The position numbers were made by a program, and so were the translations under genes. Positions 1 through 63,631 of a stretch of DNA of 63,631 bases are shown in pieces. Source of the stretch: a virus. The notes beneath the pieces were generated by a model. The model searched no databases, was not told where the DNA came from, and was given only the letters and a program-made list of their open reading frames with translations. Position 1 is the stretch's first letter; the number at the start of each line of letters is the position of its first letter. The stretch lies in IMG/VR virus record IMGVR_UViG_3300048088_000081, positions 1 to 63,631 of that record, one strand, 5' to 3'.

Positions 1-24
1 GAGAGATTTTTCGTCCAGATACAT
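1..24 (-). CDS. Start of a divergent minus-strand gene (partial)
   Basis: Only the first eight codons are inside the window (Met-Tyr-Leu-Asp-Glu-Lys-Ser-Leu). The start is supported by a perfect GGAGG Shine-Dalgarno at 30-34, five bases before the ATG at 22-24, and by a possible promoter further upstream. The gene runs leftwards, away from the plus-strand recombination operon. Its function cannot be judged from eight residues. Confidence 0.6.
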
Positions 25-45
25 ATTTTCCTCCATCTGTTGCGT

Positions 46-76
46 CTTATATGCCATAGGTCAAAAATATAGTCAA
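46..76 (-). promoter_or_regulatory. Possible sigma-70-like promoter for the leftward gene
   Basis: On the minus strand TTGACT (71-76) lies 19 bases before TATAAG (46-51). It is followed within 25 bases by GGAGG and the ATG of the leftward gene. The -35 is good; the spacer is two bases longer than ideal. The rest of 25-131 is AT-rich and holds no gene I can support; it should also contain the promoter of the plus-strand operon, for which I see only weak matches. Confidence 0.35.
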
Positions 77-131
77 TCCCCGTTGGCAAATTTCTCTTGC
101 TTCATGTCAAAAATAATGTATGTTGTGATTC

Positions 132-221
132 ATGAATCGTATCCTCATAGCCATCTTGTCTTTGGTCGCATACGGCGTCGTAGTGGCCATGGTGATATCT
201 GAAACTGGAGTTGTGCCGTAG
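132..221 (+). CDS. Very small single-pass membrane peptide
   Basis: An ATG at 132 opens a 29-residue frame: a short basic start (MNR), then a run of Ile/Leu/Ala/Val long enough to span a membrane, then a short tail ending VVP. The TAG stop (219-221) shares its last base with the GTG start of the next gene, the stop/start coupling used throughout this genome. No clear Shine-Dalgarno is visible. It is the first gene of the rightward operon. Function unknown; it could be a leader peptide controlling the next gene or a small membrane protein. Confidence 0.45.
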   Translation: MNRILIAILSLVAYGVVVAMVISETGVVP

Positions 222-658
222 TGGCTCGCATACCGAATACCGCGCCGGTTGGCAGCCTGCTCGACAAAACCCGTGTCCGGTCGAAGCGTGCCCGGACAGA
301 CGCTCCGGGACAGAGGAAGCCGAGAGAGCGCGATGAGGCGTATCTTACCATGGTAAGACAACTCCCTTGTTTGCGGTGCTCTAGATTGCCACCAAATCAG
401 GCCGCCCACATTAGAACATCTGCGGATGGAGAGCCCCCAATTGGAACCGGCATTAAACCAAATGATTCGAGGACGTTGCCATTGTGCGCGTGGTGTCATA
501 CCGATGCCAGTTTCGCCCAGCACAGGGTTGGTGAGCGGGTTTTCTACGGTGAACTCGGCATCGACCCGCTGGCTCTAGCGAAGAAGTTGTACGCTGCAAA
601 ACCTGATTTAGGCGCGATGAAAATCGTGATACTCAAGGCGAGAAGGAGATTCGCGTGA
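221..658 (+). CDS. HNH/DUF968-like nuclease or zinc-binding protein
   Basis: 145 residues. A basic N terminus is followed by a zinc-finger-type core: CLRCSR near residues 50-55, an AAHIR segment near 66-70 and LCAWCH near 88-93, the Cys pairs and His spacing of phage HNH proteins of the DUF968 type. In other phages such genes sit in recombination/replication modules, and here it is in one operon with a 5'-3' exonuclease and an ERF protein, which fits processing of recombination intermediates. The GTG start overlaps the TAG of the preceding small peptide. The catalytic histidines are not all certain by eye, so a purely structural zinc role is possible. Confidence 0.65.
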   Translation: MARIPNTAPVGSLLDKTRVRSKRARTDAPGQRKPRERDEAYLTMVRQLPCLRCSRLPPNQAAHIRTSADGEPPIGTGIKPNDSRTLPLCAWCHTDASFAQHRVGERVFYGELGIDPLALAKKLYAAKPDLGAMKIVILKARRRFA

Positions 659-891
659 AATATGTCATTATTTTGGTGGCATGGGTTTGTTGCGGACTGT
701 TTACTGGTGCTGCCATAAATGCCGATTGGAGGCGCGAATTTCATTGGCAGGACGAAGTACGAACTCGCCACGACTGCGCCTTTGCATTTGGGTTAGGAAT
801 ACTGGGAGGACCGATTGCGCTTCCGGCTAGTGCTGTCATTTCCGGTTTCTATTATTCCGGGTTCTCATTCTCATGCAGCGTTGACCATTGA
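655..891 (+). CDS. Small membrane protein
   Basis: 78 residues, starting at a GTG that overlaps the preceding stop (GTGA); an AAGGAG Shine-Dalgarno at about 643-648 supports the start. Residues 1-20 form one hydrophobic helix and residues about 42-70 a second, Gly/Ala/Ile-rich one, separated by a charged stretch. I do not recognise the family. It is co-transcribed with recombination genes, and a membrane role (for example superinfection exclusion) is only a guess. Confidence 0.6.
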   Translation: MKYVIILVAWVCCGLFTGAAINADWRREFHWQDEVRTRHDCAFAFGLGILGGPIALPASAVISGFYYSGFSFSCSVDH

Positions 892-904
892 GCGAGCTAG
901 TTAA

Positions 905-1783
905 ATGCACTTAATCTTGGTTGATGGATCATCGTACATTTACAGAGCCTATCATGCCGTCCCCCCTATGGCTCGGCAATCAGACGGAATGCCTGTAAAC
1001 GCCGTATACGGGTTTTGTTCGATGCTGTGGAAACTATTGCGGAACTCGGATCGGCCGACGCATTTTGCAGTCGTATTCGATAAGGGGAAGCACACGTTCC
1101 GCAATGATATTTATCCTGAGTACAAAGCACATAGACCACCAGCACCAGATAATCTCGTCCCGCAATTCAAGTTGATTCGAGATGCGGTTCGTGCGTTTAA
1201 TGTCCCGTCAGTAGAGCAAGATGGTTTTGAGGCCGACGATTTAATTGCAACATATGCCCGAGAGGCAGAGGGAATCGTAACCATCATTTCATCTGACAAG
1301 GATTTGATGCAGATTGTCGATGACCGAGTCACTATGCTGGATACGATGAGAGACCGCAGAATCGGAACGAATGAAGTCGTAGAGAAGTTCGGAGTTCCGC
1401 CGTGTAAGGTGGCAGACGTTCTTTCGTTGATTGGGGATACGTCCGACAATGTCCCTGGAGTGCCGGGGATAGGCGTTAAAACCGCTGCACAGCTTATCAC
1501 GGAATACGGAGACTTAGAAACGCTCCTTGAAATGGTCGAAGGTATTAAACAGGAGAAACGGCGGCAGTCTATAATAACGAATGCGGATGTTGCGCGCCTA
1601 TCGAAAAAGCTGGTAACATTGAACGATAGAGTCGAGCTTGACGTTCCCCTCTCAGATCTTGTTGTGCGCGAACCGACCCACTGGAGGCTTTTGTCGTTTT
1701 TCACTGCGATGGAATTCACGTCTCTGGCCAATGAAGTGCCGTACTTCAATCCACTCGATGAACCTTTTGGAGAATACGCATGA
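905..1783 (+). CDS. 5'-3' exonuclease (PolI N-domain/FEN-like)
   Basis: 292 residues, the size of the isolated 5' nuclease domain of bacterial DNA polymerase I and of T5 D15-type flap nucleases. Metal-binding acidic motifs are visible: Asp7 in LVDGSS, EADD at 109-112, DKD at 131-133 and GDTSDN at 177-182, the last opening the helix-hairpin-helix arch (GVPGIGVKTA). The enzyme removes 5' flaps and RNA primers and resects DNA ends. In an operon with an ERF annealing protein it would supply single-stranded DNA or process replication ends. No polymerase domain follows; the next gene starts in an ATGA overlap. Confidence 0.93.
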   Translation: MHLILVDGSSYIYRAYHAVPPMARQSDGMPVNAVYGFCSMLWKLLRNSDRPTHFAVVFDKGKHTFRNDIYPEYKAHRPPAPDNLVPQFKLIRDAVRAFNVPSVEQDGFEADDLIATYAREAEGIVTIISSDKDLMQIVDDRVTMLDTMRDRRIGTNEVVEKFGVPPCKVADVLSLIGDTSDNVPGVPGIGVKTAAQLITEYGDLETLLEMVEGIKQEKRRQSIITNADVARLSKKLVTLNDRVELDVPLSDLVVREPTHWRLLSFFTAMEFTSLANEVPYFNPLDEPFGEYA

Positions 1784-2745
1784 CTGAATATGCTGTTTGG
1801 GAGGGCCTTCTAGCGGCTAAGATCGCTGGGACGGAACCACCTCCGATTAACCCCAATTCGCCGGCTGTTGGATTTTACCGGTCCCGCAGAAAAGATCAGC
1901 CATACGTCCCTGTAGCCATATGGATGGACGACGGGACGATGTGCTGCCAAGTGGACGGAGAAGATATATCGAATGCCGACACCGTTACTCGATGGCCGTG
2001 GTTCGCGAAGAACCCTGTCACATGGGAACAGTACGAATACTACCGTAATAACGGACGGTGGGAGGATGCCGACGAAACCGTACATGCTCAAGCGACGGAG
2101 AGGGGGATAGGGGATAACAATCCGCCTGACGAATTGACCTTGATGAAGGAGCAAATCGATTCGGCGGCGGCCGGCATCAAGGTTTACGAGAAAATCGAGG
2201 ACGACACGACTCAGGCAAAGGCGCAGTCTCTGCGGTCGCGGCTGCTGGAATTGAGTGGAGAGGCCGATAAAAAGAGAGAAGCGGAAAAGAAGCCTTTCCT
2301 AGAGGGCGGAAAGTCTGTAGACAAAAAGTGGAAGCCGCTCGTTGATGCCGCCAAGAATGCGGCCGATGCGATCCGCGCCGCCATGTCGAGTTGGGAAACA
2401 ACGAAGGCGAACAAGGCCAAGGCTGAGCGTGATGAGGCCGAAAAGAAGGCTCGGGCTGCCTCTGCTGAGGCTGAGAAAGCCGGAAAGCCGGTCGCAATCG
2501 TTCATGTTCCGCCACCGCCTCCTGCACCGCTCAATGTGAAAGGCGCCTACGGGAGAGCGGCTGCTGTAAAGCCTGTCAAGTTCGTTAGCAAGGTCACAGA
2601 CCTTGACGCTCTTTTTGTATACTTCAAGGCGTACGGCGAGGTCGAGGAATGCCTCTTAGACCTTGCACGAAAGTACGTAAAAAGGTATCCAGAAAGCACG
2701 CCGCCGCCCGGTGTTGAGGTGGTCGATAAAATGGATGTGAGGTAG
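1780..2745 (+). CDS. Coiled-coil phage protein of unknown function
   Basis: 321 residues. Residues 1-110 are rich in Trp/Tyr and charged residues and look like a small globular domain. Residues about 125-245 are Lys/Glu/Ala-rich and predicted coiled coil (repeats of the EADKKREAEKK type), then a Pro run (VPPPPPAP) and a compact C-terminal domain of about 70 residues. This resembles the unnamed proteins that often sit directly upstream of ERF or RecT genes and may act with the annealing protein. Start ATG overlaps the exonuclease stop (ATGA). Function not established. Confidence 0.7.
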   Translation: MTEYAVWEGLLAAKIAGTEPPPINPNSPAVGFYRSRRKDQPYVPVAIWMDDGTMCCQVDGEDISNADTVTRWPWFAKNPVTWEQYEYYRNNGRWEDADETVHAQATERGIGDNNPPDELTLMKEQIDSAAAGIKVYEKIEDDTTQAKAQSLRSRLLELSGEADKKREAEKKPFLEGGKSVDKKWKPLVDAAKNAADAIRAAMSSWETTKANKAKAERDEAEKKARAASAEAEKAGKPVAIVHVPPPPPAPLNVKGAYGRAAAVKPVKFVSKVTDLDALFVYFKAYGEVEECLLDLARKYVKRYPESTPPPGVEVVDKMDVR

Positions 2746-2748
2746 GAA

Positions 2749-2934
2749 ATGCGGATAATCAGCGAAGGCCCCATCACCAACACTTATCTTCGGAACACGC
2801 TCGAACAGAGTGCCGAGATAATCATGCGCGCCGATGGCGACCGTGACTATATGAATGGCAGTAATCTGACTGTTCAGCAGACGACTGCCATCGCGGCGTT
2901 TCTTCGTCTTGCGGCCGAGAGGATTAAATCATGA
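2749..2934 (+). CDS. Small conserved-looking protein
   Basis: 61 residues, mostly helical and hydrophilic, with a good Shine-Dalgarno (GAGGTAGGAA) before the ATG at 2749. Its stop overlaps the ERF start as ATGA. No motif recognised. Position between the coiled-coil protein and the annealing protein suggests a recombination accessory role. Confidence 0.6.
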   Translation: MRIISEGPITNTYLRNTLEQSAEIIMRADGDRDYMNGSNLTVQQTTAIAAFLRLAAERIKS

Positions 2935-4007
2935 GCGAGCGAATCGATCCAATGACCGGAGAAATAACCGGAACCGATGTGGTTGCCATACCAAATCAAA
3001 TGCGCCTTCCTCAGCGCTCTATCGTCCCAACTGGATTCGCCAATATCGCCAAGGCAATTGCCGGCGTGATGCAGGATCTTACTCCGGTCCATAAAGAGGG
3101 GACGCACGAACACTTCAAATTCAAATACGCCAAGATGCAGGACTTGATGCAGGAGCTTACGCCTCTCTTGGGTAAGCACGGACTTGCCATAATTCCGACC
3201 GAGATTGAAAAGTCTTGGGTGGACAAGCAGTACGTTTCTGTCAAGTACGGCTTTACAATCGTCCATCAAAGCGGCGAGGTGTGGCCGGAGCGTCCCGAAT
3301 GGACCGGGATGAGTCTCGCTCTCACCAAGAACGGCAGCGTGGACGATAAATGCTTAAATAAATGTGCGACTGCCGCGAGGAAATACTTCCTTCTCGCTCT
3401 ATTCAATATTCCAACGGCAGACGTTGATGACGCCGACAAAGGTGCCAATGACGCCCAAAGACTTGCACCTCCTCCGCCACCGAAGGCCACCCCCGGAGCG
3501 AAACCCCACGTCATCGCCATCAGTGAAGGCATGGACGTTCCGCACTGGGTAAACCTCTACATTTCGTATCTCTCAATGGCAGCGACCGGAGAGGAACTTC
3601 AGGCGTGGGATAAACTCAACGATGCCGTCTTGACTCGGGTGTCAAACAAGGACAAACCCGCGTACGACCGGATCGTTGCGGCCACCCAGAAACGCGCTAA
3701 GGAGGTCAGCAAGAAAGCCGGGCCACCTCCGCCGCCGAAGGCTCAGTCAGACAAAGATGTTGAACTATTGACCGGAGGTGTAACTCCGCCAGGAGAAACA
3801 GTCCGGGAGGATCCTGTTGATCCACAGCAATGGCTGAGGGATTTCGGCGGCGCCTTAGCCGGTTGTACTACCGCTGAGGAGTTGGAGAAAGTCCGCGCTG
3901 ATGTCGGCATACCAGCCAAAGGAAAGGTGCCCGACGATGTGTGGGCGCAGGGCGGCGTTCTACTGAAGGCGGCGCATAATCGTATTGCGCTGGAGGCAGA
4001 GAAATGA
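2931..4007 (+). CDS. erf: ERF-family single-strand annealing protein
   Basis: 358 residues. The N-terminal 180 match the ERF superfamily pattern: IAKAIAGVMQDL near 40, FKFKYAKMQDLMQELTPLL near 64-82, then GLAIIPT, a beta-strand pair, SLALTKNGSVDDK and the closing KYFLLALFNIP with acidic tail DVDDAD. ERF proteins form rings that anneal complementary single strands, recircularise linear phage genomes and promote recombination. The second half is Pro/Lys-rich linker (PPPPPK repeats) followed by a small C-terminal helical domain, a common place for interaction with SSB or a nuclease. The 5'-3' exonuclease encoded upstream is the obvious partner. Start chosen at the ATGA overlap. Confidence 0.92.
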   Translation: MSERIDPMTGEITGTDVVAIPNQMRLPQRSIVPTGFANIAKAIAGVMQDLTPVHKEGTHEHFKFKYAKMQDLMQELTPLLGKHGLAIIPTEIEKSWVDKQYVSVKYGFTIVHQSGEVWPERPEWTGMSLALTKNGSVDDKCLNKCATAARKYFLLALFNIPTADVDDADKGANDAQRLAPPPPPKATPGAKPHVIAISEGMDVPHWVNLYISYLSMAATGEELQAWDKLNDAVLTRVSNKDKPAYDRIVAATQKRAKEVSKKAGPPPPPKAQSDKDVELLTGGVTPPGETVREDPVDPQQWLRDFGGALAGCTTAEELEKVRADVGIPAKGKVPDDVWAQGGVLLKAAHNRIALEAEK

Positions 4008-4219
4008 ACCCAGAAACTATTGCAAGATATCGCGCATTGCCAAAGGCACGTCAATGGTGTGTGTTGATTGTGGTTTTATCTTCGTCTCCATTATTTCTTG
4101 CATACGCTGCTTTAGCGGGGCTTTTACGTGGTATCATAATGACGTTTCGAGAAATAGTGTCCTGTGTAAAATGTGAGGCGTCAGCCATTAAAGATTTTTG
4201 GATTTCAACACGGTCATGA
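4004..4219 (+). CDS. Small membrane protein
   Basis: 71 residues; ATGA overlap with the ERF stop. One long hydrophobic segment spans roughly residues 18-45, flanked by basic residues, followed by a short tail with two Cys. Its stop overlaps the next start, again ATGA. Function unknown. Confidence 0.55.
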   Translation: MNPETIARYRALPKARQWCVLIVVLSSSPLFLAYAALAGLLRGIIMTFREIVSCVKCEASAIKDFWISTRS

Positions 4220-4659
4220 AAGGCATCTGGCGCAAGGTCGGAGATACGGCTGTCCCGGCTTCGCCACGCGCTAAAGCGTTTCTCGCGAAGGTAAAGGAAA
4301 ATGGAGTCTTCAGCGATGAGCGGAATCCCAAACAGCACCGGCTCTTTTTTGTGCTCTGCAAAATCGTATCCGACAACACGGAAGAAACCGTGGAAGTGAT
4401 ACGTAAGCGAGCCCTATATCAGGCCGGGTACGTTACTACATGGTTGGAGAAGTCTGGGAGAGTCCACATTGAGCCAAAGTCGATCCGCGACATGAAGCAG
4501 AAGGAGTTCGACCGATGTTTCAAAGACTGCATCCCAATCATGGCGGAGTGGCTTGGGAGTGCCCCGGAGGAACTTCAGGCAGAGGCGTTCGAGAAGTTCA
4601 ATAACTCAGTTGATGGTGACTTGGCCGAGAGGATGGAGGCATACGTCAGTAAGTCCTGA
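4216..4659 (+). CDS. Unknown phage protein, last gene of the early operon
   Basis: 147 residues from the ATG at 4216, preferred over a TTG at 4198 because the ATG sits in an ATGA overlap with the preceding stop. The protein is mixed alpha/beta, rich in Lys and Glu, with no motif I recognise. A conserved-looking core runs HRLFFVLCKIVSDN to about residue 130. The gene ends convergently with the leftward late operon, overlapping the 3' end of that operon's last gene by 14 bases. Confidence 0.65.
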   Translation: MKGIWRKVGDTAVPASPRAKAFLAKVKENGVFSDERNPKQHRLFFVLCKIVSDNTEETVEVIRKRALYQAGYVTTWLEKSGRVHIEPKSIRDMKQKEFDRCFKDCIPIMAEWLGSAPEELQAEAFEKFNNSVDGDLAERMEAYVSKS

Positions 4660-4900
4660 AGTAGGCTATAGCTGACGTGAACAGAAGCACCGCTAGGGCT
4701 ATGGCGCCGCCCCAATAGGACTGTCTCCGCTCGACGCCCCGCATTCGAGTGTCAAGCGCATTAAACTTGGATGTATCGTCCTCGGCATGGAGTTGTAATC
4801 GGTCGGCTATCCCGGCTATGCCTTCTTGGATGACCTTTAATGCCCCCTCGATGCGTCCCAAGGAACGCTGTACGTCATCTGTCACTGTCGCCCCCGTCAA
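4646..4900 (-). CDS. Coiled-coil plus C-terminal membrane anchor protein
   Basis: 84 residues from a TTG start that overlaps the upstream stop (TTGA). Residues about 8-55 are amphipathic with heptad-like spacing; residues about 60-82 form one membrane helix near the C terminus. This layout (soluble coil then a tail anchor) resembles XhlA/hemolysin-type or other small lysis-region membrane proteins. It is the last gene of the late block, in the lysis region. Role in lysis is inferred from position. Confidence 0.6.
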   Translation of the reverse strand: MTGATVTDDVQRSLGRIEGALKVIQEGIAGIADRLQLHAEDDTSKFNALDTRMRGVERRQSYWGGAIALAVLLFTSAIAYFRTY

Positions 4901-5166
4901 ATATTACTTTTCGGCCCACCGTGATAGTGCGGCCCCAATGACGCATATGCTTGGCTGCCGGCGGCTCCTGGGCTTACGCCACTCTTGAGCGCCTTAGCTA
5001 TAATATCGAATGCCGGGTGTAGTTCCGAGAATGCTTTAACCAGTGTTGGTTCTGCCGAAATTAGAGTCCCCGCCACCTCAATCCACTGCATTAGGGACAA
5101 CCCGGCGAGAATTGCCCCTAAGCTCTGCCCTCCCACCAACGCAACGATGATGGAGATGAGCGCCAT
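4897..5166 (-). CDS. Small hydrophobic lysis-region protein
   Basis: 89 residues. The N-terminal 30 are hydrophobic (Ile/Val/Leu/Ala/Gly rich); the remainder is amphipathic and ends in a His/Gly/Pro-rich tail (YHGGPKS). Lies one base after the preceding gene and overlaps the next. Could be a holin-like or membrane-associated accessory protein; the family is not recognised. Confidence 0.5.
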   Translation of the reverse strand: MALISIIVALVGGQSLGAILAGLSLMQWIEVAGTLISAEPTLVKAFSELHPAFDIIAKALKSGVSPGAAGSQAYASLGPHYHGGPKSNI

Positions 5167-5167
5167 G

Positions 5168-5419
5168 TCAGTGAGCCTTGGGGAGGGGGGTTATCTCGAT
5201 TTCAACCGAGAAGACATTAGGCCGCTTCTGCCGGCTCTCAAGGCGCGTGAGAGCGTATCGGTTCGGGCTTGACGCACTAGGGTCGTCGGCAAAAACCTTA
5301 CCCACGGACACGCCTGCTGCCGCTAGGAGGGCTCTAGCCTGCGCCAAGGTCAGGGGGGCAGATTTCTCCGCCGCCCATGCCGGGGATGACAGCAAAACGA
5401 GGCAAAGAAGCCACCTCAC
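5168..5419 (-). CDS. Small exported protein
   Basis: 83 residues from a GTG in a GTGA overlap. Residues 1-16 are a typical Sec signal peptide ending AWA, followed by a Lys/Ser/Ala segment and a basic, beta-rich C terminus. Soluble periplasmic location expected. No family recognised; the position suggests lysis or envelope interaction. Confidence 0.55.
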   Translation of the reverse strand: MRWLLCLVLLSSPAWAAEKSAPLTLAQARALLAAAGVSVGKVFADDPSASSPNRYALTRLESRQKRPNVFSVEIEITPLPKAH

Positions 5420-5586
5420 TTGGTTGGCTCCGGTGCATTTGCCTCATACGAATCAGCCGCTGCCTTTGCAGCCTCAGTGGAGAGCGCCTGGATCTCCCCG
5501 GCAGTCGCCAGCATCGTAAGGTGATGCTTCCTTGCAACACCTACGATTGCGGCCGTCATCGCCGTCAACTGGTTATCCGTCGCCAT
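5416..5586 (-). CDS. Small helical protein
   Basis: 56 residues, starting at an ATG that shares one base with the lipoprotein stop (TAATG). A longer version of this frame overlapping the lipoprotein gene is possible but unlikely. Ala/Thr-rich, probably helical (TEAAKAAADSYEAN). No function assigned. Confidence 0.5.
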   Translation of the reverse strand: MATDNQLTAMTAAIVGVARKHHLTMLATAGEIQALSTEAAKAAADSYEANAPEPTK

Positions 5587-5951
5587 TAGTTGAGCACCTG
5601 AGTCGGGGTGCCCGCCGGAACGGTCCCAACACTGGCCTGAATGGCAGAGGCGAACGGGCAAAGAACGCCAGCCACCTGAGCGTTCGTGGCGAGATAGCCC
5701 TGGACCTCGGCCGCCGACTTGCTGTTCGGCGCGATAATGTGCAGAACATTGGTCAAAACCGCCCCACCGGACGCCGTAGCCTGGGAGCACTCGGCCTGGA
5801 CCAGAATGTTCGTCACCATGATTAGGTCTTTCCCAATCAACTGGCTATACTGGTTGGCGTTCGTGTTTAGGTTCGTCAGGAACGTCTGGAACCCGGCACA
5901 CCCGCCAAGGGCGGCACAGAGCGCGACAACGAAAATCTTGCGAATCATCAT
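5586..5951 (-). CDS. Phage lipoprotein
   Basis: 121 residues (120 if the second Met is used). An N-terminal signal sequence ends in the lipobox LGGC near residues 15-18, so the mature protein should be lipid-anchored at Cys18. The rest is Asn/Gln/Ala/Val-rich without charged clusters. Small lipoproteins beside endolysin genes are often outer-membrane spanins, but this one is longer than most and I see no separate inner-membrane spanin partner, so the spanin idea is tentative. Confidence 0.65.
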   Translation of the reverse strand: MMIRKIFVVALCAALGGCAGFQTFLTNLNTNANQYSQLIGKDLIMVTNILVQAECSQATASGGAVLTNVLHIIAPNSKSAAEVQGYLATNAQVAGVLCPFASAIQASVGTVPAGTPTQVLN

Positions 5952-5959
5952 GTTTCCTT

Positions 5960-6133
5960 TCAGGCGTCTTTGGGAAGATTTGGGACCACGTACACGAGCA
6001 ATGGCGTCAGGACAGTCACAATCGTGGTGACGGTGTCCTGGCTAATGCCCCAGTGAAGGCCGAATACGTTGGCCAGACCGATCCCAGCCATGACAAGGGC
6101 CACTACAGATTTGTCGAAAGACGAAAACATCAT
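5960..6133 (-). CDS. Holin-like two-helix membrane protein
   Basis: 57 residues from the ATG at 6133; GGAGAG just upstream supports this over a start 48 bases further out. Two hydrophobic helices (about residues 8-24 and 34-52), with a short Gly/Ser/Gln turn, and a KDA tail. Size, topology and position directly after the endolysin gene fit a class II holin, which would form the membrane lesions that release or activate the lysozyme. Confidence 0.65.
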   Translation of the reverse strand: MMFSSFDKSVVALVMAGIGLANVFGLHWGISQDTVTTIVTVLTPLLVYVVPNLPKDA

Positions 6134-6173
6134 AAACTCTCCATTGTTTCCTTTCCTGTATGCACCATTATTC

Positions 6174-6857
6174 TCATGCAACCAATGGGGATTGTGGAAC
6201 CGGTATACCGGGTAATGCCCACTGCGCCTTAAGCTCCTCTATGGTCCCATCGAATACAGACAGATCGGCACCGTCCTCCAGCCCATCAAACGTGTGGGGC
6301 TCCGGTCCGATTCCGTCTCCCGTATACTGCCAGAGGAATGGAGGATCGAGCCATGGCAAAAGGTTCCCGTTGGCATCGACATGCTTCCAGCGCGGACCGT
6401 ATTCGCAGCCCCACAGAGGGTGCTTGGCAAGGAAGTCTCTCGCTGTGTCCGTGGCACGAGTGATTAGGGTCTTGATAACGTCGCCGCTGTAGAGCCCACA
6501 GTATCGCCCCATGGCTTGGTCGTATCGGTCCAGCCATTCAATGGTCATGGATAGTGTCATCTGCCCGGTGCCGCCCGGGTTCCGCTCTAGGTCTAGATAG
6601 CCGCCTTCATCCGGGTCCAGATTAGCCCAATCAAGGAAGCGCTTGACTTGGACTGCGGGAGGTTCCCCGGTGTTGAAGGCGTACGCCGAAGTCAGGAGAC
6701 CGTTGTTACGGGCGAGTTCCCGGCGACTCGGATAGAGAACGTCGTCCTTCTCGTTGCTGCGGGTAGCCCTGAGAATGACCCCGACACAGCCGCTCTTTCC
6801 GAGTTTTTCGAAATTAACGAGGTTCTGAGAGCCGAAGTCTGCGATGTAGAGCGACAT
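6174..6857 (-). CDS. Endolysin, GH25-type lysozyme
   Basis: 227 residues, the length of a single glycoside hydrolase family 25 domain. The fold's landmarks are visible: an Asp near residue 7 on the first strand, GVILRATRS near 26-33, NNGLLTSAYAFN near 51-62, the catalytic pair in YLDLE at 87-91, GLYSGD near 121-126 and FLWQYTGDG near 173-181. GH25 enzymes cleave the MurNAc-GlcNAc bond of peptidoglycan. There is no signal peptide, so release would depend on the holin encoded next. No cell-wall-binding domain is present. It sits one base after the preceding gene. Confidence 0.88.
   Translation of the reverse strand: MSLYIADFGSQNLVNFEKLGKSGCVGVILRATRSNEKDDVLYPSRRELARNNGLLTSAYAFNTGEPPAVQVKRFLDWANLDPDEGGYLDLERNPGGTGQMTLSMTIEWLDRYDQAMGRYCGLYSGDVIKTLITRATDTARDFLAKHPLWGCEYGPRWKHVDANGNLLPWLDPPFLWQYTGDGIGPEPHTFDGLEDGADLSVFDGTIEELKAQWALPGIPVPQSPLVA
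6200..6211. promoter_or_regulatory. Second copy of palindrome CCGGTATACCGG, upstream of the holin-like gene
   Basis: Identical to 48943-48954, within the last codons of the endolysin gene and about 70 bases upstream of the holin-like start. If the RHH protein binds it, capsid-region and lysis expression could be co-ordinated. By chance a given 12-base palindrome would rarely repeat in 64 kb. Confidence 0.3.
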
Positions 6858-6858
6858 C

Positions 6859-7284
6859 CTAGATTCCTGTATTCGGGATTAAGCAGTAAACTCCGCCGGC
6901 CGTGTTCATGAATACGATAACCTTATCGGGAAATGGATTCCCATAGTGGGTCTGGATTTTTGAACGGGGGGCCGAAACAGTGGTCCCGTCAGGAATTAAG
7001 AGCTTCCCGTCATCTATGGTAATCATGATATCCCCAGCGGCATCCTCGCCTATAATTCTCGCTTCATAGGCATCACCAACCCCGCAGCAACTATGACCTG
7101 CATCATGCATATCTTCAAATCCAGGTTGCATGACTGTAGGAAACCAAGCATGCACCTCGGGAGGATAGTCGCCCCAAAACTTCGGATCGCCAGCTAGAGC
7201 CTGATGAACCCTAAGAACAAGTGCCGTAACACCAATGGCAAATATTAGCCAGAAACGGATACCAAACGGATTCGGCCTCTTCAT
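6859..7284 (-). CDS. Membrane-anchored or exported protein with a Cys-Cys motif
   Basis: 141 residues from the ATG at 7284 (ATGA overlap with the previous stop; GGAGG about 9 bases upstream). One N-terminal hydrophobic segment (about residues 8-30) serves as signal anchor or signal peptide. The mature part contains GHSCCGVGDAYEARI, a beta-rich middle and a GGVYCLIPNTG end, a pattern I associate with exported hypotheticals of Rhizobiales and their phages. The Cys residues could form disulfides in the periplasm. Function unknown. Confidence 0.6.
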   Translation of the reverse strand: MKRPNPFGIRFWLIFAIGVTALVLRVHQALAGDPKFWGDYPPEVHAWFPTVMQPGFEDMHDAGHSCCGVGDAYEARIIGEDAAGDIMITIDDGKLLIPDGTTVSAPRSKIQTHYGNPFPDKVIVFMNTAGGVYCLIPNTGI

Positions 7285-7667
7285 ACCCATTGCCCTCCAA
7301 TGATTGCCTTCTTGACTCGCTCCCATGCCCCTGCGCTGTCCCAACCCATCAACTTACATACGGCGCCATCACGGCCAAACTCGACTCCTCCGGACTCGTT
7401 CTCATTGTCGTAGAAAAATGCAAAGTCCCACGTTGAGTCCGAGACCGGCGGTAGATTGTTGTATATCAGTGTCGCTCGCGTGAGTTCGTCCGCCGTGAGA
7501 AGCGAAGCGTGGCCGCCAGTGTGCTCAATATCCATCACTGAGCGAGTAATAGAGTGGCACGGTTCCTCCACAGGAGGAGGCTGCGCGATAGCCTCCTTCT
7601 TCTTTTGCTTGGCGTCGGCGGGAGCGATTAAAAGTAGTATCGCAAGACCTATAAGGTGTCCCCGCAT
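7281..7667 (-). CDS. Exported protein of unknown function
   Basis: 128 residues. A clean signal peptide (residues about 1-19, ending ADA) is followed by a Lys/Pro-rich linker with PPPVEEP, then a domain with two Cys (PCHSIT and AVCKLMGW). Two adjacent late genes encode similar-sized exported proteins, suggesting a small envelope-directed set. Family not recognised. Confidence 0.55.
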   Translation of the reverse strand: MRGHLIGLAILLLIAPADAKQKKKEAIAQPPPVEEPCHSITRSVMDIEHTGGHASLLTADELTRATLIYNNLPPVSDSTWDFAFFYDNENESGGVEFGRDGAVCKLMGWDSAGAWERVKKAIIGGQWV

Positions 7668-7680
7668 TGTGGTGCCCCTT

Positions 7681-8091
7681 TCAAAGGTTGGCGTAGCGCC
7701 CTGCGTGTGGGTTGCGTATTGAGTAACCAGCTAACGACCTAACGTGCAATTGAGTGCGGCCGTGCCCACTATTGGCGTCAAAAACCAACGCTGTCCCCGG
7801 ACCAACTACGCTCCTTATCACCATGACATGGTGGGCTCTCACCGCGACCATGCCCGGCGCCGGAGATGCCGATGGAAACTTGAACCAAGACGCCGCCAAC
7901 CACAAATCCCGAATCGGTTTACCGAACACCTCGATAGCAGCGCCACAGCCGCAGAACTCTCGTGCCGGGCAACCGCTGGGGTGCGGTAACTGCGTTGCCG
8001 AAGCATCGTGGTAACTTCTCGCATGGTGGGTGCGAGCTTGCGCGCCCGTGCATAGGCAGAGCACAATAATACACACTAGAATGCGGATCAT
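7681..8091 (-). CDS. Exported NlpC/P60- or CHAP-like protein
   Basis: 136 residues from the ATG at 8091, which has GGAGG upstream and shares one base with the previous stop (TAATG). A signal peptide (about residues 1-19, ending AQA) is followed by CGCGAAIEVFG, then LAASWFKF, PAPGMVAVRAHHVMVI and a C-terminal RSLAGYSIRNP. The order Cys...Trp...GxxxVxxHHV is that of small Cys/His amidase-like proteins of Rhizobiales. If active, it would cut peptide stems in the periplasm and help lysis. The catalytic assignment is tentative. Confidence 0.5.
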   Translation of the reverse strand: MIRILVCIIVLCLCTGAQARTHHARSYHDASATQLPHPSGCPAREFCGCGAAIEVFGKPIRDLWLAASWFKFPSASPAPGMVAVRAHHVMVIRSVVGPGTALVFDANSGHGRTQLHVRSLAGYSIRNPHAGRYANL

Positions 8092-8825
8092 TATCCCTCC
8101 GTTGGATGCGCCCCCAAGGTGCCGGCCAAATATCGCTTGCACCAGCCCCCCTCTGCTATCATATCTTGCACACCCTCACAAGCGGGGCCTCCATATTTAG
8201 GGTGAATAAATCGCGCGCATTTTCCACAGTTTTGACCTGTATGCGTGGATTTCTCTTCGTATTTCACCAATTCGTGAGTACGCTTTTCCTTTTGCTCTGC
8301 GACTTTTATCCTTGCAAGGATTTTCGTATCTTGCGGCGGCGCAAGTAACGGTCGCTTGTCGAGTATCGTCGGAGTTTTGATTATCTTTTCAACCGCGTCC
8401 CGCGCTATAAACGGTTTGAACGCATTTTCGACTTCGGCGGGGTCGAAGCCTTTGGATTTATAATAGCGCTCTTCCCAATGTTGAGCGACAAAATGCGCCA
8501 GCGGAAGATACGGCCATCCGAATACGTCTTCTAGAATGACCTCCAGTCTCTCGTGCCGAATGAGCCCCGGCTTAACGTCCAGCCTTCGGTAGTGAACGGG
8601 GATTACGCCGTACGGCCAATTCTTGTACCGTAGGTGCCTGTCCAGGTAAACGACCCATCCACCGATGGAACTGCTGCCGAGTAAAGCGATATCGTGTGAC
8701 GTGTCCAACTTGAAACTACGCGCTAGGCGCTTCTTCACCCTCGGGTCCGCAAGCGCATGGTCGAGTAGAGAGTCTAACTCGGCTTGGCTGAGGTCGTGCT
8801 GGTGCCCCTTATGTCCGACCGACAC
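8091..8825 (-). CDS. Phage protein with C-terminal four-Cys (HiPIP-like) motif
   Basis: 244 residues, GTG start one base after the giant gene. The N-terminal 110 residues include a conserved-looking block (KPGLIRHERLEVILEDVFGW, then AHFVAQHWEE). The C-terminal 40 carry four Cys: CGKC, a third in GPACEGV and a fourth in GGWCKRY. This spacing resembles high-potential iron-sulfur-like domains of phage structural-region proteins, or a zinc knuckle. Located between the polyvalent protein and the lysis genes. No enzymatic activity can be named. Confidence 0.6.
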   Translation of the reverse strand: MSVGHKGHQHDLSQAELDSLLDHALADPRVKKRLARSFKLDTSHDIALLGSSSIGGWVVYLDRHLRYKNWPYGVIPVHYRRLDVKPGLIRHERLEVILEDVFGWPYLPLAHFVAQHWEERYYKSKGFDPAEVENAFKPFIARDAVEKIIKTPTILDKRPLLAPPQDTKILARIKVAEQKEKRTHELVKYEEKSTHTGQNCGKCARFIHPKYGGPACEGVQDMIAEGGWCKRYLAGTLGAHPTEG

Positions 8826-8826
8826 C

Positions 8827-11800
8827 TTATGCGGCTTCCTTGTATCTTACTGGTTTTTTAGTGTTTCCGTCGCGGAGCCATGTTTTGAATTCGTCCATCG
8901 TCATCTCTTTAATATGGCCAAAGCGCTTTCCCGCCAGCCCGTCAGAGAATGCTTCGTGAAAGGCATTGAGGGCAGCAAATCTGGACGGAAATCCAATAAA
9001 GCATTTTGCTTCATCGTACTTACCGGTATCTGCATTCAATTGGTCAATGACATATACATGATGTGACCTAATATAGGGTCCGATATAGCAATCTACGTGA
9101 TCCAAATCTTTGGCCTCAGTTCCCCGAATGTAGCCGTAATGAGCGGGAAGCCGCGAGCGCCATGCCTTGCCGTCTTTACCTACGCCATGTCTATAGGAAC
9201 CCTTAGCATTCTCAATGGAGATATTAAGTCCATGCACATTGATGTGGTCTTTGGAATAATTGCCTGCTTTGGCCTGTGCCGGTGTTGGCTCCGCGATATT
9301 CGACGCCTCGACGCGACCGCCTGCGGCACGCTTGGGAACTTGCTCGCGCGCCATCTTGCGGTATTTCTCTATCTCCGAATTTCGCATGGCGGGATTATTC
9401 TTGTATGCCGTGTCTATGTTAGCGTCCGCAAGCCTGGAGCCAAGTCCGGTTTCCCGCCTGGATTCCCTCTCCTTCATCTTCCCAGAAAAGGCTGCATCGA
9501 AGAGATCGGCCGAAGTCTTAAACCCGTACCCATGTATTGAATTTCTTACTCTGCGCAGGATATTTATCATGCGCTCAAAGAACCTTCGGATTCCATGAGA
9601 TAACCCCGCGCCGGAAGTTCTGTCCCTGGCATATGCCTCAAACGCTATCGCCCTTATTTCGGTGTCGGAAATTTTATCAACCGCATTCTTCTGTCGGTCA
9701 AGCTCCTTTTGGACAATCCTCCTTAGCTCCGGCTCCTCTTTCTTCAAGAGAGCCATTTCCATCGGTGTCGCGAAGTGGTCCTCTACGGCGTGCCAGCTTT
9801 CATGGTACGCTGTGTCAATTTTGTTTGGGAAAATAGGGTCAGCCATGGCGACCTTGATAAGGTTTGCCATTGGAGCGTACACGCCGCCCCATGTGTCTGC
9901 CGACAGATCTCCCCATGACGATTTATTTCCGGCCGATATAATGTCGGGGAATTCCATCTTTACCTTGTCACCGACAATACCTTGAATGATTTTTGCCAAT
10001 TTCACTACGTCGGCTGTTCTGGCAGGAAGAGATTTTCCATCAGCGCGAGCCGACTCGGTCGGGTCGTTTTCCTCCCCGATTTCGTTCAACTCATCCATGG
10101 TGTATAGATCTGGATCCGCCTCTGGCGGCGGCGGAGTATCCGGAGTCTTCATGGAGGCTTCAAGATCGCGTACTTCCTGCTTCAGCCGCTCAATCTCTGG
10201 ACCACCCGTAAATTTGGCTTCAGATTTCTCTTTGGAGTCCTTGAGGAACTTCTTATTTTTGGCAATATCGGACTTTTTATCTTCTATGTCGCCCTCAAAG
10301 CTCTTTAGGACGCTCTCCATGGACTGAACTAATCCGATGGGAGTGTTGGCGCGTATATTTCTGAAATATCCATCCCCGCCACTCAGTTTCATTGTCAGCG
10401 CCGGAGAGTATGTTTTTTGCGTCCCCTGACCGCCACCAAAGGAAGTATATTCCTGCACCTCTGCATTAAGAGGGAAACCTCCGATTTCTCCAACATCGAA
10501 TTTCTTACCCTTATTATCAGCGGTAGAGATTTTCTGGAGGTTCTTGAAGAGCGCATCTGCAAAATCGGCGCGCTTCGTATATGTCTTACCGAGTGTTGTA
10601 GCCTTAAACTTGTCGCCTGTAATATCCTGACGTTTCTTGATGTTATCTTCCAAGCGAACAATATCATCGTTCGCATATTGTATTTTCTTTTCTGCCTCCT
10701 TCTGTCGTCCCTTGATGGCGTAGACTTCGCTCTCGAACGCTGACTGTCTACGCTGGGCCTTTTCCAGATCCTGCCGCAACTCAGTTAGTTGAATGAGTCG
10801 CGGGTCATTTGTGGTAATAGCAGAGGCTTGCTCGTATTGGCTGGCCTCCCCGAGGTCGTCCATCTCTACGAGATTCGGGTCACCTTCAAAGAAATCCTGA
10901 ATGAACTTAGCCTTTCGCCCCATCATCTTCCACATAGAGGAGTCGTAAGTACCATTGGTGGCATAATCGTGTATTTCGATTTCAGGATTCATATTACCCT
11001 GGCGGAGAGCGCGGCCAATTCTCTGCTCATCGTCTGACGGATACCAAAGCGGGTCTAGGTTGTGGATAGCATAGAGGCGCTTCTGGGCGTTCACTCCGGT
11101 TGCCATCTTGGCGGTAGAGCCAATCAGGAAGCGAACCTTGCCTTCGTTCATGTCGTTGAAAAGCTTCTGCTTATCCGTATGGGACTTATAATCCGCAATA
11201 TTGGCTATCTGGTCTCTCGGAACACCCCTTCGAACCAATTCCGCTCGGATATAATCCGGCACAGAGAACCCCCTCCCACCAGACAGACCTAGATTGGCGA
11301 AAATCATCTGTGTGGCCGGACCTGTAGAGGTTGGCTTTTCGGAATACATCATGATTGGTTCGCCGCTATTCGAACGGCTCGGCACTACGGAATGGAAGTC
11401 CTTTTTAGTGGTTTGCTCGTAAATGCTGTGGGCGTTGTTTACGAGCAGGTCTAGCTTGGAAGGAACATTGGATTTGTAGGTATTATCAACCAACCTCATA
11501 TCGATGGCGGCGTGTCTACCGTCATTGATAACGCTGAGCATTATATCGTCACCCTTCTTGGGCGGCCCTCTTCGTCTCTTTATGGCTTCCATTCTCTGGG
11601 CGAGTTGTGCCTGATATGCAGTCAATGCCTCAGACTTATCGGCCTGATTCAACCTGCGTCCACCCTTGATGGTAGGTCTGGTAACGTATTGCCCAAGCTG
11701 TTTTGAGGTGACAACGTCCATCACCTGACGCACCATGGAGGAGAGAGTCGGCACGTTTACGAACTTGGAGAACCTTGTAACCGGTTTGTATCCTCCAGCG

Positions 11801-14800
11801 GCGTCTTGCTCTAATTCTTCCTTGGTGTCTCCAAACGAACCGGCCCAGGCGTCGAACTTGTCGAGCCCCATTTCCTTCAGGGTGCCCTCCTGCAAATACC
11901 GACTGAGAGTAAACAACTCTGCCATGGTATTTGTAACTGGAGTGCCGGAAGCAAGAACTATGCTTCTTCCGGGATTCTGCTGGTCGAGGTAGCGTGTCTT
12001 AACGTAGAGGTCCCAAGACATCTTGGAGCCAACCGGATTTATTCCCTTCACGTTAGACATCTGAGTGGCGAAATCGAGTTTCCTAAAATTATGCGCCTCG
12101 TCTATTGACAGATGGTCAATGCCCATTTCTTCAAACGTAAAGACTTGGTCTTGGTTCTTTGACTTCTTTCCCGAAAGCCTTTGCTCCAGCCTCTCAATCT
12201 GTTTTTCTATCCGAGAGCGAGTAAGTTTGTTCTCGCGGTCGTTAGGAACATTGTTAAGCATCTCGCGATATTCTTCTACGGCATCTTCAATGATTTTATC
12301 GGAAAACTTATCGGAAATTGGAATCTTCTTGAAGGCAGAATGAGTGATAATAACAGCGTCGAGGTCGTCATTCGCTACGTTGGCAACAAATTGCTTCCTG
12401 CGGTCAGTGTGGAATTGTCGCTCATCGGCAACCGCAATCTTCGCTGTTGGATACTGTTCGTAGAATTCCTTCGCAAATTGCGCCAACATATGGTTGGGCA
12501 CGACAATCATTGGTTTACGTACGAGACCAAGTCGGCGCATTTCCATAACGGCGCCAATCATAGCTGAGGTCTTACCTGCGCCTACAGCGTGCGCCATGTA
12601 GGTATTACCACTCTCGATAATTCTGGCAACCACGCGAGTCTGATGAGGTCTCCAACTCCATTCTTTTGATATTCCCGGAGTCGTCAGATAGGAACCATCA
12701 TAAACTCTATCGACGTTCGTGTTGTATCCATCGTTATAAATCCCGGCAAGATTGTCGGACCTGTCAGGGTCCTCCCACACCCAGTTAGCAAACGCTTCCT
12801 TGAGGGCCTTGACTTTCTCCTGAGCGGCCTGGGTTTTGGCCACGTCAAGCATATATTTCGTCTGCCCATCCTCCTGATAGGGCTTCATTATCTTTGGGTT
12901 CTGCCTATTCAGGGCGTCCTGAATCAATAGTGGTGCCCTTCTTTCGTCAATGCCCCAGGTCGATGACGCGGCAATGGAGTAAGTGTCGCCGCTCACAAAC
13001 CACTGTGCTAGGGCAGGGACGTACTTAACCTTGAGGTTATCGAGGCCCAAGTGCTCTGTACCGAACTGTTGGATTACCTTTGGTGGTATCCATGGCATAC
13101 CAAGATATGCTCGAATGCGGGACGGCGGCAACGGGGCTGGCTGTGCGGCTTCTAAGGCTTCCACATTTCTGTTGAATGCCGGATCCTTCTGGGCCATGGC
13201 ACGAGCCATTTCGAGCTTCTGCTTGACGTTTCCGGAAAGATACTGCTCCTTGGTTTGCCATGTATTCTGCGTTCCCGGAACTTGGAAAATCCTATCTCCA
13301 AGGTCCTCGATAACACCCTGTTCTGTCTTGCCTACAAGTTTAGCGACTTCAGGGATGTCCAGTCGGCCCAACTTATTTAGAACATTCAAGACAGCGTCAT
13401 TGGTTGATTTAATCTCTGGAGGTTTTTCCTTTGCAATGATGTTATCGGTGAAAATCAGCGATTTTTTTGCATTCCCGGTCGATTTGTCATACTTCTCGAT
13501 GGCGCTTAGACGGTAGGATTCCGGGTCATCCATGAACGGATCGAGATTTGGACGCTTGACAATTGCAATGTCGTCCATTTCTTCCGGATTGAACGTGCCT
13601 TCGTCCCACGTCTTTCCTGCGGCCTTTGCTGCCTCCCTCGCAGTTTCACGAGCATTCGCAATCTGCGAAGTGGTTGCGCTCTTCATCGTAATAGAGCCGT
13701 CCGGATTCATTATCGGTCGTTTAGTCTTCATCTCCGTTGGGTCGAACGACCCTTCGTCAAACGGGTCTCCTAAATAGCGAGCCTCCTCGCGAGCTTCATC
13801 CCTTTCGCCTTCAGCTTGGATTTTAGTTGGACGCTTGAATGTGGTATTTTCCTTGTTGATAGGCCCGTGTTTAGCAACAAAGGAATCATAAGACTTATTG
13901 AGTTCTGCCCTCGCCTTTACGGCGCCTTCAATGTCACCTGATAGGTCAGCAACATAGACATCCCGCAGTGAGTTCTTAATCGGTATCAGCCCCCTTATTA
14001 TCTCCATACCTTCGCTGGTTTTACCTCCAGTCACTCCCTTGCCGCGTCCCGCTACGGGCACTCCTGCACCGTTGTCCATCTGGTACAGAACGCCATTAGG
14101 ACCGATGTAGAAGCTACCATCCTTCTTTTCGGTCGAGGCGAAGTCTGCTATTGGGTTGGAATCTGTAGCTCTGACATTAAAAACACCCTCCGGGAGACGT
14201 GCGATGGCTTCCGCGAGGTCTCTCGTGAAGTCCTGTCCTGGACGGGCGTGGACGCCATAACGACCCTTATAGAGCTTATCGAACCATCCTTGGTCTCCCA
14301 GCACCATTTCAGGATGGTCTACGAAATACTTGTTATTGTTCCCCGTTTGGATATTCCCGTCAGAATCTGGAAGATCAACGGGAGTTACTTCGGTCCAAGA
14401 CCTATCTCCCGGAGACTCATCGGCGTGTCTCTTGCGAAGGAAAATAATATCCGTGGTAACGTCAGTTCCAGCGTTCTTTCTAAATGCGTTACTGGGAAGC
14501 CTAATAGCCCCAACTAGATCCGCTCGGTCGGCAAGATACTGCCTTGCAGATGGATCCGCTTTGTTCATGGTCCCGGCAGAGGAAATGAACGCTACGACGC
14601 CACCCGGCTTAACTCCATCGAGAGACTTGGCAAAGAAATAGTCGTGCAGAAGCATATTCTTATCGGCATACTTCGGGTCAGCCTTAATTACGGTATCCGC
14701 GAATGGTGGATTGCCGATAGCTAGGTCAAAAGTGTTCTCTGGGAGTGGAGTCCTTGTAAAGTCTCCTTGTGATACGCCCCATTTCGGATATAGGAGTTTG

Positions 14801-17784
14801 GCGATTCTTGCCGTGGTCTTGTCGTATTCCAGACCGATATAGTGAGAATTAGACGCTACATCCCCCGGCATCATACCGGCGAAGTTCCCCACGCCCATTC
14901 CCGGTTCGTAAATCTGTCCGCCCTTGAACCCCATCCTCTGGACGGCTTCCCACATGGCCCTAACAACTGGCTCTGCGGTGTAGTGAGCATATTGGATTGA
15001 GCGTCTAGCAGTGGCGTATTCGTCATCCGGAAGAAGTTCTTTCAGCCTAGCGCCGATAACCTCGTAGCCTTTGCCGAAATTACCTCCGGAGTCCGGGAAC
15101 GCTCCCTTGATTCCTCCCCACCCAACGTACTTAGCAAGTTCCTGCTGTTCCTCTCTGGTGGCGAGTCTCGCTTCGTTCTCGATTTTAAGCGCAAGTTCAA
15201 TAGAGCGAACGTTGTCTCTAGCTTTCTGCGCCCAACCCCTCTCTTCCATGAGGGTACCCGGCTCGATAACGTGGTTTACTCCCGTGACGTTAGCGGCCGG
15301 TCCGAGAACAGGGACTTCATCTCGTCCTGGCTCGCTGATGTCTCCTGGTTCTGGGGGAAGTCCAACATCTGCGCCCGCACCACCTCCTCCCACGTCCTCT
15401 GCTCGTTCAGGTCCGCTTGGGGGTTCGACTTCGCCAACGCTGCTAGTTTCTTGTGGGCTTCCTCCGCCTTCGCCTGGGCCACCTTCTGCAATTGGCCGCT
15501 CTTCGTTAGGCGCCGGAACTCCCTCGGGTCCTGGTCCCTCAGTGCTTGGAGGTACATTGACTTGTACGTCTCCTGTAGAAGGTTGTATGTCATTTGCGGC
15601 CTCTTCTGCGGTCTTATACTCAGGATGAGCATTACGGTCTACGCTGATGCCCATGCCGTTACGACTCGGCACCATGGCGACCGGTTCCGTGTGGCGTATG
15701 CCGTTTTCGACATATGAGCGGACACCACGGGCGTCTTCGTATAGAGTTTGTCCGTCAGAGTTTTGGCCTATGGCGGTTAATCCCGGAGGTGTAGGCGTTT
15801 CCTCAACCGGGGTTAGCCCGGTCGTATCGAGCGGGGGCTTTTCAGGGTTTGCAAGCTCCTGCGCCGCTGCCCTGGCGCGGTCCAGTGTGGGGTAAATCTT
15901 AACCCCGGCAGTCTGTTGTGCGTCAGTGTCACGGAGGACTACGTTATATCGCTTCCCATCTGAATTCTTGACAATTAGGACTTCCGTGCCGTTCTCGCCG
16001 GGGAATCTTTCAATGATGGGTTTGTTAGGGGGGCGAAATGCTATCCCAGTTGAAGCCGTCTGTCCTACATTTATACGCTCCATATTGGTTTTAGAGGACG
16101 TTGACCCCAAAATACTAAGTTGGCGGCCATCTTCTGTAACGGCGTCTGGTGCCAATGACGCCCTGTCCAGCAATTCAGACAACCCCTTGGTATCAAGACC
16201 AAGTTCTTTCTTTAGTTGAGCGTGCCAAGCCACCTCACCGCCCTTGGCGTCTATTTTCTTTACAGCATCATAAAGTCTATCAACATCTGAGTTTCTTTCT
16301 CTTCCTACCGCACTTTCCGGTTCCTTGCCACCTTCGCCAGCGCTCGGCCCGTTCTCGCCGCCTTCACCAACCGGCTCTTGCGTGCCGGGTCCTTCTCCTG
16401 GTTGGCTCTCTGCAACAGGCGGTAGGCCAGTGTCGCGTGCTCCTTGGATGTCAGCAGCATGATTTTCCTCTAAATATGCTTGTTCGATGGCGTCTATTGG
16501 GTCTTTTTCTTGTCCGGTTGCGAGTAATTTTGCGGCGCCCTCAAGAGAAGTGGCGTCGATTTGCTCGGGGCCAATCCCTTCCTGCGCAGCAGTGTCCAGA
16601 ACTTCCTGAGCCGCCGACTCAATTGCAGGCTTTGATGCCTCTGGGATGTTCTCACGGGGCTTCTCTTCCATTCCCTCTGGGATTGGCTCTACAGCCGCAG
16701 GGATAGGCTCTTCTTTGGGAGTCTCGTCGGTCAAACCAAGCCGCTTACGCAGATTGTCGGCCAGTTCTCGGTCGGAAAGCTTGGGTGGGAGAGCCGGAGG
16801 TGGCTGTGGAGACGGTTCCGGCTCGGGCGGAGCCTCGGGGGGCGCTGGCTCTGGAGGCTCACCAGCGGCCTCTGTAGGAGGCGGGAGTAGCCTTTGGGTG
16901 GTATCATCTGCCGCTGCTTTCTGGGCGGCCTTATTACGGATAAATTCGTCTATTTCGGACCGGGTCTTGGCACCATTGATTTTGGCGTCAACCTCATCGG
17001 CTTGACGCATAAAGGAATCGGCCTCGGGGCCAATTCCCGTTCTCTGGGATATTGGCTTCTGGAGGGGAGCCAAAGGCCCAACCACGGCACCACTGAGAAG
17101 GTTCCCGATGATTCGCTGTACGTCGGGAGAATATCCATCTTGCGGATCGTATAGGTCCTGAGCAATCTGGGAGGCAAGGAATTGCTGGGCCTCGCCAACC
17201 GAGGCAAACGCTACACCGGATTGGATAGCCTGCTGGAGCTTTGCCGTTCCCCATGCGGTCCAGGTGGGACCGGCGGCTTCGATGGGACGGAGAATAGCGT
17301 GGAGGGGAATGGCACCTAAGGCGGTATTGACTACGGCCCCACGGATAAATGCCTGATGGGCGACCTCGGGGGACGCACCGTGCTTTTCGGCGTCTTCGGC
17401 CTGCTCTTCGCCGCCGACTATGCCGAAATAGGCAGCGCCACCCAGGACTCCGCCAGCCACAACGGCGGGCGCGGCGGAAACGAGAGAGCCGATGCCCTTC
17501 CCTACAGTTGGGATAATGCCTTGCTGGTCTGCCTCACTTAGGGGAACGTCCGTGTCAGTACCGGCTGAAAGCCGCGTACCAGCCTGAGTTAGACCTTCCG
17601 AATCAGTAAGCCTACCGAGGCCACGCAGGCCAGCGCCGGCAGTATCTTGGATAGTGCGCGCGACATTAGCGGCGCCAACCTCATACCACGGTCGGCCGGA
17701 GGGGATATCTGGAGGAGCGTTTTCGTCAACCGGAATGAGACCGCTTAGGTCAAAATCCGGAGGAGTGTTAGGATCTTGGTCCAT
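8827..17784 (-). CDS. Giant polyvalent protein: ejection-like N terminus, N6-adenine MTase, SNF2 helicase, metallopeptidase, InPase-like domain (DarB-like)
   Basis: 2985 residues. Residues 1-260 are Gly/Ala-rich with hydrophobic stretches as in internal virion proteins; about 300-490 is Pro/Glu/Gly linker. Near 860-890 is a TREEQ...YVGWGG lead-in, then an adenine methyltransferase with motif I EPGMGVGNF (about 959) and catalytic NPPF (about 1025). An SNF2-type helicase follows: Walker A HAVGAGKTS (about 1732), DEAH (about 1895), ASGTPV, and motif VI QRIGRALRQG (about 2252). A coiled coil separates it from a metallopeptidase motif HESWH (about 2661). The last 140 residues have YGYI and DHVDCYIGP, the pyrophosphatase-like domain of polyvalent proteins. 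P1 DarB (methylase plus helicase) is packaged and shields incoming DNA from type I restriction. The 1-base overlap with the 590-aa gene implies co-translation with ejection proteins. Domain calls are by motif; virion location is inferred. Confidence 0.9.
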   Translation of the reverse strand: MDQDPNTPPDFDLSGLIPVDENAPPDIPSGRPWYEVGAANVARTIQDTAGAGLRGLGRLTDSEGLTQAGTRLSAGTDTDVPLSEADQQGIIPTVGKGIGSLVSAAPAVVAGGVLGGAAYFGIVGGEEQAEDAEKHGASPEVAHQAFIRGAVVNTALGAIPLHAILRPIEAAGPTWTAWGTAKLQQAIQSGVAFASVGEAQQFLASQIAQDLYDPQDGYSPDVQRIIGNLLSGAVVGPLAPLQKPISQRTGIGPEADSFMRQADEVDAKINGAKTRSEIDEFIRNKAAQKAAADDTTQRLLPPPTEAAGEPPEPAPPEAPPEPEPSPQPPPALPPKLSDRELADNLRKRLGLTDETPKEEPIPAAVEPIPEGMEEKPRENIPEASKPAIESAAQEVLDTAAQEGIGPEQIDATSLEGAAKLLATGQEKDPIDAIEQAYLEENHAADIQGARDTGLPPVAESQPGEGPGTQEPVGEGGENGPSAGEGGKEPESAVGRERNSDVDRLYDAVKKIDAKGGEVAWHAQLKKELGLDTKGLSELLDRASLAPDAVTEDGRQLSILGSTSSKTNMERINVGQTASTGIAFRPPNKPIIERFPGENGTEVLIVKNSDGKRYNVVLRDTDAQQTAGVKIYPTLDRARAAAQELANPEKPPLDTTGLTPVEETPTPPGLTAIGQNSDGQTLYEDARGVRSYVENGIRHTEPVAMVPSRNGMGISVDRNAHPEYKTAEEAANDIQPSTGDVQVNVPPSTEGPGPEGVPAPNEERPIAEGGPGEGGGSPQETSSVGEVEPPSGPERAEDVGGGGAGADVGLPPEPGDISEPGRDEVPVLGPAANVTGVNHVIEPGTLMEERGWAQKARDNVRSIELALKIENEARLATREEQQELAKYVGWGGIKGAFPDSGGNFGKGYEVIGARLKELLPDDEYATARRSIQYAHYTAEPVVRAMWEAVQRMGFKGGQIYEPGMGVGNFAGMMPGDVASNSHYIGLEYDKTTARIAKLLYPKWGVSQGDFTRTPLPENTFDLAIGNPPFADTVIKADPKYADKNMLLHDYFFAKSLDGVKPGGVVAFISSAGTMNKADPSARQYLADRADLVGAIRLPSNAFRKNAGTDVTTDIIFLRKRHADESPGDRSWTEVTPVDLPDSDGNIQTGNNNKYFVDHPEMVLGDQGWFDKLYKGRYGVHARPGQDFTRDLAEAIARLPEGVFNVRATDSNPIADFASTEKKDGSFYIGPNGVLYQMDNGAGVPVAGRGKGVTGGKTSEGMEIIRGLIPIKNSLRDVYVADLSGDIEGAVKARAELNKSYDSFVAKHGPINKENTTFKRPTKIQAEGERDEAREEARYLGDPFDEGSFDPTEMKTKRPIMNPDGSITMKSATTSQIANARETAREAAKAAGKTWDEGTFNPEEMDDIAIVKRPNLDPFMDDPESYRLSAIEKYDKSTGNAKKSLIFTDNIIAKEKPPEIKSTNDAVLNVLNKLGRLDIPEVAKLVGKTEQGVIEDLGDRIFQVPGTQNTWQTKEQYLSGNVKQKLEMARAMAQKDPAFNRNVEALEAAQPAPLPPSRIRAYLGMPWIPPKVIQQFGTEHLGLDNLKVKYVPALAQWFVSGDTYSIAASSTWGIDERRAPLLIQDALNRQNPKIMKPYQEDGQTKYMLDVAKTQAAQEKVKALKEAFANWVWEDPDRSDNLAGIYNDGYNTNVDRVYDGSYLTTPGISKEWSWRPHQTRVVARIIESGNTYMAHAVGAGKTSAMIGAVMEMRRLGLVRKPMIVVPNHMLAQFAKEFYEQYPTAKIAVADERQFHTDRRKQFVANVANDDLDAVIITHSAFKKIPISDKFSDKIIEDAVEEYREMLNNVPNDRENKLTRSRIEKQIERLEQRLSGKKSKNQDQVFTFEEMGIDHLSIDEAHNFRKLDFATQMSNVKGINPVGSKMSWDLYVKTRYLDQQNPGRSIVLASGTPVTNTMAELFTLSRYLQEGTLKEMGLDKFDAWAGSFGDTKEELEQDAAGGYKPVTRFSKFVNVPTLSSMVRQVMDVVTSKQLGQYVTRPTIKGGRRLNQADKSEALTAYQAQLAQRMEAIKRRRGPPKKGDDIMLSVINDGRHAAIDMRLVDNTYKSNVPSKLDLLVNNAHSIYEQTTKKDFHSVVPSRSNSGEPIMMYSEKPTSTGPATQMIFANLGLSGGRGFSVPDYIRAELVRRGVPRDQIANIADYKSHTDKQKLFNDMNEGKVRFLIGSTAKMATGVNAQKRLYAIHNLDPLWYPSDDEQRIGRALRQGNMNPEIEIHDYATNGTYDSSMWKMMGRKAKFIQDFFEGDPNLVEMDDLGEASQYEQASAITTNDPRLIQLTELRQDLEKAQRRQSAFESEVYAIKGRQKEAEKKIQYANDDIVRLEDNIKKRQDITGDKFKATTLGKTYTKRADFADALFKNLQKISTADNKGKKFDVGEIGGFPLNAEVQEYTSFGGGQGTQKTYSPALTMKLSGGDGYFRNIRANTPIGLVQSMESVLKSFEGDIEDKKSDIAKNKKFLKDSKEKSEAKFTGGPEIERLKQEVRDLEASMKTPDTPPPPEADPDLYTMDELNEIGEENDPTESARADGKSLPARTADVVKLAKIIQGIVGDKVKMEFPDIISAGNKSSWGDLSADTWGGVYAPMANLIKVAMADPIFPNKIDTAYHESWHAVEDHFATPMEMALLKKEEPELRRIVQKELDRQKNAVDKISDTEIRAIAFEAYARDRTSGAGLSHGIRRFFERMINILRRVRNSIHGYGFKTSADLFDAAFSGKMKERESRRETGLGSRLADANIDTAYKNNPAMRNSEIEKYRKMAREQVPKRAAGGRVEASNIAEPTPAQAKAGNYSKDHINVHGLNISIENAKGSYRHGVGKDGKAWRSRLPAHYGYIRGTEAKDLDHVDCYIGPYIRSHHVYVIDQLNADTGKYDEAKCFIGFPSRFAALNAFHEAFSDGLAGKRFGHIKEMTMDEFKTWLRDGNTKKPVRYKEAA

Positions 17785-19556
17785 TACTTACGGTATAGCT
17801 TTCCGTTGACCATAATCATAGACCCTGGAGGTGCGCTGTTCTTGAACCAGTCGATATGGGCTTGAGAGGTAGCCTGGAATGGCGTAGCTTTGGTTCCGGT
17901 TCCCGGCATTCCTGATGTCTGTTGTGGTGGACTTTGCGGTTGGTTTTGACCAAGATTTTCTGATGCTCTAAGTGCAGCGGTCCCAACTGTCCCCTTCAGT
18001 GTGGACTTACCGAGGACACCGGGACTTGGTTTCCCGAAAGCCGTCCCGAGTGCCCCAACAGGTTGCTGTGTAAGGGTGGCCTGCCCAAGCGGACTATCCG
18101 CCCTGATACTATCGAGAAGGCCGTTGATTCTGCCTTGCATTGCCGCCTTGGCACCCATTAAATTTGCCGCACCAACGGCAGCCAATCCAGCCTCCCCTAG
18201 ATGCCCAAGACCAAGGTGTTGAGCAATATACAGAACAGCCCCTGTAGACACAACTCCAGTGGTAGCAAGTCGGCTTAGAAATCTCATGGTATTACGTGGA
18301 ACATTACCTGCTGCCATATCGTAAATCATGGACTGCTGGTCGGGGGTAAATGATGCCAATCTTTTGGGGTTTACAAGAATACCCTTCATTTGCTGGCGGA
18401 AAGTATTTTCAAAGTTCGCACCAGTCCCAGATGTAGCTGCGTTCAGCCCTCCCTTTCTGGCGGCCCACTCTACCTGTTGAGCCCTTTTCATGGCGGCCCA
18501 GTCACCGCGAGCACTATTTGCCAAGTCGGCAGTCTGCGCCGCCTGGGATTGAAATCCCGGCATAGCATTAGTAGGATCAGCGAGGAATTTATCTATCTGC
18601 TTTATAGCTAAGTCAGCGGCAGATGCTTCGGCAGTAGGTTTCCCAGTCTGACTCCACATATCGTCACGTAATGTACTTAGGGACTGACGCTTGGCTTCCA
18701 AATCGGAGAAAGTCGGCTGTGTTGTCTGCTGGGCAACGTCTTCCAACTCTCCGACTCGTCGGAACGTACCGCCGGACAGGTCTTCTCTATAGCCTCTTGG
18801 CGGCCCTCTTAAGGTTTGGTCTATATCGTCACTGAGTTGCGATATTTTACTTCTGTCATAGGGGACATTTATACTTCTGGCTGCCGCGTATTTACCGTTT
18901 GCAGAGTCTTGGAGATTGGCTGTTGTTATCTTCTTCCTCGCCATATTTGCTAGAGGATTAGTCGTCATTCCAGCGAGTGTACCGCCAACTAGGCTACCTC
19001 CGAATTCACCCCAACCCTCGAAAGGAGTATCTTTGAAGAGTTCATCGTCTAGCTCGTGGCCCGCTTCTTGACCAACGGCAGAACCAACGACATTGGCAGC
19101 CCTGCCGACATTGGCTACAGCCCCAGTCCCGCCACCTAGAAGAGACAGTGGATTCGCCCCCATCCTACCAATATTAGCCGCTATATTCTGTCCAGGAGTC
19201 TGAGGGTCAGCACGTACCCCGGTCGCGTTTACAAGCTCATCGCCGTATTGCAATTCTGGGCGTTCTCGGTGCAGATTTCCCGATGCAAGACTGGCGATGT
19301 CCTTCGGTAGTCCGACCAAGGCTGAGCCAACGTCTCCGGCAGTCCTCTGGGCTTGCTCAAGGAAACCAAGTCCGCCCTGCTTTATGGCATCTCCAGTCCC
19401 CTCCGGGAGGTACGGAGATATGTATTTGTCCCATGCGCTATTCGGTTCTTGCGCCTGCGCATCAGGCGGCGGCATATCAAATATACTTTTAGTTTGAGCC
19501 TGAGCCGGAGCATTATCCGCCCCAGGAGGATTCATGTCGAAAATGCTTTCAACCAT
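17784..19556 (-). CDS. Putative internal virion/ejection protein
   Basis: 590 residues. The N terminus repeats a short motif (SIFDMNPP, then SIFDMPPP), followed by a Gly/Ala-rich region with amphipathic segments (about 60-200), a helical middle (about 215-400) and one strongly hydrophobic segment near 435-470. It lacks enzyme motifs. Composition, length and place between the 984-aa and 2985-aa proteins fit the middle member of a podovirus ejection trio (compare P22 gp7/gp16/gp20 or T7 gp14-16), proteins that form a conduit for DNA. Both junctions are TAATG overlaps. Role inferred. Confidence 0.6.
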   Translation of the reverse strand: MVESIFDMNPPGADNAPAQAQTKSIFDMPPPDAQAQEPNSAWDKYISPYLPEGTGDAIKQGGLGFLEQAQRTAGDVGSALVGLPKDIASLASGNLHRERPELQYGDELVNATGVRADPQTPGQNIAANIGRMGANPLSLLGGGTGAVANVGRAANVVGSAVGQEAGHELDDELFKDTPFEGWGEFGGSLVGGTLAGMTTNPLANMARKKITTANLQDSANGKYAAARSINVPYDRSKISQLSDDIDQTLRGPPRGYREDLSGGTFRRVGELEDVAQQTTQPTFSDLEAKRQSLSTLRDDMWSQTGKPTAEASAADLAIKQIDKFLADPTNAMPGFQSQAAQTADLANSARGDWAAMKRAQQVEWAARKGGLNAATSGTGANFENTFRQQMKGILVNPKRLASFTPDQQSMIYDMAAGNVPRNTMRFLSRLATTGVVSTGAVLYIAQHLGLGHLGEAGLAAVGAANLMGAKAAMQGRINGLLDSIRADSPLGQATLTQQPVGALGTAFGKPSPGVLGKSTLKGTVGTAALRASENLGQNQPQSPPQQTSGMPGTGTKATPFQATSQAHIDWFKNSAPPGSMIMVNGKLYRK

Positions 19557-22510
19557 TACATGGTCCCGTAAAGGAAGTAGTTACCGAGACCCTTATAATG
19601 AGCATTGAAATTCCTCAGTCCGATATCGTATCTCTGTCTGGCTGCATTCATTGCCGCAGCATCTTGAGACTGCTCAGCCGAAATAAATGCATCGCGGGCT
19701 TGCCTTATTTCATTGACGTGGGTACCAATATCCTGCTGCTGTTGCGGGTTTAGCTGGCTGTAAAGGGCCTTGGCAACATACTTCTGTGGCGGGTTCTGTT
19801 CGTTGAACGCATCCCACCAGCCCGTGGCTATGCCACCGTTTTTGTTCTTGTAGTCATCGAAGAACGCCTTCTGGTCTCGAACCATGTCCGACGAAGCTTT
19901 CATCGAAGCGATAATGGCCCGAGAGGTATCAATGGGAAGATTAAAGCTCGCCATGGCATTCATAGATGCCTGGATTATTGGCTGCGCCTCTCTCGAACTC
20001 AGTCCGGATTGACCTATCTGAGCGAAACCGGAGGTAACAGAATCCTTGGCAAGAACGTTAATTGCGGAAACAACCTCTTGCGGGGCTTTGTTACCCGGAA
20101 CCGACGCCCAAGCATTCAGTAATTTGAGACGGTCATCCCCAAGAGGACCCGGAGTCATCAGGATTTTCGCAGCCTGAGAATTTGGATTTGATTTTATGTA
20201 ACTCTCAATAGTGTCAAGAGAGTGACTCATCTCATTCGACTTGAATTGTATCGTATCTGTGGCGTCTACCTTCTTGTTTAGAGCGTTACCCTCTTGGGTG
20301 GACTGTCTCATGGCTGCCGTATGATATTGAGGTAGCTGATACTGTGCCAGCATAGCGGGGTCGCTTTGCGCCTTCGGAGGCCCGGAAATAATCATATCAC
20401 CTGGATTCGCGGTCTCAAGATGCGCCCCCATTGGCGCTATTGAACTGTTGACCTTGGGGGCGCCGGGAGTTTCCGGAAGCGGAGCAATATCTGACGGATT
20501 TTTACGCGGCGGAAATGGGAGATGTGTTCTTGGGTCAAGGAACTGACCTTGGTTCTGCGGATCTGGAACGCCGTATTCAGGCCTCAGCGTATTCGGATCT
20601 GTATCTATCGTCAGTGGCTTCCCGTAGAATTCCTGAGTTCTGAGGTTCAGATCATCCTGCGCCCGCTTTGCCGCCTGCTCAAGCCTCTGCGACTCAATGC
20701 CGATAGTTGCCTTCTTCTCTGCCTCTGAGATGTTCTGTGCCTGTTCGGCGGAATATTCTCTTAACCCGCCAAGACCGCCTTCAGCCGCTGCTTGTAGCGC
20801 CCATGGTGACCGGCTGGCTGCCATACCTAATCCGGCAGCGATAATCGCCCCCCACGGGGACGTTGTCGGATGTTCGTAGGTTGTCGGAGTTGAACTTGGT
20901 ACGTTGGTGTCGCCATACGATGGAGACCCGGCATACCCAAGAGCACCTGACGACGGCGCAACTCCTGCGGTCGGGTGTGACGTTCCTTGCGTGATTTCCG
21001 GTGGTAAAACATCGCCATTTGCTGTATATCGTCTATCAGCGTAAGTGGCGTTATTGTCTGGCTCGTATGCTACTCCGGCACCGTACCCACCCGGCCCTGC
21101 ATTCAAAACGATATCCGGAGCATTGATACTTCCATCGGGGATTACATCTGGTGCAACGCCCTGTCTATAAGACGTAGTTGGCACAGGATGAGACATAGGC
21201 TGCGGGAAGTAGTCAGAATCTGACGGAGGAGAATATTGTGCATCTCCAAGCCAATCAGGGATAGTCGCAAGACCTTCCGCAGTCATGATTGGAGCGCCAC
21301 CGTCAGCAAATCCGATACGGCCGCCCCTTGCGGCATGGCCTATACCAAGGGAGTCTCCATAAGAAGTATCAATTGGTGCATATACACCTTGCCCCTGACC
21401 AGCCTGTACCCACTGGTCTCCGGAAGCCGTTCCATCAAGATTATAACCGTTTGAAAAGTTTCTTATCCCGCCGGCCAAGTTACCTAATGACGCGCCAGAG
21501 CCGGCGTTAAGGCCATTTCCCTGTCCGCCCTGATTTCCCGAACCCGGAGGTGGCGGAGCGCCGCGCCCATCAGCAATCGCCATGGCCTCTGGGATGTACC
21601 CAACACCTCCGCTGTACGGAGTGCCGCCCATGGCAAAACCCTCGATGCGACCACCTCGATTAGCGCCGGGATGCGTGTATGCTCCGTACGCGCCAGCACC
21701 AGCAATACCAAGTCCGGCTATCTGCTGGAAAAGTGTAGGTCCAGGCTGCGTCGTGGTGGAGATCCCGCCAAGTTGGCTGCCGACGCCGGTCCCAATCCCC
21801 GCAAGCCATTGAGTCTGCTGATACGGGAACGCCTGCTGATTGAGAAACTGTTGATACGCCGCTTGATCCTGCGCGCTGGCCACGCCGTATTGAAGATTGC
21901 CGGCGCCGACTTGCGCATTCGCCCCTGTGAGGGCAGCGTTTTGACCGGAGACACCAAGATTCCCGAGTGAATATGCGCCTTGCGCCTTGGCCTGTTGCTC
22001 CGCAAGCGCAGTATTTACTCCGGTTTGATAACCTTGACTCTCTAGTCCGGCGATGACGGGAGCCTGAGCAAGATTTTGCTGTCCTGACGTAATGGCCTCA
22101 GCGATACCCTCGCGGTTACCACCGAGGGCATTCTGCGCAATCGCGTTGCCTTTTACCTGCTGAAGTTGCTGCTGGTTTTGGTTATTGAATTCAGCCTGTG
22201 TCGCATTGACGACATTCTGCGTCCATGGATTGACGTACTGCTGAATGTCGGCCGATGTAAGAGGGGTTGCTGCCGATGTAGCAAGACCAGCGGCATTCTG
22301 AATGTAAGGCTGGGCATAGTTTGCATTCTGGTTTATATTGGATATGCCAAGCGTCTGCTGGGCGTTTACTTCTGGAACAAGTTGACCAGTGTACGGATTG
22401 TACGGAGACTGAGCAACCTGTTGGGCACGACTTAGGATGTCAGTGTACGCACTAAGCGCGGCAGGGTTAGGAGATGATGTTGCTGTGGAGGTTTGATTCT
22501 TGGACCCCAT
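19556..22510 (-). CDS. Putative internal virion/ejection protein with GGR motifs
   Basis: 984 residues. Residues 1-300 are Gln/Asn/Ala/Tyr-rich and probably helical (AQQTLGISNINQNANYAQ), as in phage internal proteins. Around 275-420 are two GGR motifs (NRGGRIEGFAMGG and ARGGRIGFADGG) in Gly/Pro/Tyr-rich sequence. The C-terminal 400 residues are helical and hydrophilic. The first gene of the putative ejection trio; its stop overlaps the next start (TAATG). No muramidase motif seen. Alternative: a large scaffold-like virion protein. Confidence 0.6.
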   Translation of the reverse strand: MGSKNQTSTATSSPNPAALSAYTDILSRAQQVAQSPYNPYTGQLVPEVNAQQTLGISNINQNANYAQPYIQNAAGLATSAATPLTSADIQQYVNPWTQNVVNATQAEFNNQNQQQLQQVKGNAIAQNALGGNREGIAEAITSGQQNLAQAPVIAGLESQGYQTGVNTALAEQQAKAQGAYSLGNLGVSGQNAALTGANAQVGAGNLQYGVASAQDQAAYQQFLNQQAFPYQQTQWLAGIGTGVGSQLGGISTTTQPGPTLFQQIAGLGIAGAGAYGAYTHPGANRGGRIEGFAMGGTPYSGGVGYIPEAMAIADGRGAPPPPGSGNQGGQGNGLNAGSGASLGNLAGGIRNFSNGYNLDGTASGDQWVQAGQGQGVYAPIDTSYGDSLGIGHAARGGRIGFADGGAPIMTAEGLATIPDWLGDAQYSPPSDSDYFPQPMSHPVPTTSYRQGVAPDVIPDGSINAPDIVLNAGPGGYGAGVAYEPDNNATYADRRYTANGDVLPPEITQGTSHPTAGVAPSSGALGYAGSPSYGDTNVPSSTPTTYEHPTTSPWGAIIAAGLGMAASRSPWALQAAAEGGLGGLREYSAEQAQNISEAEKKATIGIESQRLEQAAKRAQDDLNLRTQEFYGKPLTIDTDPNTLRPEYGVPDPQNQGQFLDPRTHLPFPPRKNPSDIAPLPETPGAPKVNSSIAPMGAHLETANPGDMIISGPPKAQSDPAMLAQYQLPQYHTAAMRQSTQEGNALNKKVDATDTIQFKSNEMSHSLDTIESYIKSNPNSQAAKILMTPGPLGDDRLKLLNAWASVPGNKAPQEVVSAINVLAKDSVTSGFAQIGQSGLSSREAQPIIQASMNAMASFNLPIDTSRAIIASMKASSDMVRDQKAFFDDYKNKNGGIATGWWDAFNEQNPPQKYVAKALYSQLNPQQQQDIGTHVNEIRQARDAFISAEQSQDAAAMNAARQRYDIGLRNFNAHYKGLGNYFLYGTM

Positions 22511-22517
22511 TGAGACC

Positions 22518-23204
22518 TTACGCCGCCTGTCCGTTCAATTGTTTTGACTCATGATGCCCTATCATCCAAAACTCACGTTCCTTCTCGACACCACGGAGCA
22601 CTTCTGCTACTTCCCTTAAGAGAGGAAGTAGTTTGCCCTGCACCGTATCCTTGGATATCCTTTGGTTAGAATATGCGTCAACAAACGCCGCAAGCCTCTT
22701 GCGCAAATCTGTATGATTCTCTACCGGTTCATCGTCAAGACGCGGCTTGAACTTCGCATTATGAACGAAGAACGCACCAGTAGGATTACCAAGTCTCCTG
22801 CGGTAGAGCCGAACCTTGCCGGCTAGAGCTTTCTCCGTAATGATACCGGTGAAAAGCGGGATTCCCATACGGTCTGAGCACGATTTGCCGAACTCGATTA
22901 GCGCTTCCGCATTACGTGATTTACGATACTCCGGGGCAACGTAGTTCCAAAGCTCTACAAGATGCCAGTCGTCCGTATAGTGGGTGTCTGAAATGGATAG
23001 GCACGTTGATGCTTCAAGACTCCCCTTAGGCCCAATCACGCCGACAATGTTGCCTTTGGCCTCGTAGCACTTGCGGATCGTGTCGCGCACCTTGTTTTCG
23101 TTGAGGCTAAACAGGCCATTTTCTTCCCACAAACGTCGGCACATTCTGAGAACATCTTCTTCATCTTCTTTGGTCGCGATGCGAACCTCAGGTAGGTCTG
23201 TCAA
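22518..23204 (-). CDS. GNAT-like acetyltransferase of the virion gene block
   Basis: 228 residues. The first 150 follow the GNAT layout: an N-terminal strand and helix (RIATKEDEEDVLRMCRRL), central strands (NIVGVIGPKGSLEAS), LVELWNYVAPEYRKSRNAEALIEF in the acetyl-CoA binding position, then GIPLFTGIIT. Residues 160-228 are a helical extension. GNAT genes of this kind recur among head-tail genes of podophages, where their substrate is unknown. The Arg/Gln-x-x-Gly-x-Gly/Ala loop is imperfect (RKSRNA), so activity is uncertain. Its start overlaps the preceding gene (ATGA). Confidence 0.65.
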   Translation of the reverse strand: MTDLPEVRIATKEDEEDVLRMCRRLWEENGLFSLNENKVRDTIRKCYEAKGNIVGVIGPKGSLEASTCLSISDTHYTDDWHLVELWNYVAPEYRKSRNAEALIEFGKSCSDRMGIPLFTGIITEKALAGKVRLYRRRLGNPTGAFFVHNAKFKPRLDDEPVENHTDLRKRLAAFVDAYSNQRISKDTVQGKLLPLLREVAEVLRGVEKEREFWMIGHHESKQLNGQAA

Positions 23205-23452
23205 TTTGGCTTCTCGTTATTCTGCTGAGGATGCAACATGCTGCCGATTTGCTCATACAATTGCTGTAAGCACGCTGAATCCATACGCAGGCGGCATGAC
23301 ACGACCAAATCAGGGTCGATGGTGTCACCCTTCAACGAAAATAGGGCGGTCGCGAAACTGATATTATGGACGCCGTTCAGCGTTCCGCTGCCGATTACAG
23401 CGTTGACGAAGACCGGAGCGACGTGGCATGGATCGGTTATGCTATCAGACAT
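23201..23452 (-). CDS. Small conserved-looking virion-block protein
   Basis: 83 residues. A beta-rich core contains HNISFATALFSL and VVSCRLRMDSACLQQLYEQIG, ending in a Gln/Asn-rich tail. Similar small proteins with a repeated beta-strand/helix layout accompany GNAT-like genes in phage structural blocks. The stop overlaps the acetyltransferase start. No function assigned. Confidence 0.6.
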   Translation of the reverse strand: MSDSITDPCHVAPVFVNAVIGSGTLNGVHNISFATALFSLKGDTIDPDLVVSCRLRMDSACLQQLYEQIGSMLHPQQNNEKPN

Positions 23453-23466
23453 TTCATTCTCCGTGG

Positions 23467-23886
23467 TTATAGAAGCTTGCCGATGGATCGAGCGAAGTCT
23501 ATTGGGTCTTTAGCGGACTTGTAGAGATTGCATTTATCGCACGTCAACTGAATATTGCTTCTGTCGTTTGTGCCGCCATTTACGATAGCTTGTATGTGAT
23601 CGGCGTGGTAATTCAATCCAAGTTTCTTACGACAATAAGCGCACCTTCTTCCCTGTGCCTTGAAAATATCTTTTATATCGTCAGCGGAAAATGACCCGGT
23701 TATCTGTTTCTCTAGAGCGCGGCGTTTATGCTTGGCGACCTTAGAATTTCGCTTTGCCCATTCTGGGTTCTTGAGTGCCCACTCTCTAGTGCGTTTTTGG
23801 GCCTTTTTCCTTACACCATCGTCTGTATATGTATCGTAATGATATTGCTTTCTTTTAGCCCTAACTAACTCACCTTTTTTTAGCAT
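23467..23886 (-). pseudogene. C-terminal part of a frameshifted HNH homing endonuclease
   Basis: 139 residues if started at the ATG at 23886, but this ATG lies inside the preceding open frame. The sequence carries a basic, Arg/Lys-rich repeat region (residues 5-60) and then a clear HNH core: CAYC near 77-80, YHADHI near 88-93, NIQLTCDKCN near 106-115. Together with the frame upstream it makes one typical HNH endonuclease of about 220 residues; the two overlap by 17 bases at an A7 run (T7 on the plus strand, 23875-23881), and removing one A joins them. So this is a broken gene, a programmed-slippage gene, or an assembly error. The HNH residues are intact. Confidence 0.75.
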
Positions 23887-24127
23887 AATATGCTTTTGTT
23901 TTGTTTATAAATTTATCTGGATTGGCGGAGTACCGTTCACGGGCCTTTTCGTTGATTCTATCTCTGTTTCGCTTTTCCCACGCATCGCTTGATGTTTTAT
24001 GCTTAGCTTTGTGTGCCGCCGAAAGACGCCTGTGTGCAACACAATAACCGTATAAATTCCCCGGCTTTATTTTTTTCCCACACTCTCGACAATAGGTAGA
24101 ACTCTCGGTAAGACTTGAATTAGCCAT
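23870..24127 (-). pseudogene. N-terminal part of the frameshifted HNH homing endonuclease
   Basis: 85 residues from the ATG at 24127 (GGAG about 10 bases upstream); a GTG at 24148 is an alternative. It begins with a Cys4-like zinc finger (YCRECGKK then GYCVAHRR) and continues as basic helices of the RERYSANPDKF type that normally precede the HNH core in DNA-binding homing nucleases. The frame ends at an A7 run with AKKR-stop, exactly where the C-terminal half begins in the +1 frame. Inserted between a GGR-motif late protein and a small virion-block protein, in keeping with a mobile intron-less homing gene. Confidence 0.75.
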
Positions 24128-24155
24128 AATGGGTAATCTCCTACTCACTTGGTTA

Positions 24156-24189
24156 GGGGCTTACGGGCGCGTCGAACGCTCTAAGCCCC
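24156..24189 (-). promoter_or_regulatory. Stem-loop in the leader of the split HNH gene
   Basis: Perfect 8-base arms GGGGCTTA (24156-24163) and TAAGCCCC (24182-24189) enclose an 18-base GC-rich loop that can form a further short stem (GCGT/ACGC). It lies between the stop of the 246-aa gene and the Shine-Dalgarno of the HNH gene. There is no U-run after it, so it is not a standard rho-independent terminator; it may limit read-through or protect the upstream 3' end. Confidence 0.55.
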
Positions 24190-24198
24190 GAATTTATA

Positions 24199-24939
24199 TC
24201 ACTTTTTCGCTGGCGGAGGCAAGCCCTTAAGTGTAGAAATATGCTTCTTTCGTGTCCTGAGTATCCACCTATCTAGCTCATCGTGCCCCAAATTCATTAT
24301 TTTCTTTAATGGCGGATTCCTCAGACCTAAATCGCGAGCACGCTCTAATCCTACCTTGTAAACGGAAATAGGGCCTACCAGGAATTCTCCCCCGGCTACG
24401 TTGCATTCCACAGGCTCCCCTATCCTGTGATCCTCACCCCTAGAGCCGCCCTCAGAAGCAATCCCGCCAAGCCCAAACTTCGGCAATGGAGGTGCTTTCG
24501 GAGCGCCCATGCCACGCCCCATCTTCATGGTTGGACCGCTTCCGTAAGGGCCGCCATGACTAAAAAGGCTATTAGCCACCGCAAAACCGTGCATGGTGTT
24601 ACCCTGCCCAAGGGCGCTAACATGGTCGGCGGGCAGGACATGGCTTGAAGATGGTAGAGACGTTGAGATGTGGTCAGTTCTCCCGGCAACCGCCGATAGT
24701 ATTGGTCCTGGCCTCATCATATTCCTGGCTTCTTGGCGTTCCTGCCAATTCGTTAGCGGATTGCCTCCGAATCCGGGTACACCTCCGTACGCATAGCCGG
24801 CAACGCCTCCATCGGCACGGCTTTCCCTCTGCTCCCTATACGCTGCCGCGAGCGCCTGCTTCTGTGGGTGTCCAGCGTGCATCATCTCCGAAACATTCCG
24901 TGAGAATATCGCTGGGGTTACACCCTTATGTAGCGGCAT
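24199..24939 (-). CDS. Late phage protein with GGV/ADGG motifs
   Basis: 246 residues. The first 40 (KGVTPAIFSRNVSEMMHAG, then QKQALAAAYRE) match a short conserved N-terminal block of many alphaproteobacterial phage proteins. It is followed by SRADGGVAGYAYGG, a Gly/Pro/Met-rich middle and a conserved C terminus (GEPVECNVAGGEFLVGP, then GHDELDRWILRTRKKHI, ending LKGLPPPAKK). I regard it as a virion or assembly protein of unknown activity. Its start shares one base with the preceding stop (TAATG). Confidence 0.65.
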   Translation of the reverse strand: MPLHKGVTPAIFSRNVSEMMHAGHPQKQALAAAYREQRESRADGGVAGYAYGGVPGFGGNPLTNWQERQEARNMMRPGPILSAVAGRTDHISTSLPSSSHVLPADHVSALGQGNTMHGFAVANSLFSHGGPYGSGPTMKMGRGMGAPKAPPLPKFGLGGIASEGGSRGEDHRIGEPVECNVAGGEFLVGPISVYKVGLERARDLGLRNPPLKKIMNLGHDELDRWILRTRKKHISTLKGLPPPAKK

Positions 24940-25526
24940 TAACCCACCTTCACGCTAGGCTGATTGGCGCCTTCGGTCGGCTTTGCTCCGACTGGTGCAA
25001 CGGGCGATGGCGCGGCGGCAGTCGGCACCGAGTTTCCCAAGGTCGCCGCCTCGAAATTCAAATCACTGTGCATGGCGGCGACCTGAGCGGTCACGTCCTC
25101 AAGGTCAGAAACGAACGACCCAACGGTTGAGTCGAAACTGACAGTTGCCGCTCTCGCTTGGGCTATTCTTGCCTTGGCTGCGGCGAACTGTGTGGCTAAT
25201 CCCTTAATCTCCACGTCTGTTCTCCTGATTGGAACTATTGGAAGCGGTTGTAACTTTGGCTTCGGCTTCGGTTTCTTTGGCCTTGGATGAGGTATCGGTA
25301 TCGGAGTCCATGGCACTATTTCCATGAAATATTGGCGCGGCTCTATAGGTATCGTATACGCCACGGTTTGCGGTGCCGTTGCGTATATCCACAGACCAAC
25401 AATGCAAAGTGCCGCTACGATAGTTAAAGCTGACAACAGCACAATCGGCGGAGACCTTTCGCATACCGTCAGCGCCATCGGCTCGATATATCCCCCGGTC
25501 AGAAATGGTAGACTGCTGCATGTCAC
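24939..25526 (-). CDS. Membrane-anchored Pro/Lys-rich plus coiled-coil protein
   Basis: 195 residues from a GTG in a GTGA overlap with the preceding stop; an ATG at 25478 is a close alternative, and a GTG at 25214 would give only the C-terminal half. One membrane helix (about residues 30-50) is followed by a TonB-like Pro/Lys segment ([17 protein letters not shown], about 80-97), then a helical block ([20 protein letters not shown]) and an Ala/Pro tail. The helical block alone resembles small phage proteins starting with EIKGL, so two neighbouring genes may have fused. Membrane topology is predicted, function unknown. Confidence 0.5.
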
Positions 25527-25915
25527 GACGGCGTAAAGATCGAATAGCTGAAGGTTTCAGTTCCTGCCGCCGCCGCACCGCTAGCTGTAGCTACCGTAAA
25601 ACTAACCCCCGGCGTAAGAACGGAGACATATGGCGACTTTGCGCTACCAACCAAGGTCCCGGCAGATGCATTGGTGGGGCTCGGGGTTACTATACTATTC
25701 GCCTTCACGGCCGGCTGCGCCACTGTAGTCGTCGCTGCGGCGGCAAACGTGAAACTCCCGGTGACAGTCCTGCCGGTGAAAGCAGCAACCCATGCACTAA
25801 GTTGCTGGACGATACCGCGAAGCTGGGTAACAACGTCCTGTGCTCCGGCTCCAGGAGGATTGCTGTACGGATTTATCGGGGAACTACCCGGTACGCTGTT
25901 GTATTGGTCTGTCAT
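25523..25915 (-). CDS. Small virion protein with a beta-rich C-terminal module
   Basis: 130 residues. The N-terminal half has a short coil ([20 protein letters not shown]), the C-terminal half is Thr/Ala/Ser-rich beta structure: [36 protein letters not shown] and [13 protein letters not shown]. This module recurs at the ends of tail or fibre proteins in related phages. Overlaps the large tail protein upstream (ATGA). Probably a small fibre or collar component. Confidence 0.6.
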
Positions 25916-27957
25916 CGCCTACCTGTTGCAGAAAACCGGAACTTGATACTACCGAGGCGCCAAAAGCTTCCGATATCCTGAGAGGAAATTGTCACGCTCA
26001 TGAACCTTCCACGGAAACGAACCGGTATAAATTTAGTAGCCGAAGTTACCGTATAAGGTCCATAAACTCTAGGCGTGTCACCTTCGTAATTGAATACGTT
26101 GAATGATATCTGTATTTGAGCGCTTGCACCAGTATTTGGAAAAGTTTGCCATTTGAAGTTAGGTATTACCTGATCTACGAATGAGAAGTCTTCCCCCTCC
26201 TGGAGATAGAAGAATCCTGTAGTGGTGCTCGATACAAGAGGCTGACCGTCAGCATCTGGCGTCGTTTCTTGGAGATATATTATCCCATTTGGGGATGCGG
26301 AAATCGGCATTCCCAATGCTGATTGGTCAATCCATGCCGACCTCTGGAGCGGCCCGTAATCCCACGGAGCCCCAGGTTCAGTGATGTTGAATTTCACATA
26401 CGAGTCGCATTCACCATTAGAACTCGCGAGACTTGGGTACTCCCATCCAGCCTCGTTAAATGGCGTATTCGGCATTGCCCGAACGTTTTGCAGAAAATTT
26501 GTATTGAGATTCTGGAACACGGCGTCCCATACCGGACAAGGAATCACAGAAACACCATTACCGTTGTAGACATAGAAATTCGTCAGCCCCATCCAGAATA
26601 CGCTTCCACGAAGTTGTAATGCCCCATGTGCCGAAACCAAACCAGACCCGGCACCAATCTTAGTAAACCCATATACATTCGGTGGGCCTACGTAATTCAT
26701 TGCCCACAAATCAAGGTCAGTCCATATCAAATTAACATTCGATACCGCAATTCCTCCCATGATTTGGGAGCCAATCGGTATCGTGAAATTACCAGCTTGA
26801 TTCGTCGCGCTGGCGGCCCAGTCGAAGAAATCACCTGAAGAAGACCACTGCACGAGCATCGGCTGTTTCTGATATCCGATGCCTTGATGTATCGAAGACC
26901 CCCATGCAATGAGAATTTGCTGTGACATCGAAACGAAGATGCCATTATTGAATATTGGTCCGGAGCTTATAAGGGAGGCATTCTGGAATCCTCCGGTCGG
27001 GTCCCAGTAGTAAATTCCTCCGCCGCGAGGACACGCCAGAAGTATCTGTCCCCAGTTGTCTTGCGTCCAATCCGTCGCAGTTATCGGAGTGCCGGTTTGG
27101 TCAGACGAGGTTGTCCCAGTTCCGTAACCGCCAAGACCATAACCGCCAAGCCCGTAACCCGATCCAACCGGTGGAGGGCCAAGAGCAATGTAATAAACTA
27201 ACTCCACATTACCGCCATTCATGGAGAACGACGAAGATGCAGTAGCCTGAGTAGACGCCGAGATTGAGAAATGATTTGAGTCAGCTACGCTTACTATGTC
27301 GTATGCGCCTTGTATCGTCACACCATTACCGGTGGTCGGTATCTCAAATACTACCGTATCACCGACTGAACGACCGTGGGCCGTCAATGCTACCGAAACA
27401 ACAGAACTGCCATTCGTTGTAGTGAATACCGGAATTGCGGAAGTGCTGGTTGTGGCATTCGCATTACTAGGAGCCGTTATCTGATAGGAATGCGTTCCAG
27501 TAATATTCGTTATTGGGTATAGCCCATCAAGAATAAGTCCGCCAATAGAAACCGGAACATTAAAGAATACAGAGTCGTTTACGGTGACATTCGATATATT
27601 TGCATCAGTTATGCCAACCGTTGGAGTGTTAATTGTGGTAGAAAAATTCGCCGCCGGAGCAAAATCTGATACAAGAATCTGAGGTGTTATGTTCTGTTTT
27701 ATGTTATTGGTTATTACATCAAGCTCTGTAGTAGTCCCAACCGATAAGTGACCTGTCGAATTTAGATCCTCCCACCCATGAAGGTCTCTTGGTACTCCGC
27801 CGACCGAGAATGGGTAGTATTTCTCCCAACCACCGTACTTTTGGACCAGACCATCTCGGAAACGAACGAGAGAGCTTGACGAATATCCTGCGCGCAGGAG
27901 CGTAGGAGTCCTCTCGACGTTTACGCCGGGCTGGAGAGTAACGCTGCCGAAAGGCAT
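25912..27957 (-). CDS. Tail hub/nozzle or DNA-stabilisation protein (P22 gp10/T7 gp12-like)
   Basis: 681 residues. The N terminus ([20 protein letters not shown], then [16 protein letters not shown]) and the later [16 protein letters not shown] and [15 protein letters not shown] are typical of the large beta-propeller-like tail protein that closes the short tail of podoviruses. Residues about 85-260 are an inserted Thr/Ser/Val-rich Ig-like region; a [13 protein letters not shown] repeat lies near 270-283. It would bind the adaptor ring and plug or extend the tail. Assignment by resemblance and position between adaptor and ejection genes. Confidence 0.72.
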
Positions 27958-27958
27958 T

Positions 27959-28924
27959 TCAGGTCTTAATAAATGTCAAGCCCGACACAAGAGTCGGAGG
28001 CATTGTCACAAGAGGTGTACCCGAGCCTCCGGATGCCACAGTTGTTGTAGTTGTTGAATTTCCACCAGTATTTGCCTGAACTCCATTAACAAAAACTCCG
28101 AACCCTGAAGTAGATACACTACCACTTAGAGTAACATTGATTCCATACGTAATTGTAATATTGTAGTTCGGTATATTGGTCTTGGCAATAATATAGTTCT
28201 GCGCGCCTCCTCCTGAGTTTATGGTAGTCCCGTCTATCCCGCTTCCTGCGGTAGTCACCCTCCCGCTTCCTCCGTCCAGAGAAATACGCGACCTAGCCCT
28301 TAAATCCGGCACACCAAACGTCGTAATACCGTTTCCACCGAACGTCGATCCTAGAAGGTTCAACAATGGAGTAGGATTTCCAACGCCGTAAATGGCAGAG
28401 GCCGTATATACTGTACCGTCACAATTCAAATACGGAGGCGTAGTACACGATGAAATCCACAGCGGAACGGCAGAAGTCGCCAAGTCTAAATACGAGCCAA
28501 CCGGTGGCATATTGACGTATTTTACGTTGGTCCCGTCACAATAGACGTGACATGGTTGCCCCGGAGGAGCGCAGACAGAACTCCCCGGAGTCAAAGAAGA
28601 CAATTGGATAAAGAAATTACCCGTGCATAGGTTTTCGACGATCCAGAAACCGGGCCTCGGGAATGTTACCGTAGGATTTCCGGTTAACGCCCCAGTGAAG
28701 CGAATTACAGCGCTTTGAGACTGATATGGACCGGCCCACGATCCGCCACTATTTGGCGCGCTGGATAAGGTTACAGGGGCGTTAGTGAGGCCGATGGTCG
28801 CAACATTTCCCGCCAAGCTATCGTCCACGGAAGCGTTGGCATTTAAGACTGTACCCCAAGTCCCAACATTTGTTCCAGTACCCTGAATATATAGGCCGAC
28901 TGTAGGGGTCTGCGGATCTGACAT
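27959..28924 (-). CDS. Tail fibre with phage tail collar domain
   Basis: 321 residues. The N terminus (VGLYIQGTGTNVGTWGTVLN) is a fibre attachment motif seen in many tail fibres. Residues about 140-220 are a phage tail collar domain: VGSYLDLATSAVPLWISS, NCDGTVY, LLNLLGSTFGGNGITTFG and PDLRARSRISLD. The C terminus is Gly/Thr/Ser-rich beta structure. Collar-domain fibres bind host surface glycans or proteins. It lies one base upstream of the tail hub gene in the transcribed order. Confidence 0.8.
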   Translation of the reverse strand: MSDPQTPTVGLYIQGTGTNVGTWGTVLNANASVDDSLAGNVATIGLTNAPVTLSSAPNSGGSWAGPYQSQSAVIRFTGALTGNPTVTFPRPGFWIVENLCTGNFFIQLSSLTPGSSVCAPPGQPCHVYCDGTNVKYVNMPPVGSYLDLATSAVPLWISSCTTPPYLNCDGTVYTASAIYGVGNPTPLLNLLGSTFGGNGITTFGVPDLRARSRISLDGGSGRVTTAGSGIDGTTINSGGGAQNYIIAKTNIPNYNITITYGINVTLSGSVSTSGFGVFVNGVQANTGGNSTTTTTVASGGSGTPLVTMPPTLVSGLTFIKT

Positions 28925-28932
28925 TTACTTTC

Positions 28933-29631
28933 TTACGCTCTCGGTGGTGTGCTTATGGTGTAAGGTTGCTTCGGACCCCACGCCTGTGCGGCGTATTTCT
29001 TACGTGCCTCCTCAACATTGGCTGAGGAGAATTGTTTGCCGTAATGTTGTTCCCATGTGATTCCCTGCTGTGGGTCGTCTACGGCAGCACCGTAGTTCTT
29101 CATCCATCCAGCAACAAAAATCATCGAAGCGCTAATCATCATGTCTGGGAAATACGTGGAAATGTACGTGGTAGTATTAGACGAGCTAAGCGGAGGAGGA
29201 CGTATAGTTCCAGTCACCTCGACCGTGTACGCAGCGTCCGGAGGAGGCCCGACGATAATCGTCTGGTCCGTAATCATCGCGTAATATTGAGGTATAGAAG
29301 GTATCGTGGGGGCCGTTTCTATACCCCAGACTGCGTCCATCCACTCTTGCGCGACCGGGACTAACTGATTCCTAATCGTTGTCGTACCAACGGGCGTGAA
29401 TACATTGACACTCTCGGAGACAACGAATTCCTGAGGGAACGTGAAGTTTCGGCTGTTTGCAGTTAGAGTTCCGCTTTGGTCTCGTACAATCGTGTTTAGG
29501 AAGTCGAAGTCGCGGTTAATACGTAACTCAGCATCGTTGATAATCGACGGCAGAATCTGCACAAAGTTGGGTTCTGTCGTTTCCGTGGGTATAAGATTTG
29601 CAATTGTTGCGACGTAATCGGTGTAGTTCAT
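28933..29631 (-). CDS. Head-tail/tail adaptor protein
   Basis: 232 residues. NYTDYVATIANLIP, INDAELRINRDFDFLNTI, FTFPQEFVVSESV and the late block YFPDMMISASMIFVAGWMK follow the pattern of phage adaptor proteins (P22 gp4/T7 gp11 type), helical proteins that sit as a ring between portal and tail. A second protein with a related layout is encoded at 35599-36279, so the two may form successive rings or subunits of one ring. No catalytic motifs. Confidence 0.68.
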   Translation of the reverse strand: MNYTDYVATIANLIPTETTEPNFVQILPSIINDAELRINRDFDFLNTIVRDQSGTLTANSRNFTFPQEFVVSESVNVFTPVGTTTIRNQLVPVAQEWMDAVWGIETAPTIPSIPQYYAMITDQTIIVGPPPDAAYTVEVTGTIRPPPLSSSNTTTYISTYFPDMMISASMIFVAGWMKNYGAAVDDPQQGITWEQHYGKQFSSANVEEARKKYAAQAWGPKQPYTISTPPRA

Positions 29632-30341
29632 GGCGCTGACAGGTGACCGAACATCTCTACTATGCCATCATGCTCCGGGTGTACGTAGTCGAGCCTGGAG
29701 TGCGCGGCAGAGTAACATGGAGTTACAAATGGCTGATAGGCAGAGCTACATGACCCCGTAGACATCAGGCTATATAGGTCAATAAACGGCATTGGCGAAA
29801 TATCACCGATAACTCCAGTAGCAACATATTCCATTATCCTTGAAACAGTCCAAGGTCTCTGCGCGTTAATTCCGGCGGCAGACTCGGGAGGAGGGTCGGA
29901 GGCCAGCACCACATTGGCACCTGTGGCCTTTATCATTGGTACTAACACCTCAAGAGCATTCCAAAATGGAGTTCCATTGTAGTCCGATGAACAGCAAGAG
30001 CCTGAAACAGCGTCATTGAGTCCAATTTGCACTATAACTGTATACGGAGCATTGAGTGAAGACCACGGGATGCAGTTAATTAACGTCCCTATCGTGGCCC
30101 CAGCCGACCCAAGCATGTAAACCGGATGACCGTTAAGTACATTAGCGCCCTGACCGTATGTAGTTGAAGCCCGCTCAATAAAACTATCACCAACTAAGAA
30201 AGTAGACTGCGCTGGAGCTTTCGATATGATATGTGATATCGGGTCTGAGCGTACGCTGTTGTAATAAGAATCTGAACAAGCAGCAAATGATGAGTTTACA
30301 TGAAACATGATAGCCAGAAAAAACAATGAAAATCTTATCAT
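29628..30341 (-). CDS. Exported SGNH/GDSL hydrolase
   Basis: 237 residues. A Sec signal peptide (residues 1-20, ending SFA) is followed by block I VGDSFIE (GDS at 51-53, nucleophile Ser), a Gly in block II (GSAGATIG near 78-85), block III GLND at 107-110 and block V DYVHPEHDG near the C terminus (Asp/His). This is the full SGNH esterase set. Such enzymes remove acetyl or other acyl groups from polysaccharides or lipids. In a tail-fibre region it may deacetylate capsule or LPS, but the signal peptide argues for export. ATGA overlap with the adaptor gene. Confidence 0.85.
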   Translation of the reverse strand: MIRFSLFFLAIMFHVNSSFAACSDSYYNSVRSDPISHIISKAPAQSTFLVGDSFIERASTTYGQGANVLNGHPVYMLGSAGATIGTLINCIPWSSLNAPYTVIVQIGLNDAVSGSCCSSDYNGTPFWNALEVLVPMIKATGANVVLASDPPPESAAGINAQRPWTVSRIMEYVATGVIGDISPMPFIDLYSLMSTGSCSSAYQPFVTPCYSAAHSRLDYVHPEHDGIVEMFGHLSAP

Positions 30342-32770
30342 TGTAGTCTCATGCCCCAGATATAACTGTCTTTTGATAAACCAGTCGCATTGAAGACGAT
30401 TTTACTAGTAGTAGATCCAGTATCCTCACACGATATTCGTATGTTTCCGACTGGGCTTGCTATAATCCCCGACATCGAAACAGAAGATACATACTGAGAC
30501 GCTACGAGAACGCGAATATAGGCGCTATCTATCGTTGTGGTTCCATCCCACAGTTTGCAATATAAATTAGCGGCACCGATTGTATTTATAGAAACTATCG
30601 ATCCACTTGCAAACCACGTACCGCTGGAACCTTGAGCCATACTTGGACCATCAAAAAATGTGTTTGTACTACTGATTGATACATCGCCGCTTAGAATATT
30701 GCTGGAAGTAGATATATTAGTAGATACGGTAGTCCAAGTCATCGCCGTAGAGCCGCCGCCCTGCGATGTTAGGACTTGACCGGCTGATCCCACTGTTATA
30801 GGAAGATTGAAATTATAAGTACCCGCCGCAGATGCCGGTTGAATGGTTACAACACCGCTAGTTACTCCGGACAACCCAACCTTACCGGTAGAAGTACCCG
30901 CCACGCCAATAACCGGAGTCACCGTTATGGCTGGGACGCCCGACGCATTAGCGTTCAGGATGCCTCCGTTTGCAGTAGCCAAGCCAGCGATAACATTCGC
31001 TGAGCTTGAATACAGCATCTGATTTATCGTGGTGGTCGCTGGATATGTCGCTGTAGACCACGCTGGGGTTGCGGTCGATCCAGACAGAAGCACCTGATTA
31101 GCCGTTGCAGTACCAGAGAGAATGTTAAGCTTACTGGCATCAGACCATACAATACCGCCGTTTGATGCCGTAAGGGCATTATTCGTGCCACCGTTTGCGA
31201 GGGCCTTCCCTGCGAGAGTATCAGTTACAGCGGGGAGCGTAAGCGTTCCACTGGCTACAGCGGCCGGTGTAATAGTGGTCGTTCCGCTTGTGTTACCGGA
31301 AAGCTTCAACTGACCTATTGTGGAGCCGCCCTGCCCAAGAGTTAGGGCTCCAGACACGATAGTTGCGTTTGTGTTCCCACCGACTTCGTTAGTGCTGGCG
31401 GCATAATACGCTAATTGGGTCGCAGTACCAGAATCGACCGTACCACTACCGGCAACGGTGGCCCACGAGGCATTACCAGAGCCGTCCGTTTCTAGGAACT
31501 GCCCATTCGATCCAGCGCTGGTCGGTAATTTAAGTGTCCATGTGCCGGCGGCATCAACAACAGAGAGGGTGACCGTCCCGCTGGTCGTCCCGACAAAGTT
31601 CAGGGCTCCGGTCGTGGTAGCGGCAATGCCGATAGTAGGGGTGGCCGTGAAAGCCGGACCAGACCCGGCCAAGACCTTGCCTGCGGCCCCAGTCACCGTA
31701 ATGTTTCCTGTCGCGGTCGTAATAGCGAGAGGTGAAGAGGCCGTTACAACAGGGGTCCCACTAGAGGTCCCCCATGTCACCGTAGGTGTGCCAGCGGCGG
31801 CTTGTGGGGTGATAGTCACAGCCCCTGAAGAACTTCCCTCAAGGATCAGTTGGCCTATAGTGGTGCTCGCCAGACCCAGCGTGAGCGCTCCGGCGCTGAT
31901 ATTGGCGTCTATATTACCGTTGACGACGTTAGTGGATCCTCCGTAATAAGCCAGTTGCCCAGCTACACCTACGGTAACCGTACCGGAACCGCTAATTGTG
32001 TTACACCCGAAGGCATGGGTGCTCGTATTATACGTGAGAGCCTGCTGCGCTGCCGAACAACTCCCTACAGGCTGTCCCGTAGGCGCCGCAGAACCACCAG
32101 TCGCATTGAGCAACAGGTTATCTGCTGATATAGCTGCGAGGGTCGTCGTAATAGAGTTACATCCGAATCCCGTCGCGGAGGTCCACGTAAGAGCACTATT
32201 GGCTGTGCTACAAGACGGAACCGAGAGCGCGGTAGGTACGGCACTTCCCCCAGTCCCGTTTCCAACAACAGTATTCGCCCCTATAGAAGGAAAGTCCCCT
32301 ATCACGATTGCACGGAACGCTGGGGTCGTAGCGCCCCCGGAGGTCGGACCGGCCCAGAACGTGTTGGCGCTCTCGTTGGCGCTCGTAATCGCGATAGTAC
32401 CCGAGGTCGTTATGGGATTCCCGGAAACCGAGAAGATAGCCGGGGCCGTAAGATCAACGGAGGTTACGGTTCCGGTTCCAGCCGCAGAGGCCCACGAAGG
32501 GACACCTGAAGAGTTCTCCGACAGAACCTTGGTCCCACTGGCGTTACCAGTTAGACTCGTCCAACCGGACGGACCTCTATATATTACAGTCCCGGCACTA
32601 GACCCATAGAGGAAGTCGAATAACGTGCTCGCAGTCGTCCCAGTTGGTACCGCCGTAGATCCCGTGGGATTGGCGCAAAGCTCTCCCGTCGTGAATTGCC
32701 CAGTACAGGCGGCGTAGGCTGAAGATGGCAGGATGAGAGAAAGGACAGCAAGAACGAACTTTAGTTTCAC
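30338..32770 (-). CDS. Large tail fibre with N-terminal signal sequence
   Basis: 810 residues from the GTG at 32770, in a GTGA overlap with the preceding stop; a longer frame begins at 32821 but would intrude on that gene. Residues 1-20 look like a Sec signal peptide (VKLKFVLAVLSLIL, ending AYA before AC). The rest is Gly/Thr/Ser/Ala-rich repeats: GGSAVPTALSV with CSTANSALTW and GFGCNSI, later QLAYYAASTNE and STIGQLKLSGNTSG, ending in a compact C-terminal domain (about 700-810). It resembles long trimeric fibres of rhizobial phages. The signal sequence is unexpected for a virion protein. Confidence 0.75.
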   Translation of the reverse strand: MKLKFVLAVLSLILPSSAYAACTGQFTTGELCANPTGSTAVPTGTTASTLFDFLYGSSAGTVIYRGPSGWTSLTGNASGTKVLSENSSGVPSWASAAGTGTVTSVDLTAPAIFSVSGNPITTSGTIAITSANESANTFWAGPTSGGATTPAFRAIVIGDFPSIGANTVVGNGTGGSAVPTALSVPSCSTANSALTWTSATGFGCNSITTTLAAISADNLLLNATGGSAAPTGQPVGSCSAAQQALTYNTSTHAFGCNTISGSGTVTVGVAGQLAYYGGSTNVVNGNIDANISAGALTLGLASTTIGQLILEGSSSGAVTITPQAAAGTPTVTWGTSSGTPVVTASSPLAITTATGNITVTGAAGKVLAGSGPAFTATPTIGIAATTTGALNFVGTTSGTVTLSVVDAAGTWTLKLPTSAGSNGQFLETDGSGNASWATVAGSGTVDSGTATQLAYYAASTNEVGGNTNATIVSGALTLGQGGSTIGQLKLSGNTSGTTTITPAAVASGTLTLPAVTDTLAGKALANGGTNNALTASNGGIVWSDASKLNILSGTATANQVLLSGSTATPAWSTATYPATTTINQMLYSSSANVIAGLATANGGILNANASGVPAITVTPVIGVAGTSTGKVGLSGVTSGVVTIQPASAAGTYNFNLPITVGSAGQVLTSQGGGSTAMTWTTVSTNISTSSNILSGDVSISSTNTFFDGPSMAQGSSGTWFASGSIVSINTIGAANLYCKLWDGTTTIDSAYIRVLVASQYVSSVSMSGIIASPVGNIRISCEDTGSTTSKIVFNATGLSKDSYIWGMRLQ

Positions 32771-33243
32771 GTCTGGTACCAACTCGCGCCAGTTACAGGG
32801 AAGGGATTTATCGTAACCCATCCATATGCGTTATCTATGACGATACTAGATTGACCGTCACACAATTGCCCACCAGTGAACGTAATTGTAATGTTGTTCG
32901 TCGCCGCATCTCCCTTGCCGTCCTTTATAAGAACAGGAAAAGGATAAGACATGAGACTTGCCAGCGGAGCTACAATCGAAGTCGGAGAGCCAATGGTTTT
33001 ATCGACAACAATACGAGTATCTGTCGCCAGCATATTATACGTAGCACCGGCTGTAACGAGAGTCGTCTCAAGAAACGGAAATGCGCCGAAGAAACCAGCA
33101 AGTTGCGCCGTCGTGACGTTATAGGAGTCCCCAAGAGCGGCGTTCCCAGGAGAAACGATATACATAAGCTCACCGCCCGTAAACGGGATATTAAGTGAAT
33201 TCAAAGATGTGAGTCGTCCGTCTAGCGGGGTTTTATTGACCAT
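32767..33243 (-). CDS. Small fibre-associated protein
   Basis: 158 residues. The block ELMYIVSPGNAALGDSYNVT, then TAQLAGFF, is a recurring phage fibre-linker motif. It is followed by beta-rich sequence (ATYNMLATDTRIVVDKT) and a C-terminal ITFTGGQLCDGQSSIVIDN. It probably forms a fibre adaptor or an N-terminal fibre domain encoded separately. Coupled to the long fibre gene by a GTGA overlap. Confidence 0.6.
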   Translation of the reverse strand: MVNKTPLDGRLTSLNSLNIPFTGGELMYIVSPGNAALGDSYNVTTAQLAGFFGAFPFLETTLVTAGATYNMLATDTRIVVDKTIGSPTSIVAPLASLMSYPFPVLIKDGKGDAATNNITITFTGGQLCDGQSSIVIDNAYGWVTINPFPVTGASWYQT

Positions 33244-33245
33244 TA

Positions 33246-33737
33246 CTATTCCGGCTCTTTTGGCTGATACGTTGGGTCAATTGCCTTCTTAATGGCGGTC
33301 GCCAAACCGGGGATGACGATGATTTTATCTACCCGGTCCTCGATTAGCTTAATCTGCCCCGGCGTAAGTGCGATAGCCTTCTGCGCCTTGATTCTATCTG
33401 CGAATGCCTTCCACCCCTCCTGCGCCGGCATCGGCGGCATCGGGGTCTCGTCGCGACGAATCGAAGTGAGAACGGTGTATATTGCGCCGCCAATCGTGAG
33501 TTCTAAGCACTTAGCGCACGTAGGATCTAGGTCTTTTCCTTCCGCTGTCCAGTCTCCGGGGTCGTGCGTCGTCGGATCTTTCATGGTCTTGCCGTCAACC
33601 GTGATCTGCGTAGTCATATCAATGGGGTCGGCGTGGCAATAGGACACACTCAGCAACAACCCAATAATAAGGCCAATAGCTCCGTGGGCTAATCTATCAA
33701 CGATAAGCACCCACATCTTCCAACGAAATTCTCGCAT
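33246..33737 (-). CDS. Exported or membrane-anchored small protein
   Basis: 163 residues from the ATG at 33737 (TGATG overlap with the previous stop). Residues about 15-40 are hydrophobic with a CHA cleavage-like site. The mature part has a CAKC pair near residues 74-77 followed by LTIGGAIYTVL, and a helical C terminus (LTPGQIKLIEDRVDKII). It lies among fibre genes. Similar proteins occur in rhizobial phages without a known role. Confidence 0.5.
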   Translation of the reverse strand: MREFRWKMWVLIVDRLAHGAIGLIIGLLLSVSYCHADPIDMTTQITVDGKTMKDPTTHDPGDWTAEGKDLDPTCAKCLELTIGGAIYTVLTSIRRDETPMPPMPAQEGWKAFADRIKAQKAIALTPGQIKLIEDRVDKIIVIPGLATAIKKAIDPTYQPKEPE

Positions 33738-35125
33738 CAAAACACCGGAATCCATCCAACCGTACTCCCGTCGCTTTCAGTAATCGTGAGCCACTTCTGA
33801 ATCGTCGTGTGCGAACCAACAGGACCGACACTGCTCATTGCGGTTGCTACATTGCTGTTGGCGGCGAAGGCGCCGGTCGTACCTATCTCGATAATGCCAC
33901 TTGAGTTTCCAAGCACTAGAGGGTTTGCACCGGCCTGAAACGCCAACCCACCAGTGCTGGTTCCTACAGTCGATATAATAGCCTGCCCAGTGCTTCCGGT
34001 ACCTGGAGTTACGTCGAGTCTCTCAGTTATTGTAGCCGCTGCGCCGTGTATAACAAAACCAGCCCCATTGCCCCCGCTGTTTACAACAAACAGTCTAGCT
34101 CCACCTCCAGTACCTACTTGAATATCCAAGTCCTGCGTATCAGGTCCGCGAATTGCAGCGTTATTAAATGTCATATGTCCAAAATCTAAACCGTAATTAA
34201 CGGCAGATGTTCCTGTTTTTGCAGCACCTATCAAAGAACCTGTAGAAGCAATTCCATGATCTCCACCATTTTGTCCAAAACAATACCCGCAAGCTAATGT
34301 ATTGGTTCCTCCGGCCTGAATTCCGACTACATAACCACCGCTATCAGTAGACGCAGCAACAGCATTGTTTGAAGTTATAATGACCTTCATGCCATACATA
34401 AGTTTGGCAGAAGCGCCGGTAGTTATAGCTACATTGTTTTCTTGAACAGAGTTTTCTACCCAATTTGTTGCCCCGCTATTCAAAAGAGATTGCGGATTTA
34501 TTGCAAATAACGAACCACGTTCTGTACCAGATCCGCCTCCATCATTAGCAGATGCTGCCGCCCAAATATTTGAAGAAACATAGAAGTTATTCGCTGAGTT
34601 TCCTGTGGCGTGTTGCATAACAAGATATGACTGAAAGTTAACAACGCCCCCAGTAAGAGACGCGCTATTCATTATTGTTTGAACTTGAAGATTACCGTTC
34701 CCATTCAAAGCAGTAGATGCTAAACTGTCATTAGATACAAGCAACGAGTTGGCAAAACACCCAGGTGTTCCCGAGCACGTCCCACTAATAGTTCCATTCC
34801 AATATATTTGCGAAGTACCTGAGGAAGTTGAAGTAGATATTACTGAATTACCAGTAAAGTGTAGGCCATTCGGCAGAATGCAAGCGCCAGTGCAGGCAGA
34901 AGAATCTTGTACCTGCGTAGGCCCTGGACCGCCGACGACAAGGTCACCAACAGTAATAGACCCTGGGATAACGGATCCGTAATCCGTTTTCTTCTGAAAA
35001 GCTGCATTCAACTCACTTGCCGTCAATGGCTGACCGGGAACAAACCCACCACCAGATTGAGCATTAGCCCCGAACGAAACCAATATCGACAGTAGTCCCA
35101 AAAATCTACAGAACATCTGGACCAT
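33737..35125 (-). CDS. Tail-fibre-like protein with N-terminal signal sequence
   Basis: 462 residues from the ATG at 35125 (an in-frame ATG at 35116 is equally possible). Residues about 4-23 read as a Sec signal peptide (FCRFLGLLSILVSFGANA before QSGG). Then comes VPGQPLTASELNAAFQKK, a motif common at the base of rhizobial tail fibres, and Gly/Ser/Thr/Asn-rich beta sequence with a C-terminal domain ending TVGWIPVF. Probably a short fibre or fibre tip. Overlaps the 3' end of the zinc-ribbon gene. Confidence 0.65.
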   Translation of the reverse strand: MVQMFCRFLGLLSILVSFGANAQSGGGFVPGQPLTASELNAAFQKKTDYGSVIPGSITVGDLVVGGPGPTQVQDSSACTGACILPNGLHFTGNSVISTSTSSGTSQIYWNGTISGTCSGTPGCFANSLLVSNDSLASTALNGNGNLQVQTIMNSASLTGGVVNFQSYLVMQHATGNSANNFYVSSNIWAAASANDGGGSGTERGSLFAINPQSLLNSGATNWVENSVQENNVAITTGASAKLMYGMKVIITSNNAVAASTDSGGYVVGIQAGGTNTLACGYCFGQNGGDHGIASTGSLIGAAKTGTSAVNYGLDFGHMTFNNAAIRGPDTQDLDIQVGTGGGARLFVVNSGGNGAGFVIHGAAATITERLDVTPGTGSTGQAIISTVGTSTGGLAFQAGANPLVLGNSSGIIEIGTTGAFAANSNVATAMSSVGPVGSHTTIQKWLTITESDGSTVGWIPVF

Positions 35126-35564
35126 CTAGTTTACTAACATCGAGTTCGAACCCATAAGGAGGTGGAGTCCCATAAAGTGACGTAGGATACTGAAGTATCA
35201 GAGGTATCTCGCCGGATTGGTCACAGAGTATCAGTTGAGGACCGGCTGCCCATGGTGGACCACCTGGATCCCCATCCTGCGCAATCATAACCGTATATTC
35301 TTCGTAGGCGAAGTCTGGCACGCGGGCGTTGAGAACTGGATAAGGGTCTGGCGGCAGAACTATGGACCGCAGTTGTTCCTGTACAACATCCAAACAATTG
35401 TTACCGGTGCAAACCAAGACGCGAGTATTAAAAATTCGCGTGCCGCCCCACTCTTCCTGCCATTGTAAATCTCTCAAATTAAACCAGAAGCCGCAACGAT
35501 CACATTGACCAAAGGCTTGCGGATTGTTTGGATCAACTATCGCGTACTTGCCGTGCGGCCTCAA
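35106..35564 (-). CDS. Virion-block protein with Cys pairs (zinc ribbon-like)
   Basis: 152 residues. CDRCGF near 21-26 and CTGNNC near 52-57 form two Cys pairs flanking FNLRDLQWQEEW, a rubredoxin-like or zinc-ribbon arrangement. QEQLRSIVLPPDPYPVLNAR follows. The C-terminal half is Pro/Tyr-rich. Such proteins are conserved next to podovirus tail adaptor genes, apparently structural. Function not proven. Confidence 0.6.
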   Translation of the reverse strand: MRPHGKYAIVDPNNPQAFGQCDRCGFWFNLRDLQWQEEWGGTRIFNTRVLVCTGNNCLDVVQEQLRSIVLPPDPYPVLNARVPDFAYEEYTVMIAQDGDPGGPPWAAGPQLILCDQSGEIPLILQYPTSLYGTPPPYGFELDVSKLDGPDVL

Positions 35565-35598
35565 GTGCGGCTCTCGATGTATATTATCGGCATATGAT

Positions 35599-36279
35599 TT
35601 AATTCCTAAAAAACCCGGTTAGATCCGGGTTGATATACATTGGCGTGTTCTCAAATTGCTTGCTAGCCTTAGCATATGCCTCCATTGCGTCAACTTTACG
35701 AGCGGCCTCAAGTGTAGGAGCGTAGTGCCGAGACAGTCTGTGAGCTAGTCCAGCAGTCCATGCGTCTAACCACCACGCGGGTATAGCTGCTTGTCCGCCT
35801 TGGGAAAGTACTGAATCCTGCATGGTCGTGTACGCATAGTAATCGGACGTATAGGTAGCGTTGCCATCAGGAACGGGCCACAAAGTAAAAGTAGATGACA
35901 GCAATCTGTCGTGCCAGAAAACTGTGGGAAAGCCTTGATTGGTTTTATTCGCGATGCTGCTATAGTCAGTTCGACTAAACGGAAATATAAGTCTGTCTGA
36001 AGAACCATTATTTATATACATATCCAATATTTCTACTACGTTTCCTGGAACACTATACGTTGCTATACCTTGAGTCAATGGTACTGAAATTAACTCTACC
36101 GTCCAGAGAGTAAGCCCGTCTGCCACCCAATCCGACTGCATAAGGCCGGTTTCGACCTTAACAGTTTCCATGTGTTGGGCGCTGAGTTCAGTAAATCTAA
36201 TTTGGCAACGGGAGAACGCATTTAGAGCCAAAGAACCGATAGTGGACTGAAAGGCATACGTCCCGCTATAGTTGGTCAA
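35599..36279 (-). CDS. Tail adaptor/tube-like structural protein
   Basis: 226 residues. Key blocks: AFSRCQIRFTELSAQHMETV, LWTVELISVPLTQGIATYSV, FSRTDYSSIANKTNQGFPTV, FTLWPVPDGNATY and AGLAHRLSRHYAPTLEAARK. This is the pattern of podovirus adaptor (gp11/gp4-like) proteins that bind under the portal. The last codons (NPDLTGFFRN) are read through a terminator-like hairpin with a following U-run, an unusual overlap of coding and regulatory function. Confidence 0.68.
   Translation of the reverse strand: MTNYSGTYAFQSTIGSLALNAFSRCQIRFTELSAQHMETVKVETGLMQSDWVADGLTLWTVELISVPLTQGIATYSVPGNVVEILDMYINNGSSDRLIFPFSRTDYSSIANKTNQGFPTVFWHDRLLSSTFTLWPVPDGNATYTSDYYAYTTMQDSVLSQGGQAAIPAWWLDAWTAGLAHRLSRHYAPTLEAARKVDAMEAYAKASKQFENTPMYINPDLTGFFRN
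35607..35631 (-). terminator. Intrinsic terminator inside the 3' end of the adaptor gene
   Basis: On the minus strand AACCCGG (rc of 35625-35631), a 6-base loop and CCGGGTT (rc of 35612-35618) form a perfect 7-bp GC-rich stem. It runs straight into a U6 tract (A6 at 35608-35613 on the plus strand). The hairpin lies before the stop codon of the adaptor gene (stop at 35599-35601). It should reduce transcription of the downstream fibre genes relative to upstream head and adaptor genes. Confidence 0.72.
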
Positions 36280-36284
36280 CTAGA

Positions 36285-36500
36285 TCATTCCCCCGGTTTC
36301 GCAGGCGTCTTATTCTGTTCATCCAACTGCTTAATCAACTTCTGTAATAGAGGATTGGAATCCTTCCACGGCATTTCCGCCAACTTATTCAGGATTAGGT
36401 TAGCCTCTTCAGTCGTGACCGTAAACGTATGAGGTGGCTGTGTCTGGGCTACGGCCGCAGATGCGAATGTCAGGAATACTGCTGCGTATGCTAATCTCAT
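36285..36500 (-). CDS. Small exported protein
   Basis: 71 residues from the ATG at 36500 (ATGA overlap with the methyltransferase stop). Residues 1-18 form a signal peptide ending AVA before QTQ. The mature part is a short helical domain (EEANLILNKLAEMPW, LLQKLIKQLDEQN) with a basic/Pro tail. Similar tiny exported proteins exist in Bradyrhizobium-like phages; function unknown. Confidence 0.6.
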   Translation of the reverse strand: MRLAYAAVFLTFASAAVAQTQPPHTFTVTTEEANLILNKLAEMPWKDSNPLLQKLIKQLDEQNKTPAKPGE

Positions 36501-37081
36501 TTCGGCCTCTTTGTGAGCGTAAGGTGGATGTCCATGACGGCGTTGTTGTAGTGCTTGATTGCCATTTGCTGGTAGTCGTTGTTCTTGACGGTCAAATCCT
36601 GGTCCAGGGCGTAACCGTAGCTGAAGTCGAAGTCGCACTTCATGTCGTACATGCCGTGGGTCAGGAGGTTTGTTTCTCTCCAGCCCTTATTGAAGTAGAG
36701 GAAGGTCCATTCACATATAGGCGGCCACTGGTGGGACGGATCGCCGTATGCTCGCATCGAATTCCAGTGCGGGCAGACCACGACCATTTGGCCACCGTCT
36801 TTGAGGACGCGGTAGCATTCCTCCATGAACGGTACGCGCTCAGGTCCTGAAAGGTGCTCGAAAAAATGGCTTGTGTGGATTGATTCCACCGCGCCGTCGT
36901 CAATGGGCCAAGGAGTCTGCCGAACGTCCATGACATGGTCAACACCGGGACATTCGCAGATGTCGATTCCAACGTGGCCATCTGTTCTGCGCGCGCCGCA
37001 GCCGATATCGAGCCGGAGTGGGATATCGCCGTGAGCGGTTATTCTCTTCTCTGCAATTTTGAATGCCTTATTCGACTGCAT
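36497..37081 (-). CDS. SAM-dependent methyltransferase (class I)
   Basis: 194 residues. Motif I LDIGCGARR near 24-32 binds SAM; GIDI near 38-41 supplies the acidic residue for the ribose; MDVRQTPWP and the HTSHFFEHL / CYRVLKDGGQMVVV blocks are those of methyltransferase family 11. The substrate is not shown; the pairing with a glycosyltransferase upstream suggests a sugar or glycan, perhaps on the virion or host surface. No DNA-recognition domain and no NPPY, so not a DNA adenine methylase. Confidence 0.85.
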   Translation of the reverse strand: MQSNKAFKIAEKRITAHGDIPLRLDIGCGARRTDGHVGIDICECPGVDHVMDVRQTPWPIDDGAVESIHTSHFFEHLSGPERVPFMEECYRVLKDGGQMVVVCPHWNSMRAYGDPSHQWPPICEWTFLYFNKGWRETNLLTHGMYDMKCDFDFSYGYALDQDLTVKNNDYQQMAIKHYNNAVMDIHLTLTKRPK

Positions 37082-37102
37082 AAATCATCTCCATGTTGGA
37101 TT

Positions 37103-37828
37103 CTACCACACAATATCCGAGCCAACGTCAAAGTGGCCCACACGCACGTCGCAACTCACGGCGAATCTATGCCCGTGCTTCCTAGCGTCAAGAGCAAAGT
37201 ATAGATCCTGCGTGAATACCCCCTCTGCTGCGGAGGCAGCAGATTTGAACCACGGCCTACGGAGTCGCTTATCCTTGAACAGGTCCATCCGGTAGAGCGT
37301 AAATCCCATACCGGTTCCGTTGCATTCCTGAAGTCCGCCGTCTAGGCGAGGCTTCTGAGGCTTGAAGCTGATTGGGTGCTCGTTCGGATCGCCCCATATC
37401 TGCGCTACACCTCCGGGGCCTTTGGTCCAGTACAGACCTCCAATCACGTCGAATTGTGGATTGGCCTCGGCGCACTCCAGAAGCTTCACCATTCCATCGG
37501 CCGGCGGAAGGTTGTCATGCTCAATCGTAAGGATGTACTTCCACTTGCTCAGTTCCGGATTCGTTATAACCGCGTCAACCGTTCTTTCGTAAGCCTCTCC
37601 GACTTCCATGCCTTGGGCGAAGAGTCGGCAAACCTTCTGATTCGGCGGAGAGAACATTGACCACCAAGCTGCCACTACCTTAACCGCGACACTATCTAGT
37701 GCCGGGATAATTATTACTGTTGAAAGGTCCTTATATGTGGCGGACTTATCTAGGCGCTTTCCTGCCGCTTCAAGATCGGCATTATGAGCACCTCCTATTT
37801 TATCAAAGCTTATGATCTGTGGTTGCAT
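37103..37828 (-). CDS. Glycosyltransferase-like protein (GT-A fold)
   Basis: 241 residues from the ATG at 37828 (AGGAAGGA upstream). Strands and motifs fit a GT2-like nucleotide-sugar transferase: VIIIPALDSVAVKVVAAW (about 37-54), WKYILTIEHDNLPPADGMVK with an acidic EHDN in the DXD position, IGGLYWTKGPGG, CNGTGMGFTLYRMDLF and VFTQDLYFALDARKHGHRF. Usual role: transfer of a sugar to glycan, protein or modified DNA. Encoded directly upstream of a methyltransferase in a fibre region. Confidence 0.72.
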   Translation of the reverse strand: MQPQIISFDKIGGAHNADLEAAGKRLDKSATYKDLSTVIIIPALDSVAVKVVAAWWSMFSPPNQKVCRLFAQGMEVGEAYERTVDAVITNPELSKWKYILTIEHDNLPPADGMVKLLECAEANPQFDVIGGLYWTKGPGGVAQIWGDPNEHPISFKPQKPRLDGGLQECNGTGMGFTLYRMDLFKDKRLRRPWFKSAASAAEGVFTQDLYFALDARKHGHRFAVSCDVRVGHFDVGSDIVW

Positions 37829-37841
37829 GATTCCTTCCTGA

Positions 37842-38489
37842 TTACATTCTGTATGGCCATACCGCAATACCTGTACCCCCGGCCGCCGCCTTGAACGAAG
37901 CCACGACAGCGGCCCATGGAGCGCTTGAAAGTGTATAAGTAGGAGTCACCGTTGCGGCCCCCGCTGTAGTGCTCGCACTCACCGTCTCTCCACCATTGGC
38001 AACGCCGTCCATGTATGCGGTTTGAGGCCCGCTCACAATTAAGGCCCCTGACCCATCGCATCCTGCGGTGTCAAGGACCAGCTCCCCAGTCGCGCTCGTG
38101 CATGTGACAGTGGTACTGGCGCTAGACCCTGAATTATGGTTCGTGTGACTAAAGCATGTCGTCGTGTCCGAGCCAGTGACAGTGATGCTCGATGCGACCG
38201 GATAATTTGCATTTGAAAAGCTGATGACGACAGTTTGTGGACCAGCGGGCGGGTTTGCAAGCCCGAAAATGTAACAAATGTCTGGAGTCGAATCGAAGGT
38301 ATTGTCAGCCACCGGAACGGTGAGACCATTATATGTTGCCGTGGCCGTATCCGCCGAAGACCCGGTCGCAAATCCATATGTTGTTATCCCTAGGGCAGTC
38401 GGTGTGCCGACTGGCGTATGCGTCCACGTAATTGATAGGACAGAAGACGCTGGTGTCGCGTTTGTTGTTTTGTCTATTGCGACGGCCAT
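37842..38489 (-). CDS. Beta-rich virion adhesion protein
   Basis: 215 residues, Thr/Ser/Ala/Val-rich, few charges. Strand patterns such as SVLSITWTHTPVG, TATATYNGLTVPV, GPQTVVISF and ELVLDTAGCDGSG suggest one or two Ig- or jelly-roll-like domains used as surface decoration or glycan binding. C terminus WAAVVASFKAAAGG. Lies among virion adhesion genes. No enzyme motif. Confidence 0.55.
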   Translation of the reverse strand: MAVAIDKTTNATPASSVLSITWTHTPVGTPTALGITTYGFATGSSADTATATYNGLTVPVADNTFDSTPDICYIFGLANPPAGPQTVVISFSNANYPVASSITVTGSDTTTCFSHTNHNSGSSASTTVTCTSATGELVLDTAGCDGSGALIVSGPQTAYMDGVANGGETVSASTTAGAATVTPTYTLSSAPWAAVVASFKAAAGGTGIAVWPYRM

Positions 38490-38873
38490 TTAGTTCACCG
38501 TCACCGAAACAGACGTATTGATGGCCGAGAAGATAGTGGCAATTGCCTGCACTTGTCGGTTGGCATTTTGCGGTTGCGGGATGGGTACGCCGAAAGACGA
38601 TTTTGTTTCCAGCGTCTTTGTAAACGGATTTATCACATCTCCGCCTCCCGCCGTAAACCCAGCCAGCAACTGAAATGTATTTCCCGCATCAAATGAAATG
38701 TTGACGACAACCGACACGACTGCGGATCCGGTATCAGGCCAAGAGTTGCGCGCTGCCTCAATCTCGATTGACGATTGCCCGACCGCGAGGGACAGCTTCG
38801 GGCTCGTGTGGGTGCCCGGCTGGTAGGTCTGCGCTGGAAGAGCGACGGTCTTTCCGGTTGGGAGGGTTGCCAT
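38490..38873 (-). CDS. Small beta-rich virion protein
   Basis: 127 residues, one beta-sandwich-like domain: SPKLSLAVGQSSIEIEAARN, AVVSVVVNISFDAGNTFQLL, RQVQAIATIFSAINTSVSV. Ends immediately before the start of the next adhesion gene. Likely a small decoration or fibre subunit. Confidence 0.5.
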   Translation of the reverse strand: MATLPTGKTVALPAQTYQPGTHTSPKLSLAVGQSSIEIEAARNSWPDTGSAVVSVVVNISFDAGNTFQLLAGFTAGGGDVINPFTKTLETKSSFGVPIPQPQNANRQVQAIATIFSAINTSVSVTVN

Positions 38874-38882
38874 TGTCTGTTC

Positions 38883-41183
38883 TCAATAATTAAGCTGAAT
38901 ATAGCCGGAGCCGAACAGCGCTACATAAACGACACCTGGTACATTCATGTCGCCGTTCATGGAGGTAATCACATCAAACGTAATGCCGTTGAATTGCTGG
39001 TCACCGATCTTCTGCCACGTCGCGCAGTTATCAATGCTTGCCCAAACTCCAAGCACGCCGTTCACGGACCCGTAGATGAAAATCGTCGGGTAGCTCTGCG
39101 ACGGGGCTCCAAAGCCAAACGCATAAACGTCACAGATGCTGTAAGAACCGTTGGAAACGTCCGCCCACGTCGGCCCACCATCAGTCGTCCGGTAGAACAG
39201 ATTGGTGGTGTCGATTGATTGATTAGACGCGCCGCTGGTGAAAAAGTAATGCTTTGAATTATATGGGACCGCTCTGATTGTGTGGCCATTGGTGGACGTA
39301 GTAGAAAGGCTAAATCCTGGAGTGACCTTGGTCCACGACCCTCCCGTGTTTGACGTGTAGTAAATGTCATAACCATTGTTGGCAACATAGTAGTTCGCCG
39401 TCACCTTATCGGCAGCAACGTACATAGACGTTTGACCGCTACCGTTTGGCCACGCCCCTGCCGTTCCTGACGGAGTCACGTCGGTCCAAGCAGTCGCCCC
39501 GCCGTCCGTCGTCGCGTATAAATTGCCGGCAACCACGATCATACTGGTGGACGTGCTCACCGCCATGCCACCCGGTCCGAACGGGTCAGAAGGACCTGTC
39601 GGGTGATGAGCTTGCCGGGACCAGCCGCTAATCGCCGGGAAGCCCTTCGTTGTAGAAAATGAATCCTCGGCACCATCAGATTGAATACCGAGGAACGCTG
39701 GAGTACCACCCGACCAATCTATCCCTTGCCCAGGAAGAATAGTTGCCTGCCCCGATCTGGTTCCGTAAGTTGACGGAAACGGCGTTGCGTCAGGCGAACT
39801 ATTGTCGATCACGAACAGATTGCGGTCCCACTGGGCTGTGCAAACATAACCCCCAGGAGGGCATATAATATCTATTGTCTGTAGACTTTCGATACCGGCG
39901 GTTTGCGACACCCAATTCCACGCCGGCCAAGTTGAACCGTCCCCAACTGTCGGCAGATTTGCTTTCCAAACACCAATGCCCTGCGGATAAAACAGGTTGT
40001 TGGAATGATCGAACTTCGGTGTCCCATCAAGAGTCAAATCGCCTGCTTCATTCGTCGCCAGCCACGGGATGTCATTTGCCACAAGGCTGGCGCGAGATTG
40101 TTTTGGCGTCCAGGTCGAACCGCCGTCTGTGCTTTGCGCTATCTGCCCAGAGTCATCGAAGATAATGACGCGCTGGGCGGTAGATGTAGAACTCGCCGGG
40201 TCTGGGGCGACCGCCCACACGAATCCGAAAGTCGAATTTGCAGACGAAAGCGCCCAGGTATTTTGCGTGAAAGCTGTCCCCGCATGAACTGTGAAATTGA
40301 ACAGATTGTTACTGCCAACGGAGCTTCTTTGGTCGGAGGTGACCCAAGCCCCGCCGAACTTATCAACCACTATCTTGACGTTAACGGTTGGCATTGTTCC
40401 TGAGTATGAGCCGCCGCTCAACAGAGTCCAATTCGCTCCCGCATCAGACGAATAATAAACGCCTGTGTCGGATACGAAGCAGTAAATGCCCTGTGTCTTG
40501 CCCCCGCTGACGGCAGACGCGCGGTCAAAGGCGAATCCATAGCAACCATATCCGCTCGGAGTCGGCAGCGGCAGCTTGCTGGTGCTCAGCGTATTCCAGG
40601 TCGTGCCGCCGTCTTGCGTGTAAAAAACACCGGCAATATCGCCAAACCAGCAGACATCTGGATTCTGCGGGTCGATGGCCATCGGCGGCCCCGCCCCATT
40701 TAGAGTTCCGGAAACATCGACGTTTGACTGCGTATGAGCCGCAGTCTGTCTTGGGAATGTCCCGCCCGCATTGTCCGTCTGATTGACGAACGTCACGCCC
40801 TTGTTGGATGACTTGTACATCATCCCGGCCCACAGCATATAGATGACGTTGCTGTTGCTGGGGGCTATCCTGATTTCAAAGACACCGCATGACTCGTAGA
40901 AATTATAGATGTCCCCGCTGGCGTGGCTATACATATTCGTAAAGGAAAACGCCGGGTCGCCATTTGGTATCGGACCCGGCTTAGTCAATAGCTGCCATAT
41001 ACCCGTCCCTCCGGCATTGCCGGTGGACGGAGCGCTTGAGTTCCAAACATACCCACCAAAAACGTCGATCTTGCAGACCAGAGTTCCATCATCGGCGATG
41101 TCGAGATCGCGGGTAAATCCGCCACCTCCAACTTTCAAAGTCTTCCATGACAATGCCTGCATAGAGTATCCAGATATTTTCAT
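38883..41183 (-). CDS. Asp-box beta-propeller protein (sialidase/GH74-like fold)
   Basis: 766 residues with many Asp-box (BNR) turns of the S-x-D-x-G-x-T-W type: TQDGGTTWNTL, SSDAGANWTLL, STDGGSTWTPK, TTDGGATAWTDV, TSNTGGSWTKV and TTDGGPTWADV. The repeats are spread over the whole chain, so one or two seven-bladed propellers are likely, as in GH74 xyloglucanases and sialidase-like virion proteins. In phages such proteins bind or degrade host exopolysaccharide. Catalytic acids cannot be identified by eye. No signal peptide. Confidence 0.78.
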   Translation of the reverse strand: MKISGYSMQALSWKTLKVGGGGFTRDLDIADDGTLVCKIDVFGGYVWNSSAPSTGNAGGTGIWQLLTKPGPIPNGDPAFSFTNMYSHASGDIYNFYESCGVFEIRIAPSNSNVIYMLWAGMMYKSSNKGVTFVNQTDNAGGTFPRQTAAHTQSNVDVSGTLNGAGPPMAIDPQNPDVCWFGDIAGVFYTQDGGTTWNTLSTSKLPLPTPSGYGCYGFAFDRASAVSGGKTQGIYCFVSDTGVYYSSDAGANWTLLSGGSYSGTMPTVNVKIVVDKFGGAWVTSDQRSSVGSNNLFNFTVHAGTAFTQNTWALSSANSTFGFVWAVAPDPASSTSTAQRVIIFDDSGQIAQSTDGGSTWTPKQSRASLVANDIPWLATNEAGDLTLDGTPKFDHSNNLFYPQGIGVWKANLPTVGDGSTWPAWNWVSQTAGIESLQTIDIICPPGGYVCTAQWDRNLFVIDNSSPDATPFPSTYGTRSGQATILPGQGIDWSGGTPAFLGIQSDGAEDSFSTTKGFPAISGWSRQAHHPTGPSDPFGPGGMAVSTSTSMIVVAGNLYATTDGGATAWTDVTPSGTAGAWPNGSGQTSMYVAADKVTANYYVANNGYDIYYTSNTGGSWTKVTPGFSLSTTSTNGHTIRAVPYNSKHYFFTSGASNQSIDTTNLFYRTTDGGPTWADVSNGSYSICDVYAFGFGAPSQSYPTIFIYGSVNGVLGVWASIDNCATWQKIGDQQFNGITFDVITSMNGDMNVPGVVYVALFGSGYIQLNY

Positions 41184-41185
41184 AT

Positions 41186-44116
41186 TTACAGAGAAACATT
41201 CATGAGGTTGCCATAGAGACTGGCGTTTGAGTTATTGCTTATGGCGTTACTGGCAATCGAGGTCGGGAAAGCAGAAGTTTGAGCTGTCAGTGCCCCATTC
41301 CAAGGAACCATAGTTATGCTTGTGGCTGTCGCTGTCTGGCCAATCAGCTTTAGATCAGTGTTGAAATTTGTCAGAACGATATTTGAAACCGACGCAAGAG
41401 TGGTGGCCGTTCCAGAGGTTGTGACAGCAGTTGCCCCCAATACTGCCAACCAGTATTCTCCGGCGGAAAGAAGCGCACTCCCAACCGGGAAGTTTGCCAG
41501 AATTAGCCCGGTTACGTTGCTAAGCAAGTTTGCTTGGCTAACGGTTGTCCCGGCACTGGAGCTTCCTCCTGCCGAGCTAAATGTGCTTGAAGTCGATGCG
41601 CCATTAGTATCAATGTTGCCGACAAATCCAATGGTATACGACTGCGCCAAAGATGCCTGAGTGGCGTTCGTAAGAACTATGCTTACGCTCTCTGTGATAC
41701 CAAATGACCAAGCGTTCGACACAGCACTTGCTAATGCCGTGGAATTCGCTCCGGTTTGTCTCGTATAAAATCCAACTGTTTCGCTGTATTTCCATACATT
41801 AGAGCGCGTTCCTGTGGCGTTTGTCGATCCGGAAACGGCAGCATTTATGCTGAGACTCATAAGTCGATTCATGCGGCATACTTGAAGTTGCCCAGGAACC
41901 TCAATGTGCTGTAAATACAATGACGAATTACCAAGAGATGACGCCGAAGAGTTTGGACCAAATTCCCAAGGCTCAAACTGCGACATCGGGAGTAACGCAG
42001 AAATTGTTATGCTATTTGAATTAGAGCTAAGACTAATGTTTGTCCCGGCAAGAAGGAACGACTGAACGGGCGCGCTTACTATAAATCCGCTATTGGACGC
42101 TTCAATAGATATTGCCCCAGCACCAGCCATACTTAAAGAACGGGCGTCGTACGTTCCGCTTGTGCTTACTGTTGTATTTGAGCTTGCATACACGCCTCCA
42201 GTCTGGTTAGTTTGAGTAGGGGCGCTAATTACCCAACCAGAGTTAGAGGCGGCTACACCAACGGCTCCGCTACCAGCAATACTGATATGACTTAGGTTGT
42301 AAGTACCACTTGAGGTCCCGAAAGTGTTGGAAGAGGCGTACAGAGTACCAGTGCTTACACCACCACCGCCAGCACTTATTGTTATGGTATTTGAACTCTG
42401 TGAGAGCGTGACGTTTGCTCCGCCAGCAAAAACAACAGTTCCGGACGAGAACGTTGTGAGTGTACCAGTGGTATTTCCAGATGCACTTACGATATTGGCA
42501 AAAGCGTCTACCGTTATACTAGAACCGGCTGACGATAATGTAACCATATTACCCTGAGTTAGAGTCGATAGTGCGATTCCTGAGATGGTGATAGTGTTTG
42601 AACTCTGAGAGAGAGTAACATTATTACCTCCAGCAAATACCATCGTCCCAGAGGAAAACGTCGTTAGTGTGCCGGTAGTATTTCCGGAAGCGCTAACGAT
42701 GTTGTAGGAAATATTTGCCCCAGAAATAGTAATCGTATTTGACGACTGTGAAAGTGTAATATTATTACCACCAGCCAAAACAATGGTACCGGTCGAGAAG
42801 CTTGTGGTCGTACCTGAGGTGTTTCCGCTGATCTCAATGATATTCACGCCGTCGGCGGCGGCGGCAGGGGCGCTGATAACAACAGACCCGGCAGACATAC
42901 CGATAGAAACAACGCCCTTACCGGCGAAGGACAGAGACCTTGCATCTACCGTACTGGACGAAGATTGGGCTGTGCTCTGTGAGGCGGCGTATATGCCAAC
43001 GGACTGGTTCGTCTGAGTCGGCGCCGAGATTACCCAACCGGAGTTGGAAGCCGCAATAGAAATAGCCCCAGACCCAGCGATAGAGATCGTACGGGCATCG
43101 TACGTACCGCTTGATGTTCCGAACGTATTGGACGATGCATACACGCCGCCGCTTTGGTTTGTCTGCCCTCCAGCTGCCCCACTAATGACAAGTGAGCCTG
43201 CCTGCATACCAACGCTGACGTTTCCCGCACCTACAATAGACAGAGACCTTGCATCAACTGTCGAGCTTGAAGACTGACCAGTGGTTTGTGAGGAGGCATA
43301 AAGACCCATCGACTGGTTAGTCTGAGTCGGAGCACTAATCACAAATCCAGAATTGGAAGCGGCCACAGAAACAGCCCCGCTTCCGGCTATGCTTATGGTG
43401 CGAACATCAAACGTACCGCTGGAGGTTCCAAATGTGTTAGAAGAAGCATAGGCACCGCCAGTATCATTAGTTTGGACAGGAACCGAGATGATAAACCCTG
43501 AGTTCGAAGCAGCAACAGACGCGGCGCCACGGCCAGCAATACTCAACGACCTCGCGTCGTAAGTTCCAGAGGAAGTTCCAAATGTATTACTTGAGGCATA
43601 CACTCCGCCAGACTGATTCGTCTGCACCGGAGCGGAGATGACGAAACCGCTGTTGGAAGCAGCGATACTGACAGCGCCAGAACCGGCGAGACTCAGGGTA
43701 CCGGCATTGTACGTTCCGGAAGACGTTCCGAACGTATTTGAGGAAGCGTAAAGATTCCCAGTTCCGGCCGCAGCATTCGCACCGGAAACCGTAATCGTAA
43801 CACCGCCAGCATCCGTAGACTGGCTGAGGGTCACATTGTTACCGCCAGCCAAAATAAGTTGATTGGCAACGGTCTTCGTTACACCGGCCGTATTACCGAT
43901 GTTGGAGACACCGGCCGCGAATCCTGCACCACCGGCCCCGCCGATGATACTTACGGAGTTCGAGGATTGAGAGAGAGTGATATTGTTTCCGCCAGCTAGA
44001 ACAAACGTCCCAGCCGGAAACGTAGCAAGAGTCCCGGCGGTATTTCCGCTTCCGCTTACAATATTCCCCCCGCCCTCTGCCGGAACCTCGACAGTCGGGG
44101 TGGCGAGATTGGTCAT
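41186..44116 (-). CDS. Repeat-rich long tail fibre
   Basis: 976 residues built mostly of two repeat types. Type A, about 48 residues and eight copies, begins YASSNTFGTSSGTYDAR and contains SIAGSGAVSIAASNSGF. Type B, about 40 residues and five copies, reads SASGNTTGTLTTFSSG then FAGGNNVTLSQSSNTITIS. The C-terminal 270 residues are non-repetitive and hold MSQFEPWEFGPNSSA, a probable receptor-binding or trimerisation head. The repeats would form a long beta-structured shaft. Recombination between copies could change shaft length. Confidence 0.72.
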   Translation of the reverse strand: MTNLATPTVEVPAEGGGNIVSGSGNTAGTLATFPAGTFVLAGGNNITLSQSSNSVSIIGGAGGAGFAAGVSNIGNTAGVTKTVANQLILAGGNNVTLSQSTDAGGVTITVSGANAAAGTGNLYASSNTFGTSSGTYNAGTLSLAGSGAVSIAASNSGFVISAPVQTNQSGGVYASSNTFGTSSGTYDARSLSIAGRGAASVAASNSGFIISVPVQTNDTGGAYASSNTFGTSSGTFDVRTISIAGSGAVSVAASNSGFVISAPTQTNQSMGLYASSQTTGQSSSSTVDARSLSIVGAGNVSVGMQAGSLVISGAAGGQTNQSGGVYASSNTFGTSSGTYDARTISIAGSGAISIAASNSGWVISAPTQTNQSVGIYAASQSTAQSSSSTVDARSLSFAGKGVVSIGMSAGSVVISAPAAAADGVNIIEISGNTSGTTTSFSTGTIVLAGGNNITLSQSSNTITISGANISYNIVSASGNTTGTLTTFSSGTMVFAGGNNVTLSQSSNTITISGIALSTLTQGNMVTLSSAGSSITVDAFANIVSASGNTTGTLTTFSSGTVVFAGGANVTLSQSSNTITISAGGGGVSTGTLYASSNTFGTSSGTYNLSHISIAGSGAVGVAASNSGWVISAPTQTNQTGGVYASSNTTVSTSGTYDARSLSMAGAGAISIEASNSGFIVSAPVQSFLLAGTNISLSSNSNSITISALLPMSQFEPWEFGPNSSASSLGNSSLYLQHIEVPGQLQVCRMNRLMSLSINAAVSGSTNATGTRSNVWKYSETVGFYTRQTGANSTALASAVSNAWSFGITESVSIVLTNATQASLAQSYTIGFVGNIDTNGASTSSTFSSAGGSSSAGTTVSQANLLSNVTGLILANFPVGSALLSAGEYWLAVLGATAVTTSGTATTLASVSNIVLTNFNTDLKLIGQTATATSITMVPWNGALTAQTSAFPTSIASNAISNNSNASLYGNLMNVSL
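42040..44070 (-). repeat. Protein-coding tandem and interspersed repeats of the long fibre
   Basis: Eight type-A units (about 145 bases) and five type-B units (about 120 bases) alternate in groups: B B A A A A A A B B B A A from N to C terminus. Units are similar but not identical at DNA level and each keeps the reading frame. Coordinates are approximate. Confidence 0.65.
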
Positions 44117-44122
44117 TTCGTC

Positions 44123-44773
44123 TTAGCCTATACTAGACTGAAGGACTCGGACCCTAAGAACGCCCGTCCCGGAGTTAACCAAAACTCTAACGGCTGCAAT
44201 CGGAAGCTCATAAAAGCAGTCTATCGTTGCGCTCAGATTCAGGTTTCCAGTCGCGATAAACGGAAGCGGATATAAAGCCCCACCTAAGAGATTGTTCGGA
44301 TCGTCATAGGTGTGCTGAATTGAGAAGTTTGCAGTCCCAGACACCAATTCAACAGCAACGCTGACATTCATGTCAGATGTAGCGTGCCAGTTAAGAACCT
44401 TCCACGGAGAAGACCCTACTCCATTGGTGCCAGCAACCGCCGTGGTCGCCACTGAACCGCTTGGGGTAATGCTCGTAACAGTCACGAAATCTAGGTTAGA
44501 CTGGGCGTCCCCACCACTTGCTCCAGCGAATGTGTCACTGATGAGATTTCCGGTAGAATTAGTCCCAGTCACAGTCCAATTGATACCAAGGTCGTTACCT
44601 CCAGAGGTTACGATAACCCTGCGGCCGATGGCGGAGTTATTAGCCGTAGCCGCATCAATTACCACAGACGCAGACGTAAGCGTAAGTGCAGACGTGCCTG
44701 GACTCTGACTGTGCGCAATCGAATTGGAGACCGCTGCCCCCAATTGCTTTGTGAATACTAACGGCTGTGCCAT
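44123..44773 (-). CDS. Beta-rich virion protein
   Basis: 216 residues, Ser/Thr/Ala/Asn-rich. Strand-like segments include LTLTSASVVIDAATANNSA, WTVTGTNSTGNLISDTF and GTANFSIQHTYDDPNNL, ending GVLRVRVLQSSIG. Resembles small phage decoration or fibre-base proteins encoded near the capsid. Its start shares one base with the preceding stop (TAATG). Confidence 0.55.
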   Translation of the reverse strand: MAQPLVFTKQLGAAVSNSIAHSQSPGTSALTLTSASVVIDAATANNSAIGRRVIVTSGGNDLGINWTVTGTNSTGNLISDTFAGASGGDAQSNLDFVTVTSITPSGSVATTAVAGTNGVGSSPWKVLNWHATSDMNVSVAVELVSGTANFSIQHTYDDPNNLLGGALYPLPFIATGNLNLSATIDCFYELPIAAVRVLVNSGTGVLRVRVLQSSIG

Positions 44774-45006
44774 CAGCGCTTCTTTCGGTCAGAGCGTGGC
44801 TTTGAGGGTTCGCCTTCGACGGCTATGGAGGGGAACTTACGGCGCACTTTGGCCGCAATTTTCGCCTTCAGTTCCGGATGAAATTGAGATGCCCTAGCCA
44901 ACGCATTACGGGCGTGGCTAGGGTCATTAATCGGGAAACTGCGGTGTGGCCCCGCGAACGCGCTATCGGGCAGCGCGTTTCTTTGGGCTGCCTTTAAGCG
45001 TGCCAT
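44773..45006 (-). CDS. Small basic phage protein (ALPDSAFAGP type)
   Basis: 77 residues, strongly basic at both ends. The block ALPDSAFAGPHRSFPINDPS followed by HARNALARAS is a short conserved module common in phage structural proteins, where it may bind DNA or another virion protein. C terminus KPRSDRKKR. Confidence 0.6.
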   Translation of the reverse strand: MARLKAAQRNALPDSAFAGPHRSFPINDPSHARNALARASQFHPELKAKIAAKVRRKFPSIAVEGEPSKPRSDRKKR

Positions 45007-45014
45007 AGTGATCC

Positions 45015-45287
45015 TTAGTCGGACTTCTCGGCGTCCTCGCCAATCTCGCCCTTGGTCACCATCTTTATGCGAGCAGCCGTGGACAGCGGAGCCAAATTTG
45101 CGCCAATCCGTCCGCCCCTGGCCCGACCGCGCTTCCCGTGGTGAGCCTTGGGCTTGTCGCCCTCGCCCATTACACGGCCACCCTTCTTCTTCTCCTTGGC
45201 ACGCTCCATCGCAGGAGAACCAACAGCATTGTACTCATGCTCAACTACGCCGCCATCCTTGCGGGCCATATGACGTGCTCTAGACAT
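45015..45287 (-). CDS. Small basic protein with GGR motifs
   Basis: 90 residues with KKKGGRVMGEG and GRARGGRIGANLAPL in a Lys/Arg/Gly/His-rich chain, probably disordered. The same GGR motif occurs in several other late proteins here (see findings). Position between a decoration protein and a beta-helix protein suggests a virion or nucleoid-binding component. Confidence 0.55.
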   Translation of the reverse strand: MSRARHMARKDGGVVEHEYNAVGSPAMERAKEKKKGGRVMGEGDKPKAHHGKRGRARGGRIGANLAPLSTAARIKMVTKGEIGEDAEKSD

Positions 45288-45328
45288 TACTTACTCCTTT
45301 TCACCCGGATCCGTGGGCTCGGTTAAAC

Positions 45329-46303
45329 TTAGGTGGCCTTGAGGCCAATGAAGGTCGTGGTTGCACCAGAGGCGCTGATCTGGTTGATGTAAACCGGTCC
45401 AGAACCCGCTACGGCCGTGAACCCAACCGTGATACAGTTGTTCAGAACCAAACTTCCGCCGGAACTTGCGCTTGCTACAATGGCTGCCGCCGCCGCAGAC
45501 TGACCAGAGTCAACACCCTGGAGGAAAGCGCAATCATCGAACAGAGCATAACGGTCGATTGCGCTCGCGCCCACGTTGATATGAGCGCTGGCCGACACGC
45601 TTGTCAGCATCTGGAACACACAGCCTCGGAAGATATTCCTCGCGGCGCCCTGACCAGAGGTTGCGTTCGCAAGGAACTCCATGGTATAGTTAGTTCCAGT
45701 CGCACGAACGGCGGTGTCTCCACCAATCGTGCAGTTCTCAAACAGATTTTCGTCACCGAGAACCGTTAGAGCCCTAGACCCAGCCTGCGCCGCAGCCGTA
45801 GCGCTACCAGTCTGGATGAAGTTGCAGTTCTTGTAGTAGTTCTGATGGTTGGAGTTCTCCCAGGCAACCTGAGTTGCCGCCTGAGCGATACCAGCGAAAA
45901 CCTCGATGTTCTGGAAGATACAGCCAGAAGCCGTGACTTGCACAAGGGGGGAAACAGCACCCGTGGTAGCGGCCGTGTTCGTGATCGCAAGACGCGCCCG
46001 AGAGTTCTGCGAAGGCGCCGATAGCCCAATCATGTGGGTCTTGGCCTTGCTCCAGACCAACTTCGCCGTGAAATGGACCGAACCGGTCACAAACACAACG
46101 TCGTTGTTGTTCGCAAGACAGGAAGCGTGCGCCTGAACTAGCGTCTTAAAGGGATCCTGCGGACCACCAGTGTTGCCGTCAGACCCATTCGTCTCGTCCA
46201 CCCAGAAGTAATTCCCAGTGAACGGAGGGACACCAGCAACGCCGAAAAGCGGCATCCCAAGCTGGGAGCCAATGTTCGTGTACGAACCATTGAAAAGCGC
46301 CAT
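45329..46303 (-). CDS. Right-handed beta-helix virion protein
   Basis: 324 residues. GNYFWVDETNGSDGNTGGP followed by DPFKTLVQAHASC is the start signature of pectate-lyase-like parallel beta-helix proteins in phage particles. Repeating turns follow: GCIFQNIEVFAG, NYYKNCNFIQTG, NLFENCTIGGD, NIFRGCVFQML, ALFDDCAFLQGV and LVLNNCITVGF. Each turn puts an Asn/Asp-Cys on the same face. It lies next to the capsid gene in the transcribed order, with a homing endonuclease between them, so it may be a capsid decoration or a fibre. No catalytic residues recognised. Confidence 0.7.
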   Translation of the reverse strand: MALFNGSYTNIGSQLGMPLFGVAGVPPFTGNYFWVDETNGSDGNTGGPQDPFKTLVQAHASCLANNNDVVFVTGSVHFTAKLVWSKAKTHMIGLSAPSQNSRARLAITNTAATTGAVSPLVQVTASGCIFQNIEVFAGIAQAATQVAWENSNHQNYYKNCNFIQTGSATAAAQAGSRALTVLGDENLFENCTIGGDTAVRATGTNYTMEFLANATSGQGAARNIFRGCVFQMLTSVSASAHINVGASAIDRYALFDDCAFLQGVDSGQSAAAAAIVASASSGGSLVLNNCITVGFTAVAGSGPVYINQISASGATTTFIGLKAT

Positions 46304-46338
46304 TTCAACTTCCTCTGTTAGACAGGAGACTCCCGCCC

Positions 46339-47076
46339 CTAGTCGTCGGGTTTATTCCATTTATCCAAGTACGAAATCACCGAACGAAGTATTTCTTCAG
46401 ATTCACTCAGCATTCCAACGGCAACATTGCAATTAGTGCAAAGTAAATCTCGGACCTCTCCGGTATCGTGGTTATGGTCCACATTCAACCATCTTACCTT
46501 TCCGTTTCTAGTGCCGCGCTCCGGCTTAAAGCAGATAGCGCACACACCATTTTGAGCGGAAAGTTTAGCTTGATATTCCTCGATGCTTATACCGAACTTC
46601 TTTCGAAGATCCTTATCCTTATACATTTCCAGATTTTTAGCTCGATGCGCCCGATTATAGGCGTTACGACCTTCATTCGTAGAGAAATCGAATTCAGCCT
46701 CTACCCAGTGATGGTTATTCGGACCTATGGGAGATTCAGGATCCTTAGCAGCCAACCTATGTTGTGGCTTCGGTCTTTCTCCTACTGTAGTCACAAATTC
46801 ATCGAAAGATGCCCACCCATGATCTCCGGCGGTCGCCTCTCTCCAAACCGCCCGCATCCTTATGCGAGCCATCTTATCGAAGAGACGGGCTCTCTTTTCT
46901 TCTTCGGTCGGGAAAACGCCGATTTCAGCGCCCTTCCGCAACTCTATTGCTTCATCAAGAGTCTTGCGGCGGCCTAGGTATATTCTGCCGTTTGCACCCT
47001 CAATGTGGACCCGCCAAGTCTTGCGGTCCTTTTCCCAATGAATGCCGGGAACTCCACTCGATATTCTCTGGTCCAT
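46339..47076 (-). CDS. HNH homing endonuclease with N-terminal AP2-like domain
   Basis: 245 residues from the ATG at 47076. Residues about 5-50 (SGVPGIHWEKDRKTWRVHIE, then YLGRRKTLDEAIELR) are an AP2-type DNA-binding domain. After a basic helical region, the C-terminal part is a recombination-endonuclease-VII-type HNH: CAICFKPE, LNVDHNHDTGEVRDLLC and TNCNVAVGML. The zinc Cys and the DHNH catalytic residues are intact. Free-standing HNH genes of this kind home into phage genomes next to conserved genes; this one sits between the capsid and a beta-helix gene. A perfect hairpin abuts its start codon. Confidence 0.85.
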   Translation of the reverse strand: MDQRISSGVPGIHWEKDRKTWRVHIEGANGRIYLGRRKTLDEAIELRKGAEIGVFPTEEEKRARLFDKMARIRMRAVWREATAGDHGWASFDEFVTTVGERPKPQHRLAAKDPESPIGPNNHHWVEAEFDFSTNEGRNAYNRAHRAKNLEMYKDKDLRKKFGISIEEYQAKLSAQNGVCAICFKPERGTRNGKVRWLNVDHNHDTGEVRDLLCTNCNVAVGMLSESEEILRSVISYLDKWNKPDD

Positions 47077-47104
47077 GTGCGGTCTCCATTGCTGAAGACC
47101 GCAC
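47077..47104 (-). promoter_or_regulatory. Stem-loop abutting the HNH start codon
   Basis: Perfect 9-bp arms GTGCGGTCT (47077-47085) and AGACCGCAC (47096-47104) with a 10-base loop end at the base next to the ATG. The GGAG Shine-Dalgarno of the HNH gene (47084-47087) lies half in the arm and half in the loop, so the folded RNA would hinder ribosome binding. Comparable RNA hairpins repress early translation of homing endonucleases in T4. Confidence 0.65.
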
Positions 47105-47133
47105 CGTAGCACACCTTTTATGGGAACGCAATA

Positions 47134-48060
47134 CTACGATGTGGGCAAGGTACCCCAAATTGCGCGCGGGTCATTGTAATTGAACGAGTAGCGCTCCCAA
47201 CCCTTCACCATGAGGTTATCAGTCGTAAAATCGACCTGCATGTCTATCTCAAACGGCTCGCGTTCGAGATACAGCAGTCCCGGCTGGTCCGTCTTGATGA
47301 ACCATGGGAATGCGGAGGTGAAGAACACGTCCTTGACGTATTCGGAGACGCCGCCGGCAACGGTTGGCAGAACGTTGATGTCGTTCATTGCCGTTCCGGG
47401 ACGGAGTTCCGTGCGCAGGAGGCGGAGGGCGGTTGGCTCGTTGTTCGGGTGAATAACGAGCGTCTTTCCCGTGGCCATCATACGGAGGCCGGCGTTGTCG
47501 TAGAAGCCGGTCTGGATGCTAATCATCCCGTTCAGGAGGGATGCTTCGTTCAGGTCTACGTCCGTAGTTGGACGGTTGGCCCAGGTTGTCGGACCGGATC
47601 CGCCGGCCGGCAGCGGGTGCGCGGTGTTCAAGAGCGAGACGCCGTCGCCACCGACTGTGGTGTCGTAGGTGCCTGCGTTATTGAAGACGGCAGCCGCGTA
47701 AATTTCCTTGGTCTGAGCGAAGGAGCGCTGGAGACCGAGGTTGGATGGGCGGAACTGGGCCTTGTAGAGGTTGTCCGCGATTGTATTACGGGTAATCGCG
47801 TAACCCAGGCCGATGCCGGTATGAAGCTGGTTGTAGACCCATGCTTCTCCCGAGTTGTTGTCGAATACGGTCTGGCCGCCGTCCGACTTAAGCTGTGCGA
47901 GAGGCAGGAAGCGCATCGAAGCGGTGCGTTCCTGGGCCATCTCTGACTTGCCCTGGTCGAACAGTTTTGGCCAGATTGACGGCCACTGCTTGTATTCACC
48001 CGTGACACCACGGAGGCCGGGGAGCAGAAGGTCCCGAATGGCTGCGACGTTAATTGCCAT
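47134..48060 (-). CDS. Major capsid protein (Mu gpT-like)
   Basis: 308 residues, usual size for HK97-fold capsid proteins of the Mu gpT group. Features: N-terminal IRDLLLPGLRGV, IGLGYAITRNTIADNLYK, RSFAQTKEIYAAAVFNNAG, GDGVSLLNTAHPLPAGG, a central helix, KTLVIHPNNEPTALRLL and a C-terminal P-domain strand region ending WGTLPTS. The position after scaffold and decoration genes and before the HNH insertion agrees. A small protein at 62646-62894 repeats two of these blocks. Confidence 0.82.
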   Translation of the reverse strand: MAINVAAIRDLLLPGLRGVTGEYKQWPSIWPKLFDQGKSEMAQERTASMRFLPLAQLKSDGGQTVFDNNSGEAWVYNQLHTGIGLGYAITRNTIADNLYKAQFRPSNLGLQRSFAQTKEIYAAAVFNNAGTYDTTVGGDGVSLLNTAHPLPAGGSGPTTWANRPTTDVDLNEASLLNGMISIQTGFYDNAGLRMMATGKTLVIHPNNEPTALRLLRTELRPGTAMNDINVLPTVAGGVSEYVKDVFFTSAFPWFIKTDQPGLLYLEREPFEIDMQVDFTTDNLMVKGWERYSFNYNDPRAIWGTLPTS

Positions 48061-48063
48061 GGC

Positions 48064-48699
48064 TTAGACCCCCAATAGTGCTTTGTACTGCTGATTATTG
48101 AACGCCACGATGACGTTGTTATAACCAGTAGTGATGTCCGCGCCATTTGCCCCTGGAGGCGAGGTTACCAAGTTGACGACCTTGAACGGCAGCGTGTTCG
48201 TTGTCGTATAGGTGTTGGTCAGATGCATACCGGAGATGCCGGTAGTCGTGTTTCCAACAGGGGTTGACTCGACATCGACGCAAGTGCCGATATTGGCGAA
48301 CCCGCAGGCCGTAGAACCCGCTTGGACCATCCACTGAGACTGAGGATCGTCACAGACGTAGCAATCAACGTCGGCGGCGGCGTCAGACCCCGGATAGTAG
48401 TTGTTGTAAACCGTCTTCTTCTGGCTGGTTGAGTAGTAAGAGCAGCCGAGGAAGATACCCACGAGGATCTTCGTTGCACCGCCCGCACCGTCGCCGTTCA
48501 CCCATGGGGTGATATAACCGGCGGCACTGGACGAGTCGTCGCCTGAAATCCACATCCGGACGGCATCGCCGTAGTAAACGGCGGTGACGAATCCGGCTTT
48601 AATCTTGTACGGGGATGCACTCCCCGCTCGCGCGAAATTGGGCATACCAGAGGCGGTGCCCATCTGCGCAAAGCCATAAGGCCCTGACACGTTTGCCAA
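48064..48699 (-). CDS. Head decoration/stabilisation-type protein
   Basis: 211 residues from a TTG at 48699 with a good AGGAG six bases upstream. ANVSGPYGFAQMGTASGMPN opens a beta-rich protein with VYYGDAVRMWISGDD, LVGIFLGCSYYSTSQKK and FANIGTCVDVES. Conserved-looking companion of gpT-like capsid genes in alphaproteobacterial podophages; probably coats or stabilises the head. Three Cys could be structural. Confidence 0.6.
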   Translation of the reverse strand: MANVSGPYGFAQMGTASGMPNFARAGSASPYKIKAGFVTAVYYGDAVRMWISGDDSSSAAGYITPWVNGDGAGGATKILVGIFLGCSYYSTSQKKTVYNNYYPGSDAAADVDCYVCDDPQSQWMVQAGSTACGFANIGTCVDVESTPVGNTTTGISGMHLTNTYTTTNTLPFKVVNLVTSPPGANGADITTGYNNVIVAFNNQQYKALLGV

Positions 48700-48954
48700 T
48701 TTTTGCTCCTCACGTCACCGCACAAAGGCGGATCGGCCTGAATCGGTACTGCCTAAGCAGCTATGTTTTCTGGGGTTTCCGATTCGCGGCGCGCGACGGA
48801 GAGTCCAACCGGCTTGGCCGGGTCTTCGCTCACTAGCCTCTCAGCGCGAGAACTTTGTGGGCCTTCAACGCCCCTGCATGGAGCATTGGTTATTTTGATA
48901 GGGTATCGGGGGAATTACCCCTTTGCAACAAGTATTATTTATCCGGTATACCGG
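48700..48954 (-). promoter_or_regulatory. 255-base non-coding leader before the decoration and capsid genes
   Basis: The longest gap in the leftward block. It holds no minus-strand gene; an antisense open frame across it looks spurious. It contains the palindrome CCGGTATACCGG (48943-48954), the inverted repeat GGGG-taatt-CCCC (near 48909-48921), a CCGGC/GCCGG hairpin (near 48811-48826) and the Shine-Dalgarno of the decoration gene. A possible promoter is TTGCAA (minus strand, near 48924-48929), 17 bases, TACCCT. Likely an internal promoter and regulated leader for the most highly expressed virion genes. Confidence 0.5.
48943..48954. promoter_or_regulatory. Palindrome CCGGTATACCGG next to the RHH gene
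   Basis: A perfect 12-base palindrome directly after the stop codon of the ribbon-helix-helix gene. The identical palindrome occurs once more at 6200-6211. Ribbon-helix-helix repressors bind short inverted repeats, so it could be an operator; this is inference. Confidence 0.4.
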
Positions 48955-49131
48955 CTAATCATTAGTTATTGGTTGAGGCTCATTCTTTGCGTCTATGATG
49001 ATGGCCCTGACGTATTCAGATACCGTTACGTTATTCTCGGCGGCAGTTGCTATAAGCCAGTCAAAGGATACCCTGTCTAGTTTCGCCTGTACCCGTATTC
49101 GATATGACTTTGGGCTAGCCTTTACTGGCAA
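48955..49131 (-). CDS. Arc/CopG-type ribbon-helix-helix protein
   Basis: 58 residues from a TTG at 49131, two bases after the preceding stop; no other start exists in this frame. The beta-strand SYRIRVQAKL (about 9-18), helix A VSFDWLIATAAENN (about 21-34) and a Thr-Val-Ser turn leading into helix B (SEYVRAIIIDAK) match the RHH fold of Arc/MetJ/CopG repressors. It would bind DNA as a dimer through its strand. A palindrome starts at the base after its stop. Likely regulator of the adjacent head genes. Confidence 0.6.
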   Translation of the reverse strand: MPVKASPKSYRIRVQAKLDRVSFDWLIATAAENNVTVSEYVRAIIIDAKNEPQPITND

Positions 49132-49133
49132 TT

Positions 49134-49733
49134 TTATATCGCCGTCCGTACATCATGCGGAGTAAGCCATTTTCCTTGACGCCATACTTCAGTTTTAATC
49201 TCTACCTCTCGCTCGTACTTTTCCTCAAATTCCTTTAGTTCCCGCCATGGATTTGACCTGTCTTCGACCGCCTGTATATCGCCTTCTATAATATCCCTTA
49301 GTACTCCAAGTTTATTTGACGGATACCCTGTATTAAGTGTATCCAGAGCAAAATCCCTTGCTGCCACGGCCTCTTTTTCGTTTGAATATGTATTGAAAGA
49401 GTGTTCGGTCTCCATTGTTACGCTGCCGTCTCTATACTGATAAAAACGCGCCTTTTCCAAACATGACCGAACATATTCATCGGATTCTTTATCCAACGCA
49501 GCCCATTGGTTCTTGTCCTGCTCTTCAAGCCACGAGGAAAGATACCGTTTGCCGTCCTTGGATAGAGTGCTTGAACCATCTTTCTCAAGTACGGTTTTCC
49601 ATTTACGGGTTCTTCCCTTTGTCGCTAATGGAACAACCGTAGCCACAGACCCAGCCACCGCAGACAAATCGGTTGCTGCGATGGCGAACGGTGCTAGACC
49701 TAGCCACGATAGTATCGTTCTGCGGGATATCAT
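49134..49733 (-). CDS. Protein with Tat-like signal sequence
   Basis: 199 residues. The N terminus ISRRTILSWLG then a hydrophobic stretch to about residue 28 matches the twin-arginine signal (S-R-R-x-I/F-L), followed by Ala-rich sequence with a plausible cleavage site. The mature part is highly charged and helical (EEQDKNQWAALDKESDEYV, LKEFEEKYEREVEIKTE). No domain recognised. Located among head genes, just before the RHH gene, with a 2-base gap. Alternatively the N terminus is just a membrane anchor. Confidence 0.6.
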   Translation of the reverse strand: MISRRTILSWLGLAPFAIAATDLSAVAGSVATVVPLATKGRTRKWKTVLEKDGSSTLSKDGKRYLSSWLEEQDKNQWAALDKESDEYVRSCLEKARFYQYRDGSVTMETEHSFNTYSNEKEAVAARDFALDTLNTGYPSNKLGVLRDIIEGDIQAVEDRSNPWRELKEFEEKYEREVEIKTEVWRQGKWLTPHDVRTAI

Positions 49734-49735
49734 GC

Positions 49736-50278
49736 TTAATCCTCAATTGGTACGGGGCGCTCCCAAGTCTTCGTCACACGCGGCTTCACTGAGTCGTGGT
49801 CCCTCGTAAGAGTCCCGTCAGGTGTGGCCCCGAGGCGCTGTTCGGCCTCACGTACCTGCCGGCGGGCGTTTGACCGCATCTCAGTACGGGCTTCGTTGGT
49901 CAATTCGACCGGACGCTCCATGAGAATCAGGCCGTCCTTGATGATATGCGGCTCCTTGTATCCCGGCGGAAGTAGGTCTAGGTGGCGCTTTGGATCCACC
50001 GCCTCCCATCCCTGCTCTCTCATTGCCGCGATGTAGAACGGGTCTTCCTGTCCCATCACGGTGTAGCGCTTCCACTCGTAGCTCGACCCTTCCGGTATCT
50101 TATCGAGAGGGAAGTAGAACCGGTCCTCGTTGATCTGCGAAGTCCTACGGCGGCGGCGAGGTGCAGCCTCTGCGCGGACTGATTCGTGGACGGGCTCGTG
50201 TACCGGTTCACGGTCAATGGTGGGAGGGCGCTTCGGGCCGGGGCGAGTGATTTCCGGGGGTTGGGTAGTTTCAGACAT
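49736..50278 (-). CDS. Conserved head-region phage protein
   Basis: 180 residues from the ATG at 50278, in a TGATG overlap. After a Pro/Arg-rich N terminus (about 60 residues) comes a conserved-looking domain: RFYFPLDKIPEGSSYEWKRY, GQEDPFYIAAMREQGWEAV, LILMERPVELTNEARTEMR and a C-terminal DSVKPRVTKTWERPVPI. Proteins like this accompany scaffold and capsid genes of rhizobial podophages; it may be a head assembly factor. Function unproven. Confidence 0.6.
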   Translation of the reverse strand: MSETTQPPEITRPGPKRPPTIDREPVHEPVHESVRAEAAPRRRRRTSQINEDRFYFPLDKIPEGSSYEWKRYTVMGQEDPFYIAAMREQGWEAVDPKRHLDLLPPGYKEPHIIKDGLILMERPVELTNEARTEMRSNARRQVREAEQRLGATPDGTLTRDHDSVKPRVTKTWERPVPIED

Positions 50279-50535
50279 CAGATGGCCTCTTTCGTGGTGG
50301 GAATAAGGTCTACAAAGTAGAATTGCCCCGGAAGTACTCTGTCGAATGCGTGCGGGTTGGTTACGTACATGGTCAGATTTGCGCTTGGTGTCCATTTCGA
50401 CCATTGGGAATTGGCCGATCCTTCCGGTCCATAAGCTGCCTGTAGAGCAATTTCCTCACCGACCTTAGCCCCACTCTGGTCACAACTAGACTTCACGGAG
50501 GCAATTGACATTTTTAGGCGTAACTTTGCAGTCAT
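50278..50535 (-). CDS. Small conserved head-region protein
   Basis: 85 residues. KLRLKMSIASVKSSCDQSG, NSQWSKWTPSANLTMYVTNP and GQFYFVDLIPT form a single beta-sheet-rich domain that I have seen described only as a phage hypothetical next to capsid genes. A GGAG Shine-Dalgarno precedes the start at 50535. Confidence 0.62.
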   Translation of the reverse strand: MTAKLRLKMSIASVKSSCDQSGAKVGEEIALQAAYGPEGSANSQWSKWTPSANLTMYVTNPHAFDRVLPGQFYFVDLIPTTKEAI

Positions 50536-50544
50536 AACGTCTCC

Positions 50545-50664
50545 TTACGTTATTAGGTAATTGATGAGGTCATAGAGGCCGAAACCCATGCCAACTATGA
50601 ACAGAAGGAATGGAACGTAGATGAGGAACAGTATTGTCAGTTCCTCGATGTCTCTACGTCTCAA
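50545..50664 (-). CDS. Tiny membrane protein
   Basis: 39 residues from a TTG at 50664 that overlaps the scaffold stop (TTGA), ending at TAA 50545-50547, nine bases before the next start. Sequence: charged N terminus (RRRDIEELT), then one hydrophobic helix (LFLIYVPFLLFIVGMGFGL), then DLINYLIT. It fits the stop/start coupling rule of this genome. Function unknown. Confidence 0.5.
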   Translation of the reverse strand: MRRRDIEELTILFLIYVPFLLFIVGMGFGLYDLINYLIT

Positions 50665-51695
50665 TGTGTGACTCGGCCGAGTTTGCCTTCAGCCTCAAGC
50701 TCCAGGAGGTTTCTGGCGTACTGTCCGAATGCTTCCTTGTCAGTGAGGTGCGGGAACGATAGTTTCGCGGCCTCTCTCTGGTCTTTATTCAAGGTTACAG
50801 ACCGAGTCGTACGGTTACCTGACGCGGCTGGCACGTCCCGATTCACGGGGGCTGATGGTTGCGCCCTTGGCTTTGGAGTTGGCTTTGGCTCGACCACGGC
50901 AGGAGTCACCTCAGCGGCGGCCGATACTGGAGTCCGGAGACCAAGCTTTTCCTCTATGGTCCGAAAGTAGTCGTCGCTCTCCAGGGTATAACCTGCCCTG
51001 ATTGCTGCGTAGTGCCCTTCCATCATCGAAGCATTCTTGACCGGATCTCCTCCGACTTGTGGAACGGCGCATTCCGGGTGAGACCGTAGCCACGCCTGAC
51101 TTCTGGGGGTGAACCCAGCCACGTATTTATCGAATGAGTTACCAGGAGCCTCTACACGTCCTTCCGTGACTGGACGCTTCGGCGCCAACTCAAGACGGAC
51201 TTTTTCCGCTTCGAGTCGGTCAATCTGCGCGGCTGATTTCGAGAGAGCCACTTGTGCCGCAGAAGCCTTCGGGAATTCACCGGCTTCCATCGCGCGCTCG
51301 AATTCACGCTGAGCGGCCTCCTGTTGCTGCTTTGCGGCCTCGATTCCTGAAGTTACAGCGGTTAGCTCGCTGTTGTCGGCCCTTTCACGAAGGGATGCAG
51401 CCTCTTCCTCTTGTGCCCTGCGCGCTTCCTCAGCGGCGAGTCGTGCAGAGCGTTCGTTCTGAGCAGTCTGTTCTGCGGCCACGCGAGCGGCCCGCTCAGT
51501 CTCCGCTGTCTTTGTCGCGGCCGTAAGTGCAGCGGCGGCATCGTCTACGGCTGACTTGTCGGGTTTTTGCGTTACCTGAACCTGAAGTTTTGGCTCTGGC
51601 TTTGGAGTCTCTTCTGCGAGATCGGGATTGTCCGTCACATCAACAGTGACTTCTCCGTCATCGTCTACTTCGATTTCTGCGTCTTTATCGGACAT
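50661..51695 (-). CDS. Scaffolding protein-like coiled coil
   Basis: 344 residues, acidic N terminus (DKDAEIEVDDDGEVTVD), then a long helical, Ala/Glu/Arg/Gln-rich region (about 50-175) with coiled-coil character, then FDKYVAGFTPRSQAWLRSHP and a Pro-rich linker, ending in a helical C terminus (LNKDQREAAKLSFPHLTDKE). Scaffold proteins of short-tailed phages have this composition and lie upstream of the capsid gene, as here. A C-terminal capsid-binding helix is expected. Confidence 0.68.
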   Translation of the reverse strand: MSDKDAEIEVDDDGEVTVDVTDNPDLAEETPKPEPKLQVQVTQKPDKSAVDDAAAALTAATKTAETERAARVAAEQTAQNERSARLAAEEARRAQEEEAASLRERADNSELTAVTSGIEAAKQQQEAAQREFERAMEAGEFPKASAAQVALSKSAAQIDRLEAEKVRLELAPKRPVTEGRVEAPGNSFDKYVAGFTPRSQAWLRSHPECAVPQVGGDPVKNASMMEGHYAAIRAGYTLESDDYFRTIEEKLGLRTPVSAAAEVTPAVVEPKPTPKPRAQPSAPVNRDVPAASGNRTTRSVTLNKDQREAAKLSFPHLTDKEAFGQYARNLLELEAEGKLGRVTH

Positions 51696-51704
51696 ATTTT
51701 TTCC

Positions 51705-52112
51705 TTACCAAACAACATCAGGGCTGGGGATACGCATACGGAGGTGCATGTCCTCGACCATGCGGCAGAGAACACCACGGACTTTGATTTTTCTGCCATC
51801 GCTCACAAACATGGCGCACCAATCTCCGACATTCACATCCATTCCCTTGAAATCGTAGTTTTCATCAGAGACAAAGGCGTGCGGCCCCTTCTTCAGGACA
51901 AGACCGGCCTTCCCTTGGTGCTCTGATTCTTTTCTCGTCTGGTCTGGAACGTACAGTCCTGAGGCCATCTGTTCTGGCTGTTCGTAGACTCCAAGCAAGA
52001 CCCAGTTTCCGAACAATTCGATGTCGCTCAAATCACCAATCTGATCCAGAATCTGCTTCTTCGGATCGACCGTATGCTTCATGAGCATGTTAGGCTTCTT
52101 CAATGCACTCAT
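51705..52112 (-). CDS. GroES-like co-chaperonin (phage Cpn10)
   Basis: 135 residues from the ATG at 52112 (GAGGAAA upstream), overlapping the preceding gene by 23 bases. The Cpn10 barrel is visible: LFGNWVLLGVYEQPEQMASG near 35-54 (first strand and start of the mobile loop), DQTRKESEHQGKAGLVLKKG near 57-76, DVNVGDWCAMFVSDGRKIKV and a C-terminal VLCRMVEDMHLRMRI. Phage GroES homologues (T4 gp31) cap GroEL to enlarge the folding cage for capsid proteins. The location beside scaffold and capsid fits. Confidence 0.82.
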   Translation of the reverse strand: MSALKKPNMLMKHTVDPKKQILDQIGDLSDIELFGNWVLLGVYEQPEQMASGLYVPDQTRKESEHQGKAGLVLKKGPHAFVSDENYDFKGMDVNVGDWCAMFVSDGRKIKVRGVLCRMVEDMHLRMRIPSPDVVW

Positions 52113-52473
52113 TGATTTCCTCTTTTGTTTCAACACGAACCACTTTTATGCCAGCCTTCATGGCCTGACGTACGCAATCAGCGGTGCCATTCCCGCCCTT
52201 ACAAGCTATAACCATGTCTGGTTTGTAATTATTGACCATGACCCCATTCCTGATGGGTCCGGCCGCACGTCCGTGCTCGCCCCATTGCGCTGGAACGACT
52301 ACAACGGTCACATGCCTGTGTGTTTTTGCCCACTGCCCGGCAAGATTGTCAGCGCCACGCGCTCCGCCGTGTATGAGGCAGTCAATTGGCGTTCTTAGAT
52401 GAATCTCGTTTAAGACTGAAAACAATAAATTACGATTATCGTAATCACGCCCACCGCATACAAGCACTCTCAA
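52090..52473 (-). CDS. SLOG-family protein (DUF2493/YspA-like)
   Basis: 127 residues from a TTG in a TTGA overlap. VLVCGGRDYDN near 3-13 and LIHGGARGADNLAGQWA near 33-49 are the DUF2493 signature, with VVVVPAQWGEHGRAAGPIRN and DMVIACKGGNGTADCVRQA following. The fold binds nucleotides or nucleotide-derived ligands; members occur in phages and in defence contexts. The ligand is unknown. Located directly before the GroES-like gene. Confidence 0.82.
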   Translation of the reverse strand: MRVLVCGGRDYDNRNLLFSVLNEIHLRTPIDCLIHGGARGADNLAGQWAKTHRHVTVVVVPAQWGEHGRAAGPIRNGVMVNNYKPDMVIACKGGNGTADCVRQAMKAGIKVVRVETKEEINECIEEA

Positions 52474-52694
52474 ATCTGTTCGTCATCCTTCTTTGCATCA
52501 CCGTAGCGAGCTTTCTCGATTTCGGAACACCAATCAAGCACATTACCTAGAGCTTGGAGATATCCAACCTCTTGACGGTATGTCTCGTAGTCTCCGCAGA
52601 CTCCAGATGAAATCCCCGACATACGGTCGTCTATTTTTTCGGTGATGATTCGGTATAGCTGGCGGTGAAACGGGTCGTTAATATCAGAAGCCAT
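52470..52694 (-). CDS. Small head-region protein
   Basis: 74 residues, helical and charged: FHRQLYRIITEKIDDRMS, YETYRQEVGYLQALGNVLDW. Such small proteins recur next to portal genes of podophages, with no known role. TAATG overlap at the start and TTGA overlap at the stop. Confidence 0.6.
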   Translation of the reverse strand: MASDINDPFHRQLYRIITEKIDDRMSGISSGVCGDYETYRQEVGYLQALGNVLDWCSEIEKARYGDAKKDDEQI

Positions 52695-52963
52695 TATTTC
52701 CCCAATTTGTTCAGAAGTCCGAAATCGACGTTCTTTGGGCTGTAGCCATATCCGCCGCGCTTGGCCGCCTCCGCATTGGCGGCCTGAGCCTCAATAGCCC
52801 TTGACGGGTCCGGAGACGGCAGTTGCACTACGCCGCCAGAGTCATAAGCCAGCCTATCCGCCTTCTCACTCGGTAACTCGTGATGGGCCGCTCTCTTCCC
52901 AACCATGGAGTTAAGTTTGGCCTCTCGGGAAGCCTTCATTTCACCGTAGACGGGGTGAGTCAT
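52694..52963 (-). CDS. Small head-region protein
   Basis: 89 residues, Lys/Ala-rich, with SGGVVQLPSPDPSRAIEAQA and a C-terminal NVDFGLLNKLGK. Probably disordered to helical. No motif beyond a weak GG-type sequence like that of other late proteins. Sits between a small membrane protein and the gene before the SLOG protein. Confidence 0.5.
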   Translation of the reverse strand: MTHPVYGEMKASREAKLNSMVGKRAAHHELPSEKADRLAYDSGGVVQLPSPDPSRAIEAQAANAEAAKRGGYGYSPKNVDFGLLNKLGK

Positions 52964-52973
52964 GTTCTTGTCC

Positions 52974-53159
52974 TTACCACGATAGATGGTACCAGTGAGA
53001 TGCCGCTATCAGCCCGGCCACACTCAGACCGATAATCAACGGAGGCCACGAGTTAATACCTTCCTGACTTGGTGCGTCACTAATCATGTCGGCGCCGATA
53101 ATAAGCACGACGTATGCCATTGTACCGAGAGCAACAAGCCCAGCTACAATCAATGCCAT
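52974..53159 (-). CDS. Small membrane protein
   Basis: 61 residues with two hydrophobic helices (about 2-24 and 41-56) separated by an acidic loop (DMISDAPSQEG). Starts in a TAATG overlap with the GGR-motif gene. Role unknown; membrane proteins inside a head gene cluster are unusual. Confidence 0.55.
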   Translation of the reverse strand: MALIVAGLVALGTMAYVVLIIGADMISDAPSQEGINSWPPLIIGLSVAGLIAASHWYHLSW

Positions 53160-54028
53160 TAGACGGCCTGCGGCTTCATGTGTGCGTTCTTGCCGTACAG
53201 CTTGATCTTCTCCAAGCGTCCAGGCCCCGAAAGAGCCCCGGCATGCATATCAACCTTACCGCCCATAGCACGGGCGGGAGTTAGGCCCTCTTCCTTGAGG
53301 GTCTTCTTGATTAACTCCTTGTCTTCCTTTTCGTCGGAGTGGACTGCACCACCCTTGGCCTTCCTCGGAATGGCTCGCCCATCCACCTGTTCTTTGTCTG
53401 ATGGTGAGTAAGGGCCTCCCGTCTTACCGGCGCCAGGAACTGGAGGCCTAAGAACCATATTGTCATCAACCGTACCGCCGTCTGCACGGTTTACACGGCC
53501 GCCCTTCTTGTACGTACGGCCGCCACCGGCACGGAGCCCCGGCATACCGCCACCGGGAGGCATTGGGCCGGGCGGCATACCACCGGCCATAGGAGGGGGA
53601 CCCATCGGCGGTCGTGGCGTCGGCATGACAGGAGGAGGGGTTGGGCCGGCTGCCGGTCCACCGATGGGAAGGGGAGATGGTCCGCCTGCGGCAGCGCCGC
53701 CCTGAGGGGCCACAATGACGTTAACATGAGTCGAAGGCTTGTGCTTCGTCCGACCGCCACGGGCGCGATTTACCGCACCTCCGGTAGCGTACGTCGGAAT
53801 AGGATTGGTCAGGGCCGTCTTGTTCTTGCGAGAAGACCGGTCTGCGCGGGCCTTCGGAGCGCTGCCATTGTCACCGAACCCTGCGGACTCCTGCGGGCCG
53901 TTCTGGGTGTACTTGTCGGTTGAACCGGCAATATTGGCCGATGGATCTGCGGCGCCATAGTCCCTAGTCATGCGGTGGAGCTTGTCGCTCATCATGCCCG
54001 CAGCGCTAGACTTCATCGGATGTGCCAT
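53159..54028 (-). CDS. Low-complexity late protein with repeated GGR/ADGG motifs
   Basis: 289 residues. Contains RARGGRTKHK, AGGGRTYKKGGRVNRADGG, RKAKGGAVHSD and ARAMGGKVDMH, separated by Pro/Gly/Met-rich stretches (PPMGPPPMAGGMPPGP). The N terminus is Ser/Asp/Gln-rich, the C terminus basic and helical. Probably disordered. Directly downstream of the portal gene in the transcribed order. Might be a virion protein interacting with the portal, or an assembly factor; function unknown. Confidence 0.6.
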   Translation of the reverse strand: MAHPMKSSAAGMMSDKLHRMTRDYGAADPSANIAGSTDKYTQNGPQESAGFGDNGSAPKARADRSSRKNKTALTNPIPTYATGGAVNRARGGRTKHKPSTHVNVIVAPQGGAAAGGPSPLPIGGPAAGPTPPPVMPTPRPPMGPPPMAGGMPPGPMPPGGGMPGLRAGGGRTYKKGGRVNRADGGTVDDNMVLRPPVPGAGKTGGPYSPSDKEQVDGRAIPRKAKGGAVHSDEKEDKELIKKTLKEEGLTPARAMGGKVDMHAGALSGPGRLEKIKLYGKNAHMKPQAV

Positions 54029-54029
54029 G

Positions 54030-56447
54030 TTACTTCCCTTTCGACGCGGAAGGCTTAGGTTTCGCCTTCTCCAACGCTATCGCGTGTGCCCTGTCTAGTT
54101 CTGCCTGATTGGCATCGTGATGATGACCTAAGGCAGTCGTGAATAAATCTTGCCGGCGACCGGCTATACCCTGTACGGCGTCATGCTGGCGCTGCAACTC
54201 ATTCTGCCGCGCCTCATGATGATGTCCCAACCCTAGTTTGATAGCATCCGCGCGATTTGACAATGCCTTCATGCGGAACTGGTGTACCCGATCCGCCTGA
54301 CGGTTTTGTTGGTCCGCCGCAAGGGCTTGGTTCTCTTGCTGCTGATTCGAGTTATGGATGACCATTTCCCTCGCAAGACCGAGTTTAGCTACAGACTCCT
54401 CTGATTGGAGCTTCTGCTGCTGATATGCGAGGGTTTGTCCAGCCAAGGCTGTCTTGGCTTGAGCCTCTTGCGCTTTGGTCTGGCTATCCTGAATCTTGGC
54501 CTGAGCATTTAGAAGGTCAGCCTGAGCGCTCATTGTCTCTGGATTTGGCGGAGCAGAGCCAGGAGGTGGCGGAGGCAGGAACAGAGTCTCGGCGTCATCG
54601 AATCCGAGAGTGTGCATGGCGATAAGATCGACCTTGTTCTGGTCAATCTGTGGATTTCCCTGTTGAATCTGCTTCAAGGCCGTGATTTTGAGGTATCTTT
54701 CGGTCTGCGAAGCAGTATTCGGATCCGCCTTAGGAACCAACTCACAGTCGTTGAGAGCCGCAATAAACATGGCGTTTTGGCGGTCTTGGGCGGATTCCTC
54801 GGCCTGGACAGCGGGAAGTTGTCCCATCTGGAGAGTCAGAGCCTTGAGTACTTTACTCTTCTTGTTGTGCCTCCAAAGAGCGGAGGGATCCTCAGTCAAG
54901 AGTTCCTTCAGCATAGCGAATTCCTGCCCTTGGGCCGTGTGCAGTCTCTTATGGACCGCGCTCATGAGCTTTGTGGCTTGCTCGATAAGGGCCAGAGTCG
55001 TGCCCACAGGGGCGTCTTGCTTCCCCTCACCAATCTGGAGTTCTGCCGTTCCTCCCACCCTCTGAGCGGTCGTAGAGATGTTATCAATCAACTGAATGAA
55101 TACCGGGGACGGATCCTTGTACGGAAGCGGCATAACCGAGGCACGGATATCGTTCCCTACGGTATCAATCGGCATTCCACCGCCCGGAGGAATTCTGAAT
55201 TGATTCGTCAACTGCTTGGCGAGAGACTTAAGGTAGAGGAATCCTGGGAAGTTCGCGAACATTCCCGCGTCAATCATCAGCCTCCATGCCGCAGTAACCG
55301 CCTTAGTCGCATTACCAAGAATATTAAGAAGACCAATGCCGTAAAAACCAAGGCCAGGAACGAATATATAGGCAACAATGCGATTGCGCGGCATGCAGAG
55401 ATCATCCTCTTCACGCCAGTTCCGTCTGATTTCAAGAATCTTTCTTGCCTCTTTATCAATTGTGACTTTATATGGGAGAGGCAGTCCCGTAGGTTTCTTA
55501 TCTTTGTCTTCGTGCTCAAAGCCCGGAACCTCGATTTCACAGTAGCACTCGTAGAGTTCTCTGTCTTGATCCGAAGGCTCAATGTACGTCGCAGGAGCAA
55601 TTCCCTGCACTTGGTCGATTTTCTCCTCGATTGGATTCTTAACCGCTGGCATCCCCTGTAGAGGTAGATTAACGTCACGGTAGGCCCCGACCATTTGCAT
55701 CCTCTTGAGGACGCTCGGCCGCATCATGATTCTGTGTGTAACCCTACCGGCACCATCGATATCCGTTGCAGCGTTTGAAACGATAAGGTCCTTGGCATCA
55801 ATAGAGGCTATTACCGGCCTTCTTTTAATCGGACAGTGATACCCCTTCTTGAAGCCTATCCCGGAGAATCCCAGCATGAGAAGGAGTCTATCGGTGTCCG
55901 GATAGTATTCCTTCGCCACCGACGTTAAATAATGGTTCAAGTCTTTCTCAAGGGCCATCGCCAGAATCGTGGCTTGTTCGTCGCCTTCGCCGTCGTTCTT
56001 GACTTTAACGGGTCCATCCGCAGGCAGAAGCTCGCCACGGGCGTTAGCCTGGAACCTGAGGGTCGCCTCCAATAGAAGTGGATGGTCAACTGTAGACACT
56101 CCCTCGGCCGGGGCCGCGCCCGTCGCGGCAGCCCCTCTTGGTGTCTTAATCTCCAGTCCAAGCAACGAAATACCGTTGCTCATGTTCTGGAGCCAAGCGC
56201 TTCGGCTCTGGTCGTCCTGCTCTATGGCTAGGAGGAGTCTTTCGGAAATAGCACCGAGTTCTGATTCGCTCAGGTGCTCCGCGAGGTTGTCCTCGAACTC
56301 GCTTTCCGTCCGCGCAGTTTGCGGAGGTCCGATTGTAACCTCAACGTCACCGTTAGCTAACTTAACCGATGTAGTACCGCTGTTCGGGTCGAACTCAGGC
56401 GCAACGTCTTCCTCGTCAGTGATAACCGTAACGTCTCCAGAATCCAC
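54030..56447 (-). CDS. Portal protein
   Basis: 805 residues, large but within the range of podovirus portals. Blocks supporting it: LLEATLRFQANARGELLPAD, DRLLLMLGFSGIGFKKGYHC, RNRIVAYIFVPGLGFYGIGL, GNATKAVTAAWRLMIDAGMF, PPGGGMPIDTVGNDIRASVM and GEGKQDAPVGTTLALIEQAT. The acidic N terminus (120 residues) and the C-terminal Gln/Ala/His-rich coiled coil (about 640-805) are extensions; the latter may reach into the capsid as a barrel. The portal forms the 12-subunit DNA channel and docks terminase. The only start in frame is a GTG with a weak Shine-Dalgarno. Confidence 0.85.
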   Translation of the reverse strand: MDSGDVTVITDEEDVAPEFDPNSGTTSVKLANGDVEVTIGPPQTARTESEFEDNLAEHLSESELGAISERLLLAIEQDDQSRSAWLQNMSNGISLLGLEIKTPRGAAATGAAPAEGVSTVDHPLLLEATLRFQANARGELLPADGPVKVKNDGEGDEQATILAMALEKDLNHYLTSVAKEYYPDTDRLLLMLGFSGIGFKKGYHCPIKRRPVIASIDAKDLIVSNAATDIDGAGRVTHRIMMRPSVLKRMQMVGAYRDVNLPLQGMPAVKNPIEEKIDQVQGIAPATYIEPSDQDRELYECYCEIEVPGFEHEDKDKKPTGLPLPYKVTIDKEARKILEIRRNWREEDDLCMPRNRIVAYIFVPGLGFYGIGLLNILGNATKAVTAAWRLMIDAGMFANFPGFLYLKSLAKQLTNQFRIPPGGGMPIDTVGNDIRASVMPLPYKDPSPVFIQLIDNISTTAQRVGGTAELQIGEGKQDAPVGTTLALIEQATKLMSAVHKRLHTAQGQEFAMLKELLTEDPSALWRHNKKSKVLKALTLQMGQLPAVQAEESAQDRQNAMFIAALNDCELVPKADPNTASQTERYLKITALKQIQQGNPQIDQNKVDLIAMHTLGFDDAETLFLPPPPPGSAPPNPETMSAQADLLNAQAKIQDSQTKAQEAQAKTALAGQTLAYQQQKLQSEESVAKLGLAREMVIHNSNQQQENQALAADQQNRQADRVHQFRMKALSNRADAIKLGLGHHHEARQNELQRQHDAVQGIAGRRQDLFTTALGHHHDANQAELDRAHAIALEKAKPKPSASKGK

Positions 56448-56508
56448 CGGAGTGGGATCGTCTGGGACCCGGTAATTATGTGAGCTTAAAGGATAGACGT
56501 TGGAGATG

Positions 56509-56733
56509 TTAGTTCACCTTAGTGTGCCTGTGCGCTCCTTTGATATGCACATTTATATGCTTACCCACTGATTCGCCGGCCCTTATCACACTAAGTAGGG
56601 CTTGGTATTTGTCCGGCGTAACGTCGTGATACTGATATGACCCACCGTGCTTGAATTTTGTTTCGAGCACCTTCAATTCGGGGTCGTACGCAATACTTTC
56701 GACATTACTGCTGGTGACGGGGATGTGATTCAT
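56509..56733 (-). CDS. KTSC-domain protein
   Basis: 74 residues. SSNVESIAYDPELKVLETKF, then YQYHDVTPDKYQALLSVIRA and ESVGKHINVHIKG, the pattern of the KTSC domain (named for its motif near the end), which occurs alone in phages and fused to nucleases or helicases. It may bind nucleic acid. Lies upstream of the portal with a 61-base gap that has no gene. Confidence 0.8.
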   Translation of the reverse strand: MNHIPVTSSNVESIAYDPELKVLETKFKHGGSYQYHDVTPDKYQALLSVIRAGESVGKHINVHIKGAHRHTKVN

Positions 56734-56933
56734 GCCGCGACCGTCCGCAGCGCCGCCTCTTCCCCCGGATCCAATTCAACATAACATGAATGGTCCTTGA
56801 GGGGAAGCCTCATTATTTCTTCGCCGTTGTTACGGACCGTGCAATCATGCAATCCGTACAACAATATTGCAGCGCAGAAACCAGTCTCATGACCTTCACT
56901 GAATGCATCCATTACTTCAACTACCTCATCCAT
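56730..56933 (-). CDS. Small acidic protein
   Basis: 67 residues, acidic. No motif recognised; two Cys in the middle (GFCAAIL, HDCTVR) and one near the end. Overlaps the next gene by the ATGA pattern and the preceding one by eight bases. Confidence 0.5.
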   Translation of the reverse strand: MDEVVEVMDAFSEGHETGFCAAILLYGLHDCTVRNNGEEIMRLPLKDHSCYVELDPGEEAALRTVAA

Positions 56934-57201
56934 TCATCGTTGCCCTAACAATCGGAGAAACCTTCGGAGGCGTCTCAATCTCCTTCAGAAGTCTACTCGC
57001 GAGAGAATGCGCCCCAATGAACAAATCCCCCCTCTGCATCCCGGCATAGTTCAGTCCAAACCCACCCTGCGGCGGAGATGCTACAATCGCAACCGACGTG
57101 ATTCGACCGGACTTCGCCTCAGCAAGAAACGCCTCAAGCAACTGTACGGCCGGATTCGGTAGAGATAACTGAGGTATAGGTGATGCTGATCCATTCATCA
57201 T
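56926..57201 (-). CDS. Small conserved-looking phage protein
   Basis: 91 residues. AVQLLEAFLAEAKSGRITSV then IVASPPQGGFGLNYAGMQ and AHSLASRLLKEIE is a pattern I know from phage hypotheticals with an alpha/beta fold. No function known. In the packaging region between TerL and portal. Confidence 0.6.
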   Translation of the reverse strand: MMNGSASPIPQLSLPNPAVQLLEAFLAEAKSGRITSVAIVASPPQGGFGLNYAGMQRGDLFIGAHSLASRLLKEIETPPKVSPIVRATMNG

Positions 57202-57209
57202 GCTAACCC

Positions 57210-57401
57210 TTATTCGTTGACTGTTGCATTCTCGGTATCCTCGACTCGATTCGACGACATTATAGCAGACTTCGGAAATACATTCAGTACCCCAGGCACC
57301 TTGTATGCCTCCGTCTCGGCGTCAATCTGAGAGGTCGCCTTCACCTCGACCCAGTCCTCGATCTTGCGGTAGACTCGGACGCGATAGAGGCATGGTCTCA
57401 A
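57210..57401 (-). CDS. Small phage protein
   Basis: 63 residues from a TTG that overlaps the terminase stop (TTGA). YRVRVYRKIEDWVEVKATSQ followed by DAETEAYKVPGVLNVFP forms a beta-alpha-beta domain typical of small phage hypotheticals. Function unknown. Confidence 0.55.
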   Translation of the reverse strand: MRPCLYRVRVYRKIEDWVEVKATSQIDAETEAYKVPGVLNVFPKSAIMSSNRVEDTENATVNE

Positions 57402-59095
57402 TGCAGCACCCCATAGCTCTCCGCCACGCTCTCCTGCCGGCGGAAGTTCATCATGTCGTCTTCCATCGCGGCTGACATCTCGTCGCCACGCATGATGAGT
57501 CCAGACTCACGAAGCCACGATATCGCCATGCTAGCCGTATCCACCAGGTCGTCGTGGTCTGATTTCGGGAACGATTGGCACTGCGTCAAAACCATTTCCG
57601 CCCACCTTGTGTCAGGTGCCCATATCGTCCCATCAGCGAACAGCGGCTCTACAGACCACGCCCTAGATACCTTATCACCAGTTGGATCAATTAGCTCTAC
57701 ACCCCAGTTTTCTCTCGCATACAAACGGTTAATTTCCTGGGCAACGTCGCGGCCGCGCGTCTTGTTTTCAATTAGGAGGCGCTGTACCTTATACTTCTTG
57801 CAGGTATTCGCCACCCACTCGATAAGTCCCCAACTCTGCTGCTTGCGCTGCTCGAAATTTACCTTAGCCTCTCCCTGAATATATTCAACTGGAATGCCGT
57901 GCAGCGGTAGTCTTTTATTCCACGCGAACATCAGCATAAGGCGGCGATTTTTTGCTCTATCTATCCAGACACCCCACACCGTAAGAGCGTTGAAGTCGTT
58001 CTCTTGTTTCTCGCCGTACGAAGTGTCGAGGCTTGCGAGAATCAATTCCATGTGAGGAAACTCTTTGCGCTCCGCATTCCATACTAGCCCGTATCTTTCG
58101 GCCTCCTCGTGGTCCCAAAGACGCCAGTATTCGCGCTTAAGAATACCGCCGCCCTTCGGTGTCGGGCATTGCTGAAGACGGCCGCTGGACATATACGGTC
58201 CAAGGGCCTCTTCTAGCTTTTCAACTTCCCGCTCCCCGAACCGCTCCGGCCACATGAGTTCTCCCTCAAATGTGCGAGGGTCTTCCCATGGATCCGGATT
58301 ATCATACTGAGGCAGTCTTACAGTAACGCAGTGTCGCGTATCATCATATCGCATCGGCAACATAAGATGCGTCCAGCGCTCATCGCTATCTAGAATTACG
58401 CCAGATAGATCGCCTTCGTGAAGTCGCTGCATCACCACTACAATGGAGCTTTTCTTTGGGTCGTTCAAGCGAGTGGAGTGAAGTTCCTTCCACCAGTTCT
58501 TAACCCGCTCGCGGTCAGATTCTGTTTCAACGGCCTCTGTGTTGTGTGGATCATCTATAACTAAAATATCGCCACCGATACCGAGCAACGTTCCCCCCAC
58601 GGAGGTTGCAATCCTCGAACCTCCCGCAGTCGTATCAAATTGTTGCTTAGAGTTCTGGTCCCACCTAAGCTCTACCTTTTCGCCCCATCTCTGCTGATAC
58701 CAAGGGCTCTGAATCAGCCTGCGGTTCTTATTTGAATTCTGAAGAGCAAGGTCGTGATTATAACTTCCGCACAAGAAACGAACCTGCGGCCCGCTCCAGT
58801 ACGATATATTCGAGCGCGCCCAAGTCCAAGCCGGCCACGAAATGGATGTAATGTTAGTTTTTCCCGTACGAGGGCTGATATTTATCAGCAATCTAGGGAT
58901 GTGCCCTAGAGTTACGCCCTCCAAATGGTCGCAAAGGGCATCGACGGCCCAAGATTTTTTGTATTCCGAACTATCAATCGTAGACCAAGCGCCGCGAACG
59001 AAACTTGTTAGGCTATCCTCGTATCTCTCTTGCTCTACGCGCTTGGTTAACTCTGCAATCTTTCCTTTGAGATCTAGAAGTTCTTGTTGGTTCAA
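57398..59095 (-). CDS. terL: Terminase large subunit
   Basis: 565 residues. The N-terminal ATPase has the deviant Walker A SPRTGKT (74-80) and Walker B ILVIDD (177-182), with the coupling segment VVVMQRLHEGD. The C-terminal nuclease has SLDTSYGEKQENDFNAL (about 349), LIENKTRGRDVAQE (about 445) and the closing DHDDLVDT (about 530), the acidic residues that bind two metals. It pumps DNA into the prohead through the portal and cuts the concatemer. The small terminase gene is not certain; a 73-residue protein upstream is the best candidate. Confidence 0.93.
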   Translation of the reverse strand: MNQQELLDLKGKIAELTKRVEQERYEDSLTSFVRGAWSTIDSSEYKKSWAVDALCDHLEGVTLGHIPRLLINISPRTGKTNITSISWPAWTWARSNISYWSGPQVRFLCGSYNHDLALQNSNKNRRLIQSPWYQQRWGEKVELRWDQNSKQQFDTTAGGSRIATSVGGTLLGIGGDILVIDDPHNTEAVETESDRERVKNWWKELHSTRLNDPKKSSIVVVMQRLHEGDLSGVILDSDERWTHLMLPMRYDDTRHCVTVRLPQYDNPDPWEDPRTFEGELMWPERFGEREVEKLEEALGPYMSSGRLQQCPTPKGGGILKREYWRLWDHEEAERYGLVWNAERKEFPHMELILASLDTSYGEKQENDFNALTVWGVWIDRAKNRRLMLMFAWNKRLPLHGIPVEYIQGEAKVNFEQRKQQSWGLIEWVANTCKKYKVQRLLIENKTRGRDVAQEINRLYARENWGVELIDPTGDKVSRAWSVEPLFADGTIWAPDTRWAEMVLTQCQSFPKSDHDDLVDTASMAISWLRESGLIMRGDEMSAAMEDDMMNFRRQESVAESYGVLH

Positions 59096-59313
59096 ATCGT
59101 CTTCGCCGCCTTCTTAATCTCACCGAACGACTCGCCGCGAGTTACGGCTCCTGCCATGCCACGGAGAAACTGGATTTCGGCAATGGCGCGCTCAGCGATA
59201 TCGGCAATTTGGTGTCCCCATTCATTTATCCTCATGGCGCCAATTGGGTCTCCGGCCGCAAGGTTCCGCAATTCCTCGACAATGTCGTTACCGTCGTCTA
59301 CTTTCAAAGCCAT
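59092..59313 (-). CDS. Candidate small terminase subunit or helical accessory
   Basis: 73 residues from the ATG at 59313 (GGAGATATACC upstream). All-helical: NDIVEELRNLAAGD, NEWGHQIADIAERAIAEIQF, GESFGEIKKAAK. It overlaps the TerL start (ATGA), the position usually taken by a small terminase gene, but it is short for one and has no clear DNA-binding motif. Confidence in that role is low. Confidence 0.5.
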   Translation of the reverse strand: MALKVDDGNDIVEELRNLAAGDPIGAMRINEWGHQIADIAERAIAEIQFLRGMAGAVTRGESFGEIKKAAKTI

Positions 59314-59429
59314 CGGTATATCTCCGTCGCCAGAAACAGAAACGCCATCACGATCACGACGAACTGCACCGGTCCAATTTTCCACCCTTCGGTAACGTGG
59401 TCGTCCAGCCATGCGATAATCCGGTCCAT
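59304..59429 (-). CDS. Tiny membrane protein
   Basis: 41 residues from the ATG at 59429, preceded by GAGGAAGAA. N-terminal amphipathic part (DRIIAWLDDHVTEGWKIG), then a membrane helix (VQFVVIVMAFLFLA) and TEIYRWL. Overlaps the next gene by 10 bases. Fills the gap between the winged-helix-like protein and the candidate small terminase. Function unknown. Confidence 0.55.
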   Translation of the reverse strand: MDRIIAWLDDHVTEGWKIGPVQFVVIVMAFLFLATEIYRWL

Positions 59430-59436
59430 TTCTTCC

Positions 59437-59763
59437 TCATCGAACCCCTCTTGCACGCTCTTTCATCTCATTCGTCAGTCGGTATCCTAGATGTGGTACG
59501 GTCGTTATCTCGATTCCGTACGGCTTTAGTTTACTTCTCATGCGGTAGATTGCTACTGCCTCGGCGTTATCCGTAACTGCGTCGTCTTGGGTCGTGGCCA
59601 TGAGAAGTTGCATCGAGTCCCTTCTGAGGACTGGAATATTCATCATCGCTGCGAAGATTCCGCACTCGGTCCCGCAGAGGCCGAACTTGACCCACTCGCT
59701 CTCTCCGGCCTTAAGAGTGTCCTCAAGCTGGCGGACTCGCTCCTGTAGGATTTCAAGCTGCAT
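59437..59763 (-). CDS. Winged-helix-like DNA-binding protein
   Basis: 108 residues from the ATG at 59763 (a GTG at 59787 is an alternative). An N-terminal coiled coil (QLEILQERVRQLEDTLKAGE) precedes a domain whose end resembles the recognition helix and wing of OmpR/PhoB-type regulators: EAVAIYRMRSKLKPYGIEIT then VPHLGYRL. It could bind DNA as a regulator, or be a small terminase-like protein. Position two genes before the candidate small terminase makes either possible. Confidence 0.55.
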   Translation of the reverse strand: MQLEILQERVRQLEDTLKAGESEWVKFGLCGTECGIFAAMMNIPVLRRDSMQLLMATTQDDAVTDNAEAVAIYRMRSKLKPYGIEITTVPHLGYRLTNEMKERARGVR

Positions 59764-60229
59764 GTTGAATAAGCTTGTTCCTACCACGAGCGGTCGATTC
59801 TACGGCGAAACCCGCCGGATCGGGTGACCACTCAATCTCGTTCTTGCCGCCCCACAGAATTCCTTTGCAGAGTTGCCCTATTACTATCGCGCCTTTGCAC
59901 ATGAGTCGGTCAATTTCTGGGTGGTCAAGTCGATAGTCTGGAGTAATAATTTGGGAATTTCCTACATCTTCGTTCTTAATTAGGTCCACGAGAAATGCAC
60001 GCTCATAAGCCTCCAGAGGCTCGTCCCACTTCACGAGAGTATCCGCCGTCCCCCTTGTGGCATTTCGCATCGCCGCCGCGAGTCGGTCGTGCGCCTCGGT
60101 GAAATTCAGGTACGGCCGAACAAACGGGTCGGTCTTACGTGATTGGAGTGCGCCTTCGATGGTCTTTAGGACGCCAGAAGTGTAGACCAGAGTTTCGAGG
60201 TCGGCCAGATCGACAGTTACCTCAGTCAT
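59753..60229 (-). CDS. Phage protein of unknown function
   Basis: 158 residues, mixed alpha/beta. NFTEAHDRLAAAMRNATRG near 42-60 and IDRLMCKGAIVIGQLCKGIL near 106-125 look like helical surfaces. Upstream of the terminase region. Overlaps both neighbours. No family recognised. Confidence 0.55.
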   Translation of the reverse strand: MTEVTVDLADLETLVYTSGVLKTIEGALQSRKTDPFVRPYLNFTEAHDRLAAAMRNATRGTADTLVKWDEPLEAYERAFLVDLIKNEDVGNSQIITPDYRLDHPEIDRLMCKGAIVIGQLCKGILWGGKNEIEWSPDPAGFAVESTARGRNKLIQHAA

Positions 60230-60413
60230 CGGTTCTATCCCTCTTATTCTCTCTCACTGGCGGCAGACGATAGTAAACCGTGGTCGCCCCATGCCATACT
60301 GTACCCTTAGCCGCGTTCCTGCGGGCGGCGCGATACGTCCACGCCGGCTTCGGAGTGCCTTTGACCGATTTGTAGTCGTAGGTTATTTCAGTGGAGGATA
60401 AAGATTTGGTCAT
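60222..60413 (-). CDS. Small basic protein
   Basis: 63 residues, Arg/Lys/Tyr-rich (AWTYRAARRNAAKGTVWHGA, TTVYYRLPP). Could bind nucleic acid. Starts in an ATGA overlap with the DHH gene stop. No family recognised. Confidence 0.5.
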   Translation of the reverse strand: MTKSLSSTEITYDYKSVKGTPKPAWTYRAARRNAAKGTVWHGATTVYYRLPPVRENKRDRTDD

Positions 60414-61273
60414 GAAGTAGCCATATGCACTGTAAGATTAGATGAGAATCCAGCAGCATTTTTATGGCCACCTCCGCCAAACTGGCGGGCAATCTCACTC
60501 ACGTCAAAATCCCCTCGTGACCTGAGAGAATACTTATAGTTGCGGCATCCATCCTCGAAATAACATGCTCCAAAATCAGCCCTGTCACACAGTTCCCCGG
60601 CAACTTCGCTAGCGGCGAAATATGGAGCATTGCTTATCCAGCATTTCTGTCCGCCAATAAGTGCCGGGTATGCACTATCCTTGAACTCATCTACGCGACG
60701 GCGGTAATAGCGCTGTATCGCAGCGCCCTCATCAATAAGTCCATTAACACCACGCTCAACAAGTTCGTCCCACACATCAAAATCTTGAGGATAAGACCTA
60801 AGCGCTATAGTAAACTCATCCACAAAAGGAAGTTGTTTGCGCCACAAGTCCCGATCTTGCAGATAATTGATAAATTCTGGACGAATACCACCATTAAAGT
60901 AATCCCATGCCAGAGCCGATCCGCTTCGGTCCATATCGAATAGGGCGACCATGGCGGCGCCTTTAGGTAGGTGCGTTGCCCCAATCCAAGACCGCCAGAT
61001 AGCCGGAGGCTTCGGCAGGTCCGATAAATCTTCTTGTGCCGTCTTGTGGTGGTCTAGAATCAATATCGAATTGGCTATTTTAGCCATTTCATCAAGAACT
61101 GGACGCTTATAACTAAAATCTACAAAGACAACGTCCCTGCCTTCAGTCGGAGGGGGATCCTTCTGGTATACTCCTGGATAGAACTCTACGCTCTCGCCAA
61201 GAGCCGCGCGAACTGCCCAAGCGGCCCCGAAACCATCATCACAACCACCATGGTAGATGCATAGCGTCTTCAT
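60410..61273 (-). CDS. DHH-family phosphoesterase
   Basis: 287 residues from the ATG at 61273 (GAGG upstream; a start 12 bases earlier lacks it). Motifs of the DHH superfamily: YHGGCDDGFGAAWA near 4-17 (motif I), VFVDFSY near 45-51, DHHKTA near 70-75 (the DHH motif), a mid-protein Asp (QDRDLW) and the C-terminal DHHA1 glycine loop FGGGGHKNAAGF near 262-273. The family includes RecJ exonuclease, NrnA oligoribonuclease and cyclic-dinucleotide phosphodiesterases. Its size fits NrnA-like enzymes, so it may degrade short oligonucleotides or cyclic dinucleotide signals. The substrate is not shown. Confidence 0.85.
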   Translation of the reverse strand: MKTLCIYHGGCDDGFGAAWAVRAALGESVEFYPGVYQKDPPPTEGRDVVFVDFSYKRPVLDEMAKIANSILILDHHKTAQEDLSDLPKPPAIWRSWIGATHLPKGAAMVALFDMDRSGSALAWDYFNGGIRPEFINYLQDRDLWRKQLPFVDEFTIALRSYPQDFDVWDELVERGVNGLIDEGAAIQRYYRRRVDEFKDSAYPALIGGQKCWISNAPYFAASEVAGELCDRADFGACYFEDGCRNYKYSLRSRGDFDVSEIARQFGGGGHKNAAGFSSNLTVHMATS

Positions 61274-61291
61274 TCTATACCTCATTCGGTA

Positions 61292-61534
61292 TCAGGGGAT
61301 GATCTTGATGTTCACTGCCTGCGGTTGCTTATTCGGTACCGGCTCCAAGTCAAAGGATAGTTTTGTGCCGGGTGGAGGGGCTTCGGTGAACTTTGACTTC
61401 TTGAGGGAATTGATATGAATGAACACATCTGGTTTCCCTTCACGAGAGATAAACCCGTACCCTTTGGAATCCGGCCCGCTCAAAAAGAACTTCAGAACTC
61501 CAGAATCAGACGGCAACTTAACTTCTTCACTCAT
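61292..61534 (-). CDS. Cold-shock domain protein
   Basis: 80 residues from the ATG at 61534. The OB-fold RNA-binding motifs are recognisable: GVLKFFLSGPDSKGYGFISR near 12-31 (RNP1 is KGYGFIS) and DVFIHINSL near 36-44 (RNP2). The aromatic residues that bind single-stranded nucleic acid are kept. A host-like CspA relative; in a phage it may melt RNA structure or protect single strands. Confidence 0.82.
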   Translation of the reverse strand: MSEEVKLPSDSGVLKFFLSGPDSKGYGFISREGKPDVFIHINSLKKSKFTEAPPPGTKLSFDLEPVPNKQPQAVNIKIIP

Positions 61535-61621
61535 GCTTTTCTCTGTTGTGATTTCATAATCGGAAAAATATTGCTGCGGTACGGTTCGATTCGCGCGCTT
61601 ATCGACACTTGACCATCTCAC

Positions 61622-61834
61622 TCAGTTAGCCTGATTCGGATATACCAACGTATTACCCTGCCACGTAGGCCCGATTATTGCTGACCCAAGTGAGTGCCCC
61701 GGCACCATAACGCAGATCCCGTCAACCTTGTGCTGTTGCTGAATGATAACCCGGCGCCCCTCGCACGCCTCCCTGGTTGGGTGGCCGCTCGCGACTATCG
61801 ACCCGGCGACGACTCCGACATAAAGCCATTCCAT
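61622..61834 (-). CDS. Small protein with N-terminal hydrophobic segment
   Basis: 70 residues. MEWLYVGVVAGSIVASG could be a short membrane segment or signal anchor; the rest is a compact beta-rich domain (VIIQQQHKVDGICVMVPGHS). Two Cys. Function unknown. Confidence 0.5.
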   Translation of the reverse strand: MEWLYVGVVAGSIVASGHPTREACEGRRVIIQQQHKVDGICVMVPGHSLGSAIIGPTWQGNTLVYPNQAN

Positions 61835-61836
61835 CC

Positions 61837-62148
61837 TTATTCCTCCATCCCCGAGAATGCCTTGTAAGCCTCGATCCGCATCGAGTCCGGCATCGAATCG
61901 AACTGATCCCGGTGAACGTTCAGAGTAATCTTCACCCCGACCGGCAGGTTATCATCGTTCACCATTCGCTCGTAGGATGTCCCGTGAATTGGGTATGTTA
62001 CCTCGGTGACGGGCTCACAGGTGGCTGATAGAGTGTCTACCTGCCATAGGGTCCCAGCCCCATCCACGATGACAAAAACCTCATCGCTAATGGTTAAGCC
62101 CTTGCATGTCGGCATTGGCGCGAATTTCCTCGGAGACGTATCATTCAT
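61837..62148 (-). CDS. First gene of the leftward block, unknown function
   Basis: 103 residues. KGLTISDEVFVIVDGAGTLW, TEVTYPIHGTSYERM and VGVKITLNVHRDQFDS suggest a beta-rich small domain with a helical end. AGGAAGG lies about 10 bases upstream of the ATG at 62148. Divergent from the plus-strand operon that begins at 62238. No family recognised. Confidence 0.55.
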   Translation of the reverse strand: MNDTSPRKFAPMPTCKGLTISDEVFVIVDGAGTLWQVDTLSATCEPVTEVTYPIHGTSYERMVNDDNLPVGVKITLNVHRDQFDSMPDSMRIEAYKAFSGMEE

Positions 62149-62164
62149 TCTGTATGCCTTCCTA

Positions 62165-62193
62165 TTGACGTGAATTCATCCGCAGTGTAGTCA
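62165..62193 (+). promoter_or_regulatory. Possible promoter of the rightward HTH operon
   Basis: TTGACG (62165-62170), 17 bases, TAGTCA (62188-62193). The -35 matches well, the -10 poorly. An AAGGA Shine-Dalgarno precedes the ATG at 62238. The 89-base divergent gap 62149-62237 should also hold the promoter of the leftward block, for which I see no clear match. Confidence 0.3.
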
Positions 62194-62237
62194 TAGTGGC
62201 ACGTATTACCCCCTAATGCAAGCCCCAAGGAACCTAT

Positions 62238-62549
62238 ATGAACGCTATCGAGGCCCTCGCAAAATGCGGACACGCCATGTTCGGCCGAGAATGGCTCAGG
62301 AAAACCGCAGGTTTAGTCGGTATGAGCGCCACAACTTTCAGCAAGTGGAAAAACGGCTCCATCAAGAGCTTCGATTCGAATCACTCGATATTCCCGGTCC
62401 TGTCCTACCATATGAGGCAGAAGGCCACGAATCTTATGGATACGGCAGCCGAAATTGATATGTGGAGTAAGTTATGCGCTCCAAGTACCCAGACCGTGAC
62501 GCCGACATCATCCGCCGATTCGTCGCCGGAGAGGGAACCAAGCGAATAG
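62238..62549 (+). CDS. Helix-turn-helix (Cro/XRE-like) protein
   Basis: 103 residues. The segment ALAKCGHAMFGREWLRKTAG followed by LVGMSATTFSKWKNG (about residues 6-40) reads as a helix-turn-helix of the phage repressor type. Residues 45-80 are an uncharacterised helical part. The last 25 residues (QTVTPTSSADSSPEREPSE) overlap the next gene by 76 bases and look low-complexity. The first gene of a divergent operon, so a regulator of the early/late switch is plausible. Confidence 0.65.
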   Translation: MNAIEALAKCGHAMFGREWLRKTAGLVGMSATTFSKWKNGSIKSFDSNHSIFPVLSYHMRQKATNLMDTAAEIDMWSKLCAPSTQTVTPTSSADSSPEREPSE

Positions 62550-62662
62550 CACACCTGTACGGGATAACCCGTGAGAGAGTTTACCAATTGGTTAAAGAGC
62601 GCACGGGACTGACACGACGTAAACTACGGATACAGGGGAATTTCGATGCCGGTAGAACTTAG
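62474..62662 (+). CDS. Small sigma-region-4-like HTH protein
   Basis: 62 residues, ATG at 62474 with GGAG seven bases upstream. ADIIRRFVAGEGTKRIAHLY followed by GITRERVYQLVKERTG strongly resembles the -35 binding helix-turn-helix of sigma-70 region 4 (the GxSRERVRQI pattern). No other sigma domain is present, so it could recruit or block polymerase as a stand-alone fragment, or be an ordinary HTH regulator. It starts inside the preceding gene. Confidence 0.6.
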   Translation: MRSKYPDRDADIIRRFVAGEGTKRIAHLYGITRERVYQLVKERTGLTRRKLRIQGNFDAGRT

Positions 62663-62894
62663 ACATATGCGGGAGTTAATGCTTCCTGGCCTGAGAAATG
62701 CGGCGCTTTGTCGGTCCTTTTCATACACCAAAGAATTCTATGCGGCGGAAGCATTCAACTCAGCATATGAGTCGGCACCGATCCTCCCAACCGTCAGTCT
62801 CCCAGTCGCCGTCGCAATGGGTGCCGCCGCTGTCCTCATCAATAACCCTGAGGTGACACGGCGAAACCTGTTCAATAGGGTGCTGAACATATGA
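62646..62894 (+). CDS. Small capsid-protein-like fragment
   Basis: 82 residues. Two blocks match the major capsid protein in the same order: MRELMLPGLR (capsid IRDLLLPGLR) and RSFSYTKEFYAAEAFNSAY (capsid RSFAQTKEIYAAAVFNNAG, 12 of 19 identical). The roughly 90 capsid residues between them are missing, and the C-terminal 40 residues are unrelated and hydrophobic (VAVAMGAAAVLI). This could be a rearranged capsid remnant or a small protein made to interact with capsid assembly. Encoded with HTH genes on the opposite strand from the capsid, in an ATGA overlap with the next gene. Confidence 0.6.
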   Translation: MPVELRHMRELMLPGLRNAALCRSFSYTKEFYAAEAFNSAYESAPILPTVSLPVAVAMGAAAVLINNPEVTRRNLFNRVLNI

Positions 62895-63079
62895 CCGATT
62901 TCTCAGGGTGGATGATATCAAACCAGAACGGAACACGCCACGTCGTTCCAATAAACGACCTCAAGCCCCATAAGGTAGAATCGTGCTGGTGTAACCCAAC
63001 AGATGATGAAGGACTCATAATCCACAATTCAATGGATTTGAGAGAGAAATTCGAGACTGGAGATAGAGTTCCGTCATGA
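62891..63079 (+). CDS. Small conserved-looking phage protein
   Basis: 62 residues. NGTRHVVPINDLKPHKVESC then WCNPTDDEGLIIHNSMD is a pattern I know from small phage hypotheticals with a Cys/His cluster (HVVP, CWC, HN), perhaps metal-binding. ATGA overlaps on both sides. Function unknown. Confidence 0.6.
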   Translation: MTDFSGWMISNQNGTRHVVPINDLKPHKVESCWCNPTDDEGLIIHNSMDLREKFETGDRVPS

Positions 63080-63336
63080 CCTTTCCGCGAACTCCAGGCG
63101 ACTTAGTCTGTGACGCATTCAGAACGGCAGTAGAATCAGAGGGCCTATCACGAGTCGAAGTCGGCGCCGCCCTCGCAACACTCTTGGCTGGATTCATAAC
63201 CGTCCACGCCACAGAGGATCAGGTGGACGCCATCATGGAAATTATAACGGATACGGTGAAGGTACAACTCGCAGAGCACCGGAAGTTACTAGACTCTATG
63301 CCGGCAGAGGAAAAACGGAAGTCGCCGTTCGAGTAA
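63076..63336 (+). CDS. Small helical phage protein
   Basis: 86 residues, helical: GDLVCDAFRTAVESEGLSRV, EDQVDAIMEIITDTVKVQLA. Ends ten bases before the stop of a convergent minus-strand gene. Function unknown. Confidence 0.55.
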   Translation: MTFPRTPGDLVCDAFRTAVESEGLSRVEVGAALATLLAGFITVHATEDQVDAIMEIITDTVKVQLAEHRKLLDSMPAEEKRKSPFE

Positions 63337-63346
63337 TGTGCTATAT

Positions 63347-63631
63347 TTACTGCGCAGTGAATAACGATGATTCGTTGTCTGTTTTCACCTTCCGCTTAGA
63401 TACCTTGGGCTGCGGTGGCAAGTCATCCGGCTGCCTCTCGGGAACCAATCGACTAGGCATCTGCCGCCGATACCTCCATGCCATCAATTGCATATAATGC
63501 CGCTGACGGTCAGATAGCTCCTTGTCAGGATCGTTCTCGGCAAGAAACAGAATATCACGCGCAAACCGCTTCTGACTCGTGCCGGGAGGATACGAACACG
63601 ACCCGAGAGCCTTGGCTAACTCAATCTCGGC
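63347..63631 (-). CDS. C-terminal part of a minus-strand gene (partial)
   Basis: The 94 C-terminal residues of a gene that enters from the right edge. EIELAKALGSCSYPPGTSQK, RFARDILFLAENDPDKELSD and RQRHYMQLMAWRYRRQMPS, then a basic Pro/Lys tail ending FTAQ. The frame is open to the edge and codon use fits the neighbours. I recall similar hypotheticals in rhizobial phages; function unknown. Convergent with the plus-strand operon. Confidence 0.65.
   Translation of the reverse strand, partial: AEIELAKALGSCSYPPGTSQKRFARDILFLAENDPDKELSDRQRHYMQLMAWRYRRQMPSRLVPERQPDDLPPQPKVSKRKVKTDNESSLFTAQ

Follow-up and report, generated by a model that had tools for sequence, protein, structure and literature searches.

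The window analyzed here, i.e., the whole stretch of 63,631 nucleotides representing the IMG/VR record IMGVR_UViG_3300048088_000081, contains on its minus strand a single open reading frame (ORF) of 2985 codons (positions 8827 to 17784), which starts with ATG and is free of internal stops. The gene is preceded by a cassette whose order (28933-29631, 25912-27957, 24199-24939, the acetyltransferase-like gene and the 984-aa gene) is conserved. The components of this region, from the highest to the lowest coordinates, are the following:

28933-29631, cassette gene upstream of the 25912-27957 gene, recognized by the conserved cassette order
25912-27957, minus strand, virion structural (stabilization-type) protein (PHROG 3287, E=3e-58; homologs with up to 78% identity)
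24199-24939, minus strand, conserved cassette protein, recognized by cassette synteny
22518-23204, minus strand, acetyltransferase-like protein and conserved cassette member, whose MW202675 homolog is annotated as 'putative acetyltransferase'
19556-22510, minus strand, 984-aa ejection-type protein, the conserved first gene upstream of a variable slot
17784-19556, minus strand, 590-aa protein with a stop/start overlap, whose C-terminal 45 aa or so recur in the products of genes that immediately precede DarB/InPase genes
8827-17784, minus strand, DarB-like polyvalent protein of 2985 aa, assigned by Pfam, PHROG and identity to DarB proteins
8091-8825, minus strand, 244-aa protein downstream of the 2985-aa gene, with a homolog in L099 directly downstream of an InPase-tailed protein

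The one-base overlaps that the original prediction had described between the 984-aa, 590-aa and 2985-aa genes are evident both in the coordinates and in the stop/start letters: the last A of the TAA of the 590-aa ORF is the A of the ATG of the 2985-aa gene, and the 984-aa and 590-aa ORFs overlap in the same manner. Since the A of a stop is thus twice shared with the ATG of the next gene, translational coupling of the three genes is suggested. The proposed setting next to ejection-type genes was also supported, as the 984-aa gene matches a PHROG 'DNA ejection protein' (E=3.5e-10) and its MW202675 homolog is annotated as 'internal virion protein D'. A Pfam search of the protein encoded by 22518-23204 returned no match.

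The 590-aa protein has longer homologs in the same slot in the related loci L258, L297, L306 and L314. A tail of some 45 aa, PFQATSQAHIDWFKNSAPPGSMIMVNGKLYRK (window 17784-17916), is conserved at its C terminus. In L029 and L156, proteins that otherwise do not resemble it, and whose genes immediately precede DarB or InPase genes, terminate in this tail as well, which possibly represents a virion-targeting signal. At the start of the 2985-aa gene (17784) a motif, (LD/FD)xSGL(T/I)P(L/V)D, is found that recurs at the N termini of the DarB-type proteins of L029 and L258, and that is repeated in some of these putatively delivered proteins. The 244-aa protein exhibits a Cys-rich C-terminal end (CGKC...C...C) that weakly resembles HiPIP iron-sulfur proteins (E=0.024, below the cut-off), and L100 and L101 show a comparable Cys pattern immediately ahead of their InPase.

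The 2985-aa protein itself can be divided into the following segments:

16990-17607, minus strand, N-terminal module of about residues 60-265, rich in Gly/Ala and probably helical, with phmmer matches to other DarB-like proteins
13855-15297, minus strand, LPD36-type region and N6-adenine methyltransferase (residues 830-1310), with EPGMGVGNF, NPPF and Pfam matches
10465-13566, minus strand, SWI2/SNF2-type translocase (residues 1407-2440), with GAGKT, DEAH, SGTP, QRIGRALRQG and Pfam matches
9415-9990, minus strand, zincin-like metallopeptidase (residues 2599-2790), with H2661, E2662, H2665 and E2709
9292-9333, minus strand, linker RAAGGRVEASNI (residues about 2818-2831), common to InPase tails of non-DarB cassette proteins
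8875-9291, minus strand, InPase (PF18823; residues 2832-2970), supported by Pfam (E=5e-48), tree and AU test

All motifs quoted in the original prediction were located in the translation, i.e., EPGMGVGNF (residue 960) and NPPF (1025) of the methylase, HAVGAGKTS (1732), DEAH (1895) and QRIGRALRQG (2254) of the translocase, which also possesses SGTP, HESWH (2661) of the metallopeptidase, and DLDHVD(CYIGP) (2893) of the InPase; the catalytic motifs of these four domains are all intact. Pfam returned InPase (E=5e-48, residues 2836-2970), SNF2 (1.8e-6), Helicase_C (5.5e-6), Eco57I methylase (9e-6) and DEAD, the domain scores lying well beyond chance expectation, while the HESWH metallopeptidase region was unmatched by Pfam. 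This latter region nevertheless displays the HExxH and downstream Glu typical of polyvalent zincin-like metallopeptidases (MPTases), with H2661, E2662, H2665 and E2709 being invariant across 11-12 aligned relatives; its AF2 model was poor (pLDDT 61), and a PDB fold search with that model gave no significant match. The InPase retains D2893/D2895/D2898, D2914, D2924 and K2927 (an acidic DxDxxD triad, a later D, and DExK), and, in addition to the PF18823 match, its acidic metal ligand positions are invariant in nine sequences. We take the triad, the later D and the DExK positions to be equivalent to the ligands of classical type I pyrophosphatases.

The Gly/Ala-rich character noted for the N terminus is reflected by a G+A content of 37% in residues 101-200. 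phmmer matches of this module to L022 (1.7e-20), L034 (7.7e-10), L024 (1.3e-8), L018 (7.8e-6) and L026 (9.8e-6) indicate a genuine homologous unit that is also N-terminal in certain other DarB-like proteins. AF2 predicted an all-helical, poor model (pLDDT 51), and no homology was found between the module and the neighboring ejection-type genes.

The predicted homology to DarB and polyvalent proteins was supported by profile and pairwise searches alike. PHROG 10089, 'DarB-like antirestriction', matches residues 567-2550 with E=0, while a phage collection search returned 570 matching records, the top matches being DarB-like proteins of Burkholderia Lessievirus phages with 40-42% identity in the core (42% over the core for BcepIL02 DarB). 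Over the methylase and the two halves of the helicase, P1 DarB aligns collinearly with 22-30% identity. The protein thus combines an N6-adenine methylase fused to a SWI2/SNF2 ATPase with homology to P1 DarB, as is typical of DarB-like proteins, and several unrelated enzymatic domains in one phage protein within a delivery-gene setting, as described for polyvalent proteins (Iyer 2017). By sequence it belongs to the known DarB-like polyvalent class and does not represent a new kind of protein. When the full 2985-aa sequence was used to scan viral and genome contigs, the scans returned InPase relatives only, or no match. The original prediction had regarded as unusual both the presence of the full domain set in one gene and the fusion to an ejection-like N terminus. 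Neither view was supported: all four enzyme domains had already been described for the polyvalent class (PMC5512222), and in numerous phages full-length DarB-like proteins contain these domains together with further ones (PMC5512222, PMC6630229). The earlier interpretation is supported with respect to homology and ejection-type setting, while the real oddity lies in the position and origin of the InPase.

To place the gene in its genomic setting, a cassette census was performed by a scan seeded by the 25912-27957 gene and unbiased for DarB or InPase (collection scans list the best 80 loci), in which loci were counted if they extended at least 2 kb past a complete 984-aa homolog (n=33 among the matches listed). 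Across these loci, at least 33 in number, the variable slot following the 984-aa homolog holds an InPase in eight cases, a DarB core in one and a 590-aa homolog in four, and in two more of the 33 listed loci the window's N-terminal module is present in an ORF that leaves the locus end. A 984-aa homolog precedes DarB in L018, L024 and L026. In L258 (78% identity in the 25912-27957 gene), the contig stops after a 984-aa homolog, a 590-aa homolog and a DarB-type N terminus in this order; the latter matches with 58% over 77 residues of partly low-complexity sequence. It could be argued from this setting that the protein is mainly a part of the ejection machine, whose SNF2 motor pulls or organizes DNA at entry, with the methylase being secondary or host-directed; its position directly after the 984-aa ejection-type and 590-aa genes, its Gly/Ala-rich N-terminal module and the existence of cassettes with other proteins in the slot would be compatible with such a role. 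We nonetheless deem this reading unlikely, as the methylase-SNF2 dyad is a conserved part of the family that is present in phages with unrelated virion genes, and as most of the listed cassette loci are without a recognizable DarB in the slot, so that DarB is not needed for ejection as such.

Among the closest known systems are BcepIL02 gp70, JC1 gp69, POI1126 gp30 and Atu_ph08 gp21 of the Bcep22/PBC5-type podoviruses, whose methylase-SNF2 core is homologous (34-42% identity) and whose genes likewise close the block of virion genes, one family member being virion-associated. These proteins differ, however, in length (4,500-4,900 aa versus 2985 aa) and in the position of their InPase, which, if present, precedes the methylase. 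In addition, Bcep22 and CSP3 are reported to possess an N-terminal lytic transglycosylase (PMC6630229, PMC10269572), while none was identified by Pfam in the 2985-aa protein. The genes neighboring the latter are unrelated to those of the Bcep22/PBC5-type phages at tblastn sensitivity: no match was obtained at 1e-3 against seven related phage loci (BcepIL02, POI1126 and PEp14 included), and the homologous, syntenic virion genes that characterize Bcep22-like (Lessievirus-type) phages were thus not found. Because the neighboring genes are without Bcep22-type matches, the phage group of this window is distinct from the Bcep22-type phages despite the common DarB core. P1 DarB is smaller (2,255 aa), works together with DarA and other partners, and did not align with the metallopeptidase and InPase regions.

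Taken together, we consider it likely that the gene encodes a virion-packaged, ejected DarB-like anti-restriction protein, to which an InPase was joined from another cassette protein. We infer packaging, ejection, anti-restriction activity and self-cleavage. The N-terminal module and the neighboring genes would form part of the ejection cassette of a tailed phage, and the protein would be delivered with the DNA. The relative JC1 gp69 was represented by 51 unique peptides in purified virions (PMC9144972), although it stems from a different phage group, the neighboring genes here having no detectable homology to Bcep22-type loci. The Dar proteins of P1, likewise found in the virion, confer protection in cis only (PMC12707154, PMC5512222); it counts against the proposed role that P1 anti-restriction requires several partner proteins. 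Following delivery, the SNF2 motor may travel along the incoming duplex and present adenines to the fused N6-methyltransferase, in line with the proposal that DarB-type dyads translocate on and methylate injected DNA (PMC5512222). Alternatively or additionally, the protein may coat the DNA and keep type I-like restriction enzymes from cutting, the cis action of P1 Dar proteins on packaged DNA being possibly one of shielding (PMC12707154). The metallopeptidase probably cleaves the polyprotein into working pieces, as MPTases have been proposed to process polyvalent proteins, and the terminal pyrophosphatase-like domain probably hydrolyzes pyrophosphate or a host-derived nucleotide signal, the InPase having been proposed to clear PPi or to attack nucleotides made upon infection (PMC5512222). 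A modification or host-takeover enzyme that is made in the infected cell, and not carried in the virion, could also employ an active methylase after its synthesis; such a role is improbable given that the gene closes a virion-gene cassette, to which one-base overlaps connect it, and that JC1 gp69 is a virion protein.

What distinguishes this likely virion-delivered DarB-like protein is its layout. Polyvalent proteins with an InPase and a zincin MPTase have been reported with the same enzymatic domains, predicted co-delivery with DNA and MPTase cleavage (Iyer et al. 2017, PMC5512222). Wherever an InPase and the core were found in one frame, the InPase precedes the methylase in all other cases (about three dozen checked, among the matches listed), including the viral contig sets, all seven cases from bacterial genome contigs, POI1126, Atu_ph08, Mwe-JY07 and BKO1-TP3. 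The order methylase-SNF2-MPTase-InPase with a terminal InPase after the core was observed in the 2985-aa protein alone, and no close second relative with the identical complete architecture was found, among the matches listed (best 80 loci). The protein is also short: relatives with InPase and core in one frame usually comprise 3,600-5,800 residues, and complete DarB-like frames of the viral set (n=60) have a median of 4626 residues, with only three being shorter than 3662. Its closest syntenic relative, L018 (IMGVR_UViG_3300017777_001079), has the same upstream genes and 57% identity over residues 829-2773, yet encodes 3,991 aa with the InPase at 426-560 and ART-PolyVal and LPD38 domains at the C-terminal end. 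This ART/LPD38 tail is absent from the 2985-aa protein, and tblastn with relatives returned no match in the window outside the 2985-aa gene. The novelty resides in the layout, i.e., the InPase at the extreme C terminus and the loss of the ART/LPD38 tail, which makes the protein a novel arrangement of the known DarB-like kind, built by domain swapping. The annotation of L012 (Sinorhizobium phage PBC5) splits the DarB gene into gp22 and gp21, which are separated by a gap; its InPase belongs to the first of these pieces.

The closest counterparts of the terminal InPase are C-terminal tails of non-DarB proteins of 830-1,390 aa without methylase or helicase, which occupy the same cassette position in L098, L099, L100 and L101. 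Identity across InPase and RGGRV linker amounts to 63% for L098, 61% for L099, 56% for L101 and 51% (over a longer stretch) for L100, as compared to 49% between the InPases of the window and L018. The shared RAAGGRV linker occurs as RAAGGRVEASNI in L100, RAAGGRVDAGNI in L101, RARGGRVNPANI in L099 and RAHGGRVNAANI in L098, while it is not present ahead of those DarB N-terminal InPases that were examined. In the InPase tree the window groups with L098 (support 94/92), and descent from the DarB N-terminal InPase of L018 was rejected by the AU test (p-AU 0.006). In L099, the 984-aa homolog, the InPase-tailed protein and a homolog of the 8091-8825 gene directly adjoin one another in this order. On these sequence grounds, the InPase and its RAAGGRVEASNI linker derive from a different protein family encoded in the same cassette position. 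The simplest account would be a recombination event within the slot, by which the DarB gene came to carry an InPase tail: the DarB gene and the tail of another cassette protein would have been joined, with the ART/LPD38 tail and any pre-methylase InPase being lost. An assembly artifact that joined a DarB gene to the end of another phage's InPase-tailed gene is very improbable, since, even though the metallopeptidase-to-linker junction is present in this record alone among the matches listed, and the record is an IMG/VR uncultured-virus-collection contig classed as linear without end repeats and not an independently checked isolate, the reading frame is continuous through the junction, the independent contig L099 also has the InPase tail followed by the 244-aa gene, and L258 independently possesses the 984-aa, 590-aa and DarB-type N-terminal order.

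We also considered whether an L099-type InPase gene had been split by DarB, the 590-aa gene being its former N-terminal portion. This was not supported, as no homology links the 590-aa gene to the N-terminal part of L099: hhalign assigned probabilities of less than 1%, and jackhmmer identified only the shared 45-aa tail.

The RGGRV-InPase tail is carried here by the DarB protein, whereas in some phages its carrier is a cassette protein of 900-1,300 aa. It is conceivable, albeit doubtful, that this tail forms a mobile module, transferred as cargo among consecutive proteins of the ejection cassette, and that after delivery it hydrolyzes pyrophosphate or a nucleotide signal in concert with anti-restriction. 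InPase tails are also found on portals of Pseudomonas phages, as seen in a PDB chain named 'gp19 Portal' (765 residues) with an InPase match at 635-762. The chain probably comes from the Pa193 phage group, and the Pa193 map lacks density for portal residues 529-765 (PMC11042391); the portal InPase tail and the missing density would agree with a flexible InPase inside the head. In the cassette relatives L106 (9560-11080) and L126 (9833-12049), an InPase is fused to a homolog of the 24199-24939 gene, which may represent a further position of the same module.

Giant DarB-like proteins are thus modular, with the same putatively delivered enzyme domain being located at either protein end or on another cassette protein. 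If the InPase tail is indeed a portable delivered enzyme, it would point to what these phages deliver to the host during the first minutes, while its small carrier proteins would be easier to assay than a 3,000-residue DarB.

Elsewhere in the window, the minus-strand gene at 38883-41183 encodes a protein of 766 aa that matches a Sortilin-Vps10-like beta-propeller (E=2.4e-10), a feature unusual among phage tail-region proteins.

Follow-up and report, generated by a model that had tools for sequence, protein, structure and literature searches.

Small phage genes that join pieces of the major capsid protein to a conserved hydrophobic tail

Introduction

The vertex protein gp24 of phage T4 is a paralog of the major capsid protein (MCP) and is built into the shell with its full-length fold. 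In the yeast retrotransposon Ty1, the consulted parts of the literature describe the Gag fragment p22/p18 as a trans-dominant inhibitor of particle assembly (PMC4599808, PMC8458377). The capsid-remodelling proteins PLE TcaP and SaPI rcm are encoded by satellites and, according to the sections available to us, act on phage capsid assembly in trans (PMC10945586, PMC12409344). The accessible text on CapRel(SJ46) reports that it binds the β-sheet and the spine helix of the MCP P-domain and that mutations allowing escape fall within residues 111-124 (PMC9712102).

The present analysis concerns a stretch of viral DNA of 63,631 nucleotides (IMG/VR record IMGVR_UViG_3300048088_000081), hereafter called the window. 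An earlier note had likened the product of a small open reading frame at 62646-62894 (+ strand, 82 aa) to the MCP encoded at 47134-48060 (- strand, 308 aa), and both reading frames are as it described them. A literature search that covered few subscription journals yielded no paper on a phage capsid fragment acting against assembly or superinfection and nothing relevant on mosaic capsid-fragment genes. Contig L001, which is 99.99% identical over 9,669 bases, extends the right end of the window by 5.3 kb (9670-15006). Internal repeats with 69-74% DNA identity were seen at 42093-43750 of the window, within a 976-aa ORF (41186-44116).

Results

The mini-protein and the major capsid protein

The following features of the window were compared.

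47134..48060, - strand: major capsid protein, 308 aa, Mu gpT-like, assigned from annotated homologues, PHROG and Pfam
48010..48060, - strand: MCP residues 1-17, counterpart of module 1 (BLASTP)
47674..47742, - strand: MCP residues 107-129, counterpart of module 2 (BLASTP)
62646..62894, + strand: capsid-mosaic mini-gene, 82 aa, with a match to the MCP and homologues in 12 other records
62646..62696, + strand: module 1, residues 1-17, similar to MCP residues 1-17, a putative N-terminal arm (BLASTP 8/17; 0 of 20,000 shuffles)
62697..62765, + strand: module 2, residues 18-40, similar to MCP residues 107-129, a putative spine helix (BLASTP 14/23; shuffles)
62781..62891, + strand: C-terminal hydrophobic module, residues 46-82, common to 9 distinct homologues and not MCP-like

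Homologues of the MCP are annotated as major capsid protein in phage records, and among 41 aligned relatives 35 were matched by PHROG_371 'major head protein' and 22 by Pfam Mu-like_gpT. Since the predicted structure of the MCP was unusable (pLDDT 37) and a search for solved structures of its relatives found none, we infer which segments correspond to the N-terminal arm, the E-loop, the spine helix and the C-terminal strand.

Pairwise BLASTP aligned residues 18-40 of the mini-protein with MCP residues 107-129 (14 of 23 identical, E 2e-6) and residues 1-17 with MCP residues 1-17 (8 of 17 identical, E 9e-4). The two blocks are collinear in both proteins and are separated by 89 residues in the MCP, in agreement with the gap of about 90 residues noted earlier; the count of 12 identities among 19 positions in the second block likewise holds on the BLASTP alignment. 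The first block had been recognised from the motif LPGLR, which is a genuine part of it but too short, as the match spans Met1 to residue 17. When the mini-protein was shuffled 20,000 times, the best-block score averaged 27 (sd 4.3); none of the shuffles reached the observed score of 67 for the better block, although one scored 66. The first block (score 45) was not reached in 20,000 shuffles either, whether as a free local match or as a match of N-terminus to N-terminus. The shuffling check that the earlier note had called for thus supports its claim of two capsid-like blocks in the same order, and the capsid resemblance of the mini-protein is real.

The resemblance is confined to residues 1-40. 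The hydrophobic C-terminus, described as unrelated to the capsid, is indeed so: hhalign gave a probability of 0.1% against the MCP, and the idea that this module is a further MCP piece (A-domain) was rejected on the same value. Searches with the 82-aa protein revealed no capsid-family match in Pfam, PHROG or NCBIfam and no Pfam, NCBIfam or PADLOC family of any kind, the PHROG matches having E 0.14 and 0.68. An AlphaFold2 model of the mini-protein was poor (pLDDT 58, pTM 0.25). According to BLASTP, shuffles and homologues, the mini-protein contains sequence derived from a shell protein, as a p22-like capsid-derived inhibitor would.

In comparison with the MCP gene, the mini-gene agreed at third codon positions in only 6 of 18 and 6 of 24 cases, which is about chance level, and agreement was better at first and second positions. 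This pattern indicates that the two sequences resemble each other as proteins and that the mini-gene is no recent copy of the MCP gene. Recent duplication of the phage's own MCP gene was ruled out on these random third positions and because the own MCP seldom comes out as the best match among capsids.

Homologues and their conserved C-terminal module

The homologue search covered 37 records, of which 36 were found via the MCP type and one via the mini-protein; further scans added more. Nine distinct sequences in 13 records make up a family, here called group A: those of the window and G001; G004; G005; G008; G016 and G027; G038; G039, G040 and G041; G042; and G043. All nine have in common a C-terminal module of about 35 residues, in which a hydrophobic stretch is followed by the motif I-x-N-P-x-V-[ST]-R-R (with V/I variation), and in some members the stretch is preceded by a P-H-I-W-V-P-K-like motif. 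A profile of the nine proteins retrieved 11 ORFs at E≤2e-12 from 40 records, while the next non-member had E 0.067 and the best reversed ORF E 0.52; the window mini-protein, itself one of the nine profile members, scored E 3e-17. These searches indicate that the hydrophobic C-terminal module is the defining conserved part of the family. The Kyte-Doolittle maximum over 19 residues was 2.03 for the window mini-protein and 1.5-2.1 across group A, with two members below 1.6; judged by this hydropathy, the tail probably anchors the protein to a membrane.

No match to the mini-protein was found among 50,697 phage records, and in named phage records group A had no homologues, the matches being MCP genes only. 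Chimeras were likewise not seen in five phages with the same MCP family, of each of which 49-50 kb was read; in one of these, MW202675, the MCP gene lies outside the stretch read. Judging from the stretches read, the gene is not essential. Two planctomycete loci in genome_contigs (L208 and L209) came up as candidate bacterial homologues; they lie within open frames of 297 and 290 codons and were rejected as chance matches. The integrase domain PF00589, a sign of temperate life, was detected in 2 of 17 records and not in the window. Direct repeats of 68-138 nt were observed at both ends of G010, G011, G012, G014 and G021, and likewise of G022, G026, G030, G034 and G036, which suggests that these ten records are complete.

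Capsid pieces in the homologues

The front halves of the nine proteins were compared with 69 distinct MCPs. Eight were MCP-like, each with 0 of 300 shuffles as good, and carry these pieces:

Window: MCP residues 1-17 and 107-129
G004: MCP residues 275-304 and 110-129
G008: MCP residues 1-18, extending to 26 with the best-matching MCP
G016: MCP residues 1-35
G038: MCP residues 1-38
G040: MCP residues 1-26 and 51-66
G042: MCP residues 268-307
G043: MCP residues 51-68 and 81-93

The N-terminal arm is used in five of the eight. No MCP piece was detectable in the front half of G005:51168, for which 109 of 300 shuffles were as good. Homologues free of capsid similarity had been named in the earlier note as an argument against a capsid connection; this holds for one protein in nine, and the other eight carry MCP pieces, so that a capsid module is usual in the family and not obligatory.

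The phage's own MCP ranked 11, 61, 39, 54, 24, 3, 27 and 36 among the 69 MCPs as a match for the eight chimeras; for seven of the eight, ten or more of the other MCPs were a better fit to the pieces. Medians by MCP clade gave a mixed picture, in which the window mini-protein fits its own clade best and the G008 protein is level. The MCP 81-93 type piece of G043 matches MCPs from a different clade more closely than it does its own.

Locus and selection

The mini-gene is the third of five overlapping genes on the + strand. A promoter scan upstream of it found a single weak site, which does not exceed the yield of shuffled sequence, and none of the operon genes tested had a PADLOC match. The other four genes are as follows.

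62238..62549, + strand: operon gene, 103 aa, with an ortholog in G004
62474..62662, + strand: operon gene, 62 aa, weakly helix-turn-helix-like (HTH_28 E 1e-4, below Pfam's cut-off), with an ortholog in G004
62891..63079, + strand: operon gene, 62 aa, phrog_2864, overlapping the stop of the mini-gene (ATGA), without a match in G004
63076..63336, + strand: operon gene, 86 aa, with an ortholog behind the mini-gene of G004

In G004 the mini-gene occupies the same operon, preceded by homologues of the genes at 62238 and 62474 and followed by that of the gene at 63076. Where the window protein has MCP 1-17 its G004 counterpart has MCP 275-304, and the piece from MCP 107-129 and the tail are common to both. 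A second such pair is formed by G040 and G043, in which the flanking genes are conserved and the MCPs are identical at 297 of 303 positions (98%), but the chimera pieces are different. The comparison of the two pairs indicates that orthologs at one locus exchange MCP pieces.

Over the 50 codons that the window and G004 genes have in common, the MCP piece included, dN was 0.295 and dS 3.87 (saturated); the genes agreed at 17 of 50 third positions and at 77 of 100 first and second positions. Positions one and two were more conserved than position three in all nine non-identical chimera pairs, and two further pairs were identical. These codon patterns indicate purifying selection on the chimera genes and thereby make it improbable that they are relics. 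Of the two readings put forward in the earlier note, that of a leftover from capsid duplication is also disfavoured by the retention of the C-terminal module in nine homologues, by the different pieces at one locus and by a dN of 0.30 against a saturated dS.

Genomic neighbourhood

The chimera locus of G005 contains three recent short DNA copies, of 63 nt (97% identical), 42 nt (93%, out of frame) and 32 nt (100%), at positions 1232-1294/1841-1903, 1806-1847/2540-2581 and 2722-2753/3042-3073 of L085. They join the start or the end of neighbouring genes to chimeras, and no other short dispersed repeats were found in the 59,000 bases of G005 that were read. In G004, G008, G033, G036 and G040, no DNA repeats tied to capsid pieces were seen; with clear repeats in G005 alone, repeats were rejected as a general mark of patching. 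Judging from these repeats, patching with short segments is visible as DNA in G005, and the capsid pieces are older.

Two genes of the window were of interest in relation to the chimeras.

57398..59095, - strand: terminase large subunit, in relatives often adjoined by capsid-mosaic genes
50661..51695, - strand: scaffold-like protein, so named solely from its position and composition

In G008, G039 and G040 the gene for the terminase large subunit overlaps with the chimera, and in G043 it lies 3 bp from it, on the same strand; the chimeras of G004 and the window are 3.2-3.6 kb away from it, on the other strand. At L192 4279-4923, the start of the G042 chimera overlaps another gene, presumably a sialic-acid-type synthase, and at L185 3276-6102 the G038 chimera sits among genes which we take to be for sugar biosynthesis.

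The capsid protein as a source of small genes

Profiles of conserved window gene families with at least 10 members each were run against small ORFs (≤220 aa) at E≤0.01. The MCP profile gave eight matches, with window and G001 counted apart, and none among reversed ORFs. Four small ORFs matched the profile of the scaffold-like protein, presumably a head-assembly protein; all four matched its last 45 residues, and two of them are the near-identical pair G016/G027. What the remaining families matched were fragments at contig ends, full-length relatives or isolated ORFs. By these counts, the MCP stands out as a source from the conserved families tested, and the scaffold-like C-terminus comes next.

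The last residues of the scaffold-like protein, about 45 in number, recur in G004:16118-16564, G009:10912-11160, G016:24700-25299 and G027:22707-23306. The first of these proteins combines two hydrophobic segments, the scaffold-like C-terminus and a stretch which by eye resembles MCP 108-128, in that order.

An MCP profile of 69 sequences, searched against 21,831 ORFs of 40 records, gave matches at E≤0.01 to 15 small ORFs other than MCPs, spread over 14 records; two pairs of these ORFs are identical (G016/G027 and G039/G040); there were no reversed decoys at this threshold, and at E≤1 the search gave 20 real ORFs versus one reversed. Among the 15, G004:18973-19317 carries MCP 46-69, and G036:31428-31712 (+ strand) has a Tat-like signal sequence, as judged by reading, with MCP 3-35 at the C-terminus.

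Permuted capsid-like proteins

In a second set of proteins, group B, the MCP-like segments are permuted, with residues 7-20 followed by 257-288 and then by 84-111. Some of the nine proteins in its profile were picked for MCP likeness, which makes it partly circular that the profile recovers 39 of 39 full MCPs (E 4e-13 to 2e-7), in every case split into separate segments. At E≤0.01 it also matched 15 small ORFs in 10 records, the best reversed ORF having E 0.56, and hhalign gave a probability of 94% for group B against the MCP.

Three members (G014, G018 and G012:72757) begin with a Tat-like signal sequence. Related N-termini of the form x-R-R-x-x-L/F...A-L-P-F were noted in G014:34213-34563, G018:80779-81414, G012:72757-73104 and the window (49134-49733), in proteins that are otherwise different and some of which contain capsid pieces; the signal type was assigned by reading.

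Discussion

The mini-protein can be regarded as a capsid-fragment chimera, in which one or two short MCP pieces, apparently taken from the N-terminal arm, the E-loop, the spine helix or the C-terminal strand, are joined to a constant hydrophobic tail of about 35 residues. These segments contact other subunits in HK97-fold shells, so that a protein assembled from them would most likely bind MCP or scaffold subunits in trans. The bound subunits might be capped, sequestered or misdirected at the membrane, and the outcome would be a trans-dominant brake on head assembly. Our preferred, if tentative, reading of the sequence data is that the chimera may be a trans-acting capsid mimic which modulates or poisons head assembly, perhaps that of rival phages. 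It agrees with the other proposal of the earlier note, interference with or regulation of capsid assembly, which is consistent with all the observations. As targets, rivals with related capsids are favoured over the phage itself because at least ten foreign capsids fit better in seven of eight cases, with the caveat that old copies could look ancestral rather than foreign. An extension of this idea, which we hold to be quite doubtful, is that the diversifying locus might serve as a protein-level record of rival capsids, whose pasted pieces, together with the anchor, would poison matching phages in co-infected cells; the G043 piece of the MCP 81-93 type would then represent such a capture.

The main alternative, rather unlikely in our estimation, would be an immune decoy: a capsid fragment unable to trigger might occupy the capsid sensors of the host, perhaps at the membrane, and different pieces would reflect different sensors. 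Varying host sensors would explain the varying pieces, and by residue number, compared between MCPs that differ, both the second block of the window (MCP 107-129) and group B, which joins a C-terminal strand piece (257-288) to 84-111, may fall into the sensed surface. However, the N-terminal arm, which to our knowledge is not a sensed region, supplies pieces to five of the eight front halves, and we know of no capsid sensor in the hosts of these phages. A fragment of a sensed surface might also trigger the sensor instead, and the absence of PADLOC hits among the operon genes tested lends the decoy no support. Quite unlikely is an accessory part in the phage's own assembly, in which the protein would show capsid-like surfaces to its own head proteins, either as a nucleator at the membrane or by connecting the terminase with the shell. 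Several same-strand chimeras that touch or adjoin the gene for the terminase large subunit, and the reuse of scaffold-like C-terminal pieces, would fit such a part. It is difficult to reconcile with the presence of the C-terminal module in just 11 of 40 records, many of which are fragments, with the absence of the gene from five isolates as far as read, and with an own MCP that is usually not the best match. Moreover, the use of different pieces by orthologs whose MCPs are 98% identical is odd for a fixed structural part, and in the window the mini-gene and the head genes are on opposite strands.

The chimeras might also arise as by-products when a process patches small genes together from short duplicates of other genes, and their products would then have no capsid-related function. 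All three short dispersed repeats of G005 lie in its chimera locus, one of them out of frame, and one homologue is devoid of an MCP piece, as such a process would allow; yet MCP pieces are far over-represented in comparison with other genes, and amino acids are kept while third positions randomise, as in window and G004 with their low dN and saturated dS, which makes this origin very unlikely. Chance resemblance of a small unrelated protein is hardly credible: the blocks are short and one shuffle came within a point of the better block, but there are two collinear blocks, eight homologues with MCP pieces and 15 profile matches against no decoys. A capsid mimic acting in trans on head assembly is the reading we carry into the comparison with described systems.

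Like T4 gp24, the chimeras derive from the MCP and occur within the same kind of phage, but they retain only about 17-50 MCP residues, in an altered order in some members. With PLE TcaP and SaPI rcm, as portrayed in the text available for them, they would share small size and action on the capsid in trans, which for the chimera is a prediction; those proteins belong to satellites and are, as far as we know, not built from MCP sequence, whereas the chimera gene resides in a phage and its front half is MCP-derived. We know of no phage precedent for a family whose variable part has been rebuilt repeatedly from pieces of a shell protein that differ between orthologs. The architecture of the gene appears to be new in kind, and its mechanism is one that we infer.

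The studies of CapRel(SJ46) and of Lit/Gol bear on the family in that short MCP regions, namely the P-domain sheet, the spine helix and the Gol peptide, matter for recognition; both are host sensors, and the accessible part of that source describes no phage-encoded capsid-fragment decoy (PMC9712102). If the chimeras are decoys, their pieces would mark capsid surfaces that are read by bacterial sensors. The nearest parallel for the preferred reading is Ty1 p22, which in the consulted text is likewise part of the shell protein of the very element that encodes it. It differs in that its transcript begins within GAG and in being one fixed fragment, whereas the phage chimera is a separate gene with swappable MCP pieces and a constant hydrophobic tail, and its inhibitory action is a proposal. 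If the chimeras poison assembly, phages would possess a counterpart to the restriction factors that retroelements derive from Gag, and with it a way of competing within the cell.
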